Shown: one piece after another, positions 1-64,000 of the stretch
Numbering within the stretch: position 1 is the first letter of the stretch
How the letters are laid out: each line of letters begins with the position of its first letter
Source of the DNA: Pegea sp. RAD2-039
Lineage: Eukaryota > Chordata > Thaliacea > Salpida > Salpidae
Assembly: GCA_034620365.1 (NCBI GenBank)
Contig: JAQGEQ010000232.1
Coordinates: forward strand, 774,262-838,261
Direction: 5' to 3'
Length of the DNA: 64,000 nt
Translations under genes and position numbers: made by a program
The notes under the pieces: model-generated
The model's input: only the letters and a program-made list of their open reading frames with translations
Told to the model about the DNA's origin: nothing
Databases searched by the model: none

Positions 1-1090
1 TAATCTTATATTTAATCTAAAATGAATTAAAATTAGGTTTTATCCTTTTGTAATAGTATGTCATTAACAATTTAAGAATCATTTAAAATTAAACAGTTAC
101 ATTAAAAAGAAGTTTGTTTAAAAGATTATTACAAATAGAGTTGTTGTTGATATTATGAAACAAATGTGGTGACAGTAAAAATAATATCATAATATCATAA
201 TATAAGTCATATAATCATAATAATTCTTTATTAGAATTAAAGTGAATGAAAAACTTATGTTCGAAATTTGAATTGAATCTTAAACAAAATATGCTACAAA
301 AAAACTGAAAACTATTTACTTGAGATTAATTACAAAACTAGTGTTTTAATATAAATTAAACTTCTAAGTCATCGACAAATTATTTTGTTAAAAAGTAACA
401 AATGTTAGAGCTTGACATTATCATTTTATTCTAGGAGGTATTTGAAAACTAATTGCTTTAGTAAAAATGGTATAAGGGTGCAATAACTCTGCTGGTAATT
501 AAATACTCATATGAATAATGTTAAAAGATATATTATAAGGTTGCTTTTATGCAAATGTTCATTGATTTTCATCAATGCAATTATTAATTGGGAGTACAAC
601 TGCACAAGATGCAGTTTTTAAAAGCTACTTGAAATGCTTACCAGTTGATTGGTTGGAATTATAATTTTCGCTTATTAACTACACAATTATCTCTATTCTT
701 AAAGAATGTAAAGTTCTAAAAGTTCATTCAAACTGTTACAAAGAAAGAAGCTTTACTATATCTGCTTAAAACAGATCAATTCTATTCATTAATTGTTTGA
801 ATGGTAATCATCTAAAGTGGAGCACAAGATGCAGTTTGTAAAAGTCTTGAAATATTAGTCAGTTATTCTGATTGGCTGTTAATTTTCCATTTCAATCATT
901 TTACAGAATAGTAATTCAAACACTTATGTCAGTTGAGTTAGCAAAAAGTTCAAAAAATAATCATTTTTTTGGTTGGTTTTTCCTCAAAGTGATAAATCTA
1001 AATGTGAAACAAACTCAAATAATTTTTAACTGATTTTATAATAACTAGAAACTATAATTTGGAATTAAATTTATTTCAAAAAGAAAGTTT
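1..1090. other. AT-rich intergenic sequence, no gene seen
   Basis: No coding exon or recognisable element was found. The sequence is rich in A and T runs with stops in all frames. A weak internal similarity links about 590-660 and 820-880 (both carry a 'gcacaagatgcagttt'-like stretch), which suggests an old local duplication. Confidence 0.5.
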
Positions 1091-1092
1091 AG

Positions 1093-1308
1093 TTTTTGAT
1101 ATGAAACTTATTAAAAACTCATCTCACAGTCAACATAAAGCTCTTTAGAAATTTTATTTTTACGAAAAACTAAATTGTAATAAAATCAAACTTTCGAAAT
1201 CCAAACTTCATTTCGTGTTTTGAAAAAACGCATCGAATTATTATAACCAACAGTATAAAATAAGTCCAGATTTAAATCACTAATACCATCATTATTTAAT
1301 AAGCATAG
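1093..1308 (-). pseudogene. Truncated SOUL-gene last exon (relic)
   Basis: This stretch closely matches the 3' end of the - strand SOUL gene at 3810-4552, covering its 3' flank and roughly the last 40 codons. The shared block includes the region before the stop, the codons for the FFKRR-like tail and the Asp/Ser-rich 'DGISDSDLN'-type segment. Small insertions, deletions and substitutions interrupt the frame, and nothing corresponding to the earlier exons follows upstream. It is a dead fourth copy of the cluster. Identity was judged by eye. Confidence 0.75.
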
Positions 1309-1368
1309 AATAATCTAAATTATATAAACTTCTTTAACTATATTTTCGTCCGTATTCACCAAAATATA

Positions 1369-1480
1369 CTCGAAATTAATTTTCTAAAAACTCTCGAAAT
1401 TAATTTTCTAAAAACTCTCGAAATTAATTTTCTAAAAATTCTAGAAATTAATTTTCTAAAAATTCTCGAAATTAATTTTT
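1369..1480. repeat. 24-bp tandem repeat, about 5 copies
   Basis: The unit reads ctctcgaaattaattttct plus aaaaa, with period 24, and is repeated about five times with few changes. The open frame across it (a repeated Lys-Leu-Ile-Ser-Arg peptide on the - strand) follows from the period being a multiple of three and is not evidence of a gene. Confidence 0.9.
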
Positions 1481-1690
1481 TGGTAACAATAAGCAGATTA
1501 AAAAAGAGGAAGTTTAAAAAGGGGAAGTTTGTAAGCGTGATGTCTGTCTTCAAAAACTAAAAAAAGAAACTAGTTTTGTAAAAATAGCATCACACAAATG
1601 CTTTAGGGCAAAAACGGTTTTGGCCAAAAACAACAACAAATAATAACTCAGTTTCTACATTAACAACTATATTCAGTTTCCTGTATTCAT

Positions 1691-1711
1691 CACGTGACTA
1701 AAGGTTTAAAT
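1691..1711 (+). promoter_or_regulatory. CACGTG E-box and TATA-like element of SOUL gene A
   Basis: CACGTG at 1691-1696 is followed by a tttaaata box at about 1704-1711, some 40 bases before the ATG. The same block (about 70 bases) lies before the other + strand SOUL gene (CACGTG at 6573-6578). CACGTG also precedes the - strand gene (4612-4617) at a similar distance. CACGTG is the site of bHLH factors of the USF/MITF/Max class; binding here is inferred. Confidence 0.6.
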
Positions 1712-1752
1712 AGACGCCGAATTCAAGCTTCTAGTCACAACAAAAATACTCA

Positions 1753-2488
1753 ATGATGAAGTCTTCAATCTTTATTCTCTCTCTAATCTCACTTTGCTGC
1801 GCTGGAAAGCTTGGATCTTTGTCAGATTCTGCAACTGGTGATTTTACAGTTCTTTCAAAGGCATGTTCAATTAGCAATCAACTAACAACTAGCTGACTAA
1901 GTGATTTCAGAACGACAACTATGAACTTAGAAGATATGCAAACTTAACTTGGGTCTCAGAAATTACTAACTCTCTTGTATATAATGAGTCCAACTTTGTT
2001 GATATTTTCAACTACATGAATGGTGCAAACTCTGAAGGTAATTAGAATAAGAAGATAGGATCAGAAATTGATGTTTTGTTGCTAGGAATAAAAGTTAAAG
2101 CAGCTACACCCGTGATCACTGGCATAGGGATGAGACCGTGTGCTTTCTGCGTTTTTTCAAGCTCCAAAAGCTTTTATGTATCATCTGATGATCATCTTCC
2201 TTTACCTCTGAGTGACAAAGTTCTTATATACACTCCACATGTCTTTGAAGTTTACGTCAGGTCAGTTTTACTTTTCCCTGCCTCCATCAAGTGTTAATGA
2301 CTTATATCTTTAACAGGAGTTTTGTAGGAAATGCAGATCACGAAGAGTTTATGAGACAAGCTAATATTCTTTTAGAGGATTTGAAAGAAGATGGAATAGC
2401 TGAAAGTGAATTGTATCTTCAACGCTTTTATATGGTTGAGTATGAAAATTCAATTAATGAAGTTGGTATTTCCAAAAAACTTGCTTAA
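1753..2488 (+). CDS. SOUL/HEBP family secreted heme-binding protein (copy A)
   Basis: Four exons: 1753-1860, 1911-2037, 2086-2260 and 2317-2488, giving 193 residues. It starts with an MMKSS hydrophobic signal peptide ending near Cys-Cys-Ala-Gly. The SOUL signature follows: YELRRYANLTWVSE early in exon 2, a pattern of the type I-x-x-A-T-P-V-I-T in exon 3, then a Pro-Cys-x-x-Cys pair and VYVRSF across the last junction. SOUL/HEBP proteins bind heme or tetrapyrroles; family length is about 190-210 residues, as here. Exon sizes and phases match copies B and C. Intron 1 begins with GC rather than GT (position 1861), while copy C has GT at the same place. The first of two adjacent ATGs was chosen. 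The signal peptide suggests secretion, unlike cytosolic vertebrate HEBP1. Confidence 0.9.
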
Positions 2489-3057
2489 ATTTGATGCCAT
2501 TGATGAAATTAAAAGGAATTTGAACTTATCTACATCTTTTTCCTTTTACTAATATCTTCTATATAATCATTAATAGCTCATTATAACTGATAATTTGATA
2601 AAACAGTTTGTAATCTCGAATAAAAGCAACTTTTAGGAAAATATTGTCTTTGAAGATATAGCTCTCACAATTGAAAGATTAAAATATTTAAGGATTTAAA
2701 ATGAAACCTAGAGATTAAGAAAAGATCTAAAAGAAATAATCTGAAGCAAAATTTAAAAAGAACTTTTTTCCGAAAGCTTCAGTTTGTTAGAAAATAGAAA
2801 AGTTTAATTTTTATGTAGATAAAAAAAATCAAATAAAAAAACTGTTCATTAAGAAGTTATTTGTTTACTCAAACCACATTAATTAGATTTGAAAAATACA
2901 ATTAAATGTGAAAGTTTGATTTGATTTTTAATAAAATCTGTGTAACTCAAAGATTAGCATCATAAAATATATATTTTTGTAATTAGATTTAATTACATTA
3001 AACAAAAACTTTAATTAAACTTTTGAGAAATCATAATTTTTCTAACTTAATAGATAT
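2489..3057. other. Intergenic, no gene seen
   Basis: Directly after the stop this resembles the 3' flank of SOUL copy C (7382-7620), including 'ttgatgccattgatgaaatt' just beyond the stop, so the copy A/copy C duplication extends through the 3' UTR. Nothing else is recognisable. Confidence 0.5.
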
Positions 3058-3140
3058 TATTTGTGAGAATGTGTGTTAGCAAGAGGTGTTCTCTTAAGGC
3101 ACTCTCCTTCGCGTTTGTAATAAATAAATAAATAAATATT
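3058..3140 (+). mobile_element. Non-LTR retrotransposon 3' end (CR1/L2-like family)
   Basis: The block ends with a (aata)n microsatellite tail. Preceding it are the family's 3' marks: gagaatgtgtgttagcaaga, then an inverted-repeat-like gtgttctcttaaggcactct, then ccttcgcgttt. The same 3' end recurs at 5332, 11450, 18540, 24340, 26748, 35138, 49096 and 52375. The extreme 5' truncation is typical of target-primed reverse transcription. Confidence 0.8.
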
Positions 3141-3809
3141 TGGCAAATGGTTTTAAAATATCCATTAATTCAGTCGGAATCTACTATCATAGAATTAACA
3201 AGAAGTCCATCTAAATGAAATTCAGACTCCTCAATAAATTGCTAATAAGTCTTTGATGTCTTAAAAGATCCATCAACTCGAGGTTTATTAGATTTATAAA
3301 AATTTTGTATTTTTTCTTGCTGTGTTTTATAGTGACACCTAAAATTCTATATCGTTAAACTGAGAGACGTAAATCTTTCTTAGTGAATAAATCAATTTCT
3401 AGGCTTGAATTCAGTAATTAGAAAATAGAAAAATTAAATCAACTTTCACTCAATTGAAAAAACTTGCCGCTAGATGACGCTAGCAAGTTTGATTGATTTT
3501 GTAAACAAATAAATACTTTGTCAGAAGACTTATTTGTATATTTAGTTCATTTTAACTAACTTTTATATTATTAAAGAGAACGATTTTCTGAAAGCTTTAG
3601 TTTAGTTGAACAAAGAAAAAATTATATTAATTCTTATAAAAATATAGAAACTCCCTTATAATAGAAATTATTAATTATTATATAACTCAAATCGCTTTAA
3701 TTAGATTTTGATATAAAACTTATTAAAAACTCATCTCACAGTCAACATAAGGCAGCAAAAAGTTCATTTAAAAAATTTTATTTTTACGAAAAACTAAATT
3801 GTAATATAA

Positions 3810-4552
3810 TTAAACTTTCAAAATCCAAACTTCATTTCGTCTTTTGAAAAAACGCATCGGACTATCGTAACCGACAGCATAAAATAAGTCAAGATTTAAA
3901 TCACTATCACTAATACCATCAGCATTTAATAAGCCATGAAGCTTAGAAGCTTCTGTTTTCCATTCATTTCCATTTGCATAACCTCCAAAAGTTCTGTGAA
4001 CAACCTGATAAATAAAAGTTCATTTGTAATTTAACTCACTTGACATAGACTTGCATCTCTTGAAGATCAACCAATGAAACTTCATCTCCTGTGGGAGCAG
4101 GGCTTAGCTTAGAAGGAGACATAAAAAACATCATTGTATATGTATTGTTACAGAAAGAACATGGTCTTGTTGAAAATTTGGTGATAACAGGAGAAGTCAT
4201 CTTGATTTTCAGGCCTACGAGTAACAAAATTATTATTTTCATTTGAAACACTTTTTGATAAACTTACTGTCGCTGTTTGCACCTCCAATGTATCCAAAAA
4301 GTTTCCAAAACACTTTGGACTGTACCTGTTTGAAAATGGCACCATCCGTACTAGTAGCAGCCCACTTAGTCACACCATAGCTTCGTAGTTCATAACCATC
4401 ATGCTGAAGAAAAAATTGTTAAAACTAAAGTTATTTCTTTAAGCTTCACTAACTTCTTCTAGAACTGTATAATCAGGAGTTTCATAACCGTTATAGGTTC
4501 CAGCAACTGCTGCAGAGATAATTGAAGCGAGGAGAAAGACGAACAGTTTCAT
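3810..4552 (-). CDS. SOUL/HEBP family secreted heme-binding protein (copy B)
   Basis: Four exons on the - strand: 4552-4454, 4403-4268, 4214-4040 and 3993-3810, giving 197 residues. A signal peptide (MKLFVFLLASIISAAVAG) is followed by DGYELRSYGVTKWAAT, a conserved F-WKLFGYI-GGAN block, LKIKMTSPVIT, a Pro-Cys-Ser-Phe-Cys pair, VYVKTFGGYA and a C-terminal FYAVGY. These are the hallmarks of SOUL proteins, and copy B is closer to the family consensus than copies A or C. It keeps the FGG motif that A and C have lost. Exon phases are identical in all three copies. For the last acceptor I used the one at 3994, because only it keeps the family motif in frame. The heme-binding role is from the family; ligand and site of action here are inferred. 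Confidence 0.9.
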
Positions 4553-4593
4553 GGTTGTAGTTTCAAGTGAATTACTGCTGACTTACCCGTCAC

Positions 4594-4617
4594 TATATAC
4601 TCGATTCTAGCCACGTG
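4594..4617 (-). promoter_or_regulatory. CACGTG E-box and TATATA box of SOUL gene B
   Basis: Read on the - strand, CACGTG (4617-4612) is followed about 12 bases later by a TATATA box, then the ATG at 4552. Spacing matches the + strand copies although the surrounding sequence differs, which suggests the E-box is retained by function. Confidence 0.5.
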
Positions 4618-4624
4618 ACGTTTC

Positions 4625-5331
4625 ATGGTTATTGATCATGAATTGCTTTGTTTATAAAGCTTTTCTCTAAGTCTTTGTTCTGACCACTAAAGTTTGCAGA
4701 CTTAAGTCATTTTCTGCTGCAATTTTTTTCATAGTTGAATTCGCTTTTAGATATCTAACGTTTGTCAAAAATATATCCTGATGAATGAAAATAAGATTGT
4801 TATTTTCACAAAGCTTAAGTTTATGAATACAATTTTTTATTTCTAATTCAGCAAGTATTCAATTTTTTTGAATTAACTTTTATTTTTCTCTTTAACATTT
4901 ATTTTTGTAAACTTGGTAAACATCTTAAAATAAGCTTTCAGTATATTTCATGGCATTTTTACCAAATCTTTTTATTACAAGCCACAAAGATAACTAAAAA
5001 AAGTTAACTGACTTCGCTTGATGACTTTTCAACAAAGTAAATACCATCAAAAACTTTCTCCTTAAAATCCTTTTCAATAAGTCATTTCAAATATTGCAAC
5101 AGTCTTACATAATTTGTTGAAACCAGTGTTTTTATGTAAGGTTTACGTATCATTGTGGTTTTGTTACATAATGATTACAATGCTTTTTATCTATGACTGT
5201 TTCTTTGTTATTCAATTAAATTTTTCCTTTTCTTCTTTTGTTGATTAAGAATAGAGCATTAAATCAGAAATCTATCATTAGATAAACAAATCATTTCAGT
5301 TAAATACGGAATATTTTGAAAATCTTATTAT
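4625..5331. other. Intergenic, no gene seen
   Basis: AT-rich sequence without recognisable exons. It separates the divergent SOUL gene from a 5'-truncated retrotransposon fragment. Confidence 0.4.
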
Positions 5332-5775
5332 ACTTATTTATTTTAATAAACGCGAAGGAGGGTGCCTAAAGAGAGCACCTCTCACTAACACACATTCTCA
5401 CAAATAACATCTATTTGGTCAAAAATATAGAAAGCAAAAGATGTAACACATGATATTTTGATATCACTCAAAGCATATAACAGTGAATAATTACATGGAA
5501 TGTTAATAATATAAAAAAGGAAAAAATCGCATTTTAGAAATGACAATATTATAACGGTTCAACTTCTGCTTGAACAACGCGAGTGATTCTGACATGACAA
5601 TGTCTGATGGCAGCTGGTTCCAAGTACTAATTGTGCGGTATGAGAAATAATTCACTATGGTTAATGTACCAGGTGATATGGGCTTATTAAGATGTAATGT
5701 GTGTCCTCTGAGCTGGTATAAGTTGATATCTCTAGTTTTTCCAAATCAATCAGATCAGAAATTACATCTACTATC
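5332..5775 (-). mobile_element. Non-LTR retrotransposon fragment, RT C-terminus plus 3' end
   Basis: Read on the - strand, codons for an Asn-x-x-Ser-x-Arg-Thr-Ile-Ser-Thr-Trp-Asn-Gln-Leu-Pro block match the conserved C-terminal tail of CR1/L2/Jockey-type reverse transcriptases. A Leu-Phe-Lys-Gln-Lys-Leu-Asn-like run and the family 3' end with an (ataa)n tail follow. Stops and frameshifts are present. Confidence 0.8.
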
Positions 5776-5976
5776 ATAGAGTCAAAAAAATATAGTAAAA
5801 GAAAAAAAGATTTCATCTCACGTACCAACTAAGTCGTTTATTTATTGTGTCCCCTCATCAGTCATCTTGTAAAGCTATTTAAAACGACATAATGACAGAA
5901 AGCATCACAATATTTGCCATAAATTTAATATTGATTACTACTTCATTTGACAGTTCAATTTTATAAGCTTTTTTAG

Positions 5977-6200
5977 ATCGTTTAATCACGCAAATCGACG
6001 CAGTTGATCTTCATGATAATGATGAACACTTTCAAGAAGAAGAAGGCCGAGAAATTGAGAGACTGAAGGGTCAAGCTGTAAGACGAAAGGGCAGAGGTCT
6101 TGGAGATGCTGTTGACCGACTCTAACTTGAATATGAGGGTGTTGATAATGATGGTAATGCATCTGGCCCTACTCGTTCCGTAGAAGAATGGATTCTGTAG
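5977..6200 (+). pseudogene. RBM8A: RBM8A/Y14 N-terminal fragment, broken
   Basis: RBM8A (Y14) is a core exon-junction-complex protein. The + frame encodes an N-terminal segment typical of Y14: DAVDLHDNDE, an acidic patch, ERLKGQAVRRKGRGLG, then GPTRSVEEWIL. In intact Y14 this WIL leads straight into the RNA-recognition motif. Here an in-frame TAA falls after the VDRL segment and a TAG follows WIL; nothing of the RRM comes after. The block begins just after a possible acceptor (ttttttag) and ends at a gtag, so it may be a single copied exon. It is non-functional as Y14. Confidence 0.8.
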
Positions 6201-6572
6201 TTAAAAAGAAATTTAATTAATAGTAAAATTTAAATTACATCAACCAAAGTTTCTTAACTGTTTGATCAACTGTATTCTGATCTGTAGATATTCACCTAAA
6301 TATATATTCATTAGTAATTTGTCACTAAATGTTTTTCCTGAATGAAGTTTTTAGTAAACAACAAACAACTTTTAGGAGGAAGTTAAAAACAAACTTTCGA
6401 AAGTGTGACGTCACTCTTCAAAAACTAAAAAGGAAATAAGTTTTGTAATTAGTTTCCATGACACTTACGCTCAAGGGCATAATTAAATAACTTCCTGTCT
6501 ACAAACGATAACAAACAATAAACTATTTCCTTACAAACCCATGATACACACTAACCAGTTTCCTGTATTCAT

Positions 6573-6595
6573 CACGTGACTAAAGGTTTAAATAG
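6573..6595 (+). promoter_or_regulatory. CACGTG E-box and TATA-like element of SOUL gene C
   Basis: CACGTG at 6573-6578 lies in a block nearly identical to the 1684-1752 region before copy A. The flanking similarity continues upstream to about 6370, where it matches about 1510. Confidence 0.6.
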
Positions 6596-6634
6596 ACGCC
6601 GAATTCAAGCTTCTAGTCACAACAAAAATACTCA

Positions 6635-7381
6635 ATGATGAAGTCTTCAATCTTTATTCTCTCTCTGATCTCATTTTGCTGTGCTCAACAACTTGCATCT
6701 TTGTCAGATTCTGCAACTGGTGATTTTACAGTTCTTTCAAAGGTATGTTTAATTAGCAATCAACTAACAACTAGCTGACTAAGTGATTTCAGAACGACAA
6801 CTATGAACATAGAAGATTTACAAACTTAACTTGGGTCACAGAAATTGCTAACACTCTTGTATATGATGAGTCCAACTTTGTTGATATTTTTAATTACATC
6901 AATGGTGAAAACTCTGAAGGTAATTAGAATAAGAAAGTAGGATCAGAGATTGATATTTTGTTGCTAGGAATAAAAGTTGAAGGAGCTATACCCATGATTA
7001 CTGGCTTATCGATGAGGCCGTGTGCTTTCTGCGCCTTTAATAGCTCCAAGTTCTTTTTCGTATCATCTAAATATGAAGCAGATCTTCCTCTACCTCTGAG
7101 TGACAAAGTTCTTATATATCCGGTACCTGGCTTTGATGTTTACGTCAGGTCAGTCTTACGTTTTTTACCTTCATCAAGTGTTGATAACTTACATCTTTAA
7201 CAGGAGTTTTGAAGGAAATCCGGGTCTAGAAGAGTTTATGAGACAAGCCAATATTCTTTTCGAGGATTTGAAAGAAGATGGAATCACTGAAAGTGATTTG
7301 TATCTTCAATACTTTTACATGGTGGAGTATGAAAATTCAATTAATGAAGTCATTATAGCTAAAAGTTTTACTTGGGTTTGA
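6635..7381 (+). CDS. SOUL/HEBP family secreted heme-binding protein (copy C)
   Basis: Four exons: 6635-6742, 6793-6919, 6968-7148 and 7204-7381, giving 197 residues. It has the same start, signal peptide and splice phases as copy A. All introns are GT-AG; intron 1 begins gtatg where copy A has gcatg. It differs from A and from the family at several signature places: YEHRRF instead of YELRRY, an Ala-Ile-Pro-Met-Ile-Thr block instead of the usual T-P-V-I-T, and an extra Glu-rich stretch at the C-terminus ending SFTWV. Exon 3 is two codons longer than in A. The frame is intact throughout, so it is probably functional, with drift at sites that are conservative in the family. A and C are recent tandem duplicates in direct orientation. 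Confidence 0.88.
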
Positions 7382-8684
7382 TGCCATTGATGAAATTAAA
7401 AGGAATTTGAACTTATTAACAACTAATCTTTTTCCTTTTACTAATGTATTCTATATAATCATTAATAACTCATTATAACTGATAATTCAATAAAATAATT
7501 ATTAATCTGAAATAAAAAGAACTTTGAGAAAAATGTCGTTTTTCATTATATAGCTCTCACAATTGAAGCATAAAAGTAATTAGGGCTTTAAAATGAATCT
7601 TAGAGATTAAGAACAGTTCTAAAATAATTAATTTGAGGCAAATTTGAAAGGAAGTGTTTGCTTTACCTTAGAAGAAATAGTCCGAGACAAAATTTTAGGA
7701 AACTAAATGACTAATCAGCGACCTTTGTAGTGCAGGAATCATCTTCTTCTACTGTATTCTATAAATTTGAATGCAGGAACCACAAAGGTATCTTTGCACT
7801 CGAAAAGCCTTATACTTTTTGTAAAATCATTCAATTTTACCTTCTATACCCGAAGGTATTTTTTCTGAAAAGTTAGAGTTTAGAAATATTAGACGCACTA
7901 TTGACACGGTGTTTGTTTTTAGACAAATCCTTAAAGGGTAACCTAAGCAAAGTAAGTTTTATCAGCAGATCCACCAAAGAAGGTAAATTCCTTCTGTAAG
8001 CCGTTTGTAGTAGAAAACGGCGTAAAACGAAGGTATGAACCTTTCTCCAACCTTATCTAAGATGTCTAGTGTTTCAACCATACCTTATTTTAATTTACAA
8101 AAGACCATTTCAATTTCTACTTTGTGCAAAAACAAGTTACTTTTAATTTAGATGTAGTTTTATGAATTTTATTATTTATGATATAAACTTTGCCATAAAA
8201 ATTATTGTTTAGTTCTGTATTTTGATTCATAAACATAAAAAGGTAATTTTTACAAACTACAAGTTACTACTTAGGGGATTTTTTTATATTTGTCGAAAGT
8301 ATTCGTGTGCAGTTTATTTTAAAAAGTTTATCTTTCAATAAATTAGTCTAAATACAATTTTAATATAAATGAAATTTTATCATCAACATTTTTTCAAAGT
8401 CAATTTAAATTATATCATTAAATTTATATCTTTGAATATGTTGTTTTATTAACAATTTGCTTAAAATTTTATTATTTTTTGATTTGTGTCTTCTTGTCAA
8501 AAACAACTTTATCTTTTGTTGATTCTAACATAATTGTTTTAAATTTAAATATTGAAAATATTATTAACTATATTATACTATATGTTATATCAAATATAAA
8601 ACTTGAGTTAATATTAATAAAAAATGTTAATTATTAATATAGTTACTAATTTTATTAGAAATTTATTTTAGAAAATTTAATAAA
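7382..8684. other. Intergenic, no gene seen
   Basis: The first 240 bases are the duplicated 3' flank of the SOUL unit. The rest is AT-rich, with several short repeats of an 'aaccacaaaggt' and 'cttctatacccgaaggta' kind at 7730-8060 but no coding pattern. Confidence 0.4.
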
Positions 8685-10544
<1,860 letters not shown>

Positions 10545-11449
10545 TTTAAATCAAATTTGAAAGAAAAAATGATGTAATTTTTATGCAATTTTTGTTTTAT
10601 AAATTATGTTTTTAATTATAAGTATTCGATCTTAATTTTGAAATGTAAATGACAACTTTATATATCTTCATATCTCTTCTTACAATGATCTAACTTCTGC
10701 AACTATTTTGATATTTGAACTCTTTAATCATTTGTATCGGAGTCAAATCTGTTTATTCTAAGAGTCACTAATTTGTTCTTTTCTCATTTCTGTCTTTAAA
10801 CTTTTTAATCTCTCATATCTGGTTTTACCTATCATTATGTATTACTAAAAAGTCAATCAAACTATTTGGTAATCATTCTCTCTTCTCTAAAAGATTTTTA
10901 ATTAAATCTAACAGCTTTTAAAATCTTTGTTGGTATATAATCTTTAGAAATTCTGTATCTTCAAAACGATCTTCTAATTCTTAAAATGCTTTTCAATAAA
11001 GATAATATTATCAGTAATGTTATTTTAATTCACCAATTAGCACTTACACTGAATTTTTTTAAGCATTTTTATTGAATTGTATCTATAAAGCTGCGACAAA
11101 ACCAGAAAACAACAAACTGAAAACAACAACACAACAATCAATAAATATATACAATATCAACCAAATTTTTTGGCCTGACAACAGACCAATTATCCATCAA
11201 ACAGTTTAATTGTAAAACAAAACTCACAAATAGACAGAGAAAGTAGGGTTGTCCAAGTAACTTTTGACTTATTACTTTCTACTTTTAAATAATTTCTATT
11301 GTATATAATGAAAGCTTTTAATAGTGTCCAAATATCTTTAAGAAATTGTTCAGTCTGACAGATAATAATGGGGTTAGTATTAAATAAGTTCTCTAATAAA
11401 CTAAGAAGTTAGACTGGATCAAAACCTTTTCGAGTTTCTGTAGAGATAA
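10545..11449. other. Intergenic, no gene seen
   Basis: AT-rich sequence with a Thr/Ile-type low-complexity stretch near 11090-11170 (ccagaaaacaacaaactgaa and similar). No exon-like frame was found. Confidence 0.4.
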
Positions 11450-11760
11450 TATTTATTTATTACAATAAACGTGAAGGAGGGTTCCTGAAGAGATTACCTC
11501 TCGCTAACACATTCTCACAAATAACATCTATTTGGTCAAAAATATAGAAAGCAAAAGATGTAACACATGGCATTTCGATAGCACTCAAAGCATATAACAG
11601 TGAACAATTACATGGAATGTTAATAATATAAAAAAAAAACACAGTTTTTGAAATGACAATGTTGACAATGTTAAAACGGTTCAACCTCTGTTTGAACAAC
11701 CAGAGCGACTTCGACTTGGCAATGTCTGATGGCAGCTGGTTCTATGTACTAATATTAGTA
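11450..11760 (-). mobile_element. Non-LTR retrotransposon 3' fragment at left edge of BCL-2 duplication
   Basis: Same family as 5332-5775, 18540-18845 and 24340-24725. The - strand encodes the end of the RT (Leu-Phe-x-Gln-Arg-Leu-Asn-Arg-Phe) and a C-terminal Cys-Glu-Asn-Val-Leu-Ala-Arg-Gly tail, with an ataa-rich 3' end. It forms the left boundary of the duplicated unit. Confidence 0.8.
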
Positions 11761-12789
11761 GTGGAAATGTCTGCTGAGTAATATAACCACTGAAGGAAAT
11801 AGGATAGAAGCTGATTACTAGAGTAGTTTTAGAAAAGAGTTGAAATTGATGTTTAAAAAGTAAGTTGTCAGTAGTTTAGACCTTCTATTAGAAAGGTACA
11901 TAACTGAAAGGTAACGAAGAATTAAAGACACACAAATTATTATAGATTATATAGACCATATAGTGAAGACCTTTTGTTAGCTTATTCAAAAAGTTCAGTC
12001 TTTTCAAGATCACTGAAATAGTTTGTTATGAATAAGGGTGTGGATAAACGAGAATTAAAATTAGATTTAACATGATGAAATATTTCACAAATTTTACTTT
12101 CCCTACAGTCGTGTCACTAATTAATTTTAATTTCATATTACTTCACTTTTGTAAAGAGGTCTGTATTTGCTAATTGTAATGATAATGACTCTTCATAAAA
12201 AACTCAAATTATTAAAGCGACTAATAACAACGTTCAATATAAAAGGTCCCTGCGCTCTCTGCAACACATTGAATTTATAAGGACTGAAGATCTATCAGAA
12301 ATTTCAAACGCTCCAGATTAAGCTTCATTTAATGTCACAAAATAACCTCAGATACATCAAATCTCTTCTGCTCCATATACTACAACTCGTTTAAGGTCAT
12401 TTTTGTGTCTCTGACGAGCTTAAGAACTGTGGATGACACGAAGCTGTTCTGCCACAAATTTGCTTAAAGAAGGACAGTTCGAAATTGAACAATAAAAAGG
12501 ATAAGAAGTAGGTTCAAGCGCTACAAATTTTGTTGTCTCGCTTCCTCTACCTTTTCTTCCGCCGAGGTTGCAACAACTTCAACGGAATTCTTTATTTTTC
12601 ATAGGAAAACGCTCATATCTCTCCCTTTGCCATCTGTGTTTGCTTACATCCTACTCTTTCTTTAGCGAGAAAGCTTTTGCTTCCGTATTGATCTCTGACT
12701 AGATCCAGTAGAACATATTTGTTTGTTCTTTAGGCCGTGAGATAAACTTTTGTCTTCTACTTTCACTTTTTAGCTTTTCTACCTCATAA

Positions 12790-13511
12790 TAACTAGAGCG
12801 TCCGGATGTTCTTTGCTTGAGCTGGGTCGCGCGCAAATACTCAGTTTTAGTCTTAGCCGTCTTTAACTTTTCTATTATTTCTTTGACTTCCTAAATGTTT
12901 CTTGGGAGACCTTCTCCTAAGGATGATAGGATTGACTAAAATGTCCTTCCTCCCCATTTGAAGCATATTCTCGAACCAGCTCGGCATCTTTTAAAATCAT
13001 GAGGTTTGCTACCTCCACATTTTAAACAAACTCCTTTCATGGCCGCTGTTGTCGGTTCCCCTTGGTCCTTCTCCTTGAGTTCCATTAAATTCACTTCTTC
13101 TTCTGCAGCTTCAACCGATCTACTAGCACTGAATTATTGGTTGTTCCGCCGGGTATCCTCCAGTGTCAGTGCTTAGTGAAAGGTTTCCTCCATTGTTAAA
13201 GTCTTACGTTCTAACAATATCAACCTAATATCTGATGAGGCTAACCTATAAATAAATATCTGTCCATGTTATTTCTGTGTTCTGCTGCTTTGACACTTAA
13301 AACCTAAATCCTTGGACAAACGTACCAAAGTACACCGAAAGTCTTCTAGAGATTGATTTGGCTTCTGACTCTCAGTTCTTAGTAGATGACAAACAAAAAT
13401 TTTATTTGGTTTTTGTATATACAGCCGTCTCAGCGTCGCTTCAGCTTTTATATAAGTCTGACAGCTCTCAAATTGCTGGTACACTTCTGGGGCTGCGCAA
13501 TCCACAAGCAC
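12790..13511 (-). pseudogene. LTR-retrotransposon (gypsy-like) gag relic, copy 1
   Basis: On the - strand, 13511-13269 encodes a gag capsid-like segment (Leu-Val-Asp-Cys-Ala-Ala-Pro-Glu start, then 'HLLRTESQKPNQSLEDF' and 'LSKDLGFKC'), the pattern found in many gypsy-class gags. After a frame break, 13050-12950 encodes a CX2CX5HX4C zinc knuckle (C-L-K-C ... H ... C) and a damaged second knuckle ending Cys-Phe-Lys-Trp. A charged Lys/Glu-rich piece follows to about 12790. No protease, RT or integrase was seen. Stops and frameshifts mark it as dead. The class is inferred from gag layout only. Confidence 0.65.
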
Positions 13512-14199
13512 AGCCCATTTATCCTCATCAACTTTGCCACTTATTATCTGTCTGACAAAATGCTAAAACCTTTCTTCCAGTGACGCTACTCCGAGGGACT
13601 ATTTTGGTCTATAAGCGGCTTTTCTGGTTTCAACAGTCCATCCATTATTTTTAAGTTTGTTACAGTAAAAAACATATGTACTTACTCGAATAGAATCTTA
13701 TTAAAATCTATACTAGGTATATCAAACTGAAACTATCTTAATTTTCGCTAAGCTTTAATTAAGTTAAGCCCCAACAACGCCAAAACAACTGGAAAAACTC
13801 GCCGAAGAAATAAATTTTAATAATTTGAATAAATTTTAATGATAATGACTTTATATTGAGCTTTATTCAAATTATTCAGGCAACTAACAATACTATACAC
13901 AAAACACCCTTTTACTGATTGGCAACGGTATATATGGGAGTAAGTTTTAACACATTTACGTCAGTGGCAAAATAATTTAATGGTATACCACTCTTGTGAG
14001 GTTCTTGCCGTTTTTTGGTTCAGTTTGATTTCTGACTAAAATGGCTCTTCTATTTTTGTTCGATGTTTCCTAATTTGTTGATATTGTAGTCTAACTGATA
14101 AAATAGATGAAGAAACTTAAAAAGATTCTATAACAAATGATTCATTATTATTCTATTAAAAAGATTCTATATTAAACTTTTGATGCTTGTATAAATAAA

Positions 14200-14310
14200 A
14201 GTATTTTGATTCTAATAACTTTCAAAATATGAAATATAAAACTTAAAATTGTATTTTTTAGGAAACTGATTGCTTAGAAACCATCTGGTGAGTTCAGTTT
14301 TGTTGATCTA
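14200..14310 (+). pseudogene. Relic of a micro-exon (cassette B type), copy 1
   Basis: The sequence tttttag then GAAACTGATTGCTTAGAAACCA (in two parts around 14262-14287) matches exon 11 of the micro-exon gene (28263-28310) with its upstream intron end and acceptor. The exon's 3' half is lost, and a gtgag follows at 14287. An identical relic is in unit 2 at 20062-20087. Confidence 0.65.
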
Positions 14311-15932
14311 ATCTTCAATCATCTTTTTAATAATTGATTAAAATTTAGATTTTAAGAAAAAAAAATTATTTAAGATTATTGAAATTTTAAGGTTAATAAC
14401 TAACTACTATGTTTGTAGTAGTTAATACAAAAATAAAATTGCAAATTTAATCATAAGTTTAATTTCTGTGCTTTTAGATATAAACTTACTTGATTAAAAC
14501 TTATATATTTATTTTCTAACCCTAGATACGCAAGAAATCATAACACACGATTCTTCCTTCTCTTTCTCCGACCATTTTGTTGTTTGTCTTATAATTGAAT
14601 TCTGCAAATCAATCCAATGGTGACATAATCTTCTTTAACTTTTAGAGTTAATTTTCCGAAGTGATTAAAACTTATCTAGCTTTTTTTAACTTGGAGTATT
14701 TGTAGTTTTTATTTTTTTAGTCGATTAATTTTTTTTAAATTAATTTTACATTTTGAAATGGCCTTTGATAGGTTTAATAATTAAAGTATTATGAATAATT
14801 ATTTGAATATTTATAATTTTGATTTATTTGAACATACAACTTTAAATTTGTTCTCGTATATAGCTTTTGTAGTTTATTTATTAAAAGTTTAATATTTCTT
14901 GTGTAATAGTTTGTAAACATATTTTTCTCGTGGTTATTTGCTATAAAAAGATGGTATCTTTTATTTTCTTTAAACTTTTTAAACTTAATATTTGTAATTA
15001 TATTTATCAGAAAACTTTTTAAACATATTTAATTTCTCAATTACAATTTTTTTTAATTGTTGCTTTAATTAATTTTTACTAATTAACCAAATTTTAATTA
15101 TAATCAATTTTTTTATAAGATACTAAAATTATTTTTAATTGATTATTAATTAATTTTTTTCCATTTATTTGGAAATTGTTACTCTAATTTTTTTTTTTTA
15201 ATATTAAATACTTTTTATATCAATAATTTTTGTATAAGATTTATTCTAATTATTTGTTTTTTATTGAAAGTTTTATATTTTGTCACTTTTTAGCTTCAGC
15301 TGTTGGTTGGTTTTGAAATAATCTTTTTGTAAAACTCTTTTTTTTCTTACAATTTGTTTGTTTTTTTTAATTTTGAATGAATAAAATTATTAATTGTTTG
15401 TTTTATTGCTATTATTCAGGTTTTTATACAATTTTAGAAGAAAAAGCATCTTCAAACAAAAACAAGAAACCCTAAGAACGTTTTAGTTTTTCTGCATCTC
15501 ACTGTGTTTTGCTTTTTTTTAACACCATGTCACATGGTCGCTATCGGCCGAATTAAGCCATTATTACTGTTGTTAGATAATTAGCCATTATTGATGTTAT
15601 ATATAATAATGATATATTGATTATTATTGATTTTAAAGTCTTTTTTTAAATAAATTCATCTCATTTTAATCATGAATAATTTTACTTTCAATTTTGAAAG
15701 ATTGTTTAATTTTGTTTAGATTCAATTATTTAAAGTTTGAATAATCAATTTAGATAATTTTTATGTATCCCAATAATATTGTAATATCTCCATTAAACTA
15801 AGAAATATAATTAAACAAATATTTAAATGAAGATGTTAAAATTTTTAAACAAATAACTTCTGGTTTTGTTTTAAAATTATTTTAAACATTGAATCACATT
15901 CTAACATATAACTTTGCTTACAGAATGACAAA
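14311..15932. other. 5' region of BCL-2 copy 1, exon content unresolved
   Basis: Very T-rich sequence before the start codon. The bases right before the ATG (ttgcttacag) form a good 3' splice site, so a non-coding first exon probably lies upstream. A candidate is the purine-rich stretch at about 15422-15480 after a ttattcag. It cannot be settled without transcripts. The duplicate region is 20111-21732. Confidence 0.4.
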
Positions 15933-16559
15933 ATGTTATCTTCTAGAATATTTGTACAAGACTACATTCTTTACAAAATTAGTAGTCAATTGAAAGATCA
16001 AAATATCTCAAATTCTCTCTTTCTACCTGAAGATAACACACATGAAGAGTTGAAGTTATCTGTGAGAAGGTTAGTTGACGAATATGAGAGAAGATATACA
16101 TCCAATTATACAGCCTTTTACGAATTCATTCAAACTATGACCATCCAAGACCTACCAACCACCTTACATCAGTTTGCACTTGCTATTTTCAGGCTAAAAC
16201 TCCTTTCGCCTAATGATAAGCGCTGTAGACGTTTGGTTTATGATGACAGCGAAGTCCATTGGTGTCATGTGTTTGGTTTTCTGATGCTTGCTGGTTCTTT
16301 TGCCATCAATGCAATTGAAACAAAAGCCCCTGAACAAGTTGAACTGATTATCGATTTGGTTTCACAATTTCTTGATAATCAATTAGGTAGCTGGGTTGAA
16401 AGAAATGGAGGCTGGGAAAAAATGCGTGATTATTCAGCTTTAAACCAAAGTTTATTGAAATATGGGTGTCCTGTCAATGCCTCAGCTCAGTCTTTCTTAC
16501 GTTATGGGTTAATAGCAGCATGTATTGGCTTATCAGCGATGATTATTGGTAGAAAATAG
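15933..16559 (+). CDS. BCL-2 family apoptosis regulator, multi-BH type (copy 1)
   Basis: One coding exon of 208 residues. BCL-2 proteins control mitochondrial outer-membrane permeability. A BH4-like start VQDYILYKISSQ lies at residues 8-19, a BH3-like helix with LVDEYERRY at 47-55, BH1 around 107-122 (VHWCHVFGFLMLAGSFA), BH2 at 154-164 (WVERNGGWEKM) and a hydrophobic anchor at 189-206 ending GRK. The presence of BH4, the order and a tail anchor point to a BCL-2/BCL-XL-like pro-survival protein. BH1 is unusual: the family's Asn-Trp-Gly-Arg is His-Trp-Cys-His here, so the Arg that usually contacts BH3 ligands is missing. An out-of-frame ATG sits 8 bases upstream. An AATAAA follows at 16567-16572. 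The start was chosen because BH4 lies directly after it. Confidence 0.92.
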   Translation: MLSSRIFVQDYILYKISSQLKDQNISNSLFLPEDNTHEELKLSVRRLVDEYERRYTSNYTAFYEFIQTMTIQDLPTTLHQFALAIFRLKLLSPNDKRCRRLVYDDSEVHWCHVFGFLMLAGSFAINAIETKAPEQVELIIDLVSQFLDNQLGSWVERNGGWEKMRDYSALNQSLLKYGCPVNASAQSFLRYGLIAACIGLSAMIIGRK

Positions 16560-16572
16560 TACTTTCAATAAA

Positions 16573-18539
16573 CGTTTTTCGTTATTATATAATAAAAATT
16601 CGTTTAAATTTGTGTTTATAAACAACTCAGTTTAATCTTTAAGTTTTCTAGATTCCTCATAACCACGTTGCTTCATAAACAGAATTATTAGATTGTTTAG
16701 TTTAAGATTGGACTCTTTCACTTTCATATCTTTATAAACTTTTAGATAATTTTTATTTTTATTCATCTTTACTTCCTCTAAATCACTTTTGGCAAACATT
16801 TAACATTTGTGAAGAAGTGTTAGTCACTTTTATAAACTTCAAAAACTTTAGATTAAGTTTAAATATTTTAATCTTATCATTATCTTCATTTATAAATCAA
16901 ATTGTCATAATTCAGTAGTATATTCAAATAAATTATTCAAGGATTTACTTTATAGTAGAATTACACTTAGAAATTTGGGCAAAATATCTTTTTAATGTCT
17001 CTAACAAGGTGACCACTAATCTTATAAGAAAAGGACACTTTTTCAACGTCCTTACTATTTTGAAATTTAATAAGACTTAAAATATTAGATATCAAAATTT
17101 CCAACTAATATCAACTTTGATAAAACTACTTTACAAAATAAAACTAAAATATTTATATTTACCGGAAACATAAACGGATTTAAAAGATAATTAATTATAT
17201 TCCAAAAACCATTTAGAGAATTATTAACCTTTATAAACTTTTCTCAAACCAAAGAAATATTTTGACCATTTTATATAAAGCAAGATAGAAAAATATATTA
17301 TTATAGGCACGAAGCGAAGTAAACTTTATCTTATTGACTATATTTTATTGCAAATATAACTTTTAAAAGATTTTCTACCAGTTTGTGTGTCGACGACATG
17401 TTAAGAACAACTGTTAATCACAACCGTCGCCTTGGAAGGTTTTCACTGGCTTTTTAAGACTTATTTCAAAATAACGTAAATGTTAGGAAGTTATCCAGTT
17501 AATCTATTAAAGTTGTTGGGCAATTATCACATTTAAATGATTTTCTAACTTTAATATTTATCTTAGATACAAGTTTATAAACCTTTAAACCATATTATTA
17601 GTAGAAGCTTATCTTTAGATTTTAAAACCGAAAACAAACAATAAATTTGTTTAAGACGAGCAAACTTAAATTATAAAACTAATTTTTGCCTTTCAGCAAT
17701 TATTGTATCAACAAATTTCAGCTATTTACTTTATTATTTGAACAAAAATCTCTACACTTCACTGAGATAATTTCAGATTATATGTATTCAACGCGTGGCT
17801 ACTTAACAGATCTTATAGCAAACAAAAACTAATGGTTATGAGCAAGAAGATAATTGAAAGGTAATAATAATTAAAAACTCATTTAGAAAGAACACTGCAA
17901 ATGCAGATAAAATTTATATGCAGATAAAATATAAATTATGAATCAAAAATTTGATATTACAAAATAGAAGGAGAAAATAAAGAAACTGATTATTCAAAGT
18001 TCAAACTTAATTAAAAGATAATGAATAGAGAATTTTAAGTATATAATATTCATTTATATATTATATTTATAATTCTACGATATTGTAATATAGAAACAAA
18101 CAAATTTATTTAATAGTTTTTTCTAAGCTGAGTAACATTAAATATAGAAAAACTTGTCTTTACAAACCAACTTTGCTCCTAGCAACACGCAACTAAACAC
18201 CTACTTTGATAGAATGGTGGACGCTTATTTATAAAACGTAGTCTTAGATGTTTAATAATATAAACTATCATAATTTAACCAAACACTTGCTCTGTGTATT
18301 TACTTACTAGTGTTTATGATTTTGAAATGGAAAAGTTATCAGCAGCCGTTTTTAGACGAGCTTTAATCTTATACCCACATAGCAAATGTTGATGAACTTC
18401 ATTTTTCCAATACATCTCATGTATTATTGATATATAGTATCATAGCAAAGAGCCTTAGAGGTAAAAGACTCACCGTCTGCGAACTGCTATTAACCGATGA
18501 CGCAGAAAATGTTGCACATCCACAAAAGATTCATTTAAT
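16573..18539. other. 3' flank of BCL-2 copy 1, no gene seen
   Basis: AT-rich sequence repeated almost exactly at 22373-24339. A block at about 18120-18320 recurs in diverged form at 34930-35130, downstream of the micro-exon gene. No coding exon was recognised. Confidence 0.5.
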
Positions 18540-18845
18540 TATTTATTACAATAAATGCGAAGGAGGATGCCTGAAATGAGCACCTCTCGCTAACACACAT
18601 TCTCACAAATAACATCTATTTATTCAAAAATATAGAAAGTAAAAGATGTAACACATGGTATTTCGATAGCACTCAAAGCATATAACAGTGAACAATTACA
18701 TGGAATGTTAATAATATAAAAAAGAAACACAGTTTTTGAAATGACAATGTTGACAATGTTATAACGGTTCAACTTCTGCTTGAACAACGCGAGCGACTTC
18801 GACTTGGCAATGTCTGATGGCAGCTGGTTCTATGTACTAATATTA
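18540..18845 (-). mobile_element. Non-LTR retrotransposon 3' fragment between the BCL-2 units
   Basis: Same element end and orientation as 11450-11760 and 24340-24725. It lies at the junction of the two duplicated units, the expected place for a recombined repeat after unequal crossing-over. Confidence 0.8.
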
Positions 18846-19066
18846 GTAGTCGAAAGGTCTGCTGAGTACTACAACCACTGAAGGAAATAGGATAGAAGCT
18901 GATTACTAGAGTAGTTTTAGAAAAGAGTTGAAATTGATGTTTAAAAAGTAATTTGTCGATAGTTTAGATTTTCTATTAGAAAGGTACATAACTTAAAGGT
19001 AACGAAGAATTAAAGACACACAAATTATTATAGATTATATAGACCATATAGTGAAGTCTCATCATA

Positions 19067-19309
19067 CTGTTTCTGTGTTCTGCTGCTGTGACACTTAAAA
19101 CCTAAATCCTTGGACAAACGTACCAAAGTACACCGAAAGTCTTCTAGAAATTGATTTGGCTTCTGACTCTCAGTTCTTAGTAGATGACAAACAAAAATTT
19201 TATTTGGTTTTTGTATATACAGCCGTCCCAGCGTCGCTTCAGCTTTTATATAAGTCTGACAGCTCTCAAATTGCTGGTACACTTCTGGGGCTGCGCAATC
19301 CACAAGCAC
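19067..19309 (-). pseudogene. Gypsy-like gag relic, copy 2 (truncated)
   Basis: This is the duplicate of 13269-13511 with a few substitutions. It loses the downstream zinc-knuckle part to the deletion at its end. The open frame continues into unrelated sequence at 19028. Confidence 0.65.
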
Positions 19310-19999
19310 AGCCCATTTATCCTCACCAACTTTGCCACTTATTATCTGTCTGACAAAATGCTAAAACCTTTCTTCCAGTGACGCTACTCCGAGGGACTAT
19401 TTTGGTCTATAAGCGGCTTTTCTGGTTTCAACAGTCCATCCCTTATTTTTAAGTTTGTTACAGTAAAAAATATATGTACTTACTCGAATAGAATCTTATT
19501 AAAATCTATACTCGGTATATCAAACTGAAACTATCTTAATTTTCGCTAAGCTTTAATTGAGTTAAGCCCCAACAACGCCAAAACAACTGGAAAAACTCGC
19601 CGAAGAAATAGATTTTAATAATTTGAATAAATTTTAATGATAATGACTTTATATTGAGCTTTATTCAAATTATTCAGGCAACTAACAATACTATACACAA
19701 AACACCCTTTTACTGATTGGCAACGGTATATATGGGAGTAATTTTTATCACATTTACGTCAGCGGCAAAATAATTTAATGGTATACCACTCTTGTGAGGT
19801 TCTTGCCGTTTTTTGGTTCAGTTTGATTTCTGACTAAAATGGCTCTTCTATTTTTGTTCGATGTTTCCTAATTTGTTGATATTGTAGTCTAACTGATAAA
19901 ATAGATGAAGAAACTTAAAAAGATTCTATAACAAATGATTCATTATTATTCTATTAAAAAGATTCTATATTAAACTTTTGATGCTTGTATAAATAAAAG

Positions 20000-20110
20000 T
20001 ATTTTGATTCTAATAACTTTCAAAATATGAAATATAAAACTTAAAATTGTATTTTTTAGGAAACTGATTGCTTAGAAACCATCTGGTGAGTTCAGTTTTG
20101 TTGATCTAAT
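20000..20110 (+). pseudogene. Relic of a micro-exon (cassette B type), copy 2
   Basis: Duplicate of 14200-14310 with the same truncated exon (20062-20087). It was therefore present before the segmental duplication. Confidence 0.6.
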
Positions 20111-21732
20111 TTTCAATCATCTTTTTAATAATTGATTAAAATTTAGATTTTAAGAAAAAAATATTATTTAAGATTATTGAAATTTTAAGGTTAATAACTA
20201 ACTACTATGTTTGTAGTAGTTAATACAAAAATAAAATTGCAAATTTAATCATAAGTTTAATTTCTGTGCTTTTAGATATAAACTTACTTGATTAAAACTT
20301 ATATATTTATTTTCTAACCCTAGATACGCAAGAAATCATAACACACGATTCTTCCTTCTCTTTCTCCGACCATTTTGTTGTTTGTCTTATAATTGAATTC
20401 TGCAAATCAATCCAATGGTGACATAATCTTCTTTAACTTTTAGAGTTAATTTTCCGAAGTGATTAAAACTTATCTAGCTTTTTTTAACTTGGAGTATTTG
20501 TAGTTTTTATTTTTTTAGTCGATTAATTCTTTTTAAATTAATTTTACATTTTGAAGTGGCCTTTGAAAGGTTTAATAATTAAAGTATTATGAATAATTAT
20601 TTGAATATTTATAATTTTGATTTATTTGAACATACAACTTTAAATTTTTTCTCGTATATAGCTTTTGTAGTTTATTTATTAAAAGTTTAATATTTCTTGT
20701 GTAATAGTTTGTAAACATATTTTTCTCGTGGTTATTTACTATAAAAAGATGGTATCTTTTATTTTCTTTAAACTTTTTAAACTTAATATTTGTAATTATA
20801 TTTATCAGAAAACTTTTTAAACATATTTAATTTCTCAATTACAATTTTTTTTTAATTGTTGCTTTAATTAATTTTTACTAATTAACCAAATTTTAATTAT
20901 AATCAATTTTTTATAAGATACTAAAATTATTTTTATTTGATTATTAATTAATTTTTTTCCATTTATTTGGAAATTGTTACTCTAAATTTTTTTTTTTTAA
21001 TATTAAATACTTTTTATATCAATAATTTTTGTATAAAATTTATTCTAATTATTTGTTTTTTATTGAAAGTTTTATATTTTGTCACTTTTTAGCTTCAGCT
21101 GTTGGTTGGTTTTGAAATAATCTTTTTGTAAAACTCTTTTTTTTTTTACAATTTGTTTGTTTTTTTAATTTTGAATGAATAAAATTATTAATTGTTTGCT
21201 TTATTGCTATTATTCAGGTTTTTATACAATTTTAGAAGAAAAAGCATCTTCAAACAAAAACAAGAAACCCTAAGAACGTTTTAGTTTTTCTGCATCTCAC
21301 TGTGTTTTGCTTTTTTTTTAACACCATGTCACATGGTCGCTATCGGCCGAATTAAGCCATTATTACTGTTGTTAGATAATTAGCCATTATTGATGTTATA
21401 TATAATAATGTTATATTGATAATTATTGATTTTGAAGTCTTTTTTTTAAATAAATTCATCTCATTTTAATCATGAATAGTTTTACTTCAGTTTTGAAAGA
21501 TTGTTTAATTTTGTTTTTATTCAATTATTTAAAGTTTGAATAATCAATTTAGATAAATTTTTATGTATCCCAATAATATTGTAATATCTCAATTAAACTA
21601 AGAAATATAATTAAACAAATATTTAAATGAAGATGTTAAAATTTTTAAACAAATAACTTCTGGTTTTGTTTTAAAATTATTTTAAACATTGAATCACATT
21701 CTAACATATAACTTTGCTTACAGAATGACAAA

Positions 21733-22359
21733 ATGTTATCTTCTAGAATATTTGTACAAGACTACATTCTTTACAAAATTAGTAGTCAATTGAAAGATCA
21801 AAATATCTCAAATTCTCTCTTTCTACCTGAAGATAACACACATGAAGAGTTGAAGTTATCTGTGAGAAGGTTAGTTGACGAATATGAGAGAAGATATACA
21901 TCCAATTATACAGCCTTTTACGAATTCATTCAAACTATGACCATCCAAGACCTACCAACCACCTTACATCAGTTTGCACTTGCTATTTTCAGGCTTAAAC
22001 TCCTTTTGCCTAATGATAAGCGCTGTAAACGTTTGGTTTATGATGACAGCGAAGTCCATTGGTGTCATGTGTTTGGTTTTCTGATGCTTGCTGGTTCTTT
22101 TGCCATCAATGCAATTGAAACAAAAGCCCCTGAACAAGTTGAACTTATTATCGATTTGGTTTCACAATTTCTTGATAATCAGTTAGGTAGCTGGGTTGAA
22201 AGAAATGGAGGCTGGGAAAAAATACGTGATTATTCAGCTTTAAACCAAAGTTTATTGAAATATGGGTGTCCTGTCAATGCCTCAGCTCAGTCTTTCTTAC
22301 GTTATGGGTTAATAGCAGCATGTATTGGCTTATCAGCGATGATTATTGGTAGAAAATAG
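21733..22359 (+). CDS. BCL-2 family apoptosis regulator, multi-BH type (copy 2)
   Basis: The 208-residue product differs from copy 1 at only three places that I see: Ser to Leu at residue 92, Arg to Lys at 99, and Met to Ile at 164 in BH2. All BH motifs, the unusual His-Trp-Cys-His of BH1 and the tail anchor are the same. Flanks, the upstream out-of-frame ATG, the acceptor before the start and the AATAAA (22367-22372) are duplicated too. Both copies are open and would be expressed from duplicated regulatory sequence if the unit includes the promoter. As in copy 1, the role (guarding the mitochondrial membrane, binding BH3 proteins) is from the family. Confidence 0.92.
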   Translation: MLSSRIFVQDYILYKISSQLKDQNISNSLFLPEDNTHEELKLSVRRLVDEYERRYTSNYTAFYEFIQTMTIQDLPTTLHQFALAIFRLKLLLPNDKRCKRLVYDDSEVHWCHVFGFLMLAGSFAINAIETKAPEQVELIIDLVSQFLDNQLGSWVERNGGWEKIRDYSALNQSLLKYGCPVNASAQSFLRYGLIAACIGLSAMIIGRK

Positions 22360-24339
22360 TACTTTCAATAAACGTTTTTCGTTATTATATAATAAAAATT
22401 CGTTTAAATTTGTGTTTATAAACAACTCAGTTTAATCTTTAAGTTTTCTAGATTCCTCATAACCACGTTGCTTCATAAACAGAATTATTAGATTGTTTAG
22501 TTTAAGATTGGACTCTTTCACTTTCATATCTTTATAAACTTTTAGATAATTTTTATTTTTATTCATCTTTACTTCCTCTAAATCACTTTTGGCAAACATT
22601 TAACATTTGTGAAGAAGTGTTAGTCACTTTTATAGACTTCAAAAACTTTAGATTAAGTTTAAATATTTTAATCTTATCATTATCTTCATTTATAAATCAA
22701 ATTATCATAATTCAGTAGTATATTCAAATAAATTATTCAAGGATTTACTTTATAGTAGAATTACACTTAGAAATTTGGGCAAAATATCTTTTTAATGTCT
22801 CTAACAAGGTGACCACTAATCTTATAAGAAAAGGACACTTTTTCAACGTCCTTACTATTTTGAAATTTAATAAGACTTAAAATATTAGATATCAAAATTT
22901 CCAACTAATATCAACTTTGATAAAAATACTTTACAAAATAAAACTAAAATACTTGTATTTACCGGAAACATAAACGGATATAAAAGATAATTAATTATAT
23001 TCCAAAAACCATTTAGAGAATTATTAACCTTTATAAACTTTTCTCAAACCAAAGAAATATTTTGACCATTTTATATAAAGCAAGATAGAAAAATATATTA
23101 TTATAGGCACAAAGCGAAGTAAACTTTATCTTATTGACTATATTTTATTGCAAATATAACTTTTAAAAGATTTTCTACCAGTTTGTGTGTCGACGACATG
23201 TTAAGAACAACTGTTAATCACAACCGTTGCCTTGGAAGGTTTTCACTGGCTTTTTAAGACTTATTTCAAAATAACGTAAATGTTAGGAAGTTATCCAGTT
23301 AATCTATTAAAGTTGTTGGGCAATTATCACATTTAAATGATTTTCTAACTTTAATATTTATCTTAGATACAAGTTTATAAACCTTTAAAATATAAAATTA
23401 GTAAAAGCTTATCTTTATATTTTAAAACCGAAAACAAACAATAAATTTGTTAAGGACGAGCAAACTTAAATTATAAAACTAATTTTTGCCTTTCAGCAAT
23501 TATTGTATCAACAAATTTCAGCTATTTACTTTATTATTTGAACAAAAATCTCTACACTTCACTGAGATAATTTCAGATTATATGTATTCAACGCGTGGCT
23601 ACTTAACAGATCTTATAGCAAACAAAAACTAATGGTTATGAGCAAGAAGATAATTGAAAGGTAATAATAATTAAAAACTCATTTAGAAAGAACACTGCAA
23701 ATGCAGATAAAATTTATATGCAGATAAAATATAAATCATGAATCAAAAATTTGATATTACAAAATAGAAGAAGAAAATAAAAAAACTGATTATTCAAAGT
23801 TCAAATTTAATTAAAAGATAATGAATAGAGAATTTTAAGTATATAATATTCATTTATATATTATATTTATAATTCTACGATATTGTAATATAGAAACAAA
23901 CAAATTTATTTAATAGTTTTTTCTAAGCTGAGTAACATTAAATATAGAAAAACTTGTCTTTACAAACCAACTTTGCTCCTAGCAACACGCAACTAAACAC
24001 CTACTTTGATAGAATGGTGGACGCTTATTTATAAAACGTAGTCTTAGATGTTTAATAATATAAACTATCATAATTTAACCAAACACTTGCTCTGTGTATT
24101 TACTTACTAGTGTTTATGATTTTGAAATGGAAAAGTTATCAGCAGCCGTTTTTAGACGAGCTTTAATCTTATACCCACATAGCAAATGTTGATGAACTTC
24201 ATTTTTCCAATACATCTCATGTATTATTGATATATAGTATCATAGCAAAGAGCCTTAGAGGTAAAAGACTCACCGTTTGCGAACTGCTATTAACTGATGA
24301 CGCAGAAAATGTTGCACATCCACAAAAGATTCATTTAAT

Positions 24340-24725
24340 TATTTATTACAATAAATGTGAAGGAGGATGCCTGAAATGAGCACCTCTCGCTAACACACAT
24401 TCTCACAAATAGCATCTATTTGGTCAAAAATATAGAAAGCAAAAGATGTAACACATGGCATTTCGATAGCACTCAAAGCATATAACAGTGAATAATTACA
24501 TGGAATGTTAATAATATAAAAAAGGAAAAAATCGCATTTTAGAAATGACAATGTTGGCAATATTATAACGGTTCAACTTTTGCTTGAACAACGCGAGTGA
24601 TTCTGAGATGACAATGTCTGATGGCAGCTGGTTCCAAGTACTAATTGTGCGGTATGAGAAATAATTCACTATGATTAACGTACCAGCTGATATGGGCTTA
24701 TTAAGATGTATAGATGTTGGACCGA
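24340..24725 (-). mobile_element. Non-LTR retrotransposon 3' fragment at right edge of BCL-2 duplication
   Basis: This is the longest RT piece of the three boundary copies. The - strand encodes HLNKPISAGTL and then FSYRTISTWNQLPSDIV, and a Ser-Leu-Ala-Leu-Phe-Lys-Gln-Lys-Leu-Asn run, diagnostic of the C-terminal end of CR1/L2/Jockey-type RTs. It lacks the 'ttctatgtactaatattagtagt' continuation of the two left copies, so it marks the true right end of the duplicated unit. Confidence 0.8.
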
Positions 24726-24789
24726 TTTTCATGAGTCTGTATAAACTTTAGATTGAAAATCAGTTTAAAAACACAAAAGTCCTTGGCTA

Positions 24790-25215
24790 AGCTGTTAACG
24801 TTCCACAATCAACATCGATGGCTGTGACATTAAGGTTGTAGATAGCTTTGTCTATCTCGGCTCAAAATGTTACATCATCAGTATCAATAGAAACAGAGAT
24901 CAACAGGCGCACCGGTAAAACATTTGATGCATTTGTACGGGTAAACAGTTCTGAGATGATCCTAATCAGTTTATCAAATCAATAGCCATCGTCTACAGAG
25001 ACGATGTCTGCAGTAAACTATTGTGCCAGAAAAACATAGAGTTTCTTGAAGGTTAATGAAGATAAGCTTCCATTTCGTTGACTTACGTATATTAATGTGG
25101 CAGCAAAAGATCTCAAACAAAAAAGACCTACCGTGCAATGGTCTAACAACAGCATGCTAAGCAGGTAAACACTTGGCTGGCTCGGACACGTCCGTCGGGT
25201 GGATGCCGGCATATT
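24790..25215 (+). mobile_element. RTE-like reverse transcriptase relic
   Basis: The + strand encodes VVDSFVYLGSK at about 24835 and, after several frame breaks, GWLGHVRRVDAG near the end. Both are strongly conserved in the C-terminal region of RTE-clade retrotransposon polyproteins (VYLGS and LGHVxRM motifs). Intervening stops and frameshifts show it is dead. Confidence 0.7.
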
Positions 25216-25219
25216 AAAA

Positions 25220-25852
25220 GATAAAAGAAATATTCAATTAATCAAGGTGACTAATTCTTTTAATGTTAATAACGAGCTAACTTGAATTATTTTGACAACG
25301 ATATTAGCATCTATGACGTAATAACCAATATTTCATAACTCACTTGTAAAAAAGTTTTTCTATTAATTGTCTACTTTATTGAGGTTTGTACATCGCTCTT
25401 TTAAAACTTAATTAAATTAAAATAAATGAGTAAATCTTTCAAAGTTCTTAATTATATTTGACAATTATGAAATATTTTTGATTAAATTATTAATTTAGAA
25501 AGTTACTGAATAACTTAGTATCGATTTATACTTTATATCAATTTTAAAGTAGAAATTATGCAATTATTCTATTTAATTTTTAATGTTTAGTTTAGATATT
25601 TTGAGATCGCAAACAAAGTTGTTAGTAATCTCAAATTGTTTCTTTGAATACCTTCAAATGTTATTAAGCAGTTTTAGTTTGCTCTTATTTTAAAATATGC
25701 GAAAATACTAGGATATAATTAATAGCTTTTATCGCTAAAACTAACTAAGTTAGTTTTAAAACTTAATAATTAAAAAGTAGTTGTCAAAAGCAATTTTATG
25801 TCTTGCTATTTAAAAATATCTTTTCACCAGATAGAAATATTTATTTTTCGAG
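25220..25852. other. Intergenic, upstream of micro-exon gene
   Basis: AT-rich, no recognisable exon. It should contain the promoter and any 5' UTR of the following gene, but no clear TATA box or signal-peptide exon was found. Confidence 0.35.
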
Positions 25853-28800
25853 ATGGATAAGCGACTAGACATACTTAGTAAGTATTTTTCAATCTATTAC
25901 TTTCTTTTTTAACCTAGTAATAAATCATAAATAACATTAACACTTTGTAGTTCATATTTAAATGTTATTATTTTGATATTAGATCATACTATGGAAGTTC
26001 ACTTATATGAAGTGAATCACCTACATTTAAACGATATCTATTTTCAACTGGTAAGTAAATAAAATTGTTAACTTTATTAATATCACTTTCAAATAACTAT
26101 TCTAAAATTGATAACAAGCATGCTTTGTTTAAATTAACTAATTTCTTATGTTTCAGCCAAAATTAGTATTGTTTGAAATAACAATGTTTGGTAAGTTTAC
26201 TTTTGTTTTAAATGATTAGATTTTAAATTAAATGCCTTAATGCAACTGATAAACAGTTTTTAAAACTACATTTTTATTTAAAGGTAATTTTGAACAAACG
26301 AAATTTAAAGGTTAGAGAATTAATTAATTGATTGTAACCTCATCTATTAACATATAAAAAATTTTAGGTACAATTCAACAAAATGTTTTTAACCTGCAGC
26401 AGTGGAAATGTTTGTTGGTAAATTGATTTATTTCAATTATTATGTTAAAAACACCTAATAATTTATCCAATTTTTACTTTTTCAAGTTTATTTAATTATA
26501 TTTGATTCAATAATCCTATGAATAAATTCTTTTTTAATTTTAAGATTCTGTTAATAAGTAAAAATAACTTATGATTTTATTTTTAGTTGGAATACATGAA
26601 GCACCTAAGTAAGTGTAGCAGACAAAATGTTTGTTCTAAAAATAATAATTTTAATCTGATTTTTCTGAAACTTGTTACTTTATGGTCATAGTTTTGTAAA
26701 TATTTTCAATTAAAAAGTAGAACTTTAAGTTTTAATACAAAATTAAAAGATGGTGCTCTCTTAAGGCACCTTCCTTCACATTTATTGTAATAAATAAATA
26801 AATAAATGAAAATATTTTCAGCTGTTAACAAAGTTGTTGTTGGAGATATTGTTGAAAATGCTATAGACTATACAGTGAGTTAAATAAACATTTTCTTTAC
26901 TGATAACACTTGCTTGTCTTTTGTAGTAGTTTTAAGACTGATTTGTATATAGATTTTTAGTATTTTATCAGAAAGTATTTGATTCATCCTTATTCATACT
27001 TAATGCAAATTAATAAATGATAACAGTTGACTAAATAAGTGATTACAGTTTTTGTTTAACTCTATTTCTTGTAGGAAACCTCATCAATTGTTGAAGTTAT
27101 TGAAGAAGAAAACGAAATGGTAAATTTTAACCGTTGATATAAAATATGTACATTATAAAACTATTTGTTTATTTTTTTAACTATATAAAAGATTAATTAT
27201 TCATCTTTGCTAAATCAATAATGGTCATATTGAAATAAAATCAGCTTAAAATCAAAAATTTGTTGAGCTTTCAATACTTTTACAACAAAATAATTTAAGT
27301 AGAAGTAAAATATGTAAAACTGGGAAATATTTTTCAGTTGACTGATTTGGAAGATGGTGATGATGATTTGAAACCTTCCAGCGTGAGTTTCTGTTTCTTC
27401 TAGATTCAGTTTGTCCGTGATTCTAATTTAAAAGTTTTTATCCGTTTGTTAAATTGATTGTAATAATGTTTGTGAAACAAATTTAACTTCTTTTGCTGCT
27501 TCACTTGCATTTGTATAATTTGAGTATCATTCGCTTTTATTCTATAAAATACTAATTATTCGAGCTTTTCATAGACTAAACAATTGTAACAATTATACAG
27601 AGACACAAAATATAAAACTCAAATACACTCAAATAAAATATATCACAGTTATACAAAAAATCAGTTTTCTTTCTAGCTATGATGTGTTAACGAAAAACAT
27701 ATCTTAAGTTTAGATTACTTTAAATTAAGGTTCAATGTCAGTATTTTATTTAAGGTGGTTTTCCGATTCCAGCGTTAGTTTAAATTGTTTAAACTATTAG
27801 TTTTAAAGTTATGTTTAAGCTACTAAAAAAATTTGAAACTGAAGGTTGTAGTTTAAAGTCAACAAGATTGTAATCAAATTAATTATTTTACAAAACAAAA
27901 TTGTAATTTATTATTTTGATAAATGATAAAACTTGAAAATACTTTAATTAAACCACTAACTTATTCCAAAAAAGTAGTAAAAAATATTTGAGCAGTTTTA
28001 AAATGGTTTTCAATACATATTTTCTTTAGTTATTAGAGTTACTCAAGGAATGTGACAGTGACAGCTCTTCAATCTCCTCATGGGTTAGTTTCTGTGATTA
28101 ATTTATCATCACCCATTTTGTTTATTAAATCTTATATATACTTTTTGTTTCTAAGAACTTTTTTCAAGTTATGATAGCTGAATTAAATACTTGGTTTTGT
28201 ATAAAAATATCAAAATTTTTTTGCTACTTTCAAAAGATAAAACATAAAATTGTATTTTTTAGGAAACCGATTGCTCAGAAACCAACAATAATTTGGTGAA
28301 CCATGTTTTGGTAAATATTAATTTGATCCTAAACTTAATTTAATTTGTTTTTAATGTAAATTTGTCTTATTAAAACTTACTGAAAATATTTATTTATGAT
28401 TTTAGATTGAAAACGATGAAATGAAAAGCAAAGTCACAGCGATAATTTCAGAACCTAATACAGTTAGTGAAAAATTACCATTTCTATTTGTTTCTTAGAT
28501 CTAAAAACTAAAATATTGTAAATTTTAATGCTAAAAATGTTATTAAAATAATTATTACAGATCTAAATACAAGTTACTGATTTAATTTTTCTGTAATTTT
28601 ATTGATAATATAGAAGATAAACTTATAGAAACTGATTTGATTGCTTTCAGACACAGAGCAAACCATTTTAGCTTCTTTTCAAGAACTCACTAGATTGTCA
28701 TTATCATACTACAGATTATTTAATATTTCATTCATTAATAGTTTAGAAATAAAAAATGTATGATTTAACTTCAATTCATTTTTAATTTAATTAAAATAAT

Positions 28801-31800
28801 TTTCATTTTTATTAACATTTGATATAAAATAGAATATAATTTAAAATTTAATTGCTTGTATCTCTGTTGCTATTTTTTTTGATATTTGTACTATATTAAA
28901 ATAAAAACATATTAATTTTTATTTCATTTTTTTCAGGAACAAAGCATAGGTGATAATAGCAATATTCAAAATGTTGAAAGCAAACCAGTTAGTTTTGATT
29001 TAATGTTGATATTACAATGGTTTTACTTCACAAGTTTTTTTTGATTTAAATATAAATTCTCTGTAATATTACTGAACAAAATTAAAGTAATAAATTTGTT
29101 ATAACTACTTTAGAAATGTTTTATAAATTACGTTTTCAAAACAAAATAAATATTATTTTTGCTCTCAACTTTATTTAAATTTCAATCATTTTTTTCAGGA
29201 TCAAAATATCCCATATGAAGAACCTAAGAATATAAATGTTGAAAGCAAACCGGTAAGTTTGGTTTCGTTTATCAGTTACAAATTTGTAACTTTTTAGAAA
29301 TTATTGATAACAAGTTAATGTTTATATAAAAATGAGTCTTCTCAATTATAAATTTAAGTTGTTCAATGCAGGAAACAGCTTTCGAGATTTTCAAGAGAAA
29401 TTTGTTGAGAATAAGAGCTGTAAGTAAAAACTTATACGTGATTTTGAATATAACGTAAAAAATTTAAAGCAATTATTTTCTATCTCTCCATAAACTTTTA
29501 AAATCTCTGAATTTCATTTTAATGAATTTAAATTCTTTTTTTATAGTCATGAATTACGTTAAATAAAGTAAATTTAACTATTTTACATAGACAAAATTAA
29601 ATCTTATAACTTGAAAAATGATAAACTTGAAAATACCTTATTCAAACCATTAACTTATTACAGAAAAGTATTAAAGTAAATTTGAACAATTTTCATATAG
29701 TTTTTAACAAATTCTTTCTTTAGGAACAAAAAGCTAAAAAGGAAAGTCAAAGTGACAGGAGTTCAATCTCCTCATTGGTTAGTTTCTGTGATTAATTTAT
29801 CATCAGTCGTTTTGTTTATAAATTCTGATATATAGTTTTTGTTAGTCACAACTTTGGTTCAAGTTATATAAATTAGATTAAATAATTGTTGTTTTCATGA
29901 ATTGATCAAATATTTTTTTCTTTTTGCTAATTTATAAGAAAAATAACTCTAAAAAAATATGTGTAAGTTAACACTAATACCTGATGTTAAATAGAACATA
30001 AAAATGTAAAGCAATTAATTTCTGACTCTCAATAAAATTTATTACGTCTGAATTTTGTTTTAATGAATTTAAAATCATTTTTTTAGTCACGAATTAAGTT
30101 AAATAAAATCAAATTAACTACTTTACAAAAACAAAATTAAATCTTATAATTTGAAAAATGATAAAACATAAAAATACTTTATTGAAACAACTAACTTATT
30201 ACAGTAAACTAGTAAAATAAATTTGAATAATTTTCATATAGTTTTTAACAAATATTTTCTTTAGGAATCAAATGCTAGCAAGAAAAGTCAAAGTGACATC
30301 TGGTCAATCTTCTCATTGGTTAGTTTCTGTGATTAATTTATCATCAGTCATTTTGCTTATTAATTCTTAAAAAGGGTTTTTTTTAGTTATAACTATATTT
30401 CAGGTTAAATAAATTTAACTAGATAATAGTTGTTTCCATGAAAACATCAAATAAGTTGTTTTTGTTACTTTCAAATATTAAAAGATAAACTTGTCTTTTT
30501 TAGAAAGCCGATAGCGAAGAAACCAGCAATAATTTGGTGAATCCAGTTTTGGTAAGTACTGATTTGATTCTAAACCTAATTTCCTTTATCTTAAATATAA
30601 ATTTGCCTTATTAAAACTTACTGAAAATATTTATTTATGATTTTAGATTGAAAACGATAAAATGAAAAGCAAAGTCACTGCGATAATTTCAGAACCGGAT
30701 ACAGTTAGTGAAAATTGATTATTTCTTTTTGTTCTTTAGACCAAAACCAAAATTATTGTAAATTTTAATAATAAAATTTATTTAGAGTTAGCTATTAAGG
30801 ATCTAAATACAAGTTACTGATGTAATTTTTCATTAAATTTATTTATAATATAGAAGATAATCTTATAGAAACTGGTTTAATAGCTTTCAGACAAAGAGTA
30901 AAACCATTTTAGTTTCGTTTCAAAAACTTACTAGATTGTCATTATCATACAATAGAATATTAAATTTTTCATTCAATTAAAAGTTTAGAAATAATTTATT
31001 GATTTTAAACTTTTTGATTTAGCTTCAGTTTGTTGTTAAATTAATCAAACTAATTTTCATTTTCCTTTAAAGTTTTGACATAAAAGAAAACATAACGTAA
31101 TAATTATTTGTTTTTATCTCTGTTGCAGATTTATTTGCTGTTTTTACTATATTAAAATTATAACTGATTAATTATTATTTTATTTTTTAAGAAACATGGT
31201 ATAGATGATAATAACAATATTCAAAATGTTGAAAGCAAACCAGTTAGTTGTGATTTAGTGTTGATATTATAATATTTTTACTTCACAAGTTTTTTTTATT
31301 TAAATATTAATTTTCTGTAATATTTTTATAAAAAAAATTAAACTAATAAAATTATTGTCACTACATTAGACAACTTTTATAAATTACGACTTCAACATAA
31401 AATCAATCTTATTTTTTCTCTCAATTTCATTTAAATGTTAATCATTTTTTTCAGGATCAAAATATCCCAGATGAAGAACCTAAGAATATAAATGTTGAAA
31501 GCAAACCGGTAAGTTTGGTTATTCAGCTTTTCTTTGTCAGTTACATAAATGACTCTTTATAATTATTATTGACAAGTTATTGTTTGTATCAAAATTTGAT
31601 GCTTCTCAGGATAAATTGTAAATTTAAGTTGTTCAATGCAAGAAAACGTATTTTGAGCTTATAAAAAGATAACTCGAAAAAGTTATCTGTAAATTAACAC
31701 TAAAATATTATGTTAAATATAACGTACAAAATTTACAGTAATTATTTTCTACCTCTCTATAAACGATTAATTTCTCTGATTTTAGTTTTAATGGAGTTTA

Positions 31801-33492
31801 AATCATTCTTTTAGTCATGAATTAAGTTAAATAAAATCAAATTAACTAGCTTACAAAAACAAAATTAAATTGTATAACATTAAAAAGAAAAAAAAATAGA
31901 AAACACCTTTTTAAAACTACGAACGATTTTCATAATAATAGTAGAATAAATTTGAACAGTTTTCTTACAGTTTTTAACAAATATTTTCCTTAGAAATCAA
32001 ATGCTATCAAGAGATGTGACAGTGACAAGTGTTCAATCTCCTCATTGGTTAGTTTTTGTTATTATTTCATCATCAGCCATTTTGTTTATTAATTATTGTA
32101 TATAGTTTTTGTTAGTCATAATTTTACTTCAAGTTATATAAATTTGATTAAATAATAGTTATCTTCAGGAGAAAAATAAACAATTTTTTAACATTTACAA
32201 CTTTCAAAAGATAAAAGATAACATTTTTTTGTAGAAAACCGATTGCGGAGAAACCAGCAATAATTTGGTGAATCCAGTTTTGGTAAATAATAATTTGATC
32301 TTAAACCTAATTTATTTTGTTTTAAATTTAATTTTGCCTTCTTAAAACTTACTTCGAATATTTGTTTTGATTTTAGATTGAAAACGATGAAATAAAAAGC
32401 AAAGTCACTTCGATAATTTCAGAACCTGATACAGTTAGTGAAAATGATTGTTTCTATTTGTTGTTCTATTTAAAAATATATTTTCCTGTTTTTTTAAACA
32501 GGTTTAATATAAAAAAATTATTAATGAAAATTTAGTTATTTGTACTATATTAAATCAAAGTTGATTAATTAGTTCTTTATTTTTTCAGAAACAAAGCATA
32601 GTTGATAATAGCAATATTCAAAATTTTGAAAGCAAACCAGTTAGTTGTGATTTAATGTTGATATTATAATGGTTTTATTTGAAAAGTTTTTTTCTGATTT
32701 AAATAATAATTCTGTTCAATATTTCTGTGAAAATATTTCACTAATAAGATTATTGTCACTACCTTAGACAAATTTTTTAAACTACAACTTAAATATAGAA
32801 TTAATATTGTATTTGCACTTAACTTCATTTGAGCCTTAATTATTTTATTCAGGATCAAAATATCCCAGATAAAGAACCTAAGAATATAAATGTCCAAAAC
32901 AAACCGGTAAGTTTGATTTCGTTTATCAGTTACATATATCATGGTTTATAATTATTATTAATAAGTTGGTGTTTATAGTGAAAAGGATTATCTTGAATTA
33001 AATTGTAAAATTAAGTTGTTCAATGCAGAAAAACAAGGTTGAAACTAGGAAGAAAGATGCCATTAAAAAATTATCTGTAAGTTAAGACGAATACCTGATG
33101 CTAACTATAAATTAAATAATATTGAAGCAATTAATTTCTGTTTAACAAAATTTTAATTTCTCTGAATTTTATTTTATTAAAATAAGAATCTTTAATTCTA
33201 TAAAATGAATTAAGTAAAATATTAAATTTAAAAACAATTTGCAGAAGAAGAAGAGATTTAGAAATCTTTTGATTCGAGTTTTTACTTGTGGATGCGTAAG
33301 AAAATGTAAATTGAAAGTTTATCTTTTATTTGATTTAATTATTTTATTTCTTATTAATTTGAAAAATTTGCTTTGTGATATAATTTAGCAATATAAAAAA
33401 CATTCTATAATCTATTTGCTTTTATCATTTAATTTTAATTGAAAAAAAAACTTTTGTTTATTTATTTTATTTTTCATTTTCAGAAGCTGTAG
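25853..33492 (+). CDS. Micro-exon gene: 29 exons, repeated symmetric exon cassettes
   Basis: Exons: 25853-25877, 25983-26050, 26157-26190, 26284-26310, 26368-26417, 26587-26608, 26822-26874, 27075-27119, 27338-27382, 28030-28083, 28263-28310, 28406-28462, 28937-28987, 29199-29252, 29372-29419, 29724-29777, 30265-30318, 30504-30551, 30647-30703, 31192-31242, 31455-31508, 31994-32047, 32235-32282, 32377-32433, 32589-32639, 32853-32906, 33029-33076, 33245-33295 and 33484-33492. Together 1,371 nt, 456 residues plus stop, frame kept at every junction. Exons 8-28 are all phase 0-0 and 45-57 nt long. From exon 10 a six-exon set (A 54, B 48, C 57, D 51, E 54, F 48) repeats three times, with one extra A (exon 16 or 17). 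The product is acidic then basic, Ser/Asn/Glu-rich, probably disordered, and ends in Cys-Gly-Cys. No signal peptide, membrane helix or known domain. It resembles flatworm micro-exon genes in structure, not sequence. Confidence 0.85.
26748..26810 (+). mobile_element. Non-LTR retrotransposon 3' end inside intron 6 of the micro-exon gene
   Basis: Family 3' mark (gtgctctcttaaggcacctt then ccttcacatttattg) with an (aata)n tail ending only about 11 bases before the acceptor of exon 7. It is in the sense direction of the gene. Confidence 0.75.
28030..33076 (+). repeat. Tandem exon-cassette duplication (A-B-C-D-E-F sets)
   Basis: Set 1 covers exons 10-15 (28030-29419). Exon 16 (29724-29777) is an A exon left from a set reduced by deletion. 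Set 3 covers exons 17-21 plus a dead F (30265-31688), and set 4 exons 22-27 (31994-33076). Units are about 1.7 kb. Each cassette position keeps its own length and its own donor type (A, C and D use gttagt; E and F use gtaagt). Introns are clearly related but more diverged and carry indels. Confidence 0.85.
31643..31688 (+). pseudogene. Dead cassette-F exon in intron 21
   Basis: It lies where set 3 should have its F exon, between caatgcaag and gtaag marks identical to those of exons 15 and 27. Its length is 46 rather than 48 and it has an in-frame TAA, so including it would end the protein. Confidence 0.75.
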
Positions 33493-34313
33493 TTGAATGA
33501 TGGAACTGAATTGGAAACATGTTTTCTACATCTGCTGAAAAACAAATAAACAAATTTCATTTATTTTGAGAAGTTTTGACGAGTTAACCTGCTGACGTAA
33601 ATGTGATAATAGTCATTCTTGTACCGTTTACATTTGATTGTAAACACTATTCAAATCTTAAACATTATTTGTCGAAGCGTATCAGAATAAACAAAAATCT
33701 TTCTTAGACTTTTCTTGGTTTCTGTTTTTGGTTTCAAAAGTATACAAAAATTTCATCAGACTTTTTTTAATATAACGTTTCCTCAGATTCTAGATAACTC
33801 TGACAGCTCTCAAAGTATTTATAGATGTTACATAATTAAGGAGTAATTAGTTAATAATTAATGAGTGCAATCAATGTTCTCATATTTTCAATCTAACATA
33901 AACTGCTTTATAAAACTTGTAAAGGTTTTCTTTAAAGAATTGACTTTTCAGCTAATGACACAATCAGGTCGCTGGATTCATTTATTTTTGATATCTAAAT
34001 AAATACAAACTCTACTTAATATTACTAATGTATCAAAAAACTACGATCAGATAAACTTCTAGTATTTGATTCAAGTATTTGAAGAAAAGTCCAGCTTTTA
34101 TGTCTATCCCTGTCAGAGTACTTACCTTCTTGTCTAAGAGGAACTTGTATTAATATTTATGTATTACGAAAAAACAAGTTTTATGAATTTAGAATTTGTA
34201 TCTAAAATTGTAAAAATGTCTATAAAAATGTAATTATTATAGAAAGTTAAATAATGTTTTTAATTTTACTAAAAACATTGACAAACGAATAAATTGTCGG
34301 TTGCCAAAATAAA
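33493..34313. other. 3' UTR and intergenic
   Basis: A poly-A signal-like aataaaca occurs at about 33543 (aaacaaataaacaaatttca) and again aataaac near 33688, either of which could end the micro-exon transcript. No gene was recognised. Confidence 0.4.
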
Positions 34314-34385
34314 CTCCCCGTCGGGGAATCGAACCCCGGTCTCCCGCGTGACAGGCGGGGATACTCACCACTATACTAACGAGGA
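34314..34385 (-). tRNA. tRNA-Asp (anticodon GTC)
   Basis: 72 nt, no intron. The 7-bp acceptor stem pairs fully with one G-T wobble. The D-arm contains TAGTATAGTGGTGAGTA, the anticodon loop is CTGTCAC with GTC, and the T-arm is GGGGTTCGATTCCCC. Internal A and B boxes for RNA polymerase III match animal tRNA-Asp closely. A tttatttt run just beyond the 3' end is a Pol III terminator. The CCA is not encoded, as usual in eukaryotes. Confidence 0.97.
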
Positions 34386-34929
34386 CAACGAAATTTAAAT
34401 TCAGAAATTTACTTTATAACATACAATTTTATCTAGAACTTATTATTTCTAGGAAATTAAATGAAAAAGTAGATAATGTTTTCTTGAAGTCTCTGATTTC
34501 AAAAGTTAAACGAAAAAATTAAAATATGAAAGAAATATGCAAGATGGGAAATATTTAATAACAGTAAAGATTTGGTTAAGATGCGTAGTTTTGTGAGTGA
34601 TATCAAACAGTGAAAGTAAGTTACAAATAAAAAAGAGGTTAGAAAACATTCTAAATTAACACAATTAAAATTTGATAATTAATCCAATTTTTTATTTTTC
34701 TGAAATTAATAGATAAGTTAGTACTTCTCAATTAAATTCAGTTGTAAGAATTACAATTCAAAAATAATTAGAAATAGAATAAATGAATATGTAAAAACTC
34801 TTTTTATTCATTAAAAATATCTAAATTTATTAATATAAAATTCAGTTCATTTAATTTCATTACATCTTACAAATTTACATTACGAAACATGAACAAACAA
34901 AATGTTTAATTTAGAACCAAACAAAATTA
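34386..34929. other. Intergenic, no gene seen
   Basis: AT-rich sequence without coding pattern or recognisable repeats. Confidence 0.35.
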
Positions 34930-35132
34930 TTTTTAGAGTTTTCTTTAAGCTGAGTAGCATCAACTTTAGAAAAATTTGTCTTTACAAACCAAATTTGTTC
35001 CTAGCAGCACACAATTAAACACCTAATTTGATAGAATGGTTGACGCTTGTTTAGAAAATAGAATCGTAGATATTTAATAGCTAGGATCTTTCACAATTTT
35101 ACCAAACTATTGCTGTTTGTATCTACTTACTT
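34930..35132. repeat. Diverged third copy of the BCL-2 3' flank block
   Basis: It matches 18120-18320 and 23925-24125 (for example tttgtctttacaaaccaa, then 'cacctaatttgatagaatgg' against 'cacctactttgatagaatgg'). Similarity is clearly lower than between the two BCL-2 units. As in those units, a retrotransposon 3' end follows shortly after. Confidence 0.75.
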
Positions 35133-35137
35133 GTGTT

Positions 35138-35430
35138 TATTTATTTATTACAATAAATGCGAAGGAGGGTACCTGAAAAGAGCACCTCTCGTTAACACAC
35201 ATTCTCACAATTAACTAGGTGATATGGGCTGATTAAGGTGTAATGTGTGTCGTCGGAGCTGATATAACTTTAGGGAAGGACTAATGGAAAAGAAATCATC
35301 AAACTGAATGTCAATTAAATTGTGGATAATTTTAAAAATAAGAATTAAGTCGTATTTAATCCGTCGAATTTCCAAAGTATCTAAATTGAAGAAGCTGAGA
35401 CGATGTTTATAACTATCAATTGGCATTTAA
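35138..35430 (-). mobile_element. Non-LTR retrotransposon RT C-terminal fragment
   Basis: The - strand encodes RLSFFNLDTLEIRRIKYDL then an Ile-Ile-His-Asn-Leu-Ile-Asp run, the conserved 'LEIRRxxxDLxxxYKIxH' region near the end of CR1/L2-type RTs, followed by HLNQPIS. A family 3' end with tail lies at 35138-35210. An internal part between the two is deleted. Confidence 0.8.
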
Positions 35431-36294
35431 GCTTAAATACTGTTACTCAAGGTGAGTACCTAATTGAATATCAAAAAATTCAATAGTAATAGAATGCAAA
35501 TTATAGAGGAGAAAAAAAAAGAGATTTTAATGACTCCAACACAAAATCAGAAACTTTCATAAAACCTAAATGATGTAACATTGATTTTTTGTTGTAATTA
35601 TCTTCTTACAAAATACTAACAACTAATAAACTTTACTAAATCACATGCAATGTGTAAATGATTTAATTCTTATTATAGAAGCTACTTGTAGAATAAATGA
35701 GTTTGCTTGATCAGCGTTACTTTTTGTTCCTTTTACAATGTACTATAACTTAAACATTGATTTAAAAATATTAACTATGGTGTCTTTCAACTAGCCTTAT
35801 ACAATCTAGACAGACATAAAAAAATCTTGAAAGATTCGATTATACCTGCCTGATAATAAAACTGATTAAAGCACAAAGTTTTTATAACTTTATTTTAACT
35901 CGAACAAAAAAATTAAACATCAAATATAAGAGGCGAAATTTAAACTTAGGTTATGAAACATAAATTTTTCTGGTTAGTAAAAATAATTAGCAAACGCACA
36001 AACAAATATCACAGATATCAAACTTTACTTTATCAAAAGTAAAATTTTATTTTGTCATTATACAAACTTATTATTTAAAATTACATCCGACCAACATTAT
36101 CTGATGTCTCTGCTTCTTGCTCATATATCTTTGACGTTTAGCCTTTAACTTTTAAAGAGTTATCATTCTACAAGAAAATAATTTAAAATGAATTTTTAAA
36201 TTTAAATGAAAATTTTCGTTAGAGAAAAAAAGAAAGTTTTTTTATGTAAGGTTTCAGTGATTTACTAATAATTTTGCATTTCTTATTTTTGACT
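35431..36294. other. Intergenic, no gene seen
   Basis: AT-rich. It would include the 3' UTR of the - strand gene that ends at 36295. No further exon was recognised. Confidence 0.35.
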
Positions 36295-37629
36295 TCACTT
36301 TTGCATTGATGTTTCAATCAACTTGCAGACATAATTATTTTGAAAAGAGGAAAACAACTTTATGAATATGTTTGTGGCTGTTTTCAAAATTAATTGCATC
36401 TTTTGACAGTCTAAAAGCTCTTCACAAATTTTATTTATATAAAGTAATTCGTCCGACAGGTTACCATATTTACTGCCCCACATTTCATCGTTATTGTCTT
36501 CTTTATATTCTATGTCATTCATAAAAAATTTCCTTTTCTTTGAAAGATCTTTTTTAATATTATTTAGCTGATCAGACAAATTAAAACTTGTATAGACTTC
36601 TGGACATACGTACAGACCAGCTTGGAGGCGCTTAGATTCTTTTCTTATCTTTAAAAACTTTAGATGACAAGATAACTCTGTAATTAAATTAAAACTAAAC
36701 AGAACAACTACAATTGAATCAATAAAAGAAAGTTTAACGAAATTTCCTTTAACTCCTTGTAAATTTGTTTCTAAGTTATTTGAAGCAATTGTTTGCCCAA
36801 AAACATGGTACTGTCCAGCTATCGAAGATTGAATGAAAAACGTCACATCGCAGGAGCTTACAAATGCAATAACTCTCATTAAATGTCGGTTATACTTTAA
36901 TAAACTAGTGAGGTCTCTACAAAGCAGAAGAGTACACGAGCTCACAAGTGAGTAATGAAAGACATCCAAAAATGATAAATATTCTCGAAACTTGTGATTA
37001 TTGGTGGTTGTTGACAGCTTCACATTGTTAGATCTACCAGATAGCAAAGACAATCTGTTTATCAAATCATTAAGTTTTTTGGTTTGTTTGAAGAGTTTAG
37101 TTCGGTTCATATTGCTGAATACATCCAAGATCTGTACTATAAAAAATGAAAACGCGGATAATTTGCATTTCATTATGGTTTTAGTTGGTTCGAGTTTTTC
37201 AGTAATCAACAGACAATGTTTCAATAATTCTAAAGCAACAAAATGGCTTTCTACAGATATGTTCTTTTTGAAAGAAAACTTTGTTCCAATTTCAAAGAAT
37301 ATTCTCAGTATAGTAAAATCGCGTGAGTTATCGTTAGCTTTAAAACCTTTCAATTTGTAAAGTTTTACTGATCCACTTTCTTTGTATGTCCAGTAAACGA
37401 ATCCTGCTGATAAAATATTACCTTTCACAAGGAAGTCAGAAAAACAATCAAATCCATCAACAGAAATATCTTTATCTTGGTACTTTGAGTGAAGTTCTAT
37501 AAGCTCATTTCCTGCCGGGCTTGTAAAAATGTAATCAAATAGACTACCTTGCAAAATGAAAGACGTTTTTCCTCCAACGTCTAAAACTTTCACACATTCA
37601 TAATATTTATTCATTTCAAAATTGTTCAT
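36295..37629 (-). CDS. Unrecognised 444-residue protein with hydrophobic segments
   Basis: A single uninterrupted frame, which is unusual in this intron-rich window. I do not recognise the family. Residues 1-100 are mixed and polar with an Asp-Val-Gly-Gly turn. Hydrophobic stretches lie at about 157-171, 226-238, 253-270 and 302-317, the last followed by a basic run (Lys-Ile-Arg-Lys-Glu-Ser-Lys-Arg). The C-terminal 100 residues are charged and helical. The layout of the middle part loosely recalls PEX11-type peroxisomal membrane proteins, but no signature is convincing and I do not assign it. A decayed paralogue at 40433-41600 preserves the middle region best, so the protein was real and duplicated. 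A second ATG at residue 6 is an alternative start. Confidence 0.7.
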   Translation of the reverse strand: MNNFEMNKYYECVKVLDVGGKTSFILQGSLFDYIFTSPAGNELIELHSKYQDKDISVDGFDCFSDFLVKGNILSAGFVYWTYKESGSVKLYKLKGFKANDNSRDFTILRIFFEIGTKFSFKKNISVESHFVALELLKHCLLITEKLEPTKTIMKCKLSAFSFFIVQILDVFSNMNRTKLFKQTKKLNDLINRLSLLSGRSNNVKLSTTTNNHKFREYLSFLDVFHYSLVSSCTLLLCRDLTSLLKYNRHLMRVIAFVSSCDVTFFIQSSIAGQYHVFGQTIASNNLETNLQGVKGNFVKLSFIDSIVVVLFSFNLITELSCHLKFLKIRKESKRLQAGLYVCPEVYTSFNLSDQLNNIKKDLSKKRKFFMNDIEYKEDNNDEMWGSKYGNLSDELLYINKICEELLDCQKMQLILKTATNIFIKLFSSFQNNYVCKLIETSMQK

Positions 37630-39388
37630 TATCTTGCTGATTAATCAACAAAATCAGGAGCTGCTAAAAATAAGGCTGTAGTTAAATTATTTATTAGAAA
37701 AAGGTAGCATCACTCAGTACATTTACTAATCACAAAATGTTCTGAGAATGTTTTACTTACAACTTACACCAGGCATTCAGATTTAATTTCTACTAAGAAG
37801 CAGTTGAACCTTCATCAACTTAAATTCTAATTCAAACATATGAAATCACTTCAAATAACTAAAACATATTTAGTACTAAGCTAGCAAACAAATGTTTAAG
37901 TAAAAACTATAACTTTCCACATAAGAAAAGTCTTTAACACATATAACCTCATGTTCGGGTTGTTCATATATTTATAGTCTTGCAAATTTAAACCAATTCA
38001 ACCGAAATAAAATCATTGAAAACAGACTTGTTACTTATTCAATCAGTTTGTTCAAACTGTAATCATTTCAATATTATATGTTCAGTTTAAGAACTGATAA
38101 GGAGACAGTTTTATTATTAATAATTTTGTAAAATCATATAAAGTGATTTCTTTGCTTTTTCTGTTTATATAAATTGATATTTTACTGATATTACAGAAAG
38201 CCATATGACTATGCTTATATTTTGCACAAAGTTAAAAATAATTTCCTTAAAGTTGTAAACATTTCCTTCAGCTTTTTGAATATATGTCTCTTTACTTTCC
38301 GCTAGACGCTTAGAGCAGGATACGACTTTAACAGCTTTTTAAATACATGTCTTTCTGCTAGAAGCAATAAAAACAAACATACTGGTGATCACGAAATACA
38401 AAATTTGCATATTAGAAACATCTTTTAATGGTCTTATATTGAGCTTCTGAAAGATTTGAAAGATTAAGAAATCTGTTTAATAACTCTTCATTTTATTTTG
38501 CTTCTTAAAATAAATGTAGTTTCAAGTCAGTTTGCTCTAAATATAAATGAAATTTCTTTAGACTAACAATAAAATATAATTGATAAATGTCTAATAATTT
38601 AGTCAAAATGCTTTTTGTAATATCACAAGACTTACAAGTTTAAATAAAAGTATTAGACGTTTATTTATGATTGAAGTTGTTTTCTTAAAGTATTTAGACA
38701 ATAATGAATATATTGCTGTAGGGGTTTCAAGTCTTTTGTTGCTGATAGTGAAATAAAGATAAGTGTATTTGTCTCGTGGAGGCAGGTGGTAGTTAGATTT
38801 ACTCATTATTAGGCTCACTTCAAGTCTGGAGAGTCTTACAACCTCTGTAAAGCAAGATGTTATTACCTGCAACGCCGACTCAATATATCCTACAAAGGCG
38901 TCATTGCCGAGATGATGTTTTGTTAACTAAGGTAGTAAGTTAAAAATAGAGTTTTAATTATTTAACTTTCAAATTGATGGCTAATGTTGCAGTAATTGTT
39001 TCAAATTAATAATATTATAGTAATTATTTTCAGTCTTATATGTTAGCTAGAGGTTGTCAAAACCTGTCACAATACTAAAGAATTAAAAAAATTCACTGAC
39101 CTCATAACTTAACTGTTCCATTAACAATGATCATAACAAAATTAAACTGATTTAAATCAATTTTGATGGTAACTACAAAATACGTTGCATAGTTCTAAAG
39201 AGCAATTCAAACCTCTAAAGGGCATGTTATAGAAGAACTCTTTAATATCCGGTAAAAGTTTTTCTAAAAACCATTTGACAACTAAGATGCAATCACTTTT
39301 GCTCTAATTATTTCACTATAAAAGGCTTGAAACTAGCTTCCTCATAAACTTCCTTAATATTTATTATTACAGGCGCGTTATATACTCA
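37630..39388. other. Intergenic, no gene seen
   Basis: AT-rich. A 60-90-codon frame at 38603-38872 (- strand) has no exon-like neighbours or recognisable motif. A GC-richer patch at 38800-38920 may be an old retroelement piece but could not be assigned. Confidence 0.35.
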
Positions 39389-39543
39389 TTACTCCATAGC
39401 TTGTTTAACCAATCTCACAAGAGCGTCTTTTGAAAAATTTTCTTGAGAATCAGTTATGGTGATTTCTAATTCATAACGGACTGCACCCAAATATTTTTCA
39501 TGCCAGAGTACTAAAGGTAAAGGACAAAGTGTTTTTAGGTTTG
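39389..39543 (-). pseudogene. Orphan terminal exon of an unidentified gene
   Basis: After an acceptor-like gtaacctag, the - strand has about 51 open codons with strongly protein-like composition: LCPLPLVLWHEKYLGAVRYE, then LEITITDSQENF and a helical end KDALVRLVKQAME followed by TAA. I do not recognise the protein, and no upstream exon was found within several kb. It is either the last exon of a gene with a very long intron or a copied fragment. Type is set as pseudogene for lack of any partner exon. Confidence 0.45.
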
Positions 39544-40432
39544 CTAGGTTACTGAGTGCAAATCACTAAGTGTTTTTGGGATTTTCATAATATTATCTTT
39601 TGTAATTTTCTTTTTGTGAATGTTGAACAAATTCTTCAAATAAGAACTACTGTTATACCACTTTTGTAAGAAATAACTTATTATCGGTTTTAATGATTAT
39701 TTTTTCAAGTATTTGACTTTTAAAAATATTTTTTATGATTTTTCTACAAACTTGTTTCTGTAAAAGCTAAAGTATAAAATTCTTAAATATCAACTAAGCT
39801 GTTTTGACTTTTTAACTTAAATTCTGTTATAGTTCTCTAAAGATATCTTTTTAATCCTCATTTTAATTGTTACTTATTTAATTGATGTAAATTTGTATTA
39901 GTTTAAATCTTCTTAATAAAATAAAGTCAATTATATTTTACTTCAAATATTTATTTAGTGTATTTATATTTTTTACAATATATTAATAGCTCTATTTATT
40001 TTAATGGATTTTATTTATAAATAATATGCAGTTACCTTTTATAGGTAAGTTTAAACCCCAAATAAAACTATTTAAAGAAAAATTTACAAATACAGTTTTA
40101 GTTTTTTTACAGCTTTATTGAGGTATAACTTTTCTTGACGGTGTGTTTTACCTAGAGTTAGATATGAATCGTAATATGATGTAATGACAATTTACTAATC
40201 ATATATTTGAACTAATTCTTCCATATCTATTAAGTTGAATATCATTACTTAGCTGAAGAATTTATATAATAATTTAATCATATTTCTAGCTAAACCGAAT
40301 TTCATCTTTTTTCTAACTTATTAAATATAATTTATAGAAATATAAAAGAAAACATTTTATTCTGAAGTTAAGTTAAATTTTTAAGGTGATAAAAACTTCT
40401 ACGATAGCGTTATAATGCAGGCATAACTAATT
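39544..40432. other. Intergenic, no gene seen
   Basis: AT-rich, stops in all frames, no recognisable element. Confidence 0.35.
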
Positions 40433-41600
40433 TTAAACGAAGAATGAAACTATTTTTGTGATTGAAATGGATTTCATTTTTTGACAGTCTAAAACACTTT
40501 TACAAATTATATTTATAGTAAGTAATTCATCGTACAGGCTCTCATATCTACTAACAAACATTTCAGCTTTCTTGTTTTCTTTATTTTTTATATTACTCAA
40601 AAAATATTTTATTTTCTCTGAAAATTCAGATTCAATTTTGCTAGGTTGGCTAAAAATTTGAAACTTGTATAAACTTCTTGACACAGGTACGTATTAGTTG
40701 GGAGCCGTATAGATTGCTCTTTTATTTTGAAAACTTCAAATGGCAAGCTAACGATATCAACAAAATAAAACTAAACAAAACAGCTGCAAGTGAATTGTTT
40801 AAAAATACTTCAGCAAATCTTGGATTTTGTTTGGCTCCTTGTAAGTTTATTTGAAGGCTATATAAAGCAAATATTTGCCCAAAAACATATAAGTGTCCTG
40901 CTATTGAAGATTTAATGAAGAACATCAAACCGCATAAGCATACAAATGCATTTATTCTCAATATGTCTCGGTTATACTCGAAACCAATAGAATTGTAATC
41001 AAATAGATCTTCAGTTGACTCAAGTGAGGAATGAAAGACATCCAAAAATGATAAATATTCTTGAAACTTGTGATTAATGGTGTTTGTTGATAGTTTAACT
41101 TCTTTAGTTCTACCAGATAGCAAAGACAATCTGGTGATCAAATCATTAATTTTTTTGGTTTGTTTGCAGAGTTTAGTTTCGTACATATTGCCGAATACAT
41201 CCAAGATCTGTACTATAAAAAATGAAAACGCGGATAATTTGTATTTCATTATGGTTTTAGTTGGTTTGAATTTTTCAGCAATCAACAGACAACGTTTTAA
41301 TAATTCTAAAGCAAAAAATGGCTTTTTAAAGATTTGTTCTTTTTCAAAGAAAACTTGGTTCCAATTTGAAAGAATATTCTAAGTATAGTAAAATCGCGTG
41401 ACTAACTCTTCGCTATAAAATCTTTCAGTTTGTAAACTTTTACTAATCCACTTTCTTTGCATGTCCAGTAAATGAATCCTGCTGACAAAATATTATCTTT
41501 CACAAGTGAATCAGAAAAACAATCAAATCCATCAACAGAAATTTATTTATCTTGGTACTTAGAGTGAAGTTCTATAAGTTCATTTCCTGCCTGAGTGTAA
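40433..41600 (-). pseudogene. Decayed paralogue of the 444-residue gene
   Basis: On the - strand it aligns with codons about 35-420 of the gene at 36295-37629. The best-kept part is 41285-40722 (ILDVFGNMYETKLCKQTKK, LSLLSGR, EYLSFLDVFHSS, SSIAG). Frameshifts near 40700 and 41300, a lost codon block and several stops break the frame, and the first 34 codons are absent. Both the nucleotide and protein similarity are obvious by eye. Confidence 0.85.
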
Positions 41601-42041
41601 GTTTTATTTACTACATTAAAATAAAATTACTAATATTTCAAATAAACAATTTTCAATAAAATAAATTCTTTTTTTTACAATTTAGTTTGTTATAAATATA
41701 ATGAGCTACATTTAGGTGATTGTCCTGTACATGGCAAAATGAGTCAAGTTCCAGATACCAAACTCAAAATGGCTAGTTTCAAATATTTGTTTTGAAATAA
41801 TTCCAAATTGGATTGATTTATTCAATTAAGAAAATTAAAATTTATTTCTTTTTGAAATTGAGAATTTGATGGGACGAGCAAAACTTACCTGCCCAAAAGA
41901 GGTCAAAGTTGATAAACCCTCTATAAGAGGTTGGGGTGAAGGAGTTTGGAAAGATGTTGCTATACCAAAAGGTAATGTGTCTTGACCATATGAGGGTGAA
42001 AATAAAAAATAGCTTAAAAAATAGCAGCAAATCATCTTGCT
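41601..42041. other. Sequence of uncertain origin beside SMC6 relic
   Basis: A GC-richer patch at 41870-41990 carries an open stretch on the - strand (LPFGIATSFQTPSPQPLIEG) followed by ggtaag, which looks like part of a coding exon with a donor. The protein was not identified. The rest is AT-rich. Confidence 0.3.
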
Positions 42042-42760
42042 TTCTTGTGGCGTTCAGGATCAGGAATCTTCCAAACCTGTACTTTATGATCTCCTGATAG
42101 ATTAGAGATTTCATTTGGAGTGAGAAAAATAGATTGAACATTTGGTTGTGTCTTTGCACACCCTAGCAAAACCTCTATAGCAATACGATGGTTATCAATA
42201 TCCATAAAGACATCAAATTCATCCAAACAACGAAGAGGAGTTTACATAATCTTCCATAAAGACATCATAAGACAAACTATACTAAAAGAACGCTCACCAC
42301 CAGAAAGAACCTTCATTTCCTTTCCACTTCCTCCCCCTCTTTTACTGACTTCAAGTTGAAGTAATTTTTTGTATGATCAAAGTTTGCACTTCCTTTCAGA
42401 TTAAAAGCCTCAACGGATTTCATGAAGTTGAAAGTAAATTGTGAAGCTAATATATGTACTAGTTCCGTTTGTCGACTGAGATTAAATGACAAAATTTCTT
42501 CAATTTTTTGCAGTTGGTTTGTGCAAATTTGAATCTGACTTCTAGCAGTATGGTGGAGTTCTTTAGCAGTTTTTACTTCTTCCAAACTCTTGTCGTAATC
42601 TCCAACAATTTTTTCTCTTCTTTTAATGTTTTCTTGAATCGCTGAAATTGTTTTTATGATATCTTCAGTGAGTTCTTCAATATCAGGTCGCTCTTTAGAT
42701 ACTTGCCAGCAGTGATAGTTGCATTAGTATCTTTCTTTAATAGGTCTATAATACCTGAAA
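42042..42760 (-). pseudogene. SMC6: SMC6 C-terminal region, broken
   Basis: SMC6 is the ATPase of the SMC5/6 DNA-repair complex. The - strand encodes coiled-coil sequence (EELTEDIIKTISAIQENIKR and on), then the ABC signature LSGGERSFSIVCLMMSLWKI, the Walker B block RCLDEFDVFMDIDNHRIAIE, and the terminal VWKIPDPERH. The order and spacing match the SMC6 C-terminal head. A frameshift just before the signature (about 42310-42320), a TAA between LWKI and the Walker B part, and another frame change near 42710 show it is dead. It is contiguous where a head domain would usually be split, so it may derive from one exon or a processed copy. An acceptor-like gtttcag lies at its 5' edge. Confidence 0.9.
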
Positions 42761-42920
42761 CAGTAAAAAGACGTAAAAATATTTGAATACTGTTAAATTC
42801 TTTAACTTTAATTACCTTCATCACTGCCAGTTTTGTGAGGAAATTTTTGATAATGAAAACGTTTTGAAGTCATTAAATAAAAAGGAAACACAAAAATAAT
42901 AAGAAACAATTTTACTGCAA

Positions 42921-43598
42921 TATTTGCAGTTATTCGTGGAAGACAATAGCCTCATGAAACCTACAAAAGTTTCTGCTGAAGTTGTTTTAAATTGAATTAT
43001 TTAAATTCAGGGTTTGAACTGATATATAATTTATTTTTCTTTGAAACAAATTATATTAAAAAGTTGTTCGGGCTCAAAAAGATATTAAAGTGTTTTTATT
43101 GTTTATTTGTTATAGACCCACTATAATATAAATAAAATCAATTTACTTATTCTTATTTATTTAATTTTTTGTTCTAAAAGTAAAAAAGGAAATAATTTTA
43201 AGATTTAGGAAATTTCTTAATTTTTGATACATTTAAACCTTGCCTCTATTTATAAAGATCAAGATCTTGTTTCTATTAGTAATTAAGTTTACAAGTTTAA
43301 ATTTGACTTCTTGGGCCAATTAACCGAAAGTCCATTTTCACAGTTTGCTAGTAAAATTAAATCAAGATAGTTTGAAGCGATTAAAATCCAACTAAACGGT
43401 GTAAAATTTTGGTAAAAATATTTTATTTTTATTTTAAATTGTTTAAAAATAAAATGTTTAAATAATTCTATTTGAATAAGTTTCAGGTTATATTCTATTT
43501 GAATAAGTGCTTATAAGTTGTGATATAGTTATTTATAGGAAGTGATTTGTAAAGTATATGTATTGTGATTAGTGACAGTAAAAATCTTTTGTGAAACT
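42921..43598. other. Intergenic, no gene seen
   Basis: AT-rich. A short direct repeat 'attctatttgaataagt' occurs twice near 43466-43510. Nothing else was recognised. Confidence 0.35.
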
Positions 43599-44300
43599 AT
43601 GGTGGATTCACATAAAAGTGACAAGACCTTACGGTCTACTGTAAATAAAAATCTTGAAAAACCGACTTCATCAAAGCAAGATTGCAATTGCTAATCCTGG
43701 AATAAAATTTGCTCTGGTGAAGATTCTGTAATTGAATGCTTAAATGTCTCTCCTGCTTTCATCTCATCTGTAGTGATATAAGCAAGAAAATTTATGATAT
43801 ATTCGATAAAAACCAGATGAAGCAAATGGGATTTAAATGGTTTTGCATTAAACGTAGAACCATGGACACAACAGCTCCCTCAACCAATTCTGATGAAAAC
43901 CTATTATCAGACATCAGCATATCTGTACCTGATGAATTAGTAAAACTTAAATCGGAAATTGACAAGATTGATGAGAAAGTTTTTAGTTTGTCTAAATCAA
44001 TGGACGAACTGATTGCGTCTATAAAGAAACAAGTCACATGGGCTTCGGTGGTCCCGGTTCCGACAAAAATGCTAACATGATGCACCTTCTTGCCAAGAAG
44101 GCCTCCGACACGCGCAACAAACTCACTTTAGACCATAAGGACTGAGAAAACAATGTTATTATCTTTAATGTATTTGAGACTTATAAAGATGATGACAGTA
44201 AGTTTTTCAGTCAAATGTGCTCTCAAAGCCTTGATTCTGTGGATTTTCCAAAGGTATTAATTTTACCGATAATGATATCCCGATGATAAGCTTTATATAA
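43599..44300 (+). mobile_element. Non-LTR retrotransposon ORF1 relic with PHD-like finger
   Basis: The + strand starts MVDSHKSDK, then has Cys-x-Cys ... Ile-Cys-Ser-Gly-Glu-Asp ... Cys-x-x-Cys ... Phe-His-Leu-Ile-Cys ... Trp-Phe-Cys, the spacing of a PHD finger with some Cys lost. A coiled-coil helix (VKLKSEIDKIDEKV) follows, then, in another frame, Glu-Asn-Asn-Val-Ile-Ile-Phe-Asn-Val and a Phe-Phe-x-x-Met-Cys segment, typical of ORF1 proteins of CR1-type elements. A TAA in the finger and several frameshifts make it non-functional. The RT part is absent. Confidence 0.7.
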
Positions 44301-44684
44301 AGAGTCATCATCATTTCAATATACAAACTAACTAATAGCTGAATTTCATCTGCATATACAAACAAACTTACATCATCTACTGATATTTGAGTCTATAGAC
44401 AGCACTTTTAGCTTAAACACTTCAAAGATAGTTCAAAAATGAACTTTTGTCAAGTTTAAATAAAAATTCCAAAATATTTCTAATCTGGGTTACAAGATAA
44501 CATCAGATAGGATGTCTAGAAAGACAATAATAAAGATCATTAAAAAGACATTAGAAAATTGCGATAAAAGTAAATTTCTTAAAAGGACAGTTTAGCTAGT
44601 AACTAATTGATTCAATTAAAATTTAATATAATTATTTAAAACTATTTGTTTATTGATCATTTGATTTTATTAATTACAATTCTT

Positions 44685-47600
44685 TCAACTAAAAACTTTT
44701 TAAAGACTCAAATTAACATCACAACAAATCGAATAAATGAAACTTTTATTAAAACAACAAAATAAACAATTTTAACAAAAAATCAAACAAATGAAAGTTT
44801 CATAAACTCAATTGTGACTTCTCAGATGTTTGTTTAAATGAGAAGGACACATAAACCCTTTTTTACAAACATTGCATTTATATGGAAAGTTTCTAGTGTG
44901 GATGTTGATCTCGTGTTGCTTCAGAGTAGATGGATCCGTAAATGATTTTGAGCAAATCTTACAATGAAACAACATCTCGCCTGTGTGGATTCGTTTGTGT
45001 ACTGTGAGATGACCTGATCGCCCGAATGTCTTTCCACATTGATCACAAACAAAATCTTTTTGCTTCTGGTGAGTAGTACGGATATGTTGTTGCTTGTGAG
45101 ATTTCTGGCTAAACGATTTTTCGCAAAGCTCGCATTGATACGTCACCTTTAAGTGAACTGACTCATTATGTTGGTTGAGATTGCCTTTTAGTCCAAAGCT
45201 TTTTCCACACAAGCGACAATGAAAATTTTTCACTTTATTGTGAGTTATTTGGTGTCGTTTCAGATGGCTTTCATAATCCGCAGTAAAGTCACAGATATTG
45301 CATCGATACTTTTTATTAGACGGATGTTTTCTTTTAAGATGAACTTCAAAAACTTTCTTATCAGCAAAAATGTCTTCACAAAACTCGCAGTGATAAAGAT
45401 CAGCTGCACAAAAATTGTTTTATTACAAAAATTAATTTTATTCTAGTACTAGAAACATTAATAAGATATATTTTTTTACAAATAAATGGAAAAGTTCAAT
45501 TTACTTCTTTCGAGTAATTCAGGATTCCTTTTCAGATTCTTGATTTCTTTCTGAGGACTTTTAGCTGTAAAAAGTTACTTGTAGTTATTCATAAGATTGT
45601 CTTTGTGAATAATGACATTAGTTAACTTTTTCGAATTTTCAATTAAAGTAATTCATAAATAATTTAATATTATTTTACTAAATAAATATCTTATAACTTT
45701 TGTTTTCATCTTTCGGGGCATCTTCTAAATCTTCATGTTCATTATCAAGAACATTTTCAAGCATTTCTTCATTATCATCTGCAGTATCCTCATCATCCCC
45801 TTTATCACCAACATCAAAAGCGTTCTTCATTTGATCTTCATCATCACAACCATCCAGAGTACTATCAATGTGATCTTTATTTCCATCTTCAAAATTGCTA
45901 CCATTAACGTCATTTAGGTCTTCATCCTCAAGAACATTTCCATCCAAATTTTCATAATCATTACTTTCGACTACATCTTTAACTGAATCTTCATCAACAA
46001 CAACATCATCCAGTTGTTCTTGGATGGCTTCAGGACATTCTGTAACAAAAAGATTAATTAAAAAACCTTCAGTGCAAGTTCTATTGGTCATGTTAAGGGT
46101 TTTAATGCTACTCCTTATCAAAACAGATCAGTATTATTTAAAAATAATATATTATCTATAATGTAAATGGGTTACTATTGGTCATAAATATTTTCTTATT
46201 TGTGATTACTTATAACACTAGAAACATTATAACTTTAGTTTAGAAGTTGTACTCAGAACAGTTTTACTTTCCAACTTTCTTCTTTTAATCTCTGGTTGAT
46301 TGAAACAACTTTCATATCCACCACAACCTTCACTATCAGATTTTGATCCTTTGAAAACAAATTTGTTGTTTAAATTTAAATATTTTGTTAAATATAAACC
46401 TGTATCACAATTTCTTGGTCAGGCAAACATGTTAACAGTCATTAGATTATTAAAAGATCAAAATTATAAAAACCAGTTTAATAAAAGATTTATCAAACAC
46501 TTCAACAATATTACTTCAAAGGTTTTCTCAGTTCATTATATTAAACTTCCAATATTAAAATAACTTAGTTATAAAATCAAACACCAAAAACATAAACAAT
46601 AAAATCATATATTATAACATCATAAGATCATTTAAAATTGAAATTTACCTTCTTCAACCAATATTCTAGAAGAATTAAAATCTTCTTTTTGTTTAGGTTG
46701 ATAATAAACTTGAGTTTCTATTGTTTCTGTCTTGCAAAGCTAGGAAGCAAAAAAGAATCCCAGTAAAATTATACAATCTAGATTATTTATTTATAAAAGA
46801 TTAAAAAGAAATTCATAAAAATAATACTAAGACCATCTAACAAATTATTTTTTTATGTAGAAACAACTAACATTTGACAATAAATATATATAAACAAAAA
46901 AAAGATACTTACAAAGGTTTCAGATGAAGACACAGTGTTTAGGTCTTCTCCTTGACTTTTAGAAGCAACAGGTTCCTTAGATGGAATGTCAGAGATGTTA
47001 TTATCACCATTTGAAGCCACTTTCCTTAAACCATCTCCATTATTTTTAATTTCTTCTTCATAATATTTTATGATTTTACACTTTGCATATTGTATTTCTG
47101 AAGGACTCCAACTTATGTTATTTTGAAGCCTTTTCTTGTTAAACCAACGCTGAATCAATTTATATGAATAGCCAGATTTTTCAGAGAGTTTAATTAGTTG
47201 TTCTTCTGATGGATATGGGAAAGCACGAAAATATTTTAAAAATTCCAACTCAATAGTGGGAAAAATATAATTATCTGCAGGAGTTTGATCAGCTACAGCA
47301 AAATTATTCTCTTCTAACCACAAATCAGCTGTAATAACTTGATGAATTTCCATTATTATCAATTACTAAGTCTGTTTATAAAAGAAATATTAATTAGCTT
47401 AACTCAAGTTTAATTGAAAAAGAAGTTTTTCTATATAACTTATATAAACAATTTTAATTATATAATTTATATTTCAGTTTATTAATGTTCATCTAAATAT
47501 AAAACTGCATAAAAATATCTATAAACAAACTTCAAAATAGATTGAATTATTTTAAAATCATGCTAAAAAAACATTGAAAATAAAATTCACTGAAATAAAC

Positions 47601-48096
47601 ATTTGTTATAAAAAGCTAAAATACTTTTTATAAATAAACATCATGTACGACTGTTTTTTAATGATTAAGAAAGCAACTAAAATAATCTGGTAACTTAACT
47701 TTTAAAATTTAACAAATAAAGTTTGGTGATATTATGTAAGATTTAAGCAAATTATTTCAGTAGAACTCGAATAAAATAAACTCTTAAAACTTTAAAAATT
47801 CAAAATAAATCTTAAAAGGAAATTTTTTATGAAATAAATTGAGAACTATTCCAACGGTAAATAACGTAGCCAATTTTTCTTCTCTCTTCTATTTAACATA
47901 CATTCCTCTGTCTAAGTAGTAAAAATTTTTCTCAAATGATGCCATTTATTGGTATATAAACTGCACTTGGAGTTTAAAAAATTTGTTCTATCAATTTAAT
48001 CAGATATAAAATAACTAATATCTACAAAAAAAAACATTTTTTAGACCTATGGATTCAATAACACCAAAGAAATCGGTGACAAATTGAAAATAAAAC
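44685..48096. repeat. Inverted duplication, left arm
   Basis: It is the reverse complement of 60690-64000 with small differences. Similarity begins at 48096/60690 (ttttattttcaatttgtcac) and continues to at least 44685/64000, where the window ends. The arm holds a whole six-exon gene and about 740 bases upstream of it. The 12.6 kb between the arms is not duplicated. Confidence 0.92.
44808..47353 (-). CDS. Homeodomain plus seven C2H2 zinc-finger protein (copy A)
   Basis: Six exons: 47353-46913, 46739-46649, 46348-46268, 46039-45698, 45564-45505 and 45403-44808, giving 536 residues with all junctions phase 0 or 1. Exon 1 encodes a divergent homeodomain at residues about 30-82: FPYPSEEQLIKLSEKSGYSY then LIQRWFNKKRLQNN. 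Its third helix has Trp-Phe and Arg53, but the DNA-contacting Asn51 is Lys. Exon 4 is a long Asp/Glu stretch, and exon 6 has seven C2H2 fingers in a row, with TGEM linking fingers 5 and 6. A nuclear DNA-binding regulator is inferred; specificity is unknown. I do not recognise the homeodomain-acid-ZnF order as a named family. The ATG at 47353 was chosen; upstream in-frame codons are non-ATG. Confidence 0.87.
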
Positions 48097-48560
48097 ATTA
48101 TACATTTGAATAAATTAAAGCTATTCTAATAGAGAGCACTATTAAACTATAAAAGTTGCAAATAACCAAAGTCTTAAAAGTGCTCAAGCCTAGGTTGGAT
48201 AAGATATTAACATATGCGGTAAAATATTCTACTGTTATTCGTTTTAAATATACTACAAACAACTCTGAATACACTACCAGAGGCAACACTATGTTCTTGA
48301 CATAAAAATTAAGTGAAAAAAACATTATGAATAAATGATACATTTAAGGAAAGTAGAAAATTGATCAGATCTGTTCCTCTTATAGTCAAAAGTATCTACT
48401 ATGAACATGAATTTGCAAATATACATCTGTAACAACTTTCTCATGCATCAATATTTACTTCTCAATGGCTTGTTAACTTTCACTTCAACAACCTGTGGAA
48501 CAATTATTTAATACAAACCCTAAAAATTTCTACCAAAACCAACTAAGCAAAAGTATAAAG
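48097..48560. other. Intergenic, no gene seen
   Basis: The sequence immediately outside the left arm; no coding exon recognised. Confidence 0.35.
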
Positions 48561-48569
48561 AAACTAGTA

Positions 48570-48740
48570 ACAAGAATGGATTCTCACAGAAGCTGAGGAT
48601 ATGAAACATATACCCAAGTATCAGTGGAATCTAATATCAGTTGTAAAAGTTTTTCAGGGGCTGAAAAAGACACAGAGATTGAAGTCACCTGGTAATGACA
48701 AAATGTCAAACTCCTGGCTGCACCATCTACTGATCATAAT
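48570..48740 (+). mobile_element. Possible reverse-transcriptase relic
   Basis: The + strand has FQGLKKTQRLKSPGNDKM then Ser-Trp-Leu-His-His-Leu, which resembles the 'K-x-PG-DxI' entry region of retroelement RTs. It is short and lacks further domains, so the call is tentative. Confidence 0.35.
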
Positions 48741-48815
48741 GTAAGTGCAAACCAACAGAACAGATAAGTTTTATGATAGATAAATGATAATATCTTATCA
48801 TTGATGATATCTAAG

Positions 48816-49085
48816 CATAAACCACAAGTGATAGTTGCATTGGCATCTTTCTTTAAGGAGTCTATAACACCTGAAACAGTTTAAGATACCTGAAACTGTG
48901 AAAAGACACCAAAAACAGTAAAAAACTACCAGAAACGGTAAAAAGACGTAAAAATATTTGAATAATGTTAAATTCTTTAACTTTAATTATATTCATCACT
49001 ACCAGTTTTGTGATGAAATATTTGGTAATGAAAAAGTGTTGAATTCTTATATACAAAGGAAACACAAAAATAATAAGAAAAAGTT
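48816..49085 (-). pseudogene. Second copy of the SMC6-relic 5' part
   Basis: It matches 42705-42920: the short exon with Leu-Lys-Lys-Asp-x-Asn-Ala-Thr-Ile-Thr and its upstream intron (caccaaaaacagtaaaaaac versus aacagtaaaaagacgtaaaa). A small internal triplication of cctgaaacagt-like words lies at 48870-48945. There is no SMC6 head here. A retrotransposon 3' end follows at 49096. Confidence 0.7.
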
Positions 49086-49095
49086 TATACATTTG

Positions 49096-49165
49096 TGAGA
49101 ATGGTCTTAGAAAGAGGTGCTCTTTTCAGATACCCTCCTTCGTATTTATTGAAATAAATAAATTA
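49096..49165 (+). mobile_element. Non-LTR retrotransposon 3' end
   Basis: Family 3' mark gtgctcttttcagatacc-ctccttcgtatttattg with an aataaataaa tail, sense on the + strand. Confidence 0.7.
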
Positions 49166-49174
49166 ATTAAGATA

Positions 49175-49865
49175 TCCGGAGAAGGAACTAAAAGCAAGTT
49201 TGACATTTAGTAGATTAGGTACTATACCATCGCTACCAGATGCTTCCCAGGACCCATTGATGAAATGGCTTTTCTGGGTTCTTCTCTTGTTGGTCCACAT
49301 TCTAGATCTCATATGACTAGTAGTTGCTACATTTTATCCATTATAGTGTTCATCACGGTGTTTTGCTGTGAGTAAACGAGTTAAAAATGTTCCACACGCT
49401 TCCTTATTGGTTTCTTATTTTTGTACAAGATTTCTCTTGCGGCAGATTGCAGGGGCTGTTAGACGTTTTGTGGGTTCAATTGCACATCTAACACCATCAT
49501 AAACGGATCTGGTGTCACCTATTGCTGCTACAGCTTCGATTTTTTACAGCCAAAACTCATTGACACAATTTCTTGCAGCTCTACAAATAATTTTCTAGCT
49601 TTGCGCAAAATCTCAGAATTGCTAGATTGTTTTTGGTGCTTTACATGCGCTTGACGCTTCTTTTTTCAAAGCAGTCCTTGCTGTCATAAGTCTTCACTCC
49701 AAGAGCTTCCAGTGCGCTATTGTACATCTTAACCTTCATTTTGAAGCAAGACAAAGAGGTAGTAGTGTTGATGACTTTAATATATCCATTAAAGTTAGGA
49801 ATTCTACAATTTTCTCTGGAATGCACATGGCGATGGTGTCTAAGCGCGGTTTTTGTCGATATTTG
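49175..49865 (-). mobile_element. Retrotransposon relic, probable RT/endonuclease linker
   Basis: GC content is higher than in the surroundings. The - strand has pieces such as IGDTRSVYDGVRC, RLTAPAICRKRNLVQK and a Gly-Ser-Asp-Gly-Ile-Val-Pro 'GSDGI-P' block that matches the start of the RT domain in RTE-like elements. Many stops are present. Clade is a guess. Confidence 0.5.
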
Positions 49866-50993
49866 TTTTAGACTTGTACTTTGTCTTACTTGAAAGATGC
49901 AATTTAAAGTATACTAGAGGTGATTATTTAGAAAGTTTTTCTTTTATTGAATATTATTTGTATTTTTACATTTTTGATTTTAGAATAACGAACACTAAAA
50001 TCAGAATGAAACTCTGATGTACTCAATTACATGTCTTCTGTGCATCTTGGACATTGAAGAACTTAATTGTCTAATTATTTAACTATTTGTTCGATCTTAA
50101 TAATTTTTTCTATAGACAGGATTTCAAATAGTTTGTGTTTATATTCAAACAAGCTAATAGATAAAAAAGCTGAAACTATTTACCTTTATTTAGTTTAGAA
50201 GCCTTTTGCAGGATTTAATTCAGTGTTTCAGGTATTAAAAGTCAAATTTCAACTTTGTCAAATGAGCAAATAATGTTTTGCCTAAATAATTTTCTATAAC
50301 TAAATTACTGTTGAGTAATCTATAAACTGTTTTAAGAAAGTCTAAACAAGAAGTCTTCCAAAACAATTCTTATTCCCAAGATGCTATTAATAACTAAAAA
50401 TCTGACTTAAAATCTTTATGTAATAATATTCGTATAGAAAATTGTTAAATCAGTTTTGCTTACTACTAATATCGAATTTTAATTAATTTGAAAAAGTAGT
50501 ACAGATGCATCCATATAAAAAATTATTTATTCAGAACTAGTTCAGTTGCTTCACACCAAATTCACAAATCTTTCAATATATACAAATTTAACATCGTTTG
50601 AAATAAATAACATTTAGACAATTTTGTTAACAAGTGATGTATAATGCTGCCAGTTTATTTTTTCACTTAATTTAATATTTTTTGTTAATTACTTTTTTTT
50701 GCTTATGCTTCAATAGATTGAAGCTTATGCTTCATTGAATAAAACAAATAAATTGAAAGAACTTTCGTAAAACTTCTAACTTTTAAGGAACAAAAATTAC
50801 CAACAAAATATTTCACTATTAGTGGATCTTAGTTTTATATTTTAGTGTTCTTCTGAATTTAGTCAAATATTTTTCAATTATAATATACAAGTTACAACAG
50901 TTAGCACTTTTACAAAGAATAAAGTTTTGATATATTTACAATTGTTAGTAAGTAACTACTGCAAGTAAATATATTGTGGAAGATTTCGCTTGT
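49866..50993. other. Intergenic, no gene seen
   Basis: AT-rich sequence downstream of the - strand Ly6-type gene. No exon recognised. Confidence 0.35.
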
Positions 50994-52534
50994 TTAACAA
51001 GTATTAAAATAATCAGATTCTCCAGGATAAACTTCGATGTATAACTTATAAAGCTTCCTCCATAATTGCTGATCTCGCTTCCAAATATTTTGTACATATG
51101 TTTCATCTAAAATCATTAATACACTTTAAGTAAGCAATTGATAATAAGTATAAACTATTTCAAAAAATAATACTCATCAATTACCAATGTAATCATGGTC
51201 GATGCAATGACAAATTTGACATCCACTGTAGGAGATGTAACAACATTTTTCTGATGATTCACAACTGATGCCATCATCATTATCACATTTAGGAAGTTTA
51301 AAATCACTATCTTCAGGACTAAACATTTTGTTATATAAAATAAAAAAGTTTAAAATTTGAAAAAAAGTTTTTAAATTTACATTTTGTCTGCAAGTTCTTT
51401 TAAAAACACTTCCAACATATTAACTCTCCAACTAGAATAATCACAGGACCATGCTCGGCGACGTCCACATTTAGATAAATCATCATAAAATCTTGAACAA
51501 TTGAAGTCAACTGTTCTATCTTTACTAAGAGCTGGACATTCTTAAAAACAGATTAGAATGAAATTAACTTGTCTTTAAACAATTAGATTGAAGGTAATAC
51601 TTGAAGATGGTGAAGTATAAGTTGTTGTTTCAGCTGTTGTTTCAACCACAGTTGTTGGAGGCTGAGTTGTTGGTGGCTGCGTTGTTGGTGGCTGAGTTGT
51701 TGGTGGCTGAGCTGTTGGTGGATGAGTTGTTGGTAGCTGAGTTGTTGGTAGCTGAGTTGTTGGTAGCTTAGTTGTTGGTGGCTGAGTTGTTGGTGGCTGA
51801 GTTGTTGGTGGCTGAATTATTGAAATATTATTACAAAGATCTTCAGAACAGATCTTATTATAGCAAGTTTCTAAGTCTTCTTTTTCACAAAAGGACGGAT
51901 TGCCGGTAGAATCGTCTGTCCTGACACAGAAGGCTACATAAAATGTATATGGTGCTGCAATTGATATAAAATAATTACGTTTGATCAGCAAACTTCTACT
52001 CACTAAACTAAGTTCTAGAAATAAATATTAATATTTTAAAACTATTTTTTTAAAGTTATCAAATAGTAAAGTTAGAGTTAAAGTTTGTTTATTTTAAAAT
52101 TTTTGGATTGTATATTCTTTGTTCTTACCAGTAAAGTATTTAAATGTTGTAAAGTAGCAAGATGTTGAATCAGGACAGTCGACTTTACCGTTTGTAAATA
52201 TATTTACTTCTTTTGTAAATTCGTTTTTACGAGCGTAATAATGTACACATTTGATTCCATCTAAATTAAGAAATATTTACTTTGAAGTCGTTATTAAATA
52301 ATCAGAATGTATATTTATAAATATTGAAAAGAATTCTATTATCAGTATTATTTTACTATTTGTTAGAAAATATGTTTGCAAGAGGTTCTCTTTTCAAGCA
52401 TACTATTTTGCGTTTATTGTAATAAAGAAATCAATTTTCAAACATTATTAAAAATAAATTATTCGAATATTTTCACCTGCAGTATTCACAGCATAAATCA
52501 AAACTGTAACCAAAGCTAATACAATAGACTTCAT
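50994..52534 (-). CDS. Secreted or surface protein: Ly6/uPAR-like domain, Thr/Pro mucin stalk, Cys-rich tail
   Basis: Six exons: 52534-52477, 52260-52129, 51954-51601, 51540-51381, 51318-51185 and 51106-50994, 316 residues, every junction in frame. Exon 1 is a signal peptide (MKSIVLALVTVLIYAVNTAG). Exons 2-3 carry eight Cys from GIKCVHYY to ICSEDLCNN; the leading Cys and terminal Asp-Leu-Cys-Asn are typical of three-finger LU domains. Then comes about 13 tandem Thr-Thr-Gln-Pro-Pro repeats, likely heavily O-glycosylated. Exons 4-5 hold two Cys-rich parts (CPALSKDR ... CGRRRAWSC and CDNDDGISC ... CCYISYSGCQICHC) that I cannot name. Exon 6 has a Trp-rich helix ending in Cys. No GPI signal or transmembrane helix was seen, so secretion is likeliest. 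Confidence 0.8.
51645..51815. repeat. 15-bp coding minisatellite (Thr/Pro stalk)
   Basis: The + strand unit is ggtggctgagttgtt, with variants (ggtagctgagttgtt, ggtggatgagttgtt), repeated about 11-12 times. Each unit encodes Thr-Thr-Gln-Pro-Pro or a variant with Leu or His on the - strand. Copy number is likely variable between individuals. Confidence 0.9.
52375..52432 (+). mobile_element. Non-LTR retrotransposon 3' end in intron 1 of the Ly6-type gene
   Basis: A diverged family 3' end (gcaagaggttctcttttcaa ... gcgtttattgtaataaag), antisense to the gene. Confidence 0.6.
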
Positions 52535-53724
52535 TTCTATTAAATCCTGCAAAATATTTTAAATGTTTAAGTTGAAGTCTTTCAAAATAAAGATTAAAAT
52601 CAAGTCCCACCAATAAGACTATCTAATATCGAAAGAAATTGAAAAAAAAGAAACTCTTTTTATCTAATTAGTAAGTTGTGGTTAGAACAGAAGCCTTGTA
52701 TTTATTAGAAAGCACTCTTTATAAATTAATTTCACAAGTCTTATGAAAAATATTTTGTATTCATAACTTTCACAATTACTTCAAAGTATTTTAACTAATT
52801 TCAAAATTAAAATTCTGAAACAAAATATTAAACTGCTGCTTTTAGATGCACTTCTTATATGAAACTTTGAAAAAATTTACTGATCATTTTTACTTTAATA
52901 CTTTTATGTTTTAAAGTTCTAAATACACGCAACCAATTTCTTCTACGCTTTAAGTTAGGTTTCATCTAGCATTGTTAGTTCTACAAATAAAAGGTTTTAA
53001 CACATGATCAGAATTTTTGGTTGTCTGCCTTTTTTTTTATTCATTTCCTTGAGGTAGAACGCATGGCTGTAGATAAAAATTCACAACTTTTGTAGCAAAT
53101 ACAAAATACTTTGTAAATGGCTAAATATTTCAAACACGCTGTCAGATTTGTAGGTTTTTATGTTAGGTAACTTCTGATAAATATATCTTCTTAAACAACT
53201 GATTATATGGAGCTGGTCTTTAACTACAGCAAACTTGAATTAAATCTTTTTGATGAATTGATTTTACTGAATATAACTGAATTTGTATCACTGTAAATAT
53301 TCATACTAGATTCATACTTTTAGCTACTTTCTTTTTACAACAATGATTAGACCATGCTTACTTTTTATAGTGAAAATACTTTTTTTCTTTTTTAATATTC
53401 TGCTTTGTAATAGTTAAACATTTTTGTCTAATTTTACAAAGAGTAGTAAGTACTACTGGAATTTTTTGGTTTCAAATATTTCAAGTAAATAAATATTTGA
53501 TTTTTTTATTTTCTCAACAAACGCAAATTCTTTATAGTTATCTTAAACATAACAAAGTTGTAAGGTTTGATTGTTAAAATGTTATTCCAAACTCTACAAA
53601 TGAAATTCTGTATAATTTATTTTACTTCTTAAGTTTCTAACTTTTTAAAGATATTATGTATTTTCTGATTCCGAGTAATTTTATAGTTTGAATTTGTTTT
53701 ATCAAGTATGTAAAAGATATATTT
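52535..53724. other. Intergenic, no gene seen
   Basis: Upstream region of the Ly6-type gene. AT-rich, with no recognised exon or repeat. Confidence 0.35.
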
Positions 53725-54865
53725 AATTGTGTATCTTAGTCTGGGAAGAAATGAGACTTTAATCATTATGAAAAGGATGAGTAACAAAAACTTCGATTGC
53801 AACCAGAATTTCGCGATGAATAACAATGATGCAAAATTTCATTATTTATTCAAAAATGTTGATTATTTATTAATAATTATTCAATCAATTAATTTTAATT
53901 GGCTTTTTACATGTTGATACCAAAAATCACTTTATAAAAAAAGAAATTTAGACGAGTAGCATTGCTTGTAAACTTTCTAACTTCAATCAATAAGTAACCT
54001 TAGAAGTCTGATATCTCGGTACTAAATTGAACTATTTAACATATTAACAATTGGTTTTGTGCTCGAATAATTTCTATTCATCTGTGAAAGTTTAAACAAA
54101 TGCTATTAATATCAAATAAAAAATAAAAAATATTAAAAGAATTTAAAAAATGTGTTTTAAATTAGAATTTTAATAATATTAAAAAAAGGAAAAATTTACA
54201 GTTTAGAAACGGCAATGTTGGTAATATTATAACAGTTCAACTTCTGCTTGAACAACGCGAGTGATTCTGACATGAAACTAAATATAATAAATATATTAAA
54301 CTGTGTATTTTAATCTGGGAGGAAATGAGATTTTAATCCTTATAAAACAATGAAGAACAGAAACTTCGATTGTAACCAAAAATGTTCATATTAACAATTG
54401 GTTTTGTGCTTGAATAATATCTATTCATCCGTGAAAGGTTAAAACAAATGCTCTCAATATCAATTTTCAAAGAAAAATATTAAAAGAATTTATAAAATGT
54501 GTTTTGAAATTAGAATTATAATAATATTAAAAAAAGGAAAAATTCACAGTTTAGAAATAGCAGTGTTGGTAATATTATAACCGTTCAACTTCTGCTTGAA
54601 CAACGCGAGTGACTCTGACATGAAACTAAATATATAAAATATATTAAACTGTGTATTTTTATCTGGGTGGAAATGAGATTTTATTCCTTATAAAACAATG
54701 AAGACCAAAAACTTCGATTGTAACCAAAAATGTATTAACGATTGATTTTGTGCATGAATAATATCTATTCATCTGTGAAAGGTTAAAACAAATGCTATTA
54801 ATATCAAATTTCAAATAAAAAATATTAAAAGAATTTATAAAATGTGTTTTGAAATTATTCGACCA
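53725..54865. repeat. Tandem repeat of about 345 bp, three copies, containing a retrotransposon 3' piece
   Basis: The block beginning tgtgtattttaatctggga occurs at about 53727, 54302 and 54650. The block 'aattggttttgtgct...gaataa' occurs at about 54050, 54396 and 54740. Inside the two inner units lies a stretch (gcaatgttggtaatattata and 'gttcaacttctgcttgaaca') from the - strand end of the CR1/L2-like RT. The first unit is longer by an insertion. Confidence 0.8.
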
Positions 54866-55275
54866 TTAAATCGATTATTAAATATTATTTCGGGAAATTC
54901 CTTCTACTTCATTAAAACTCGATGTTCAGTTCATACAAGTTATTAAAGGTTTTTAAAATAAAACGTACCAGAGACAAGTTTTTACTTTGATTCAATTTAA
55001 GAATATTTATATTTCTATAATATATAAGTATACATAATTAGTATAACTATAATACTTAATTTATTTTCGACTAAAAACTTCAAAAGTTAGGGAAATAAAT
55101 TTGTTGAAACTACTAACTTTTTTGTTGACAAATTTTAAACTTATTAAGCTCAAATAAATAAATTCATAAAATAAAATTTGTGGTTTTAACCATAAATGTC
55201 AATAAAATATCAATATAAAGTTTTTACAGTTTAAATCACAAAGAATGGTACAAATTGTACCATTTAAGGAAAGTT
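54866..55275. other. Intergenic, no gene seen
   Basis: AT-rich, no element recognised. Confidence 0.35.
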
Positions 55276-56930
55276 CAATCTTTATCATCTGAGTCTATCA
55301 TGTAGCTCAGAATACTATAAACCAGTTTTTTTCTTCTAGACTCTTCTAAACTCGTTGTAGTTTGTTCCAAGTTGATTGTTTCACCATTAATGTTATCAAC
55401 AATTTTTCAACCTAATATGATTTAGTGTAATTTTTTTATACTAGTTTGTAACAACATTATGACTTTTGATACGTTTGCTACATCTAAACCTTCAGTAATA
55501 ATTATTTTTCTTTTCAAAATGATGCCATATAACTACACCAAGACTATTTTCATTAAACAATTGTCAACGAGTCTTTGCTTTGCATCAGCATAGAATTAAT
55601 CCCTTTTGTTATTAAAGCTCAAGACTTTTTTTGGTTTGGTTCTTTTTCTTTAAGAGTATTTTAAAGTTAAAAGAATTTATATTCATTTATTTTTATTCGT
55701 TTGAAACCTTTAATGACATGCTGGTAACAGTGAAAATCTGTTTTAAGTAAAGTTTTTTCAGTTGTTTTTTTTATATTTTGTGAATTAAGAAATAATATAA
55801 ATATTAGCAACTTTACTATCAACTCATAAACAAAATTTTGTAACATGCACTTAGATGAAATCATTTACAATAAATCTTTAAACATCATTCTTACAACTAA
55901 ATTTATTCAACATTTTGAAGAAAAAAAAACTTTAGAAATAGACATTAAACGGTAACTTTGAAAATACTATTTAAATGAAAGTGAATAAATACATAAATAT
56001 TTTTAATCTTCATTTTAGAGAGCTAATTCAGAACAATTCAGAATTTCCAAGTAATATCATAAGTCATTATCAAATTACAAATTATAATTAAGTAAGATAT
56101 TCAATTTAAATGATAAAATAGATTTATAAAACAGCAAAGACGTTCAGATTCATAGATTAATAATGATCGAAGATTCCTACTAAAGCAATTTAGTACTTTT
56201 GAAAATCTTGAAAGAAATCGTCAAAATAAATTCTTTTTCTAGAAAAACTCAAAATAGGTTTTAAATATTAATTTCTTTACAATTTTTTCAATTGTAGACA
56301 TTTATAAAAACTTGCTGAAAAATAAATTCTTGCCAATTACATAAAAACACAAAAACTTTTATTTTTAAAATAATTACTTAAAAATATGTTTTTGGTATTT
56401 TAGATACAGAAAACTTCTTTAAAGTGCTCTAAAGCTAATTAATTAATTTGTTCCGTTCAATACAATTATAAAATATGTGATAAATCTATTAAATGATTAT
56501 CTTTACATGGTTTGTTGCTGTGACTTCACTAGTTTTTATTCTAAATTGAATAAAATGTTTTTATAATATAAATTATAACGAAGAAAATTGATTAATTACT
56601 TATTAAATTTGAGACAAATTTAGGTTATTTTTAAAAATCTTATCATCGTTGTCGATGGTTTTGTCTTCAACAATTTTTGTAAAATCTTCAATTTCTTCTG
56701 TGTCTACCTTAATTTGTTTTGTAATGGAATTTTCTACCATTTTAAAACTTCTTCCATTTTCTTTTAAATTCATTTCTTCTTTAACTTTATTTTTAGCAGC
56801 GAAACCATTTTAGTTTCTATCATGCTTCAATCTTTTAATAATGTAATCACTAACTTCTATGTTATCATAGATGACAATAAACGTACGGGCAATACAAACC
56901 ATTCCAAGAGTTACAAAATTTGAAATCGCA
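55276..56930 (-). pseudogene. Possible decayed gene, scattered exon-like pieces
   Basis: On the - strand three stretches look protein-like: 56930-56790 (VTLGMVCIARTFIVIYDN, possibly a membrane helix, then SDYIIKRLKHDRN and a stop), 56790-56600 (a Lys/Glu-rich piece ending with a stop) and 55405-55276 (INGETINLEQTTTSLEE to SYMIDSDDKD and a stop). Splice signals do not join them cleanly, and a stop separates the first two. No family was recognised. It may be a membrane-protein pseudogene or chance. Confidence 0.3.
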
Positions 56931-58507
56931 ATATTCTTTTAGCAAGCTAAAGCTTTCATTATACTCAAAGGTGTTTATTAGTATCAATAGATTTTTATGT
57001 ATTAACAAAAAGTTTTTATTACTGGTTTTAATCTATCATAGCTTCTATAAAGTTAAATTACTTGGATTACATTCTAAAAATGTTCCTTCAAACTATTTAT
57101 GAGGTTTTTTCATCTAAAATTAATTTTTATTCTGACTGTACTTGATTAATTTCATAATTTTCAATTCAATCAAAAGTCACTATAAGCAGTTAGTAATAAT
57201 TTAATATTTAAAACTATTCTTACATCAAAGTATTTCCAAAAATGAAAACGCCCATTTTAGTCTAAGTATTTTTAAACTTTTGTTTACATTATTTTGAATA
57301 ATTATAAACAAGTTAAAATTTTGTTGAATTTTTTTGTTATTTAGTTATTAACAAATGTTATAAAATTTGTTTTAAAAGTTTTATTGAAATAAAATTCGTC
57401 AAATAAAATTTATTCTTCGTATTAAATAGTATGTCTTAACCAAAAAACGTTTGTAATAGTTAACATGTTATTAAAATTATTAAAAATATTTTTGAAATAG
57501 TTATTTAATAATCTATTTTAAAATATTTTTTAGTAATTTAACATTTAAGTTTTCGAAATAAATTATTAACTTAATCATTGTGCCTTAATTACCGAATTTT
57601 AAAAATGTTTAAAGTAAGTTTAATTGATTAAAATATTTTATTTTTATTTATTAAATTTTTTGTTGCTTATTTAACTTATTATATGATTAATTGTTTTAAA
57701 TAAATATCAAATTTTTTCTTAATTTTTTTTTCTACTTTTTAGTTTTTGTTATTTTGTAGGAACAGTTTTCTTTCATTTATAAGTTTATTGAGAAATTTGT
57801 TTATTAATATTTGTATATAAACTTTTTAACAACAACTTTAAATCAAATCTTACTTTGAAGTAGTTTATCATTTCAATAAATTGATTTTGGAAATAATTTA
57901 TGTCTAATGAGTTATATTTTAAATTGTTTTTGTGATTATATCTCTATTTATTTGTTTTATACTTAACAATTGTGTATATTTAAGACTAATTATAAAAATA
58001 TGAGTTTTTTTGTAGTTTATACAAAACAAATATTTTTAAATGTATATTTGTATCAATGTATCATTGATATTTTAGTCATTTTTAATTTATATTTATACTA
58101 AAAATTCTATCATTTCAAATATTAAAAGTAATTAAATAAACATTTATGTTTACTAATTTTTCTATTTCTTTATTAAAATCTATACTTTTAACTTTAGAAT
58201 TTCGAATGATATAAGATTATATTCTAATAACAGTTTTCTAGAAAAAGTTTGCAAATTCATTTATTTATTTTCATTGGACCAATTTTGTTTTATTTATTAT
58301 TTAGTTTTTTCATTTCGTGGCTTTAAAAATAATAGATCAAAGCCTTGTTTATATTCCAAATATATTTGCTTATAACCATTCATAAAAAACTAAAAACTAT
58401 TATTTAAGTTTTATTTCTACAATAACCATTTCAATTAATTTATTTTTTAGTGTATATATGTTTAGGGCATTTAGATAAATTGAAGACAAAAAGAAAGTTA
58501 ATGGATT
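56931..58507. other. Intergenic, no gene seen
   Basis: Extremely AT-rich (long T and A runs), no recognisable exon. Confidence 0.4.
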
Positions 58508-59603
58508 ATGTCACAAATTATTGCTGATAATGTTGATATAGCTTGTTACTATGCAACCAAACATTCATGGAGAAGAAAGTAATTATTTGTTTATATCAGT
58601 TTATAAGACTTTATTGTTTATGGTGTAAAACTTAACATCATAATTAAAGAAGTTATTATTTACAATTTTATAGACTATTTATATGTATAAAAATAGTTAT
58701 CTTGTTAATACTTTTGTAAATATTTGTTAATTATATATCCATGCCTCTGCAGTGTTCCTATTTTTTACCTTATTGATGTTAAACTATGGTACTTGTTACC
58801 TTTCATTATAGTCATATGGTTCTGTGATTACCTTAAAAACTAATTTGTTTTGTTATCTGTAGTCATGTGTTAATGTTAAGTAAACAAAAAAATTTCAGAT
58901 TTTATAATATATTTTGTTTTTAGATATAAAAGGTTATTTGCGGTTGAAACAAAATCTGTTACTACATATAAACCAAGCTCATAAGAAATAACTAACCAAG
59001 TAACTTCAGTTTTCTGATATTTATTTGTTTATTTGATTTATATAAACATATTTACATAACTTTTTAAATATAGTATCGATATATAAATACAACTATAAAA
59101 GAAGTTTTATAAAAATTCTTTTTAATTCGATTAATTCATTTTAAAATGTTGGAATGTATAACTTTTGAAATGTAGTTTTAGTTGAATTTTCACATTGTAA
59201 TTTAGATTTATTGTAATAATATTTAGTTAATACATTTAAACAAATAAAAATTAAGTAAATTAATAGATCAACCTTTGTTAACATATTGTTTAATTTGGGT
59301 TTATTTTAATGACTTTTTAAATTTCATTTTTTAGTGGTCCTATAATGACTTTACTGGCATCTTATCTTATAGTAAACCAAAAAATAATAAGTTTATAATA
59401 TCCTTGCGTAAAACTGGCAAAAAGAACGAAACCATGAGATTTTCATGTGAATACAGGGAGAATGTGATCACTGAGACACTAGTAAGTACATTTTCATTCT
59501 AAATTCATATTAAATGAACCTAAAAATAGTACTTTTTGCTGACAGCGATTTTGTAAACACAGCTTTTCGAAATCTTTTGAAGCAGTTGAACTAGCTCACA
59601 ATT
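58508..59603 (+). pseudogene. DNAJC13: RME-8/DNAJC13 5' end, broken
   Basis: RME-8 (DNAJC13) is a very large endosomal J-protein. Three correctly spliced exons, 58508-58578, 58924-58999 and 59335-59481, encode its N-terminus: NVDIACYYATKHSWRRKYKR then VTTYKP, EITNQ, WSYNDFTGIL, ISLRKTGKKNETMRFS and VITETL. This follows the family N-terminus closely, with all splice phases intact. A TAA at 58982-58984 in exon 2 breaks it. A likely fourth exon start (RFCKHSFSK, from 59546) is degraded, and nothing of the remaining 2,000 or so residues follows, because a satellite starts at 59698. This is a recently copied gene end. Confidence 0.88.
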
Positions 59604-59697
59604 AAATTTAATAATTAACTTCTAAACCTACATCTTTTGCTTTATCATCATAAAATTTCAACTTATCGTTTTTATTACCATATTTCTATTAGTGTAG

Positions 59698-60690
59698 CAC
59701 CTTGACTTGTAAAAACTCCTCGGGCACCAACACCAAGTAGATAATAACTTGTCTTACAAACAAATCTTGTGTTTGGTGATTGAAGATGCTGAAAACTCAC
59801 TTGCTTGTAGCACCTTGACTTGTAAAAACTCCTCGACCACCAACACCAAGTCAATAATAAATTGTCTTACAAACAAATCTCGTGTTTGGTGATTGAAGGT
59901 ACTGAAGACTCACTTTCTTCTAGCACCTTGATTTGTAAAAACTCCTCGGCCACCAACACCAAGTCAGTAATAACTTGTCTTGCAAACAAATCTTGTGTTT
60001 GGTGATTGAAGATGCTGAAAACACACTTGCTTCTTGCACCTTGACTTGTAAAAACTCCTCGGCCACCAACACCAAGTCAATAATAACTTGTTTTACAAAC
60101 AAATCTTGTGTTTGGTGATTGAAGATGCTGAAAACACACTTGCTTTTTGCACCTTGACTTGTAAAAACTCCTCGACCACCAACACCAAGTCAATAATAAC
60201 TTGTCTTACAAACAAATCTTGTGTTTGGTGGTTGAAGGTGCTGAAGACTCACTTTCTTCTAGCACCTTGATTTGTAAAAACTCCTCGGCCACCAACACCA
60301 AGTCAATAATAACTTGTCTTACAAACAAATCTTGTGTTTGGTGATCGAAGATGCTGAAAACACACTTGCTTCTTGCACCTTGATTTGTAAAAACTCCTCG
60401 ACCACCAACACCAAGTCAATAATAAATTGTCTTACAAACAAATATTGTGTTTGGTGGTTGAAGATGCTGAAAGCTCACTTGCTTGTAGCACCTTGACTTG
60501 TAAAAACTCCTCGGCCACCAACACCAAGTGAATAATAACTTGTCTTACAAACAAATCTTGTGTTTGGTGATTGAAGATGCTGAAAACACACTTGCTTCTT
60601 GCACCTTGACTTGTAAAAACTCCTCGGCCACCAACACCAAGTCAGTAATAACTTGTATTACAAACAAATCTTGTGTTTGGTGATAGAAGA
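59698..60690. repeat. 113-bp satellite, nine units
   Basis: The word caccttga occurs at 59698, 59811, 59924, 60037, 60150, 60263, 60376, 60489 and 60602, a constant period of 113. Each unit carries accaacaccaag and, about 30 bases later, cttgtgtttggtg, which can pair as a hairpin stem. Start-of-unit variants (cttgtag, tcttctag, tcttgc) recur in an irregular order, as after unequal exchange. Open frames of 60 codons across it are by-products of the repeat. Confidence 0.95.
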
Positions 60691-63600
60691 TTTTATTTTC
60701 AATTTGTCACCGATTTCTTTGGTGTTATTGAATCCATACGTCTAAAAATTGTTTTTTTTTTGTAGATATTAGTTAATTTATATCTGATTAAATTGATAGA
60801 AAAAGTATTTAAACTCCAAGTGCAGTTTATATACCAATAAATGGCGTCACTTGGCTAAGTTATTTACCGTTGGTATAGTTCTCAATTTATTTCATAAAAA
60901 ATTTCCTTTTAAGATTTATTTTGAATTTTTAAAGTTTTAAGAGTTTATTTTATTCGAATTCTACTGAATTATTTTTCTTAAATCTTACATAATATCACCA
61001 AACTTTATTTGTTATTTTTTAAAAGTTAAGTTACCAGATTATTTTAGTTGCTTTCTTAATCATTTAAAAACAGTCGTACACGATGTTTATTAATAAAAAG
61101 TATTTTAGCTTTTTATAACAAATGTTTATTTCATTGCCTTCTATTTTCAATGTTTTTTTAGCATGATTTTAAAATAATTCATTCTGTTTTGAAGTTTGTT
61201 TATAGATATTTTTATGCATTTTTATATCTAGATGTACTTTAATAAAATGAAATATAATTTAAATTGTTTATATAAGTTATATCGAAAAACTTCTTTTTCA
61301 ATTAAACTTGAGTTAAGCTTATTAATATTTCTTTTATAAACAGACTTAGTAATTGATAATAATGGAAATTCATCAAGTTATTACTGCTGATTTGTGGTTA
61401 GAAGAGAATAATTTTGCTGTAGCTGATCAAACTCCTGCAGATAATTATATTTTTCCCACTATTGAGTTGGAATTTATACAACAATTTTGTGCTTTCCCTT
61501 ATCCATCAGAGGATCAACTAATTAAACTCTCTGAAAATTCTGGCTATTCATATAAATTGGTTCAGCGTTGGTTTAACATGAAAAGGCTTCAGAATAACAT
61601 AAGTTGGAGTTCTTCAGAAATACAATATGCAAAGTGTAAAATCATAAAATATTATGAAGAAAAAACACAAAATAATGGAGATAGTTTAAAGAAAGTGGCT
61701 TCAAATGGTGATAATAACATCTCTGACATTCCATCTAAGGAACCTGTTGCTTCTACAAGTCAAGGAGAAGACCTAAACACTGTGTCTTCATCTGAAACCT
61801 TTGTAAGTATCATTATTTTGTTTATATATATTTTTTGTCAAAATATTAGTTGTTTCTACATAAAAAAATAATTTGTTAGATGGTTTTAGTATTATTTTTA
61901 TGAATTTGTTTTTAATCTTTTATAAATAAATAATCTAGATTGTATAATTTTACTGGGATTCTTTTTTGCTTCCTAGATTTGTAAGACAGAACCAATAGAA
62001 ACTCAAATTTATTATCAACCTAAACAAAAAGAAGATTTTAATTCTTCTAGAATATTGGTTGACGAAGGTAAATTTCAATTTTAAATGATCTTATGATGTT
62101 ATAATATATGATTTTATTGTTTATGTTTTTGGTGTTTGATTTTATAACTAAGTTATTTTAATATTGGAAGTTTAATATAACGAACTGAGAAAACCTTTGA
62201 ACTAATATTGTTGAAGTGTTTAATAAATCTTTTATTAAACTGGTTTTTATAATTTTAATCTTTTAATAATCTAATGACTGTTAATCTTACTGCCTGACCA
62301 AGAAATTGTGATACAAGTTTATATTCAACAAAATATTTAAATTTAAACAACAAATTTGTTTTAAAAGGATCAAAATCTGATAGTGAAGGTTGTGGTGGAT
62401 ATGAAAGTTGTTTCAATCAACCAGAGATTAAAAGAAGACAGTTGGAAAGTAAAACTGTTCTGAGTACAACTTCTAAACTAAAGTTATAATGTTTCTAGTG
62501 TTATAAGTAATCACAAATAAGAAAATATTTATGACCAATAGTAACCCATTTACATTATAGATAATATATTGTTATTAAATAATAGTGATCTGTTTTGATA
62601 AGAAATAGCATTAAAACCCTTAACATGACCAATAGAACTTGCACTGGAGGTTTTTTAATTAATCTTATTGTTACAGAATGTCCTAATGCCATCCAAGAAC
62701 TACTTGATGATGATGTTGTTGATGAAGATTCAGTTAAAGATGTTGTTGAAAGTAATGACTGTGAAAATTTGGATGGAAATGTTCTTGAGGATGAAGACCT
62801 AAATGATGTTAATGATTGCAATTTTGAAGATGGAAATAAGGATCACAGTGATAATACTCTTGGTGATGGTGATAAAGATGATTATGAGGATACTGCAGAT
62901 GATAATGAAGAAATGCTTGAAAATGTTCTTGATAATGAACATGAAGAGTTAGAAGATGCCCCGAAAGATGAAAACAAAAGTTAAAAGATATTTATTTAGT
63001 AAAATAATACTAAATTATTTATGAATTACTTTAATTGAAAAATCGAAAAAGTTAACTAATGTAATTAGTCACAAAGAGAATTTTATGAATAACTACAAAT
63101 AACTTTTTACAGCTAAAAGTCCTCAGAAAGAAATCAAGAATCTGAAAAGGAATCCTGAATTACTCAAAAGAAGTAAATTAAACTTTTTCAATTATTTGTA
63201 AAAAAATATATCTTAGTAATGTTTCTAGTACTAGAATAAAATTAATTTTTGTAATAAAACAATTATTGTGCAGCTGATCTTTATCACTGCGAGTTTTGTG
63301 AAGACATTTTTGCTGATAAGAAAGTTTTTGAACTTCATCTTAAAAGAAAACATCCGTCTAATAAAAAGCATCGATGTAATCTCTGTGACTTTTCTGCGGA
63401 TTATGAATGCCATCTCAAACGACACCAAATAACCCACAATAAAATGAAAAATTTTATTTGTCGCTTGTGTGGAAAAAGCTTTGGACTAAAATGCAATCTC
63501 AACCAACATAATGAGTCAGTTCACTTGAAGGTGACGTATCAATGCGAGCTTTGCGAAAAATCGTTTAGCCACAAATCTAGCAAGCAACAACATATCCGTA

Positions 63601-64000
63601 ATACTCACCAGAAACAAAAAGATTTTGTTTGTAATCAATGTGGAAAGACATTTGGGCAATTATGTAGTCTTACAAAACACAAACGAATCCACACAGGCGA
63701 GAAGTTGTTTCATTGTAAGATTTGCTCAAAATCATTTACAACGTCATCTACTCTGAAGCAACACGAGATCAGCATCCACACCAGAAACTTCCCATATAAC
63801 TGCAGTGTTTGTAAAAAAGGGTTTATGCGTCCTTCTGTTTTAAAAACACATCTGAGAAGTCACAATTGAGTTTATGAAAATTTCATTTGTTTGATTTTTT
63901 GTTTATTTGTTAAAATTGTTTATTTTGTTGTTTTAATAAAAGTTTCATTTATTTGATTTGTTGTGATGTTAATTTGAGTTTTTAAAAAGTTTTTAGTCGA
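60690..64000. repeat. Inverted duplication, right arm
   Basis: Reverse-complement partner of 44685-48096. The left boundary coincides with the last unit of the 113-bp satellite; the right boundary is beyond the window. Confidence 0.92.
61362..63869 (+). CDS. Homeodomain plus seven C2H2 zinc-finger protein (copy B)
   Basis: Six exons: 61362-61802, 61977-62067, 62368-62448, 62677-62979, 63113-63172 and 63274-63869, 523 residues, all in frame. The order of domains is as in copy A: divergent homeodomain with WFNMKR in helix 3 (Asn51 replaced by Met-Lys context, Arg53 kept), acidic linker, then seven C2H2 fingers from YHCEFC to LKTHLRSH. The linker before finger 6 is TGEK, the classic form, where copy A has TGEM. 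The acidic exon 4 is 13 codons shorter than in copy A. Finger residues that set DNA specificity differ in several fingers (for example finger 5: QLCSLTK here versus RSGHLTV in A). Both genes are intact, so they may be diverging in target sites. Confidence 0.87.

Follow-up and report, generated by a model that had tools for sequence, protein, structure and literature searches.

The window, by which we mean the whole 64,000-nucleotide stretch analysed here, holds a member of a gene family that is a real coding micro-exon family, with a design best known from parasitic flatworms. With moderate confidence, we regard this family as multi-copy and apparently narrowly distributed, its products joining a constant head to a basic tail through a disordered linker that varies by cassette and probably also by exon skipping.

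The gene lies on the forward strand, from an ATG at 25853 to a TAG stop at 33492. Exact joining of the exons bore out the 29-exon model of the initial annotation, since all 28 introns have GT..AG ends and the joined exons form a single open frame of 456 codons plus the stop, encoding a protein of 51.9 kDa. The constant head (exons 1-7, 25853..26874, about 93 residues in mixed phases) consists of exons at 25853-25877, 25983-26050, 26157-26190, 26284-26310, 26368-26417, 26587-26608 and 26822-26874; because their lengths are 25, 68, 34, 27, 50, 22 and 53 nt, exon 4 (27 nt) is the only symmetric one among them. The same joining verified that the 21 exons that follow (8-28) are all 45-57 nt long, divisible by three and in phase 0 at both ends. 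They start with two acidic symmetric exons (27075..27382; exon 8, 27075-27119; exon 9, 27338-27382), and their slot order, e8 e9 / A B C D E F / A / A B C D E / A B C D E F / e28 e29, agrees with the tandem copying of an A-F cassette that had been proposed. Cassette 1 (exons 10-15, 28030..29419) comprises A (28030-28083), B (28263-28310), C (28406-28462), D (28937-28987), E (29199-29252) and F (29372-29419), and cassette 2 is exon 16, an A alone (29724..29777). Cassette 3 (exons 17-21, 30265..31508) contains A (30265-30318), B (30504-30551), C (30647-30703), D (31192-31242) and E (31455-31508), and the full set returns in cassette 4 (exons 22-27, 31994..33076) with A (31994-32047), B (32235-32282), C (32377-32433), D (32589-32639), E (32853-32906) and F (33029-33076). 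The constant tail (33245..33492) is made of exon 28 (33245-33295), with the peptide KKKRFRNLLIRVFTCGC, and the coding part of exon 29 (33484-33492), which adds KL and the stop. Two dead F exons also lie on the forward strand, at coordinates derived from exon spacings and backed by alignments: the one in intron 16 (29915-29962) has lost its acceptor in 11 of 11 aligned copies, and the one in intron 21 (31641-31688) has a shifted acceptor, changed likewise in 11 of 11, together with an in-frame stop in the window copy. A tRNA-Asp on the reverse strand (34314..34385) is found 0.8 kb downstream of the gene; DNA similarity to many gene copies extends to it, and in the copy C165b continues through it. 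The window has a GC content of about 27%, and the assembly measures 105.7 Mb.

The genome contains at least 23 places matching exon 2 and at least 27 matching exon 28. The list of whole copies, for which 23 of 875 candidates were scored, is likewise a lower bound. These copies, partly arranged as inverted pairs on short contigs, carry introns and are therefore not retrocopies, an origin that was considered and rejected. Of 20 copies that were aligned with the window, 18 include the head, and two, C159b and C191, lack this 5' part. Variants do exist at the level of the genome, where complete paralogs hold from 7 to 21 small exons. The order A to F is preserved in the copies scanned, the C171/C31 class having B C B D E F; in this class B directly before D is a genomic state, and by comparison with C171a, c, e and f, one B and one C are absent from C171b and C171d. 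Cassette gain, cassette loss and exon death thus diversify the family in the genome. Most slots retain their identity between subfamilies, and sequence comparison places most cassette slots before the split from the C26 copies.

That the exon pattern is more than chance was indicated by a scan for stretches with AG..GT flanks, an open frame and similarity to an exon family, which returned 21 matches on the forward strand of the gene and none on the reverse, none in each of 20 shuffles and none on either strand of six other 7.65-kb stretches of the window. Since the peptides of the scan come from the same gene family, divergence between paralogs is a fair test. An alignment of the window gene with 10 copies, picked because they share its exon pattern and have a full head while others were omitted, showed variable columns in 138 of 1374 exon positions (10.0%) against 984 of 6214 intron positions (15.8%; P = 1.6e-8), while of 77 indel types 2 touch exons and 75 fall in introns (P = 5.7e-5). 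An equal divergence of exons and introns, which the initial annotation had named as the result that would count against it, was therefore absent. In ten of these eleven copies the frame is intact and each of the 56 splice dinucleotides is retained; the remaining one, C87, is a pseudogene in which exon 3 carries a frameshift and exon 8 has a GC donor. Minus-strand copies, aligned in their proper orientation, show the full pattern as well. On a wider scale, the frame is open in 20 of the 21 copies joined from the start to exon 28, and in the window's class no stop appears among about 134 coding changes, against 7.1% expected. The dN/dS ratio is 0.56 in the window's class, which points to weak constraint over much of the protein, and 0.27 in the C171/C31 class; for exons 1-6 it is 0.24-0.60 between subfamilies, and exons 28-29 give 0.20. 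Selection acts on the coding exons and on the splice sites. The opposite reading, a decaying and non-functional amplified segment in which splice-like open exons linger from a recent origin, could draw on the high copy number with its partly inverted pairs on short contigs, on the ratio of 0.56, on the C87 pseudogene and on the two headless copies, but it is contradicted by the contrast between exons and introns, which holds in two subfamilies for substitutions and indels and in the window's class for stops and splice sites, and by a relative whose intronless contigs share the layout at 43% identity. We consider it extremely unlikely.

The relatives in question, P0001 (369 aa, contig of 1230 nt) and P0002 (350 aa, contig of 1173 nt), were the only ones returned by protein searches, and no viral contigs were found for the family. 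Both begin at a methionine matching the start of the window gene and show, at 43% identity, the same head, tail, exon types and layout. Their contigs differ by 57 nt, or 19 residues, the size of one C exon, P0002 lacking one C alone with the adjoining B retained. Single exons are probably skipped in frame in the mRNA, as this pair suggests together with the donors of the window gene, which on pairing with U1 give -1.6 kcal/mol for C (ACA/GTTAGT) and -1.4 for D (CCA/GTTAGT), compared with -8.8 for E. The weak GTTAGT donor is not family-wide, given that the C exon of C171a and C31b has a GTAAGT donor. Symmetry of the exons by itself is no proof of skipping, because tandem exon duplication needs it as well, and a constitutively spliced repeat-exon gene would keep symmetry only for frame-safe duplication, include every intact exon and owe its diversity to the gain and loss of cassettes among paralogs, much as exons of fibrillar collagen or titin PEVK do. 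In support of such a gene, paralogs differ in exon number, C171b and C171d are without one B and one C, dead exons are present in introns, and P0001 and P0002, which show three further residue differences in the pair of exons that follows the missing C, may be two paralogs or alleles. Nevertheless, P0002 lacks C alone, its contig being shorter by exactly 57 nt, whereas C171b and C171d lost B together with C, and in the window gene exons C and D have very weak donors, so that constitutive splicing seems to us rather unlikely, though far from negligible. Of the earlier proposal that any exon could be skipped or reordered without changing the frame, skipping is probable, but ordinary cis-splicing does not reorder exons. 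Free combining of the exons finds no support either, because the scanned copies hold to the order A to F and most slots keep their identity.

A further layer of variation concerns exon A, for which 31.3 nonsynonymous and 0.7 synonymous differences are fixed between slots, as against 8 and 13 among 10 copies (Fisher p 2.8e-6), the exons being conserved within slots. This McDonald-Kreitman-like test was built on paralogs, with a spanning tree and averaged codon paths, and gave no significant result for B, C, D, E or F, each tested alone. Next to the divergence of introns, the A slots show few synonymous differences from one another, and exonic splicing constraint may therefore inflate the contrast. 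The A exons probably diverged by positive selection after duplication and were then fixed for slot-specific roles.

The absence of a recognisable family, asserted from the start, was upheld by Pfam, PDB and protein searches. In Pfam, the 456-aa protein gave no family above the curated cut-off, a profile of six members of A1 reached a best E of 0.046, below acceptance, and four heads reached 0.042 with 13.4 bits, where the cut-off is 25. An F-box suspected in the head by eye from an LP...W pattern was rejected, as Pfam showed no such domain. The PDB sequence search found no match for the A1 profile, and for the C171a head it returned 12 rows of protease/pol chains, mostly named HIV-1 protease (E 0.011 to 1.6). 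Given those E values and a start at chain residue 31 or later, which we take to be past the active site, this likeness was dismissed as chance. An AlphaFold model of P0001 with P0002 was unusable (pLDDT 28), and the head has no recognised fold. By hydropathy only, the N-terminus is not hydrophobic (highest 19-residue value in the first 40 residues, 0.69), in keeping with the lack of a visible signal peptide noted at first, and the charge-hydropathy plot places the middle on the disordered side, as its composition had suggested. The last 34 residues form a basic, amphipathic tail with a net charge of +11 and a helical moment of up to 0.71.

Altogether, every complete gene encodes a head (exons 1-7) and a tail (exons 28-29) that are constant, and a polar middle assembled from phase-0 exons, mostly of 45-57 nt, in the order A-B-C-D-E-F. 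These features suggest a protein that, lacking a signal peptide, would stay in the cell, and whose middle would be a disordered linker. The exons included would set the length, charge and short motifs of the linker, while the tail might bind a membrane or a partner and the head a second partner. Diversity arises first in the genome, where cassettes are gained and lost and exons die, and probably also by in-frame skipping of single exons, with probable positive selection on A copies after duplication followed by slot-specific fixation. More tentatively, we propose as a possibility an origin of the tandem micro-exon design independent of parasitic flatworms, in an intracellular family of more than 20 paralogs with a membrane-binding tail, a splice-programmable linker and A exons selected apart. 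The same exon logic, found with no secretion signal and in a probably free-living host, would mean that the design could arise without parasitism, and more than 20 natural paralogs with differing cassette sets offer a test bed for slot gain, loss and specialisation.

The host is probably not a parasitic flatworm. A match to PF03142, a family not known from flatworms, occurs in the genome, although 4 out of 14 controls from bacteria and archaea matched it too. PEX3 gave a modest match (E 4e-4; with its neighbours, 41.2 bits), which argues against Neodermata, eight examined genomes of which are without peroxins according to PMC4690255. The assembly size and the GC content of the window would suit the monogonont rotifers described in PMC11954553. 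Neither a COX1 match in the assembly nor a bdelloid spliced leader was found, and searches of the literature by title or start of abstract retrieved no rotifer micro-exon genes, which does not prove their absence from print.

Among known systems, the mate recognition protein family of Brachionus, mmr-b, is likewise repeat-built and lineage-restricted, and would also share a rotifer origin if the present host were one, but its members have a signal peptide and 87-92 codon repeats, and the genes compared in PMC2746195 are without introns, while the window gene has 28 introns, exons of 45-57 nt and no signal peptide. The mmr-b primer site was absent from the genome when searched with up to 3 mismatches, and on these grounds identity with mmr-b was rejected. 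Fibrillar collagen, titin PEVK and elastin also have runs of short same-phase exons that can be duplicated or skipped to give chains of variable length; the family described here differs from them in its heterogeneous A-F cassette, its more than 20 gene copies and the lack of a Pfam or PDB sequence match. Rice micro-exon genes share the name and exons of 51 nt or less, but that survey, judging by its abstract, covers genes containing micro-exons (PMC6600660). The closest likeness is to the micro-exon genes (MEGs) of schistosomes and tapeworms, with a coding region of mostly short symmetric exons, possible in-frame skipping, clustered multi-copy families and fast-evolving, often disordered products. 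According to published accounts, MEGs appear restricted to platyhelminths (PMC4350168), the design is a proposed gain of parasitic flatworms, perhaps older (PMC4398949), and other organisms have micro-exon genes to a lesser extent (PMC4015677). A true member of this class, in a host related to MEG-bearing animals, would be in line with the multiple copies, with skipping if it occurs, and with the structural rule used for tapeworms (PMC7653826). That rule asks for 7 or more exons, half or more of which are shorter than 70 nt and divisible by three, with 4 or more such exons in a row; here 22 of the 29 are of this kind, 21 of them consecutive. We hold membership to be very unlikely, as no relative was found beyond P0001 and P0002, the PEX3 match speaks against such a host, and the hydropathy gives no sign of the signal peptide carried by all MEG products, secreted or membrane-anchored, according to PMC4350168, or by most of them according to PMC4015677. 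In addition, the definition in PMC4671649 places central micro-exons under 36 bp between two long flanking exons, whereas the small exons here measure 45-57 nt and the flanking ones, counting coding parts only and excluding UTRs, 25 nt (first) and 9 nt (last). The window family is set apart from MEGs by its longer exons, its constant multi-exon head and basic tail, its fixed A-F order and a product of 51.9 kDa instead of about 10 kDa.

The 29-exon structure proposed in the initial annotation agrees at every coordinate checked. The gene runs on the plus strand from a start at 25853 to a stop at 33492, its 28 introns (57-647 nt) are GT-AG throughout, and its product would be a protein of 456 residues (51.9 kDa, computed pI 5.0). 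Exons 1-7, the head, have mixed phases, and single skips there break the frame, exon 4 excepted, whereas exons 8-28 are each 45-57 nt long and phase 0-0 throughout. Six cassette exon types (A to F) and the single exons e8, e9, e28 and e29 follow each other in the order e8 e9, A-B-C-D-E-F, A, A-B-C-D-E, A-B-C-D-E-F, e28, e29. Introns 16 and 21 each retain an extra, dead F exon in every one of the 11 aligned copies, which suggests that the array began as four cassette rounds. The donors of the window gene differ widely in their pairing with U1, which is very weak for C (ACA/GTTAGT, -1.6) and D (CCA/GTTAGT, -1.4), strong for E (-8.8), and takes other values for B (-5.3 or -8.6), A (-4.7 or -5.9), F (-4.9) and exons 1-7 (-5.1 to -8.6).

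A micro-exon gene family was confirmed in the assembly (105.7 Mb, 387 contigs), where the window, with a GC content of ~27%, forms the end of contig C35. The DNA search, whose copy list is a lower bound, found copies at about 94% identity on C159, C253, C90, C165, C70, C87 and C272, and more diverged ones on C26 (81-84%), C191 (about 81%) and C171 (73-83%, apart from a short piece with a higher value); C31 likewise carries family copies. Exon 2 matched at 23 places in the genome and exon 28 at 27. In a first scan of 24 stretches (the window plus 23 copies), 11 carried the complete set of 21 small exons; C159b is one of these, although it is headless. C87 has 20, C26a and C26b 18 each, and C70a and C272c 16 each, while C159c (14), C165a (16), C70d (16), C191 (7) and C31a (3) are incomplete, either truncated where a contig or locus ends or missing parts that were lost. 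C171a, C171b and C31b showed 8, 6 and 8, or 9, 7 and 9 once paralog peptides were included in the scan, and four other C171 copies 9, 7, 8 and 9. The frame is open from the start to exon 28 in 20 of the 21 joined copies (C171d was scanned, but is not among them). Exon 1 is followed by a GC donor in C26a and C26b, and exon C by a GTAAGT donor in C171a and C31b.

The family is under selection. An alignment of 11 copies from the window's class shows variation at 138 of 1374 columns in exons, compared with 984 of 6214 in introns. Two indel types affect exons, a 3-nt change and a frameshift in C87, whereas introns have 75, of which 10 are divisible by three. Frame and all 56 splice dinucleotides are intact in 10 of these copies; in two of the ten (C253 and C272a) there is no stop where the window gene has one, and the frame continues for a few codons. 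Pooled over these ten, dN is 0.0252, dS 0.0446 and intron distance 0.0515, with no stop among ~134 coding changes and a nonsynonymous to synonymous ratio of 93.5 to 40.5, against an expectation of 56.1 to 17.0 derived from the intron spectrum. The resulting dN/dS of 0.56 overall (0.65 in exons 1-7, 0.57 in exons 8-27, 0.20 in exons 28-29) indicates weak constraint across much of the protein. In the five copies of the C171/C31 class dN/dS is 0.27, variable columns number 51 of 726 in exons against 355 of 3136 in introns, and exons are affected by a single indel type, which keeps the frame, compared with 31 types in introns (P 0.022). The only splice-site failure there is the e8 donor of C171e, a loss that an in-frame skip would tolerate.

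Cassettes of the window gene differ by 2-19% in B-E exons, 13-24% in introns, 19-35% in A exons and 52% in F exons, and dN pooled over the cassette comparisons is higher than dS (0.207 against 0.118), mostly from A and F. Trees built from A and E exons plus their flanks join slots of the window's class to the corresponding C26 slots, so the slot duplications predate the split between both; B1 and B3 of C26, as well as A3 of C26b, depart from this slot matching. For the A exons, 31.3 nonsynonymous to 0.7 synonymous differences are fixed between slots, compared with 8 to 13 varying among 10 copies (p 2.8e-6). The same test gave p 3e-4 for all exon types combined, and nothing significant for B, C, D, E or F singly in those 10 copies. 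Subject to the caveats of this test (paralogs, spanning tree, averaged codon paths, and exonic splicing constraint that may inflate the contrast), we read the A exons as having diversified and then come under constraint.

A search of 5.77 billion proteins, with 7994 word-sharing candidates scored, returned two relatives, P0001 (369 residues, 1230-nt contig) and P0002 (350 residues, 1173-nt contig). The same pair came up when 7991 candidates were compared by alignment and when the head was searched alone (6 candidates); distant relatives without a common 5-residue word would escape notice. Both contigs, whose source label reads jgi, are too short to hold introns and are therefore most likely cDNA of a relative. 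Compared by eye with the window exons, P0001 reads head, B C B C D E, A B C D, A B D E F, e28 and then a short end piece; e8 and e9 are absent. P0002 has the same layout minus one C, whose size equals the 57-nt difference between the contigs, and three residues also differ in the two exons that directly follow the missing C. This comparison supports exon skipping, without proving it.

On the charge-hydropathy plot the head falls on the folded side of the line and the middle (net -28) on the disordered side, while the tail is basic and amphipathic; domain searches of the family recognised no domain. A tether or scaffold would fit this layout, with a linker determined by splicing and by the cassettes a gene contains; the proposed partners, attachment to a membrane and location are inferences.

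Judging from their positions, copies on C159, C90, C165, C272 and C70 form tail-to-tail pairs (two of them on C70) with a spacing of 4.5-5.4 kb, and the C26 copies stand head to head. The inverted arms on C165 match at 94.6% across 5.6 kb, and the tail-to-tail pairs may be likened to ampliconic palindromes. The spacer of the C165 pair holds DNA related to a 449-aa ORF of the window (36295-37644, minus strand; no family above cut-off), which has a partial second copy at 40722-41378 (minus strand). A tRNA-Asp adjoins the window copy. Elsewhere in the window, a 5.6-kb tandem duplication (13272-18841 and 19070-24645, 98.3% identity) carries one near-identical ORF per copy (15912-16559 and 21712-22359), the first matching the Bcl-2 family, which marks the host as an animal. 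An inverted duplication of about 93-95% (44688-48095 and 60691-63997), bordered by 8.8 tandem copies of a 113-nt unit (59695-60691), holds C2H2 zinc-finger ORFs and others with a sub-threshold homeodomain score. The ORF at 51575-52027 (minus strand) contains a 15-nt minisatellite (51650-51815) encoding TTQPP-like repeats, and its extensin-like score is under the cut-off.

Regarding known systems, neither the bdelloid spliced leader nor a primer site of mmr-b, the Brachionus mate recognition protein family, was found in the genome. A modest PEX3 match (E 4e-4) contrasts with the eight neodermatan genomes of PMC4690255, where peroxins were looked for without success. The window family is a MEG, the micro-exon gene class of flatworms, under one published structural rule, but not by its product.
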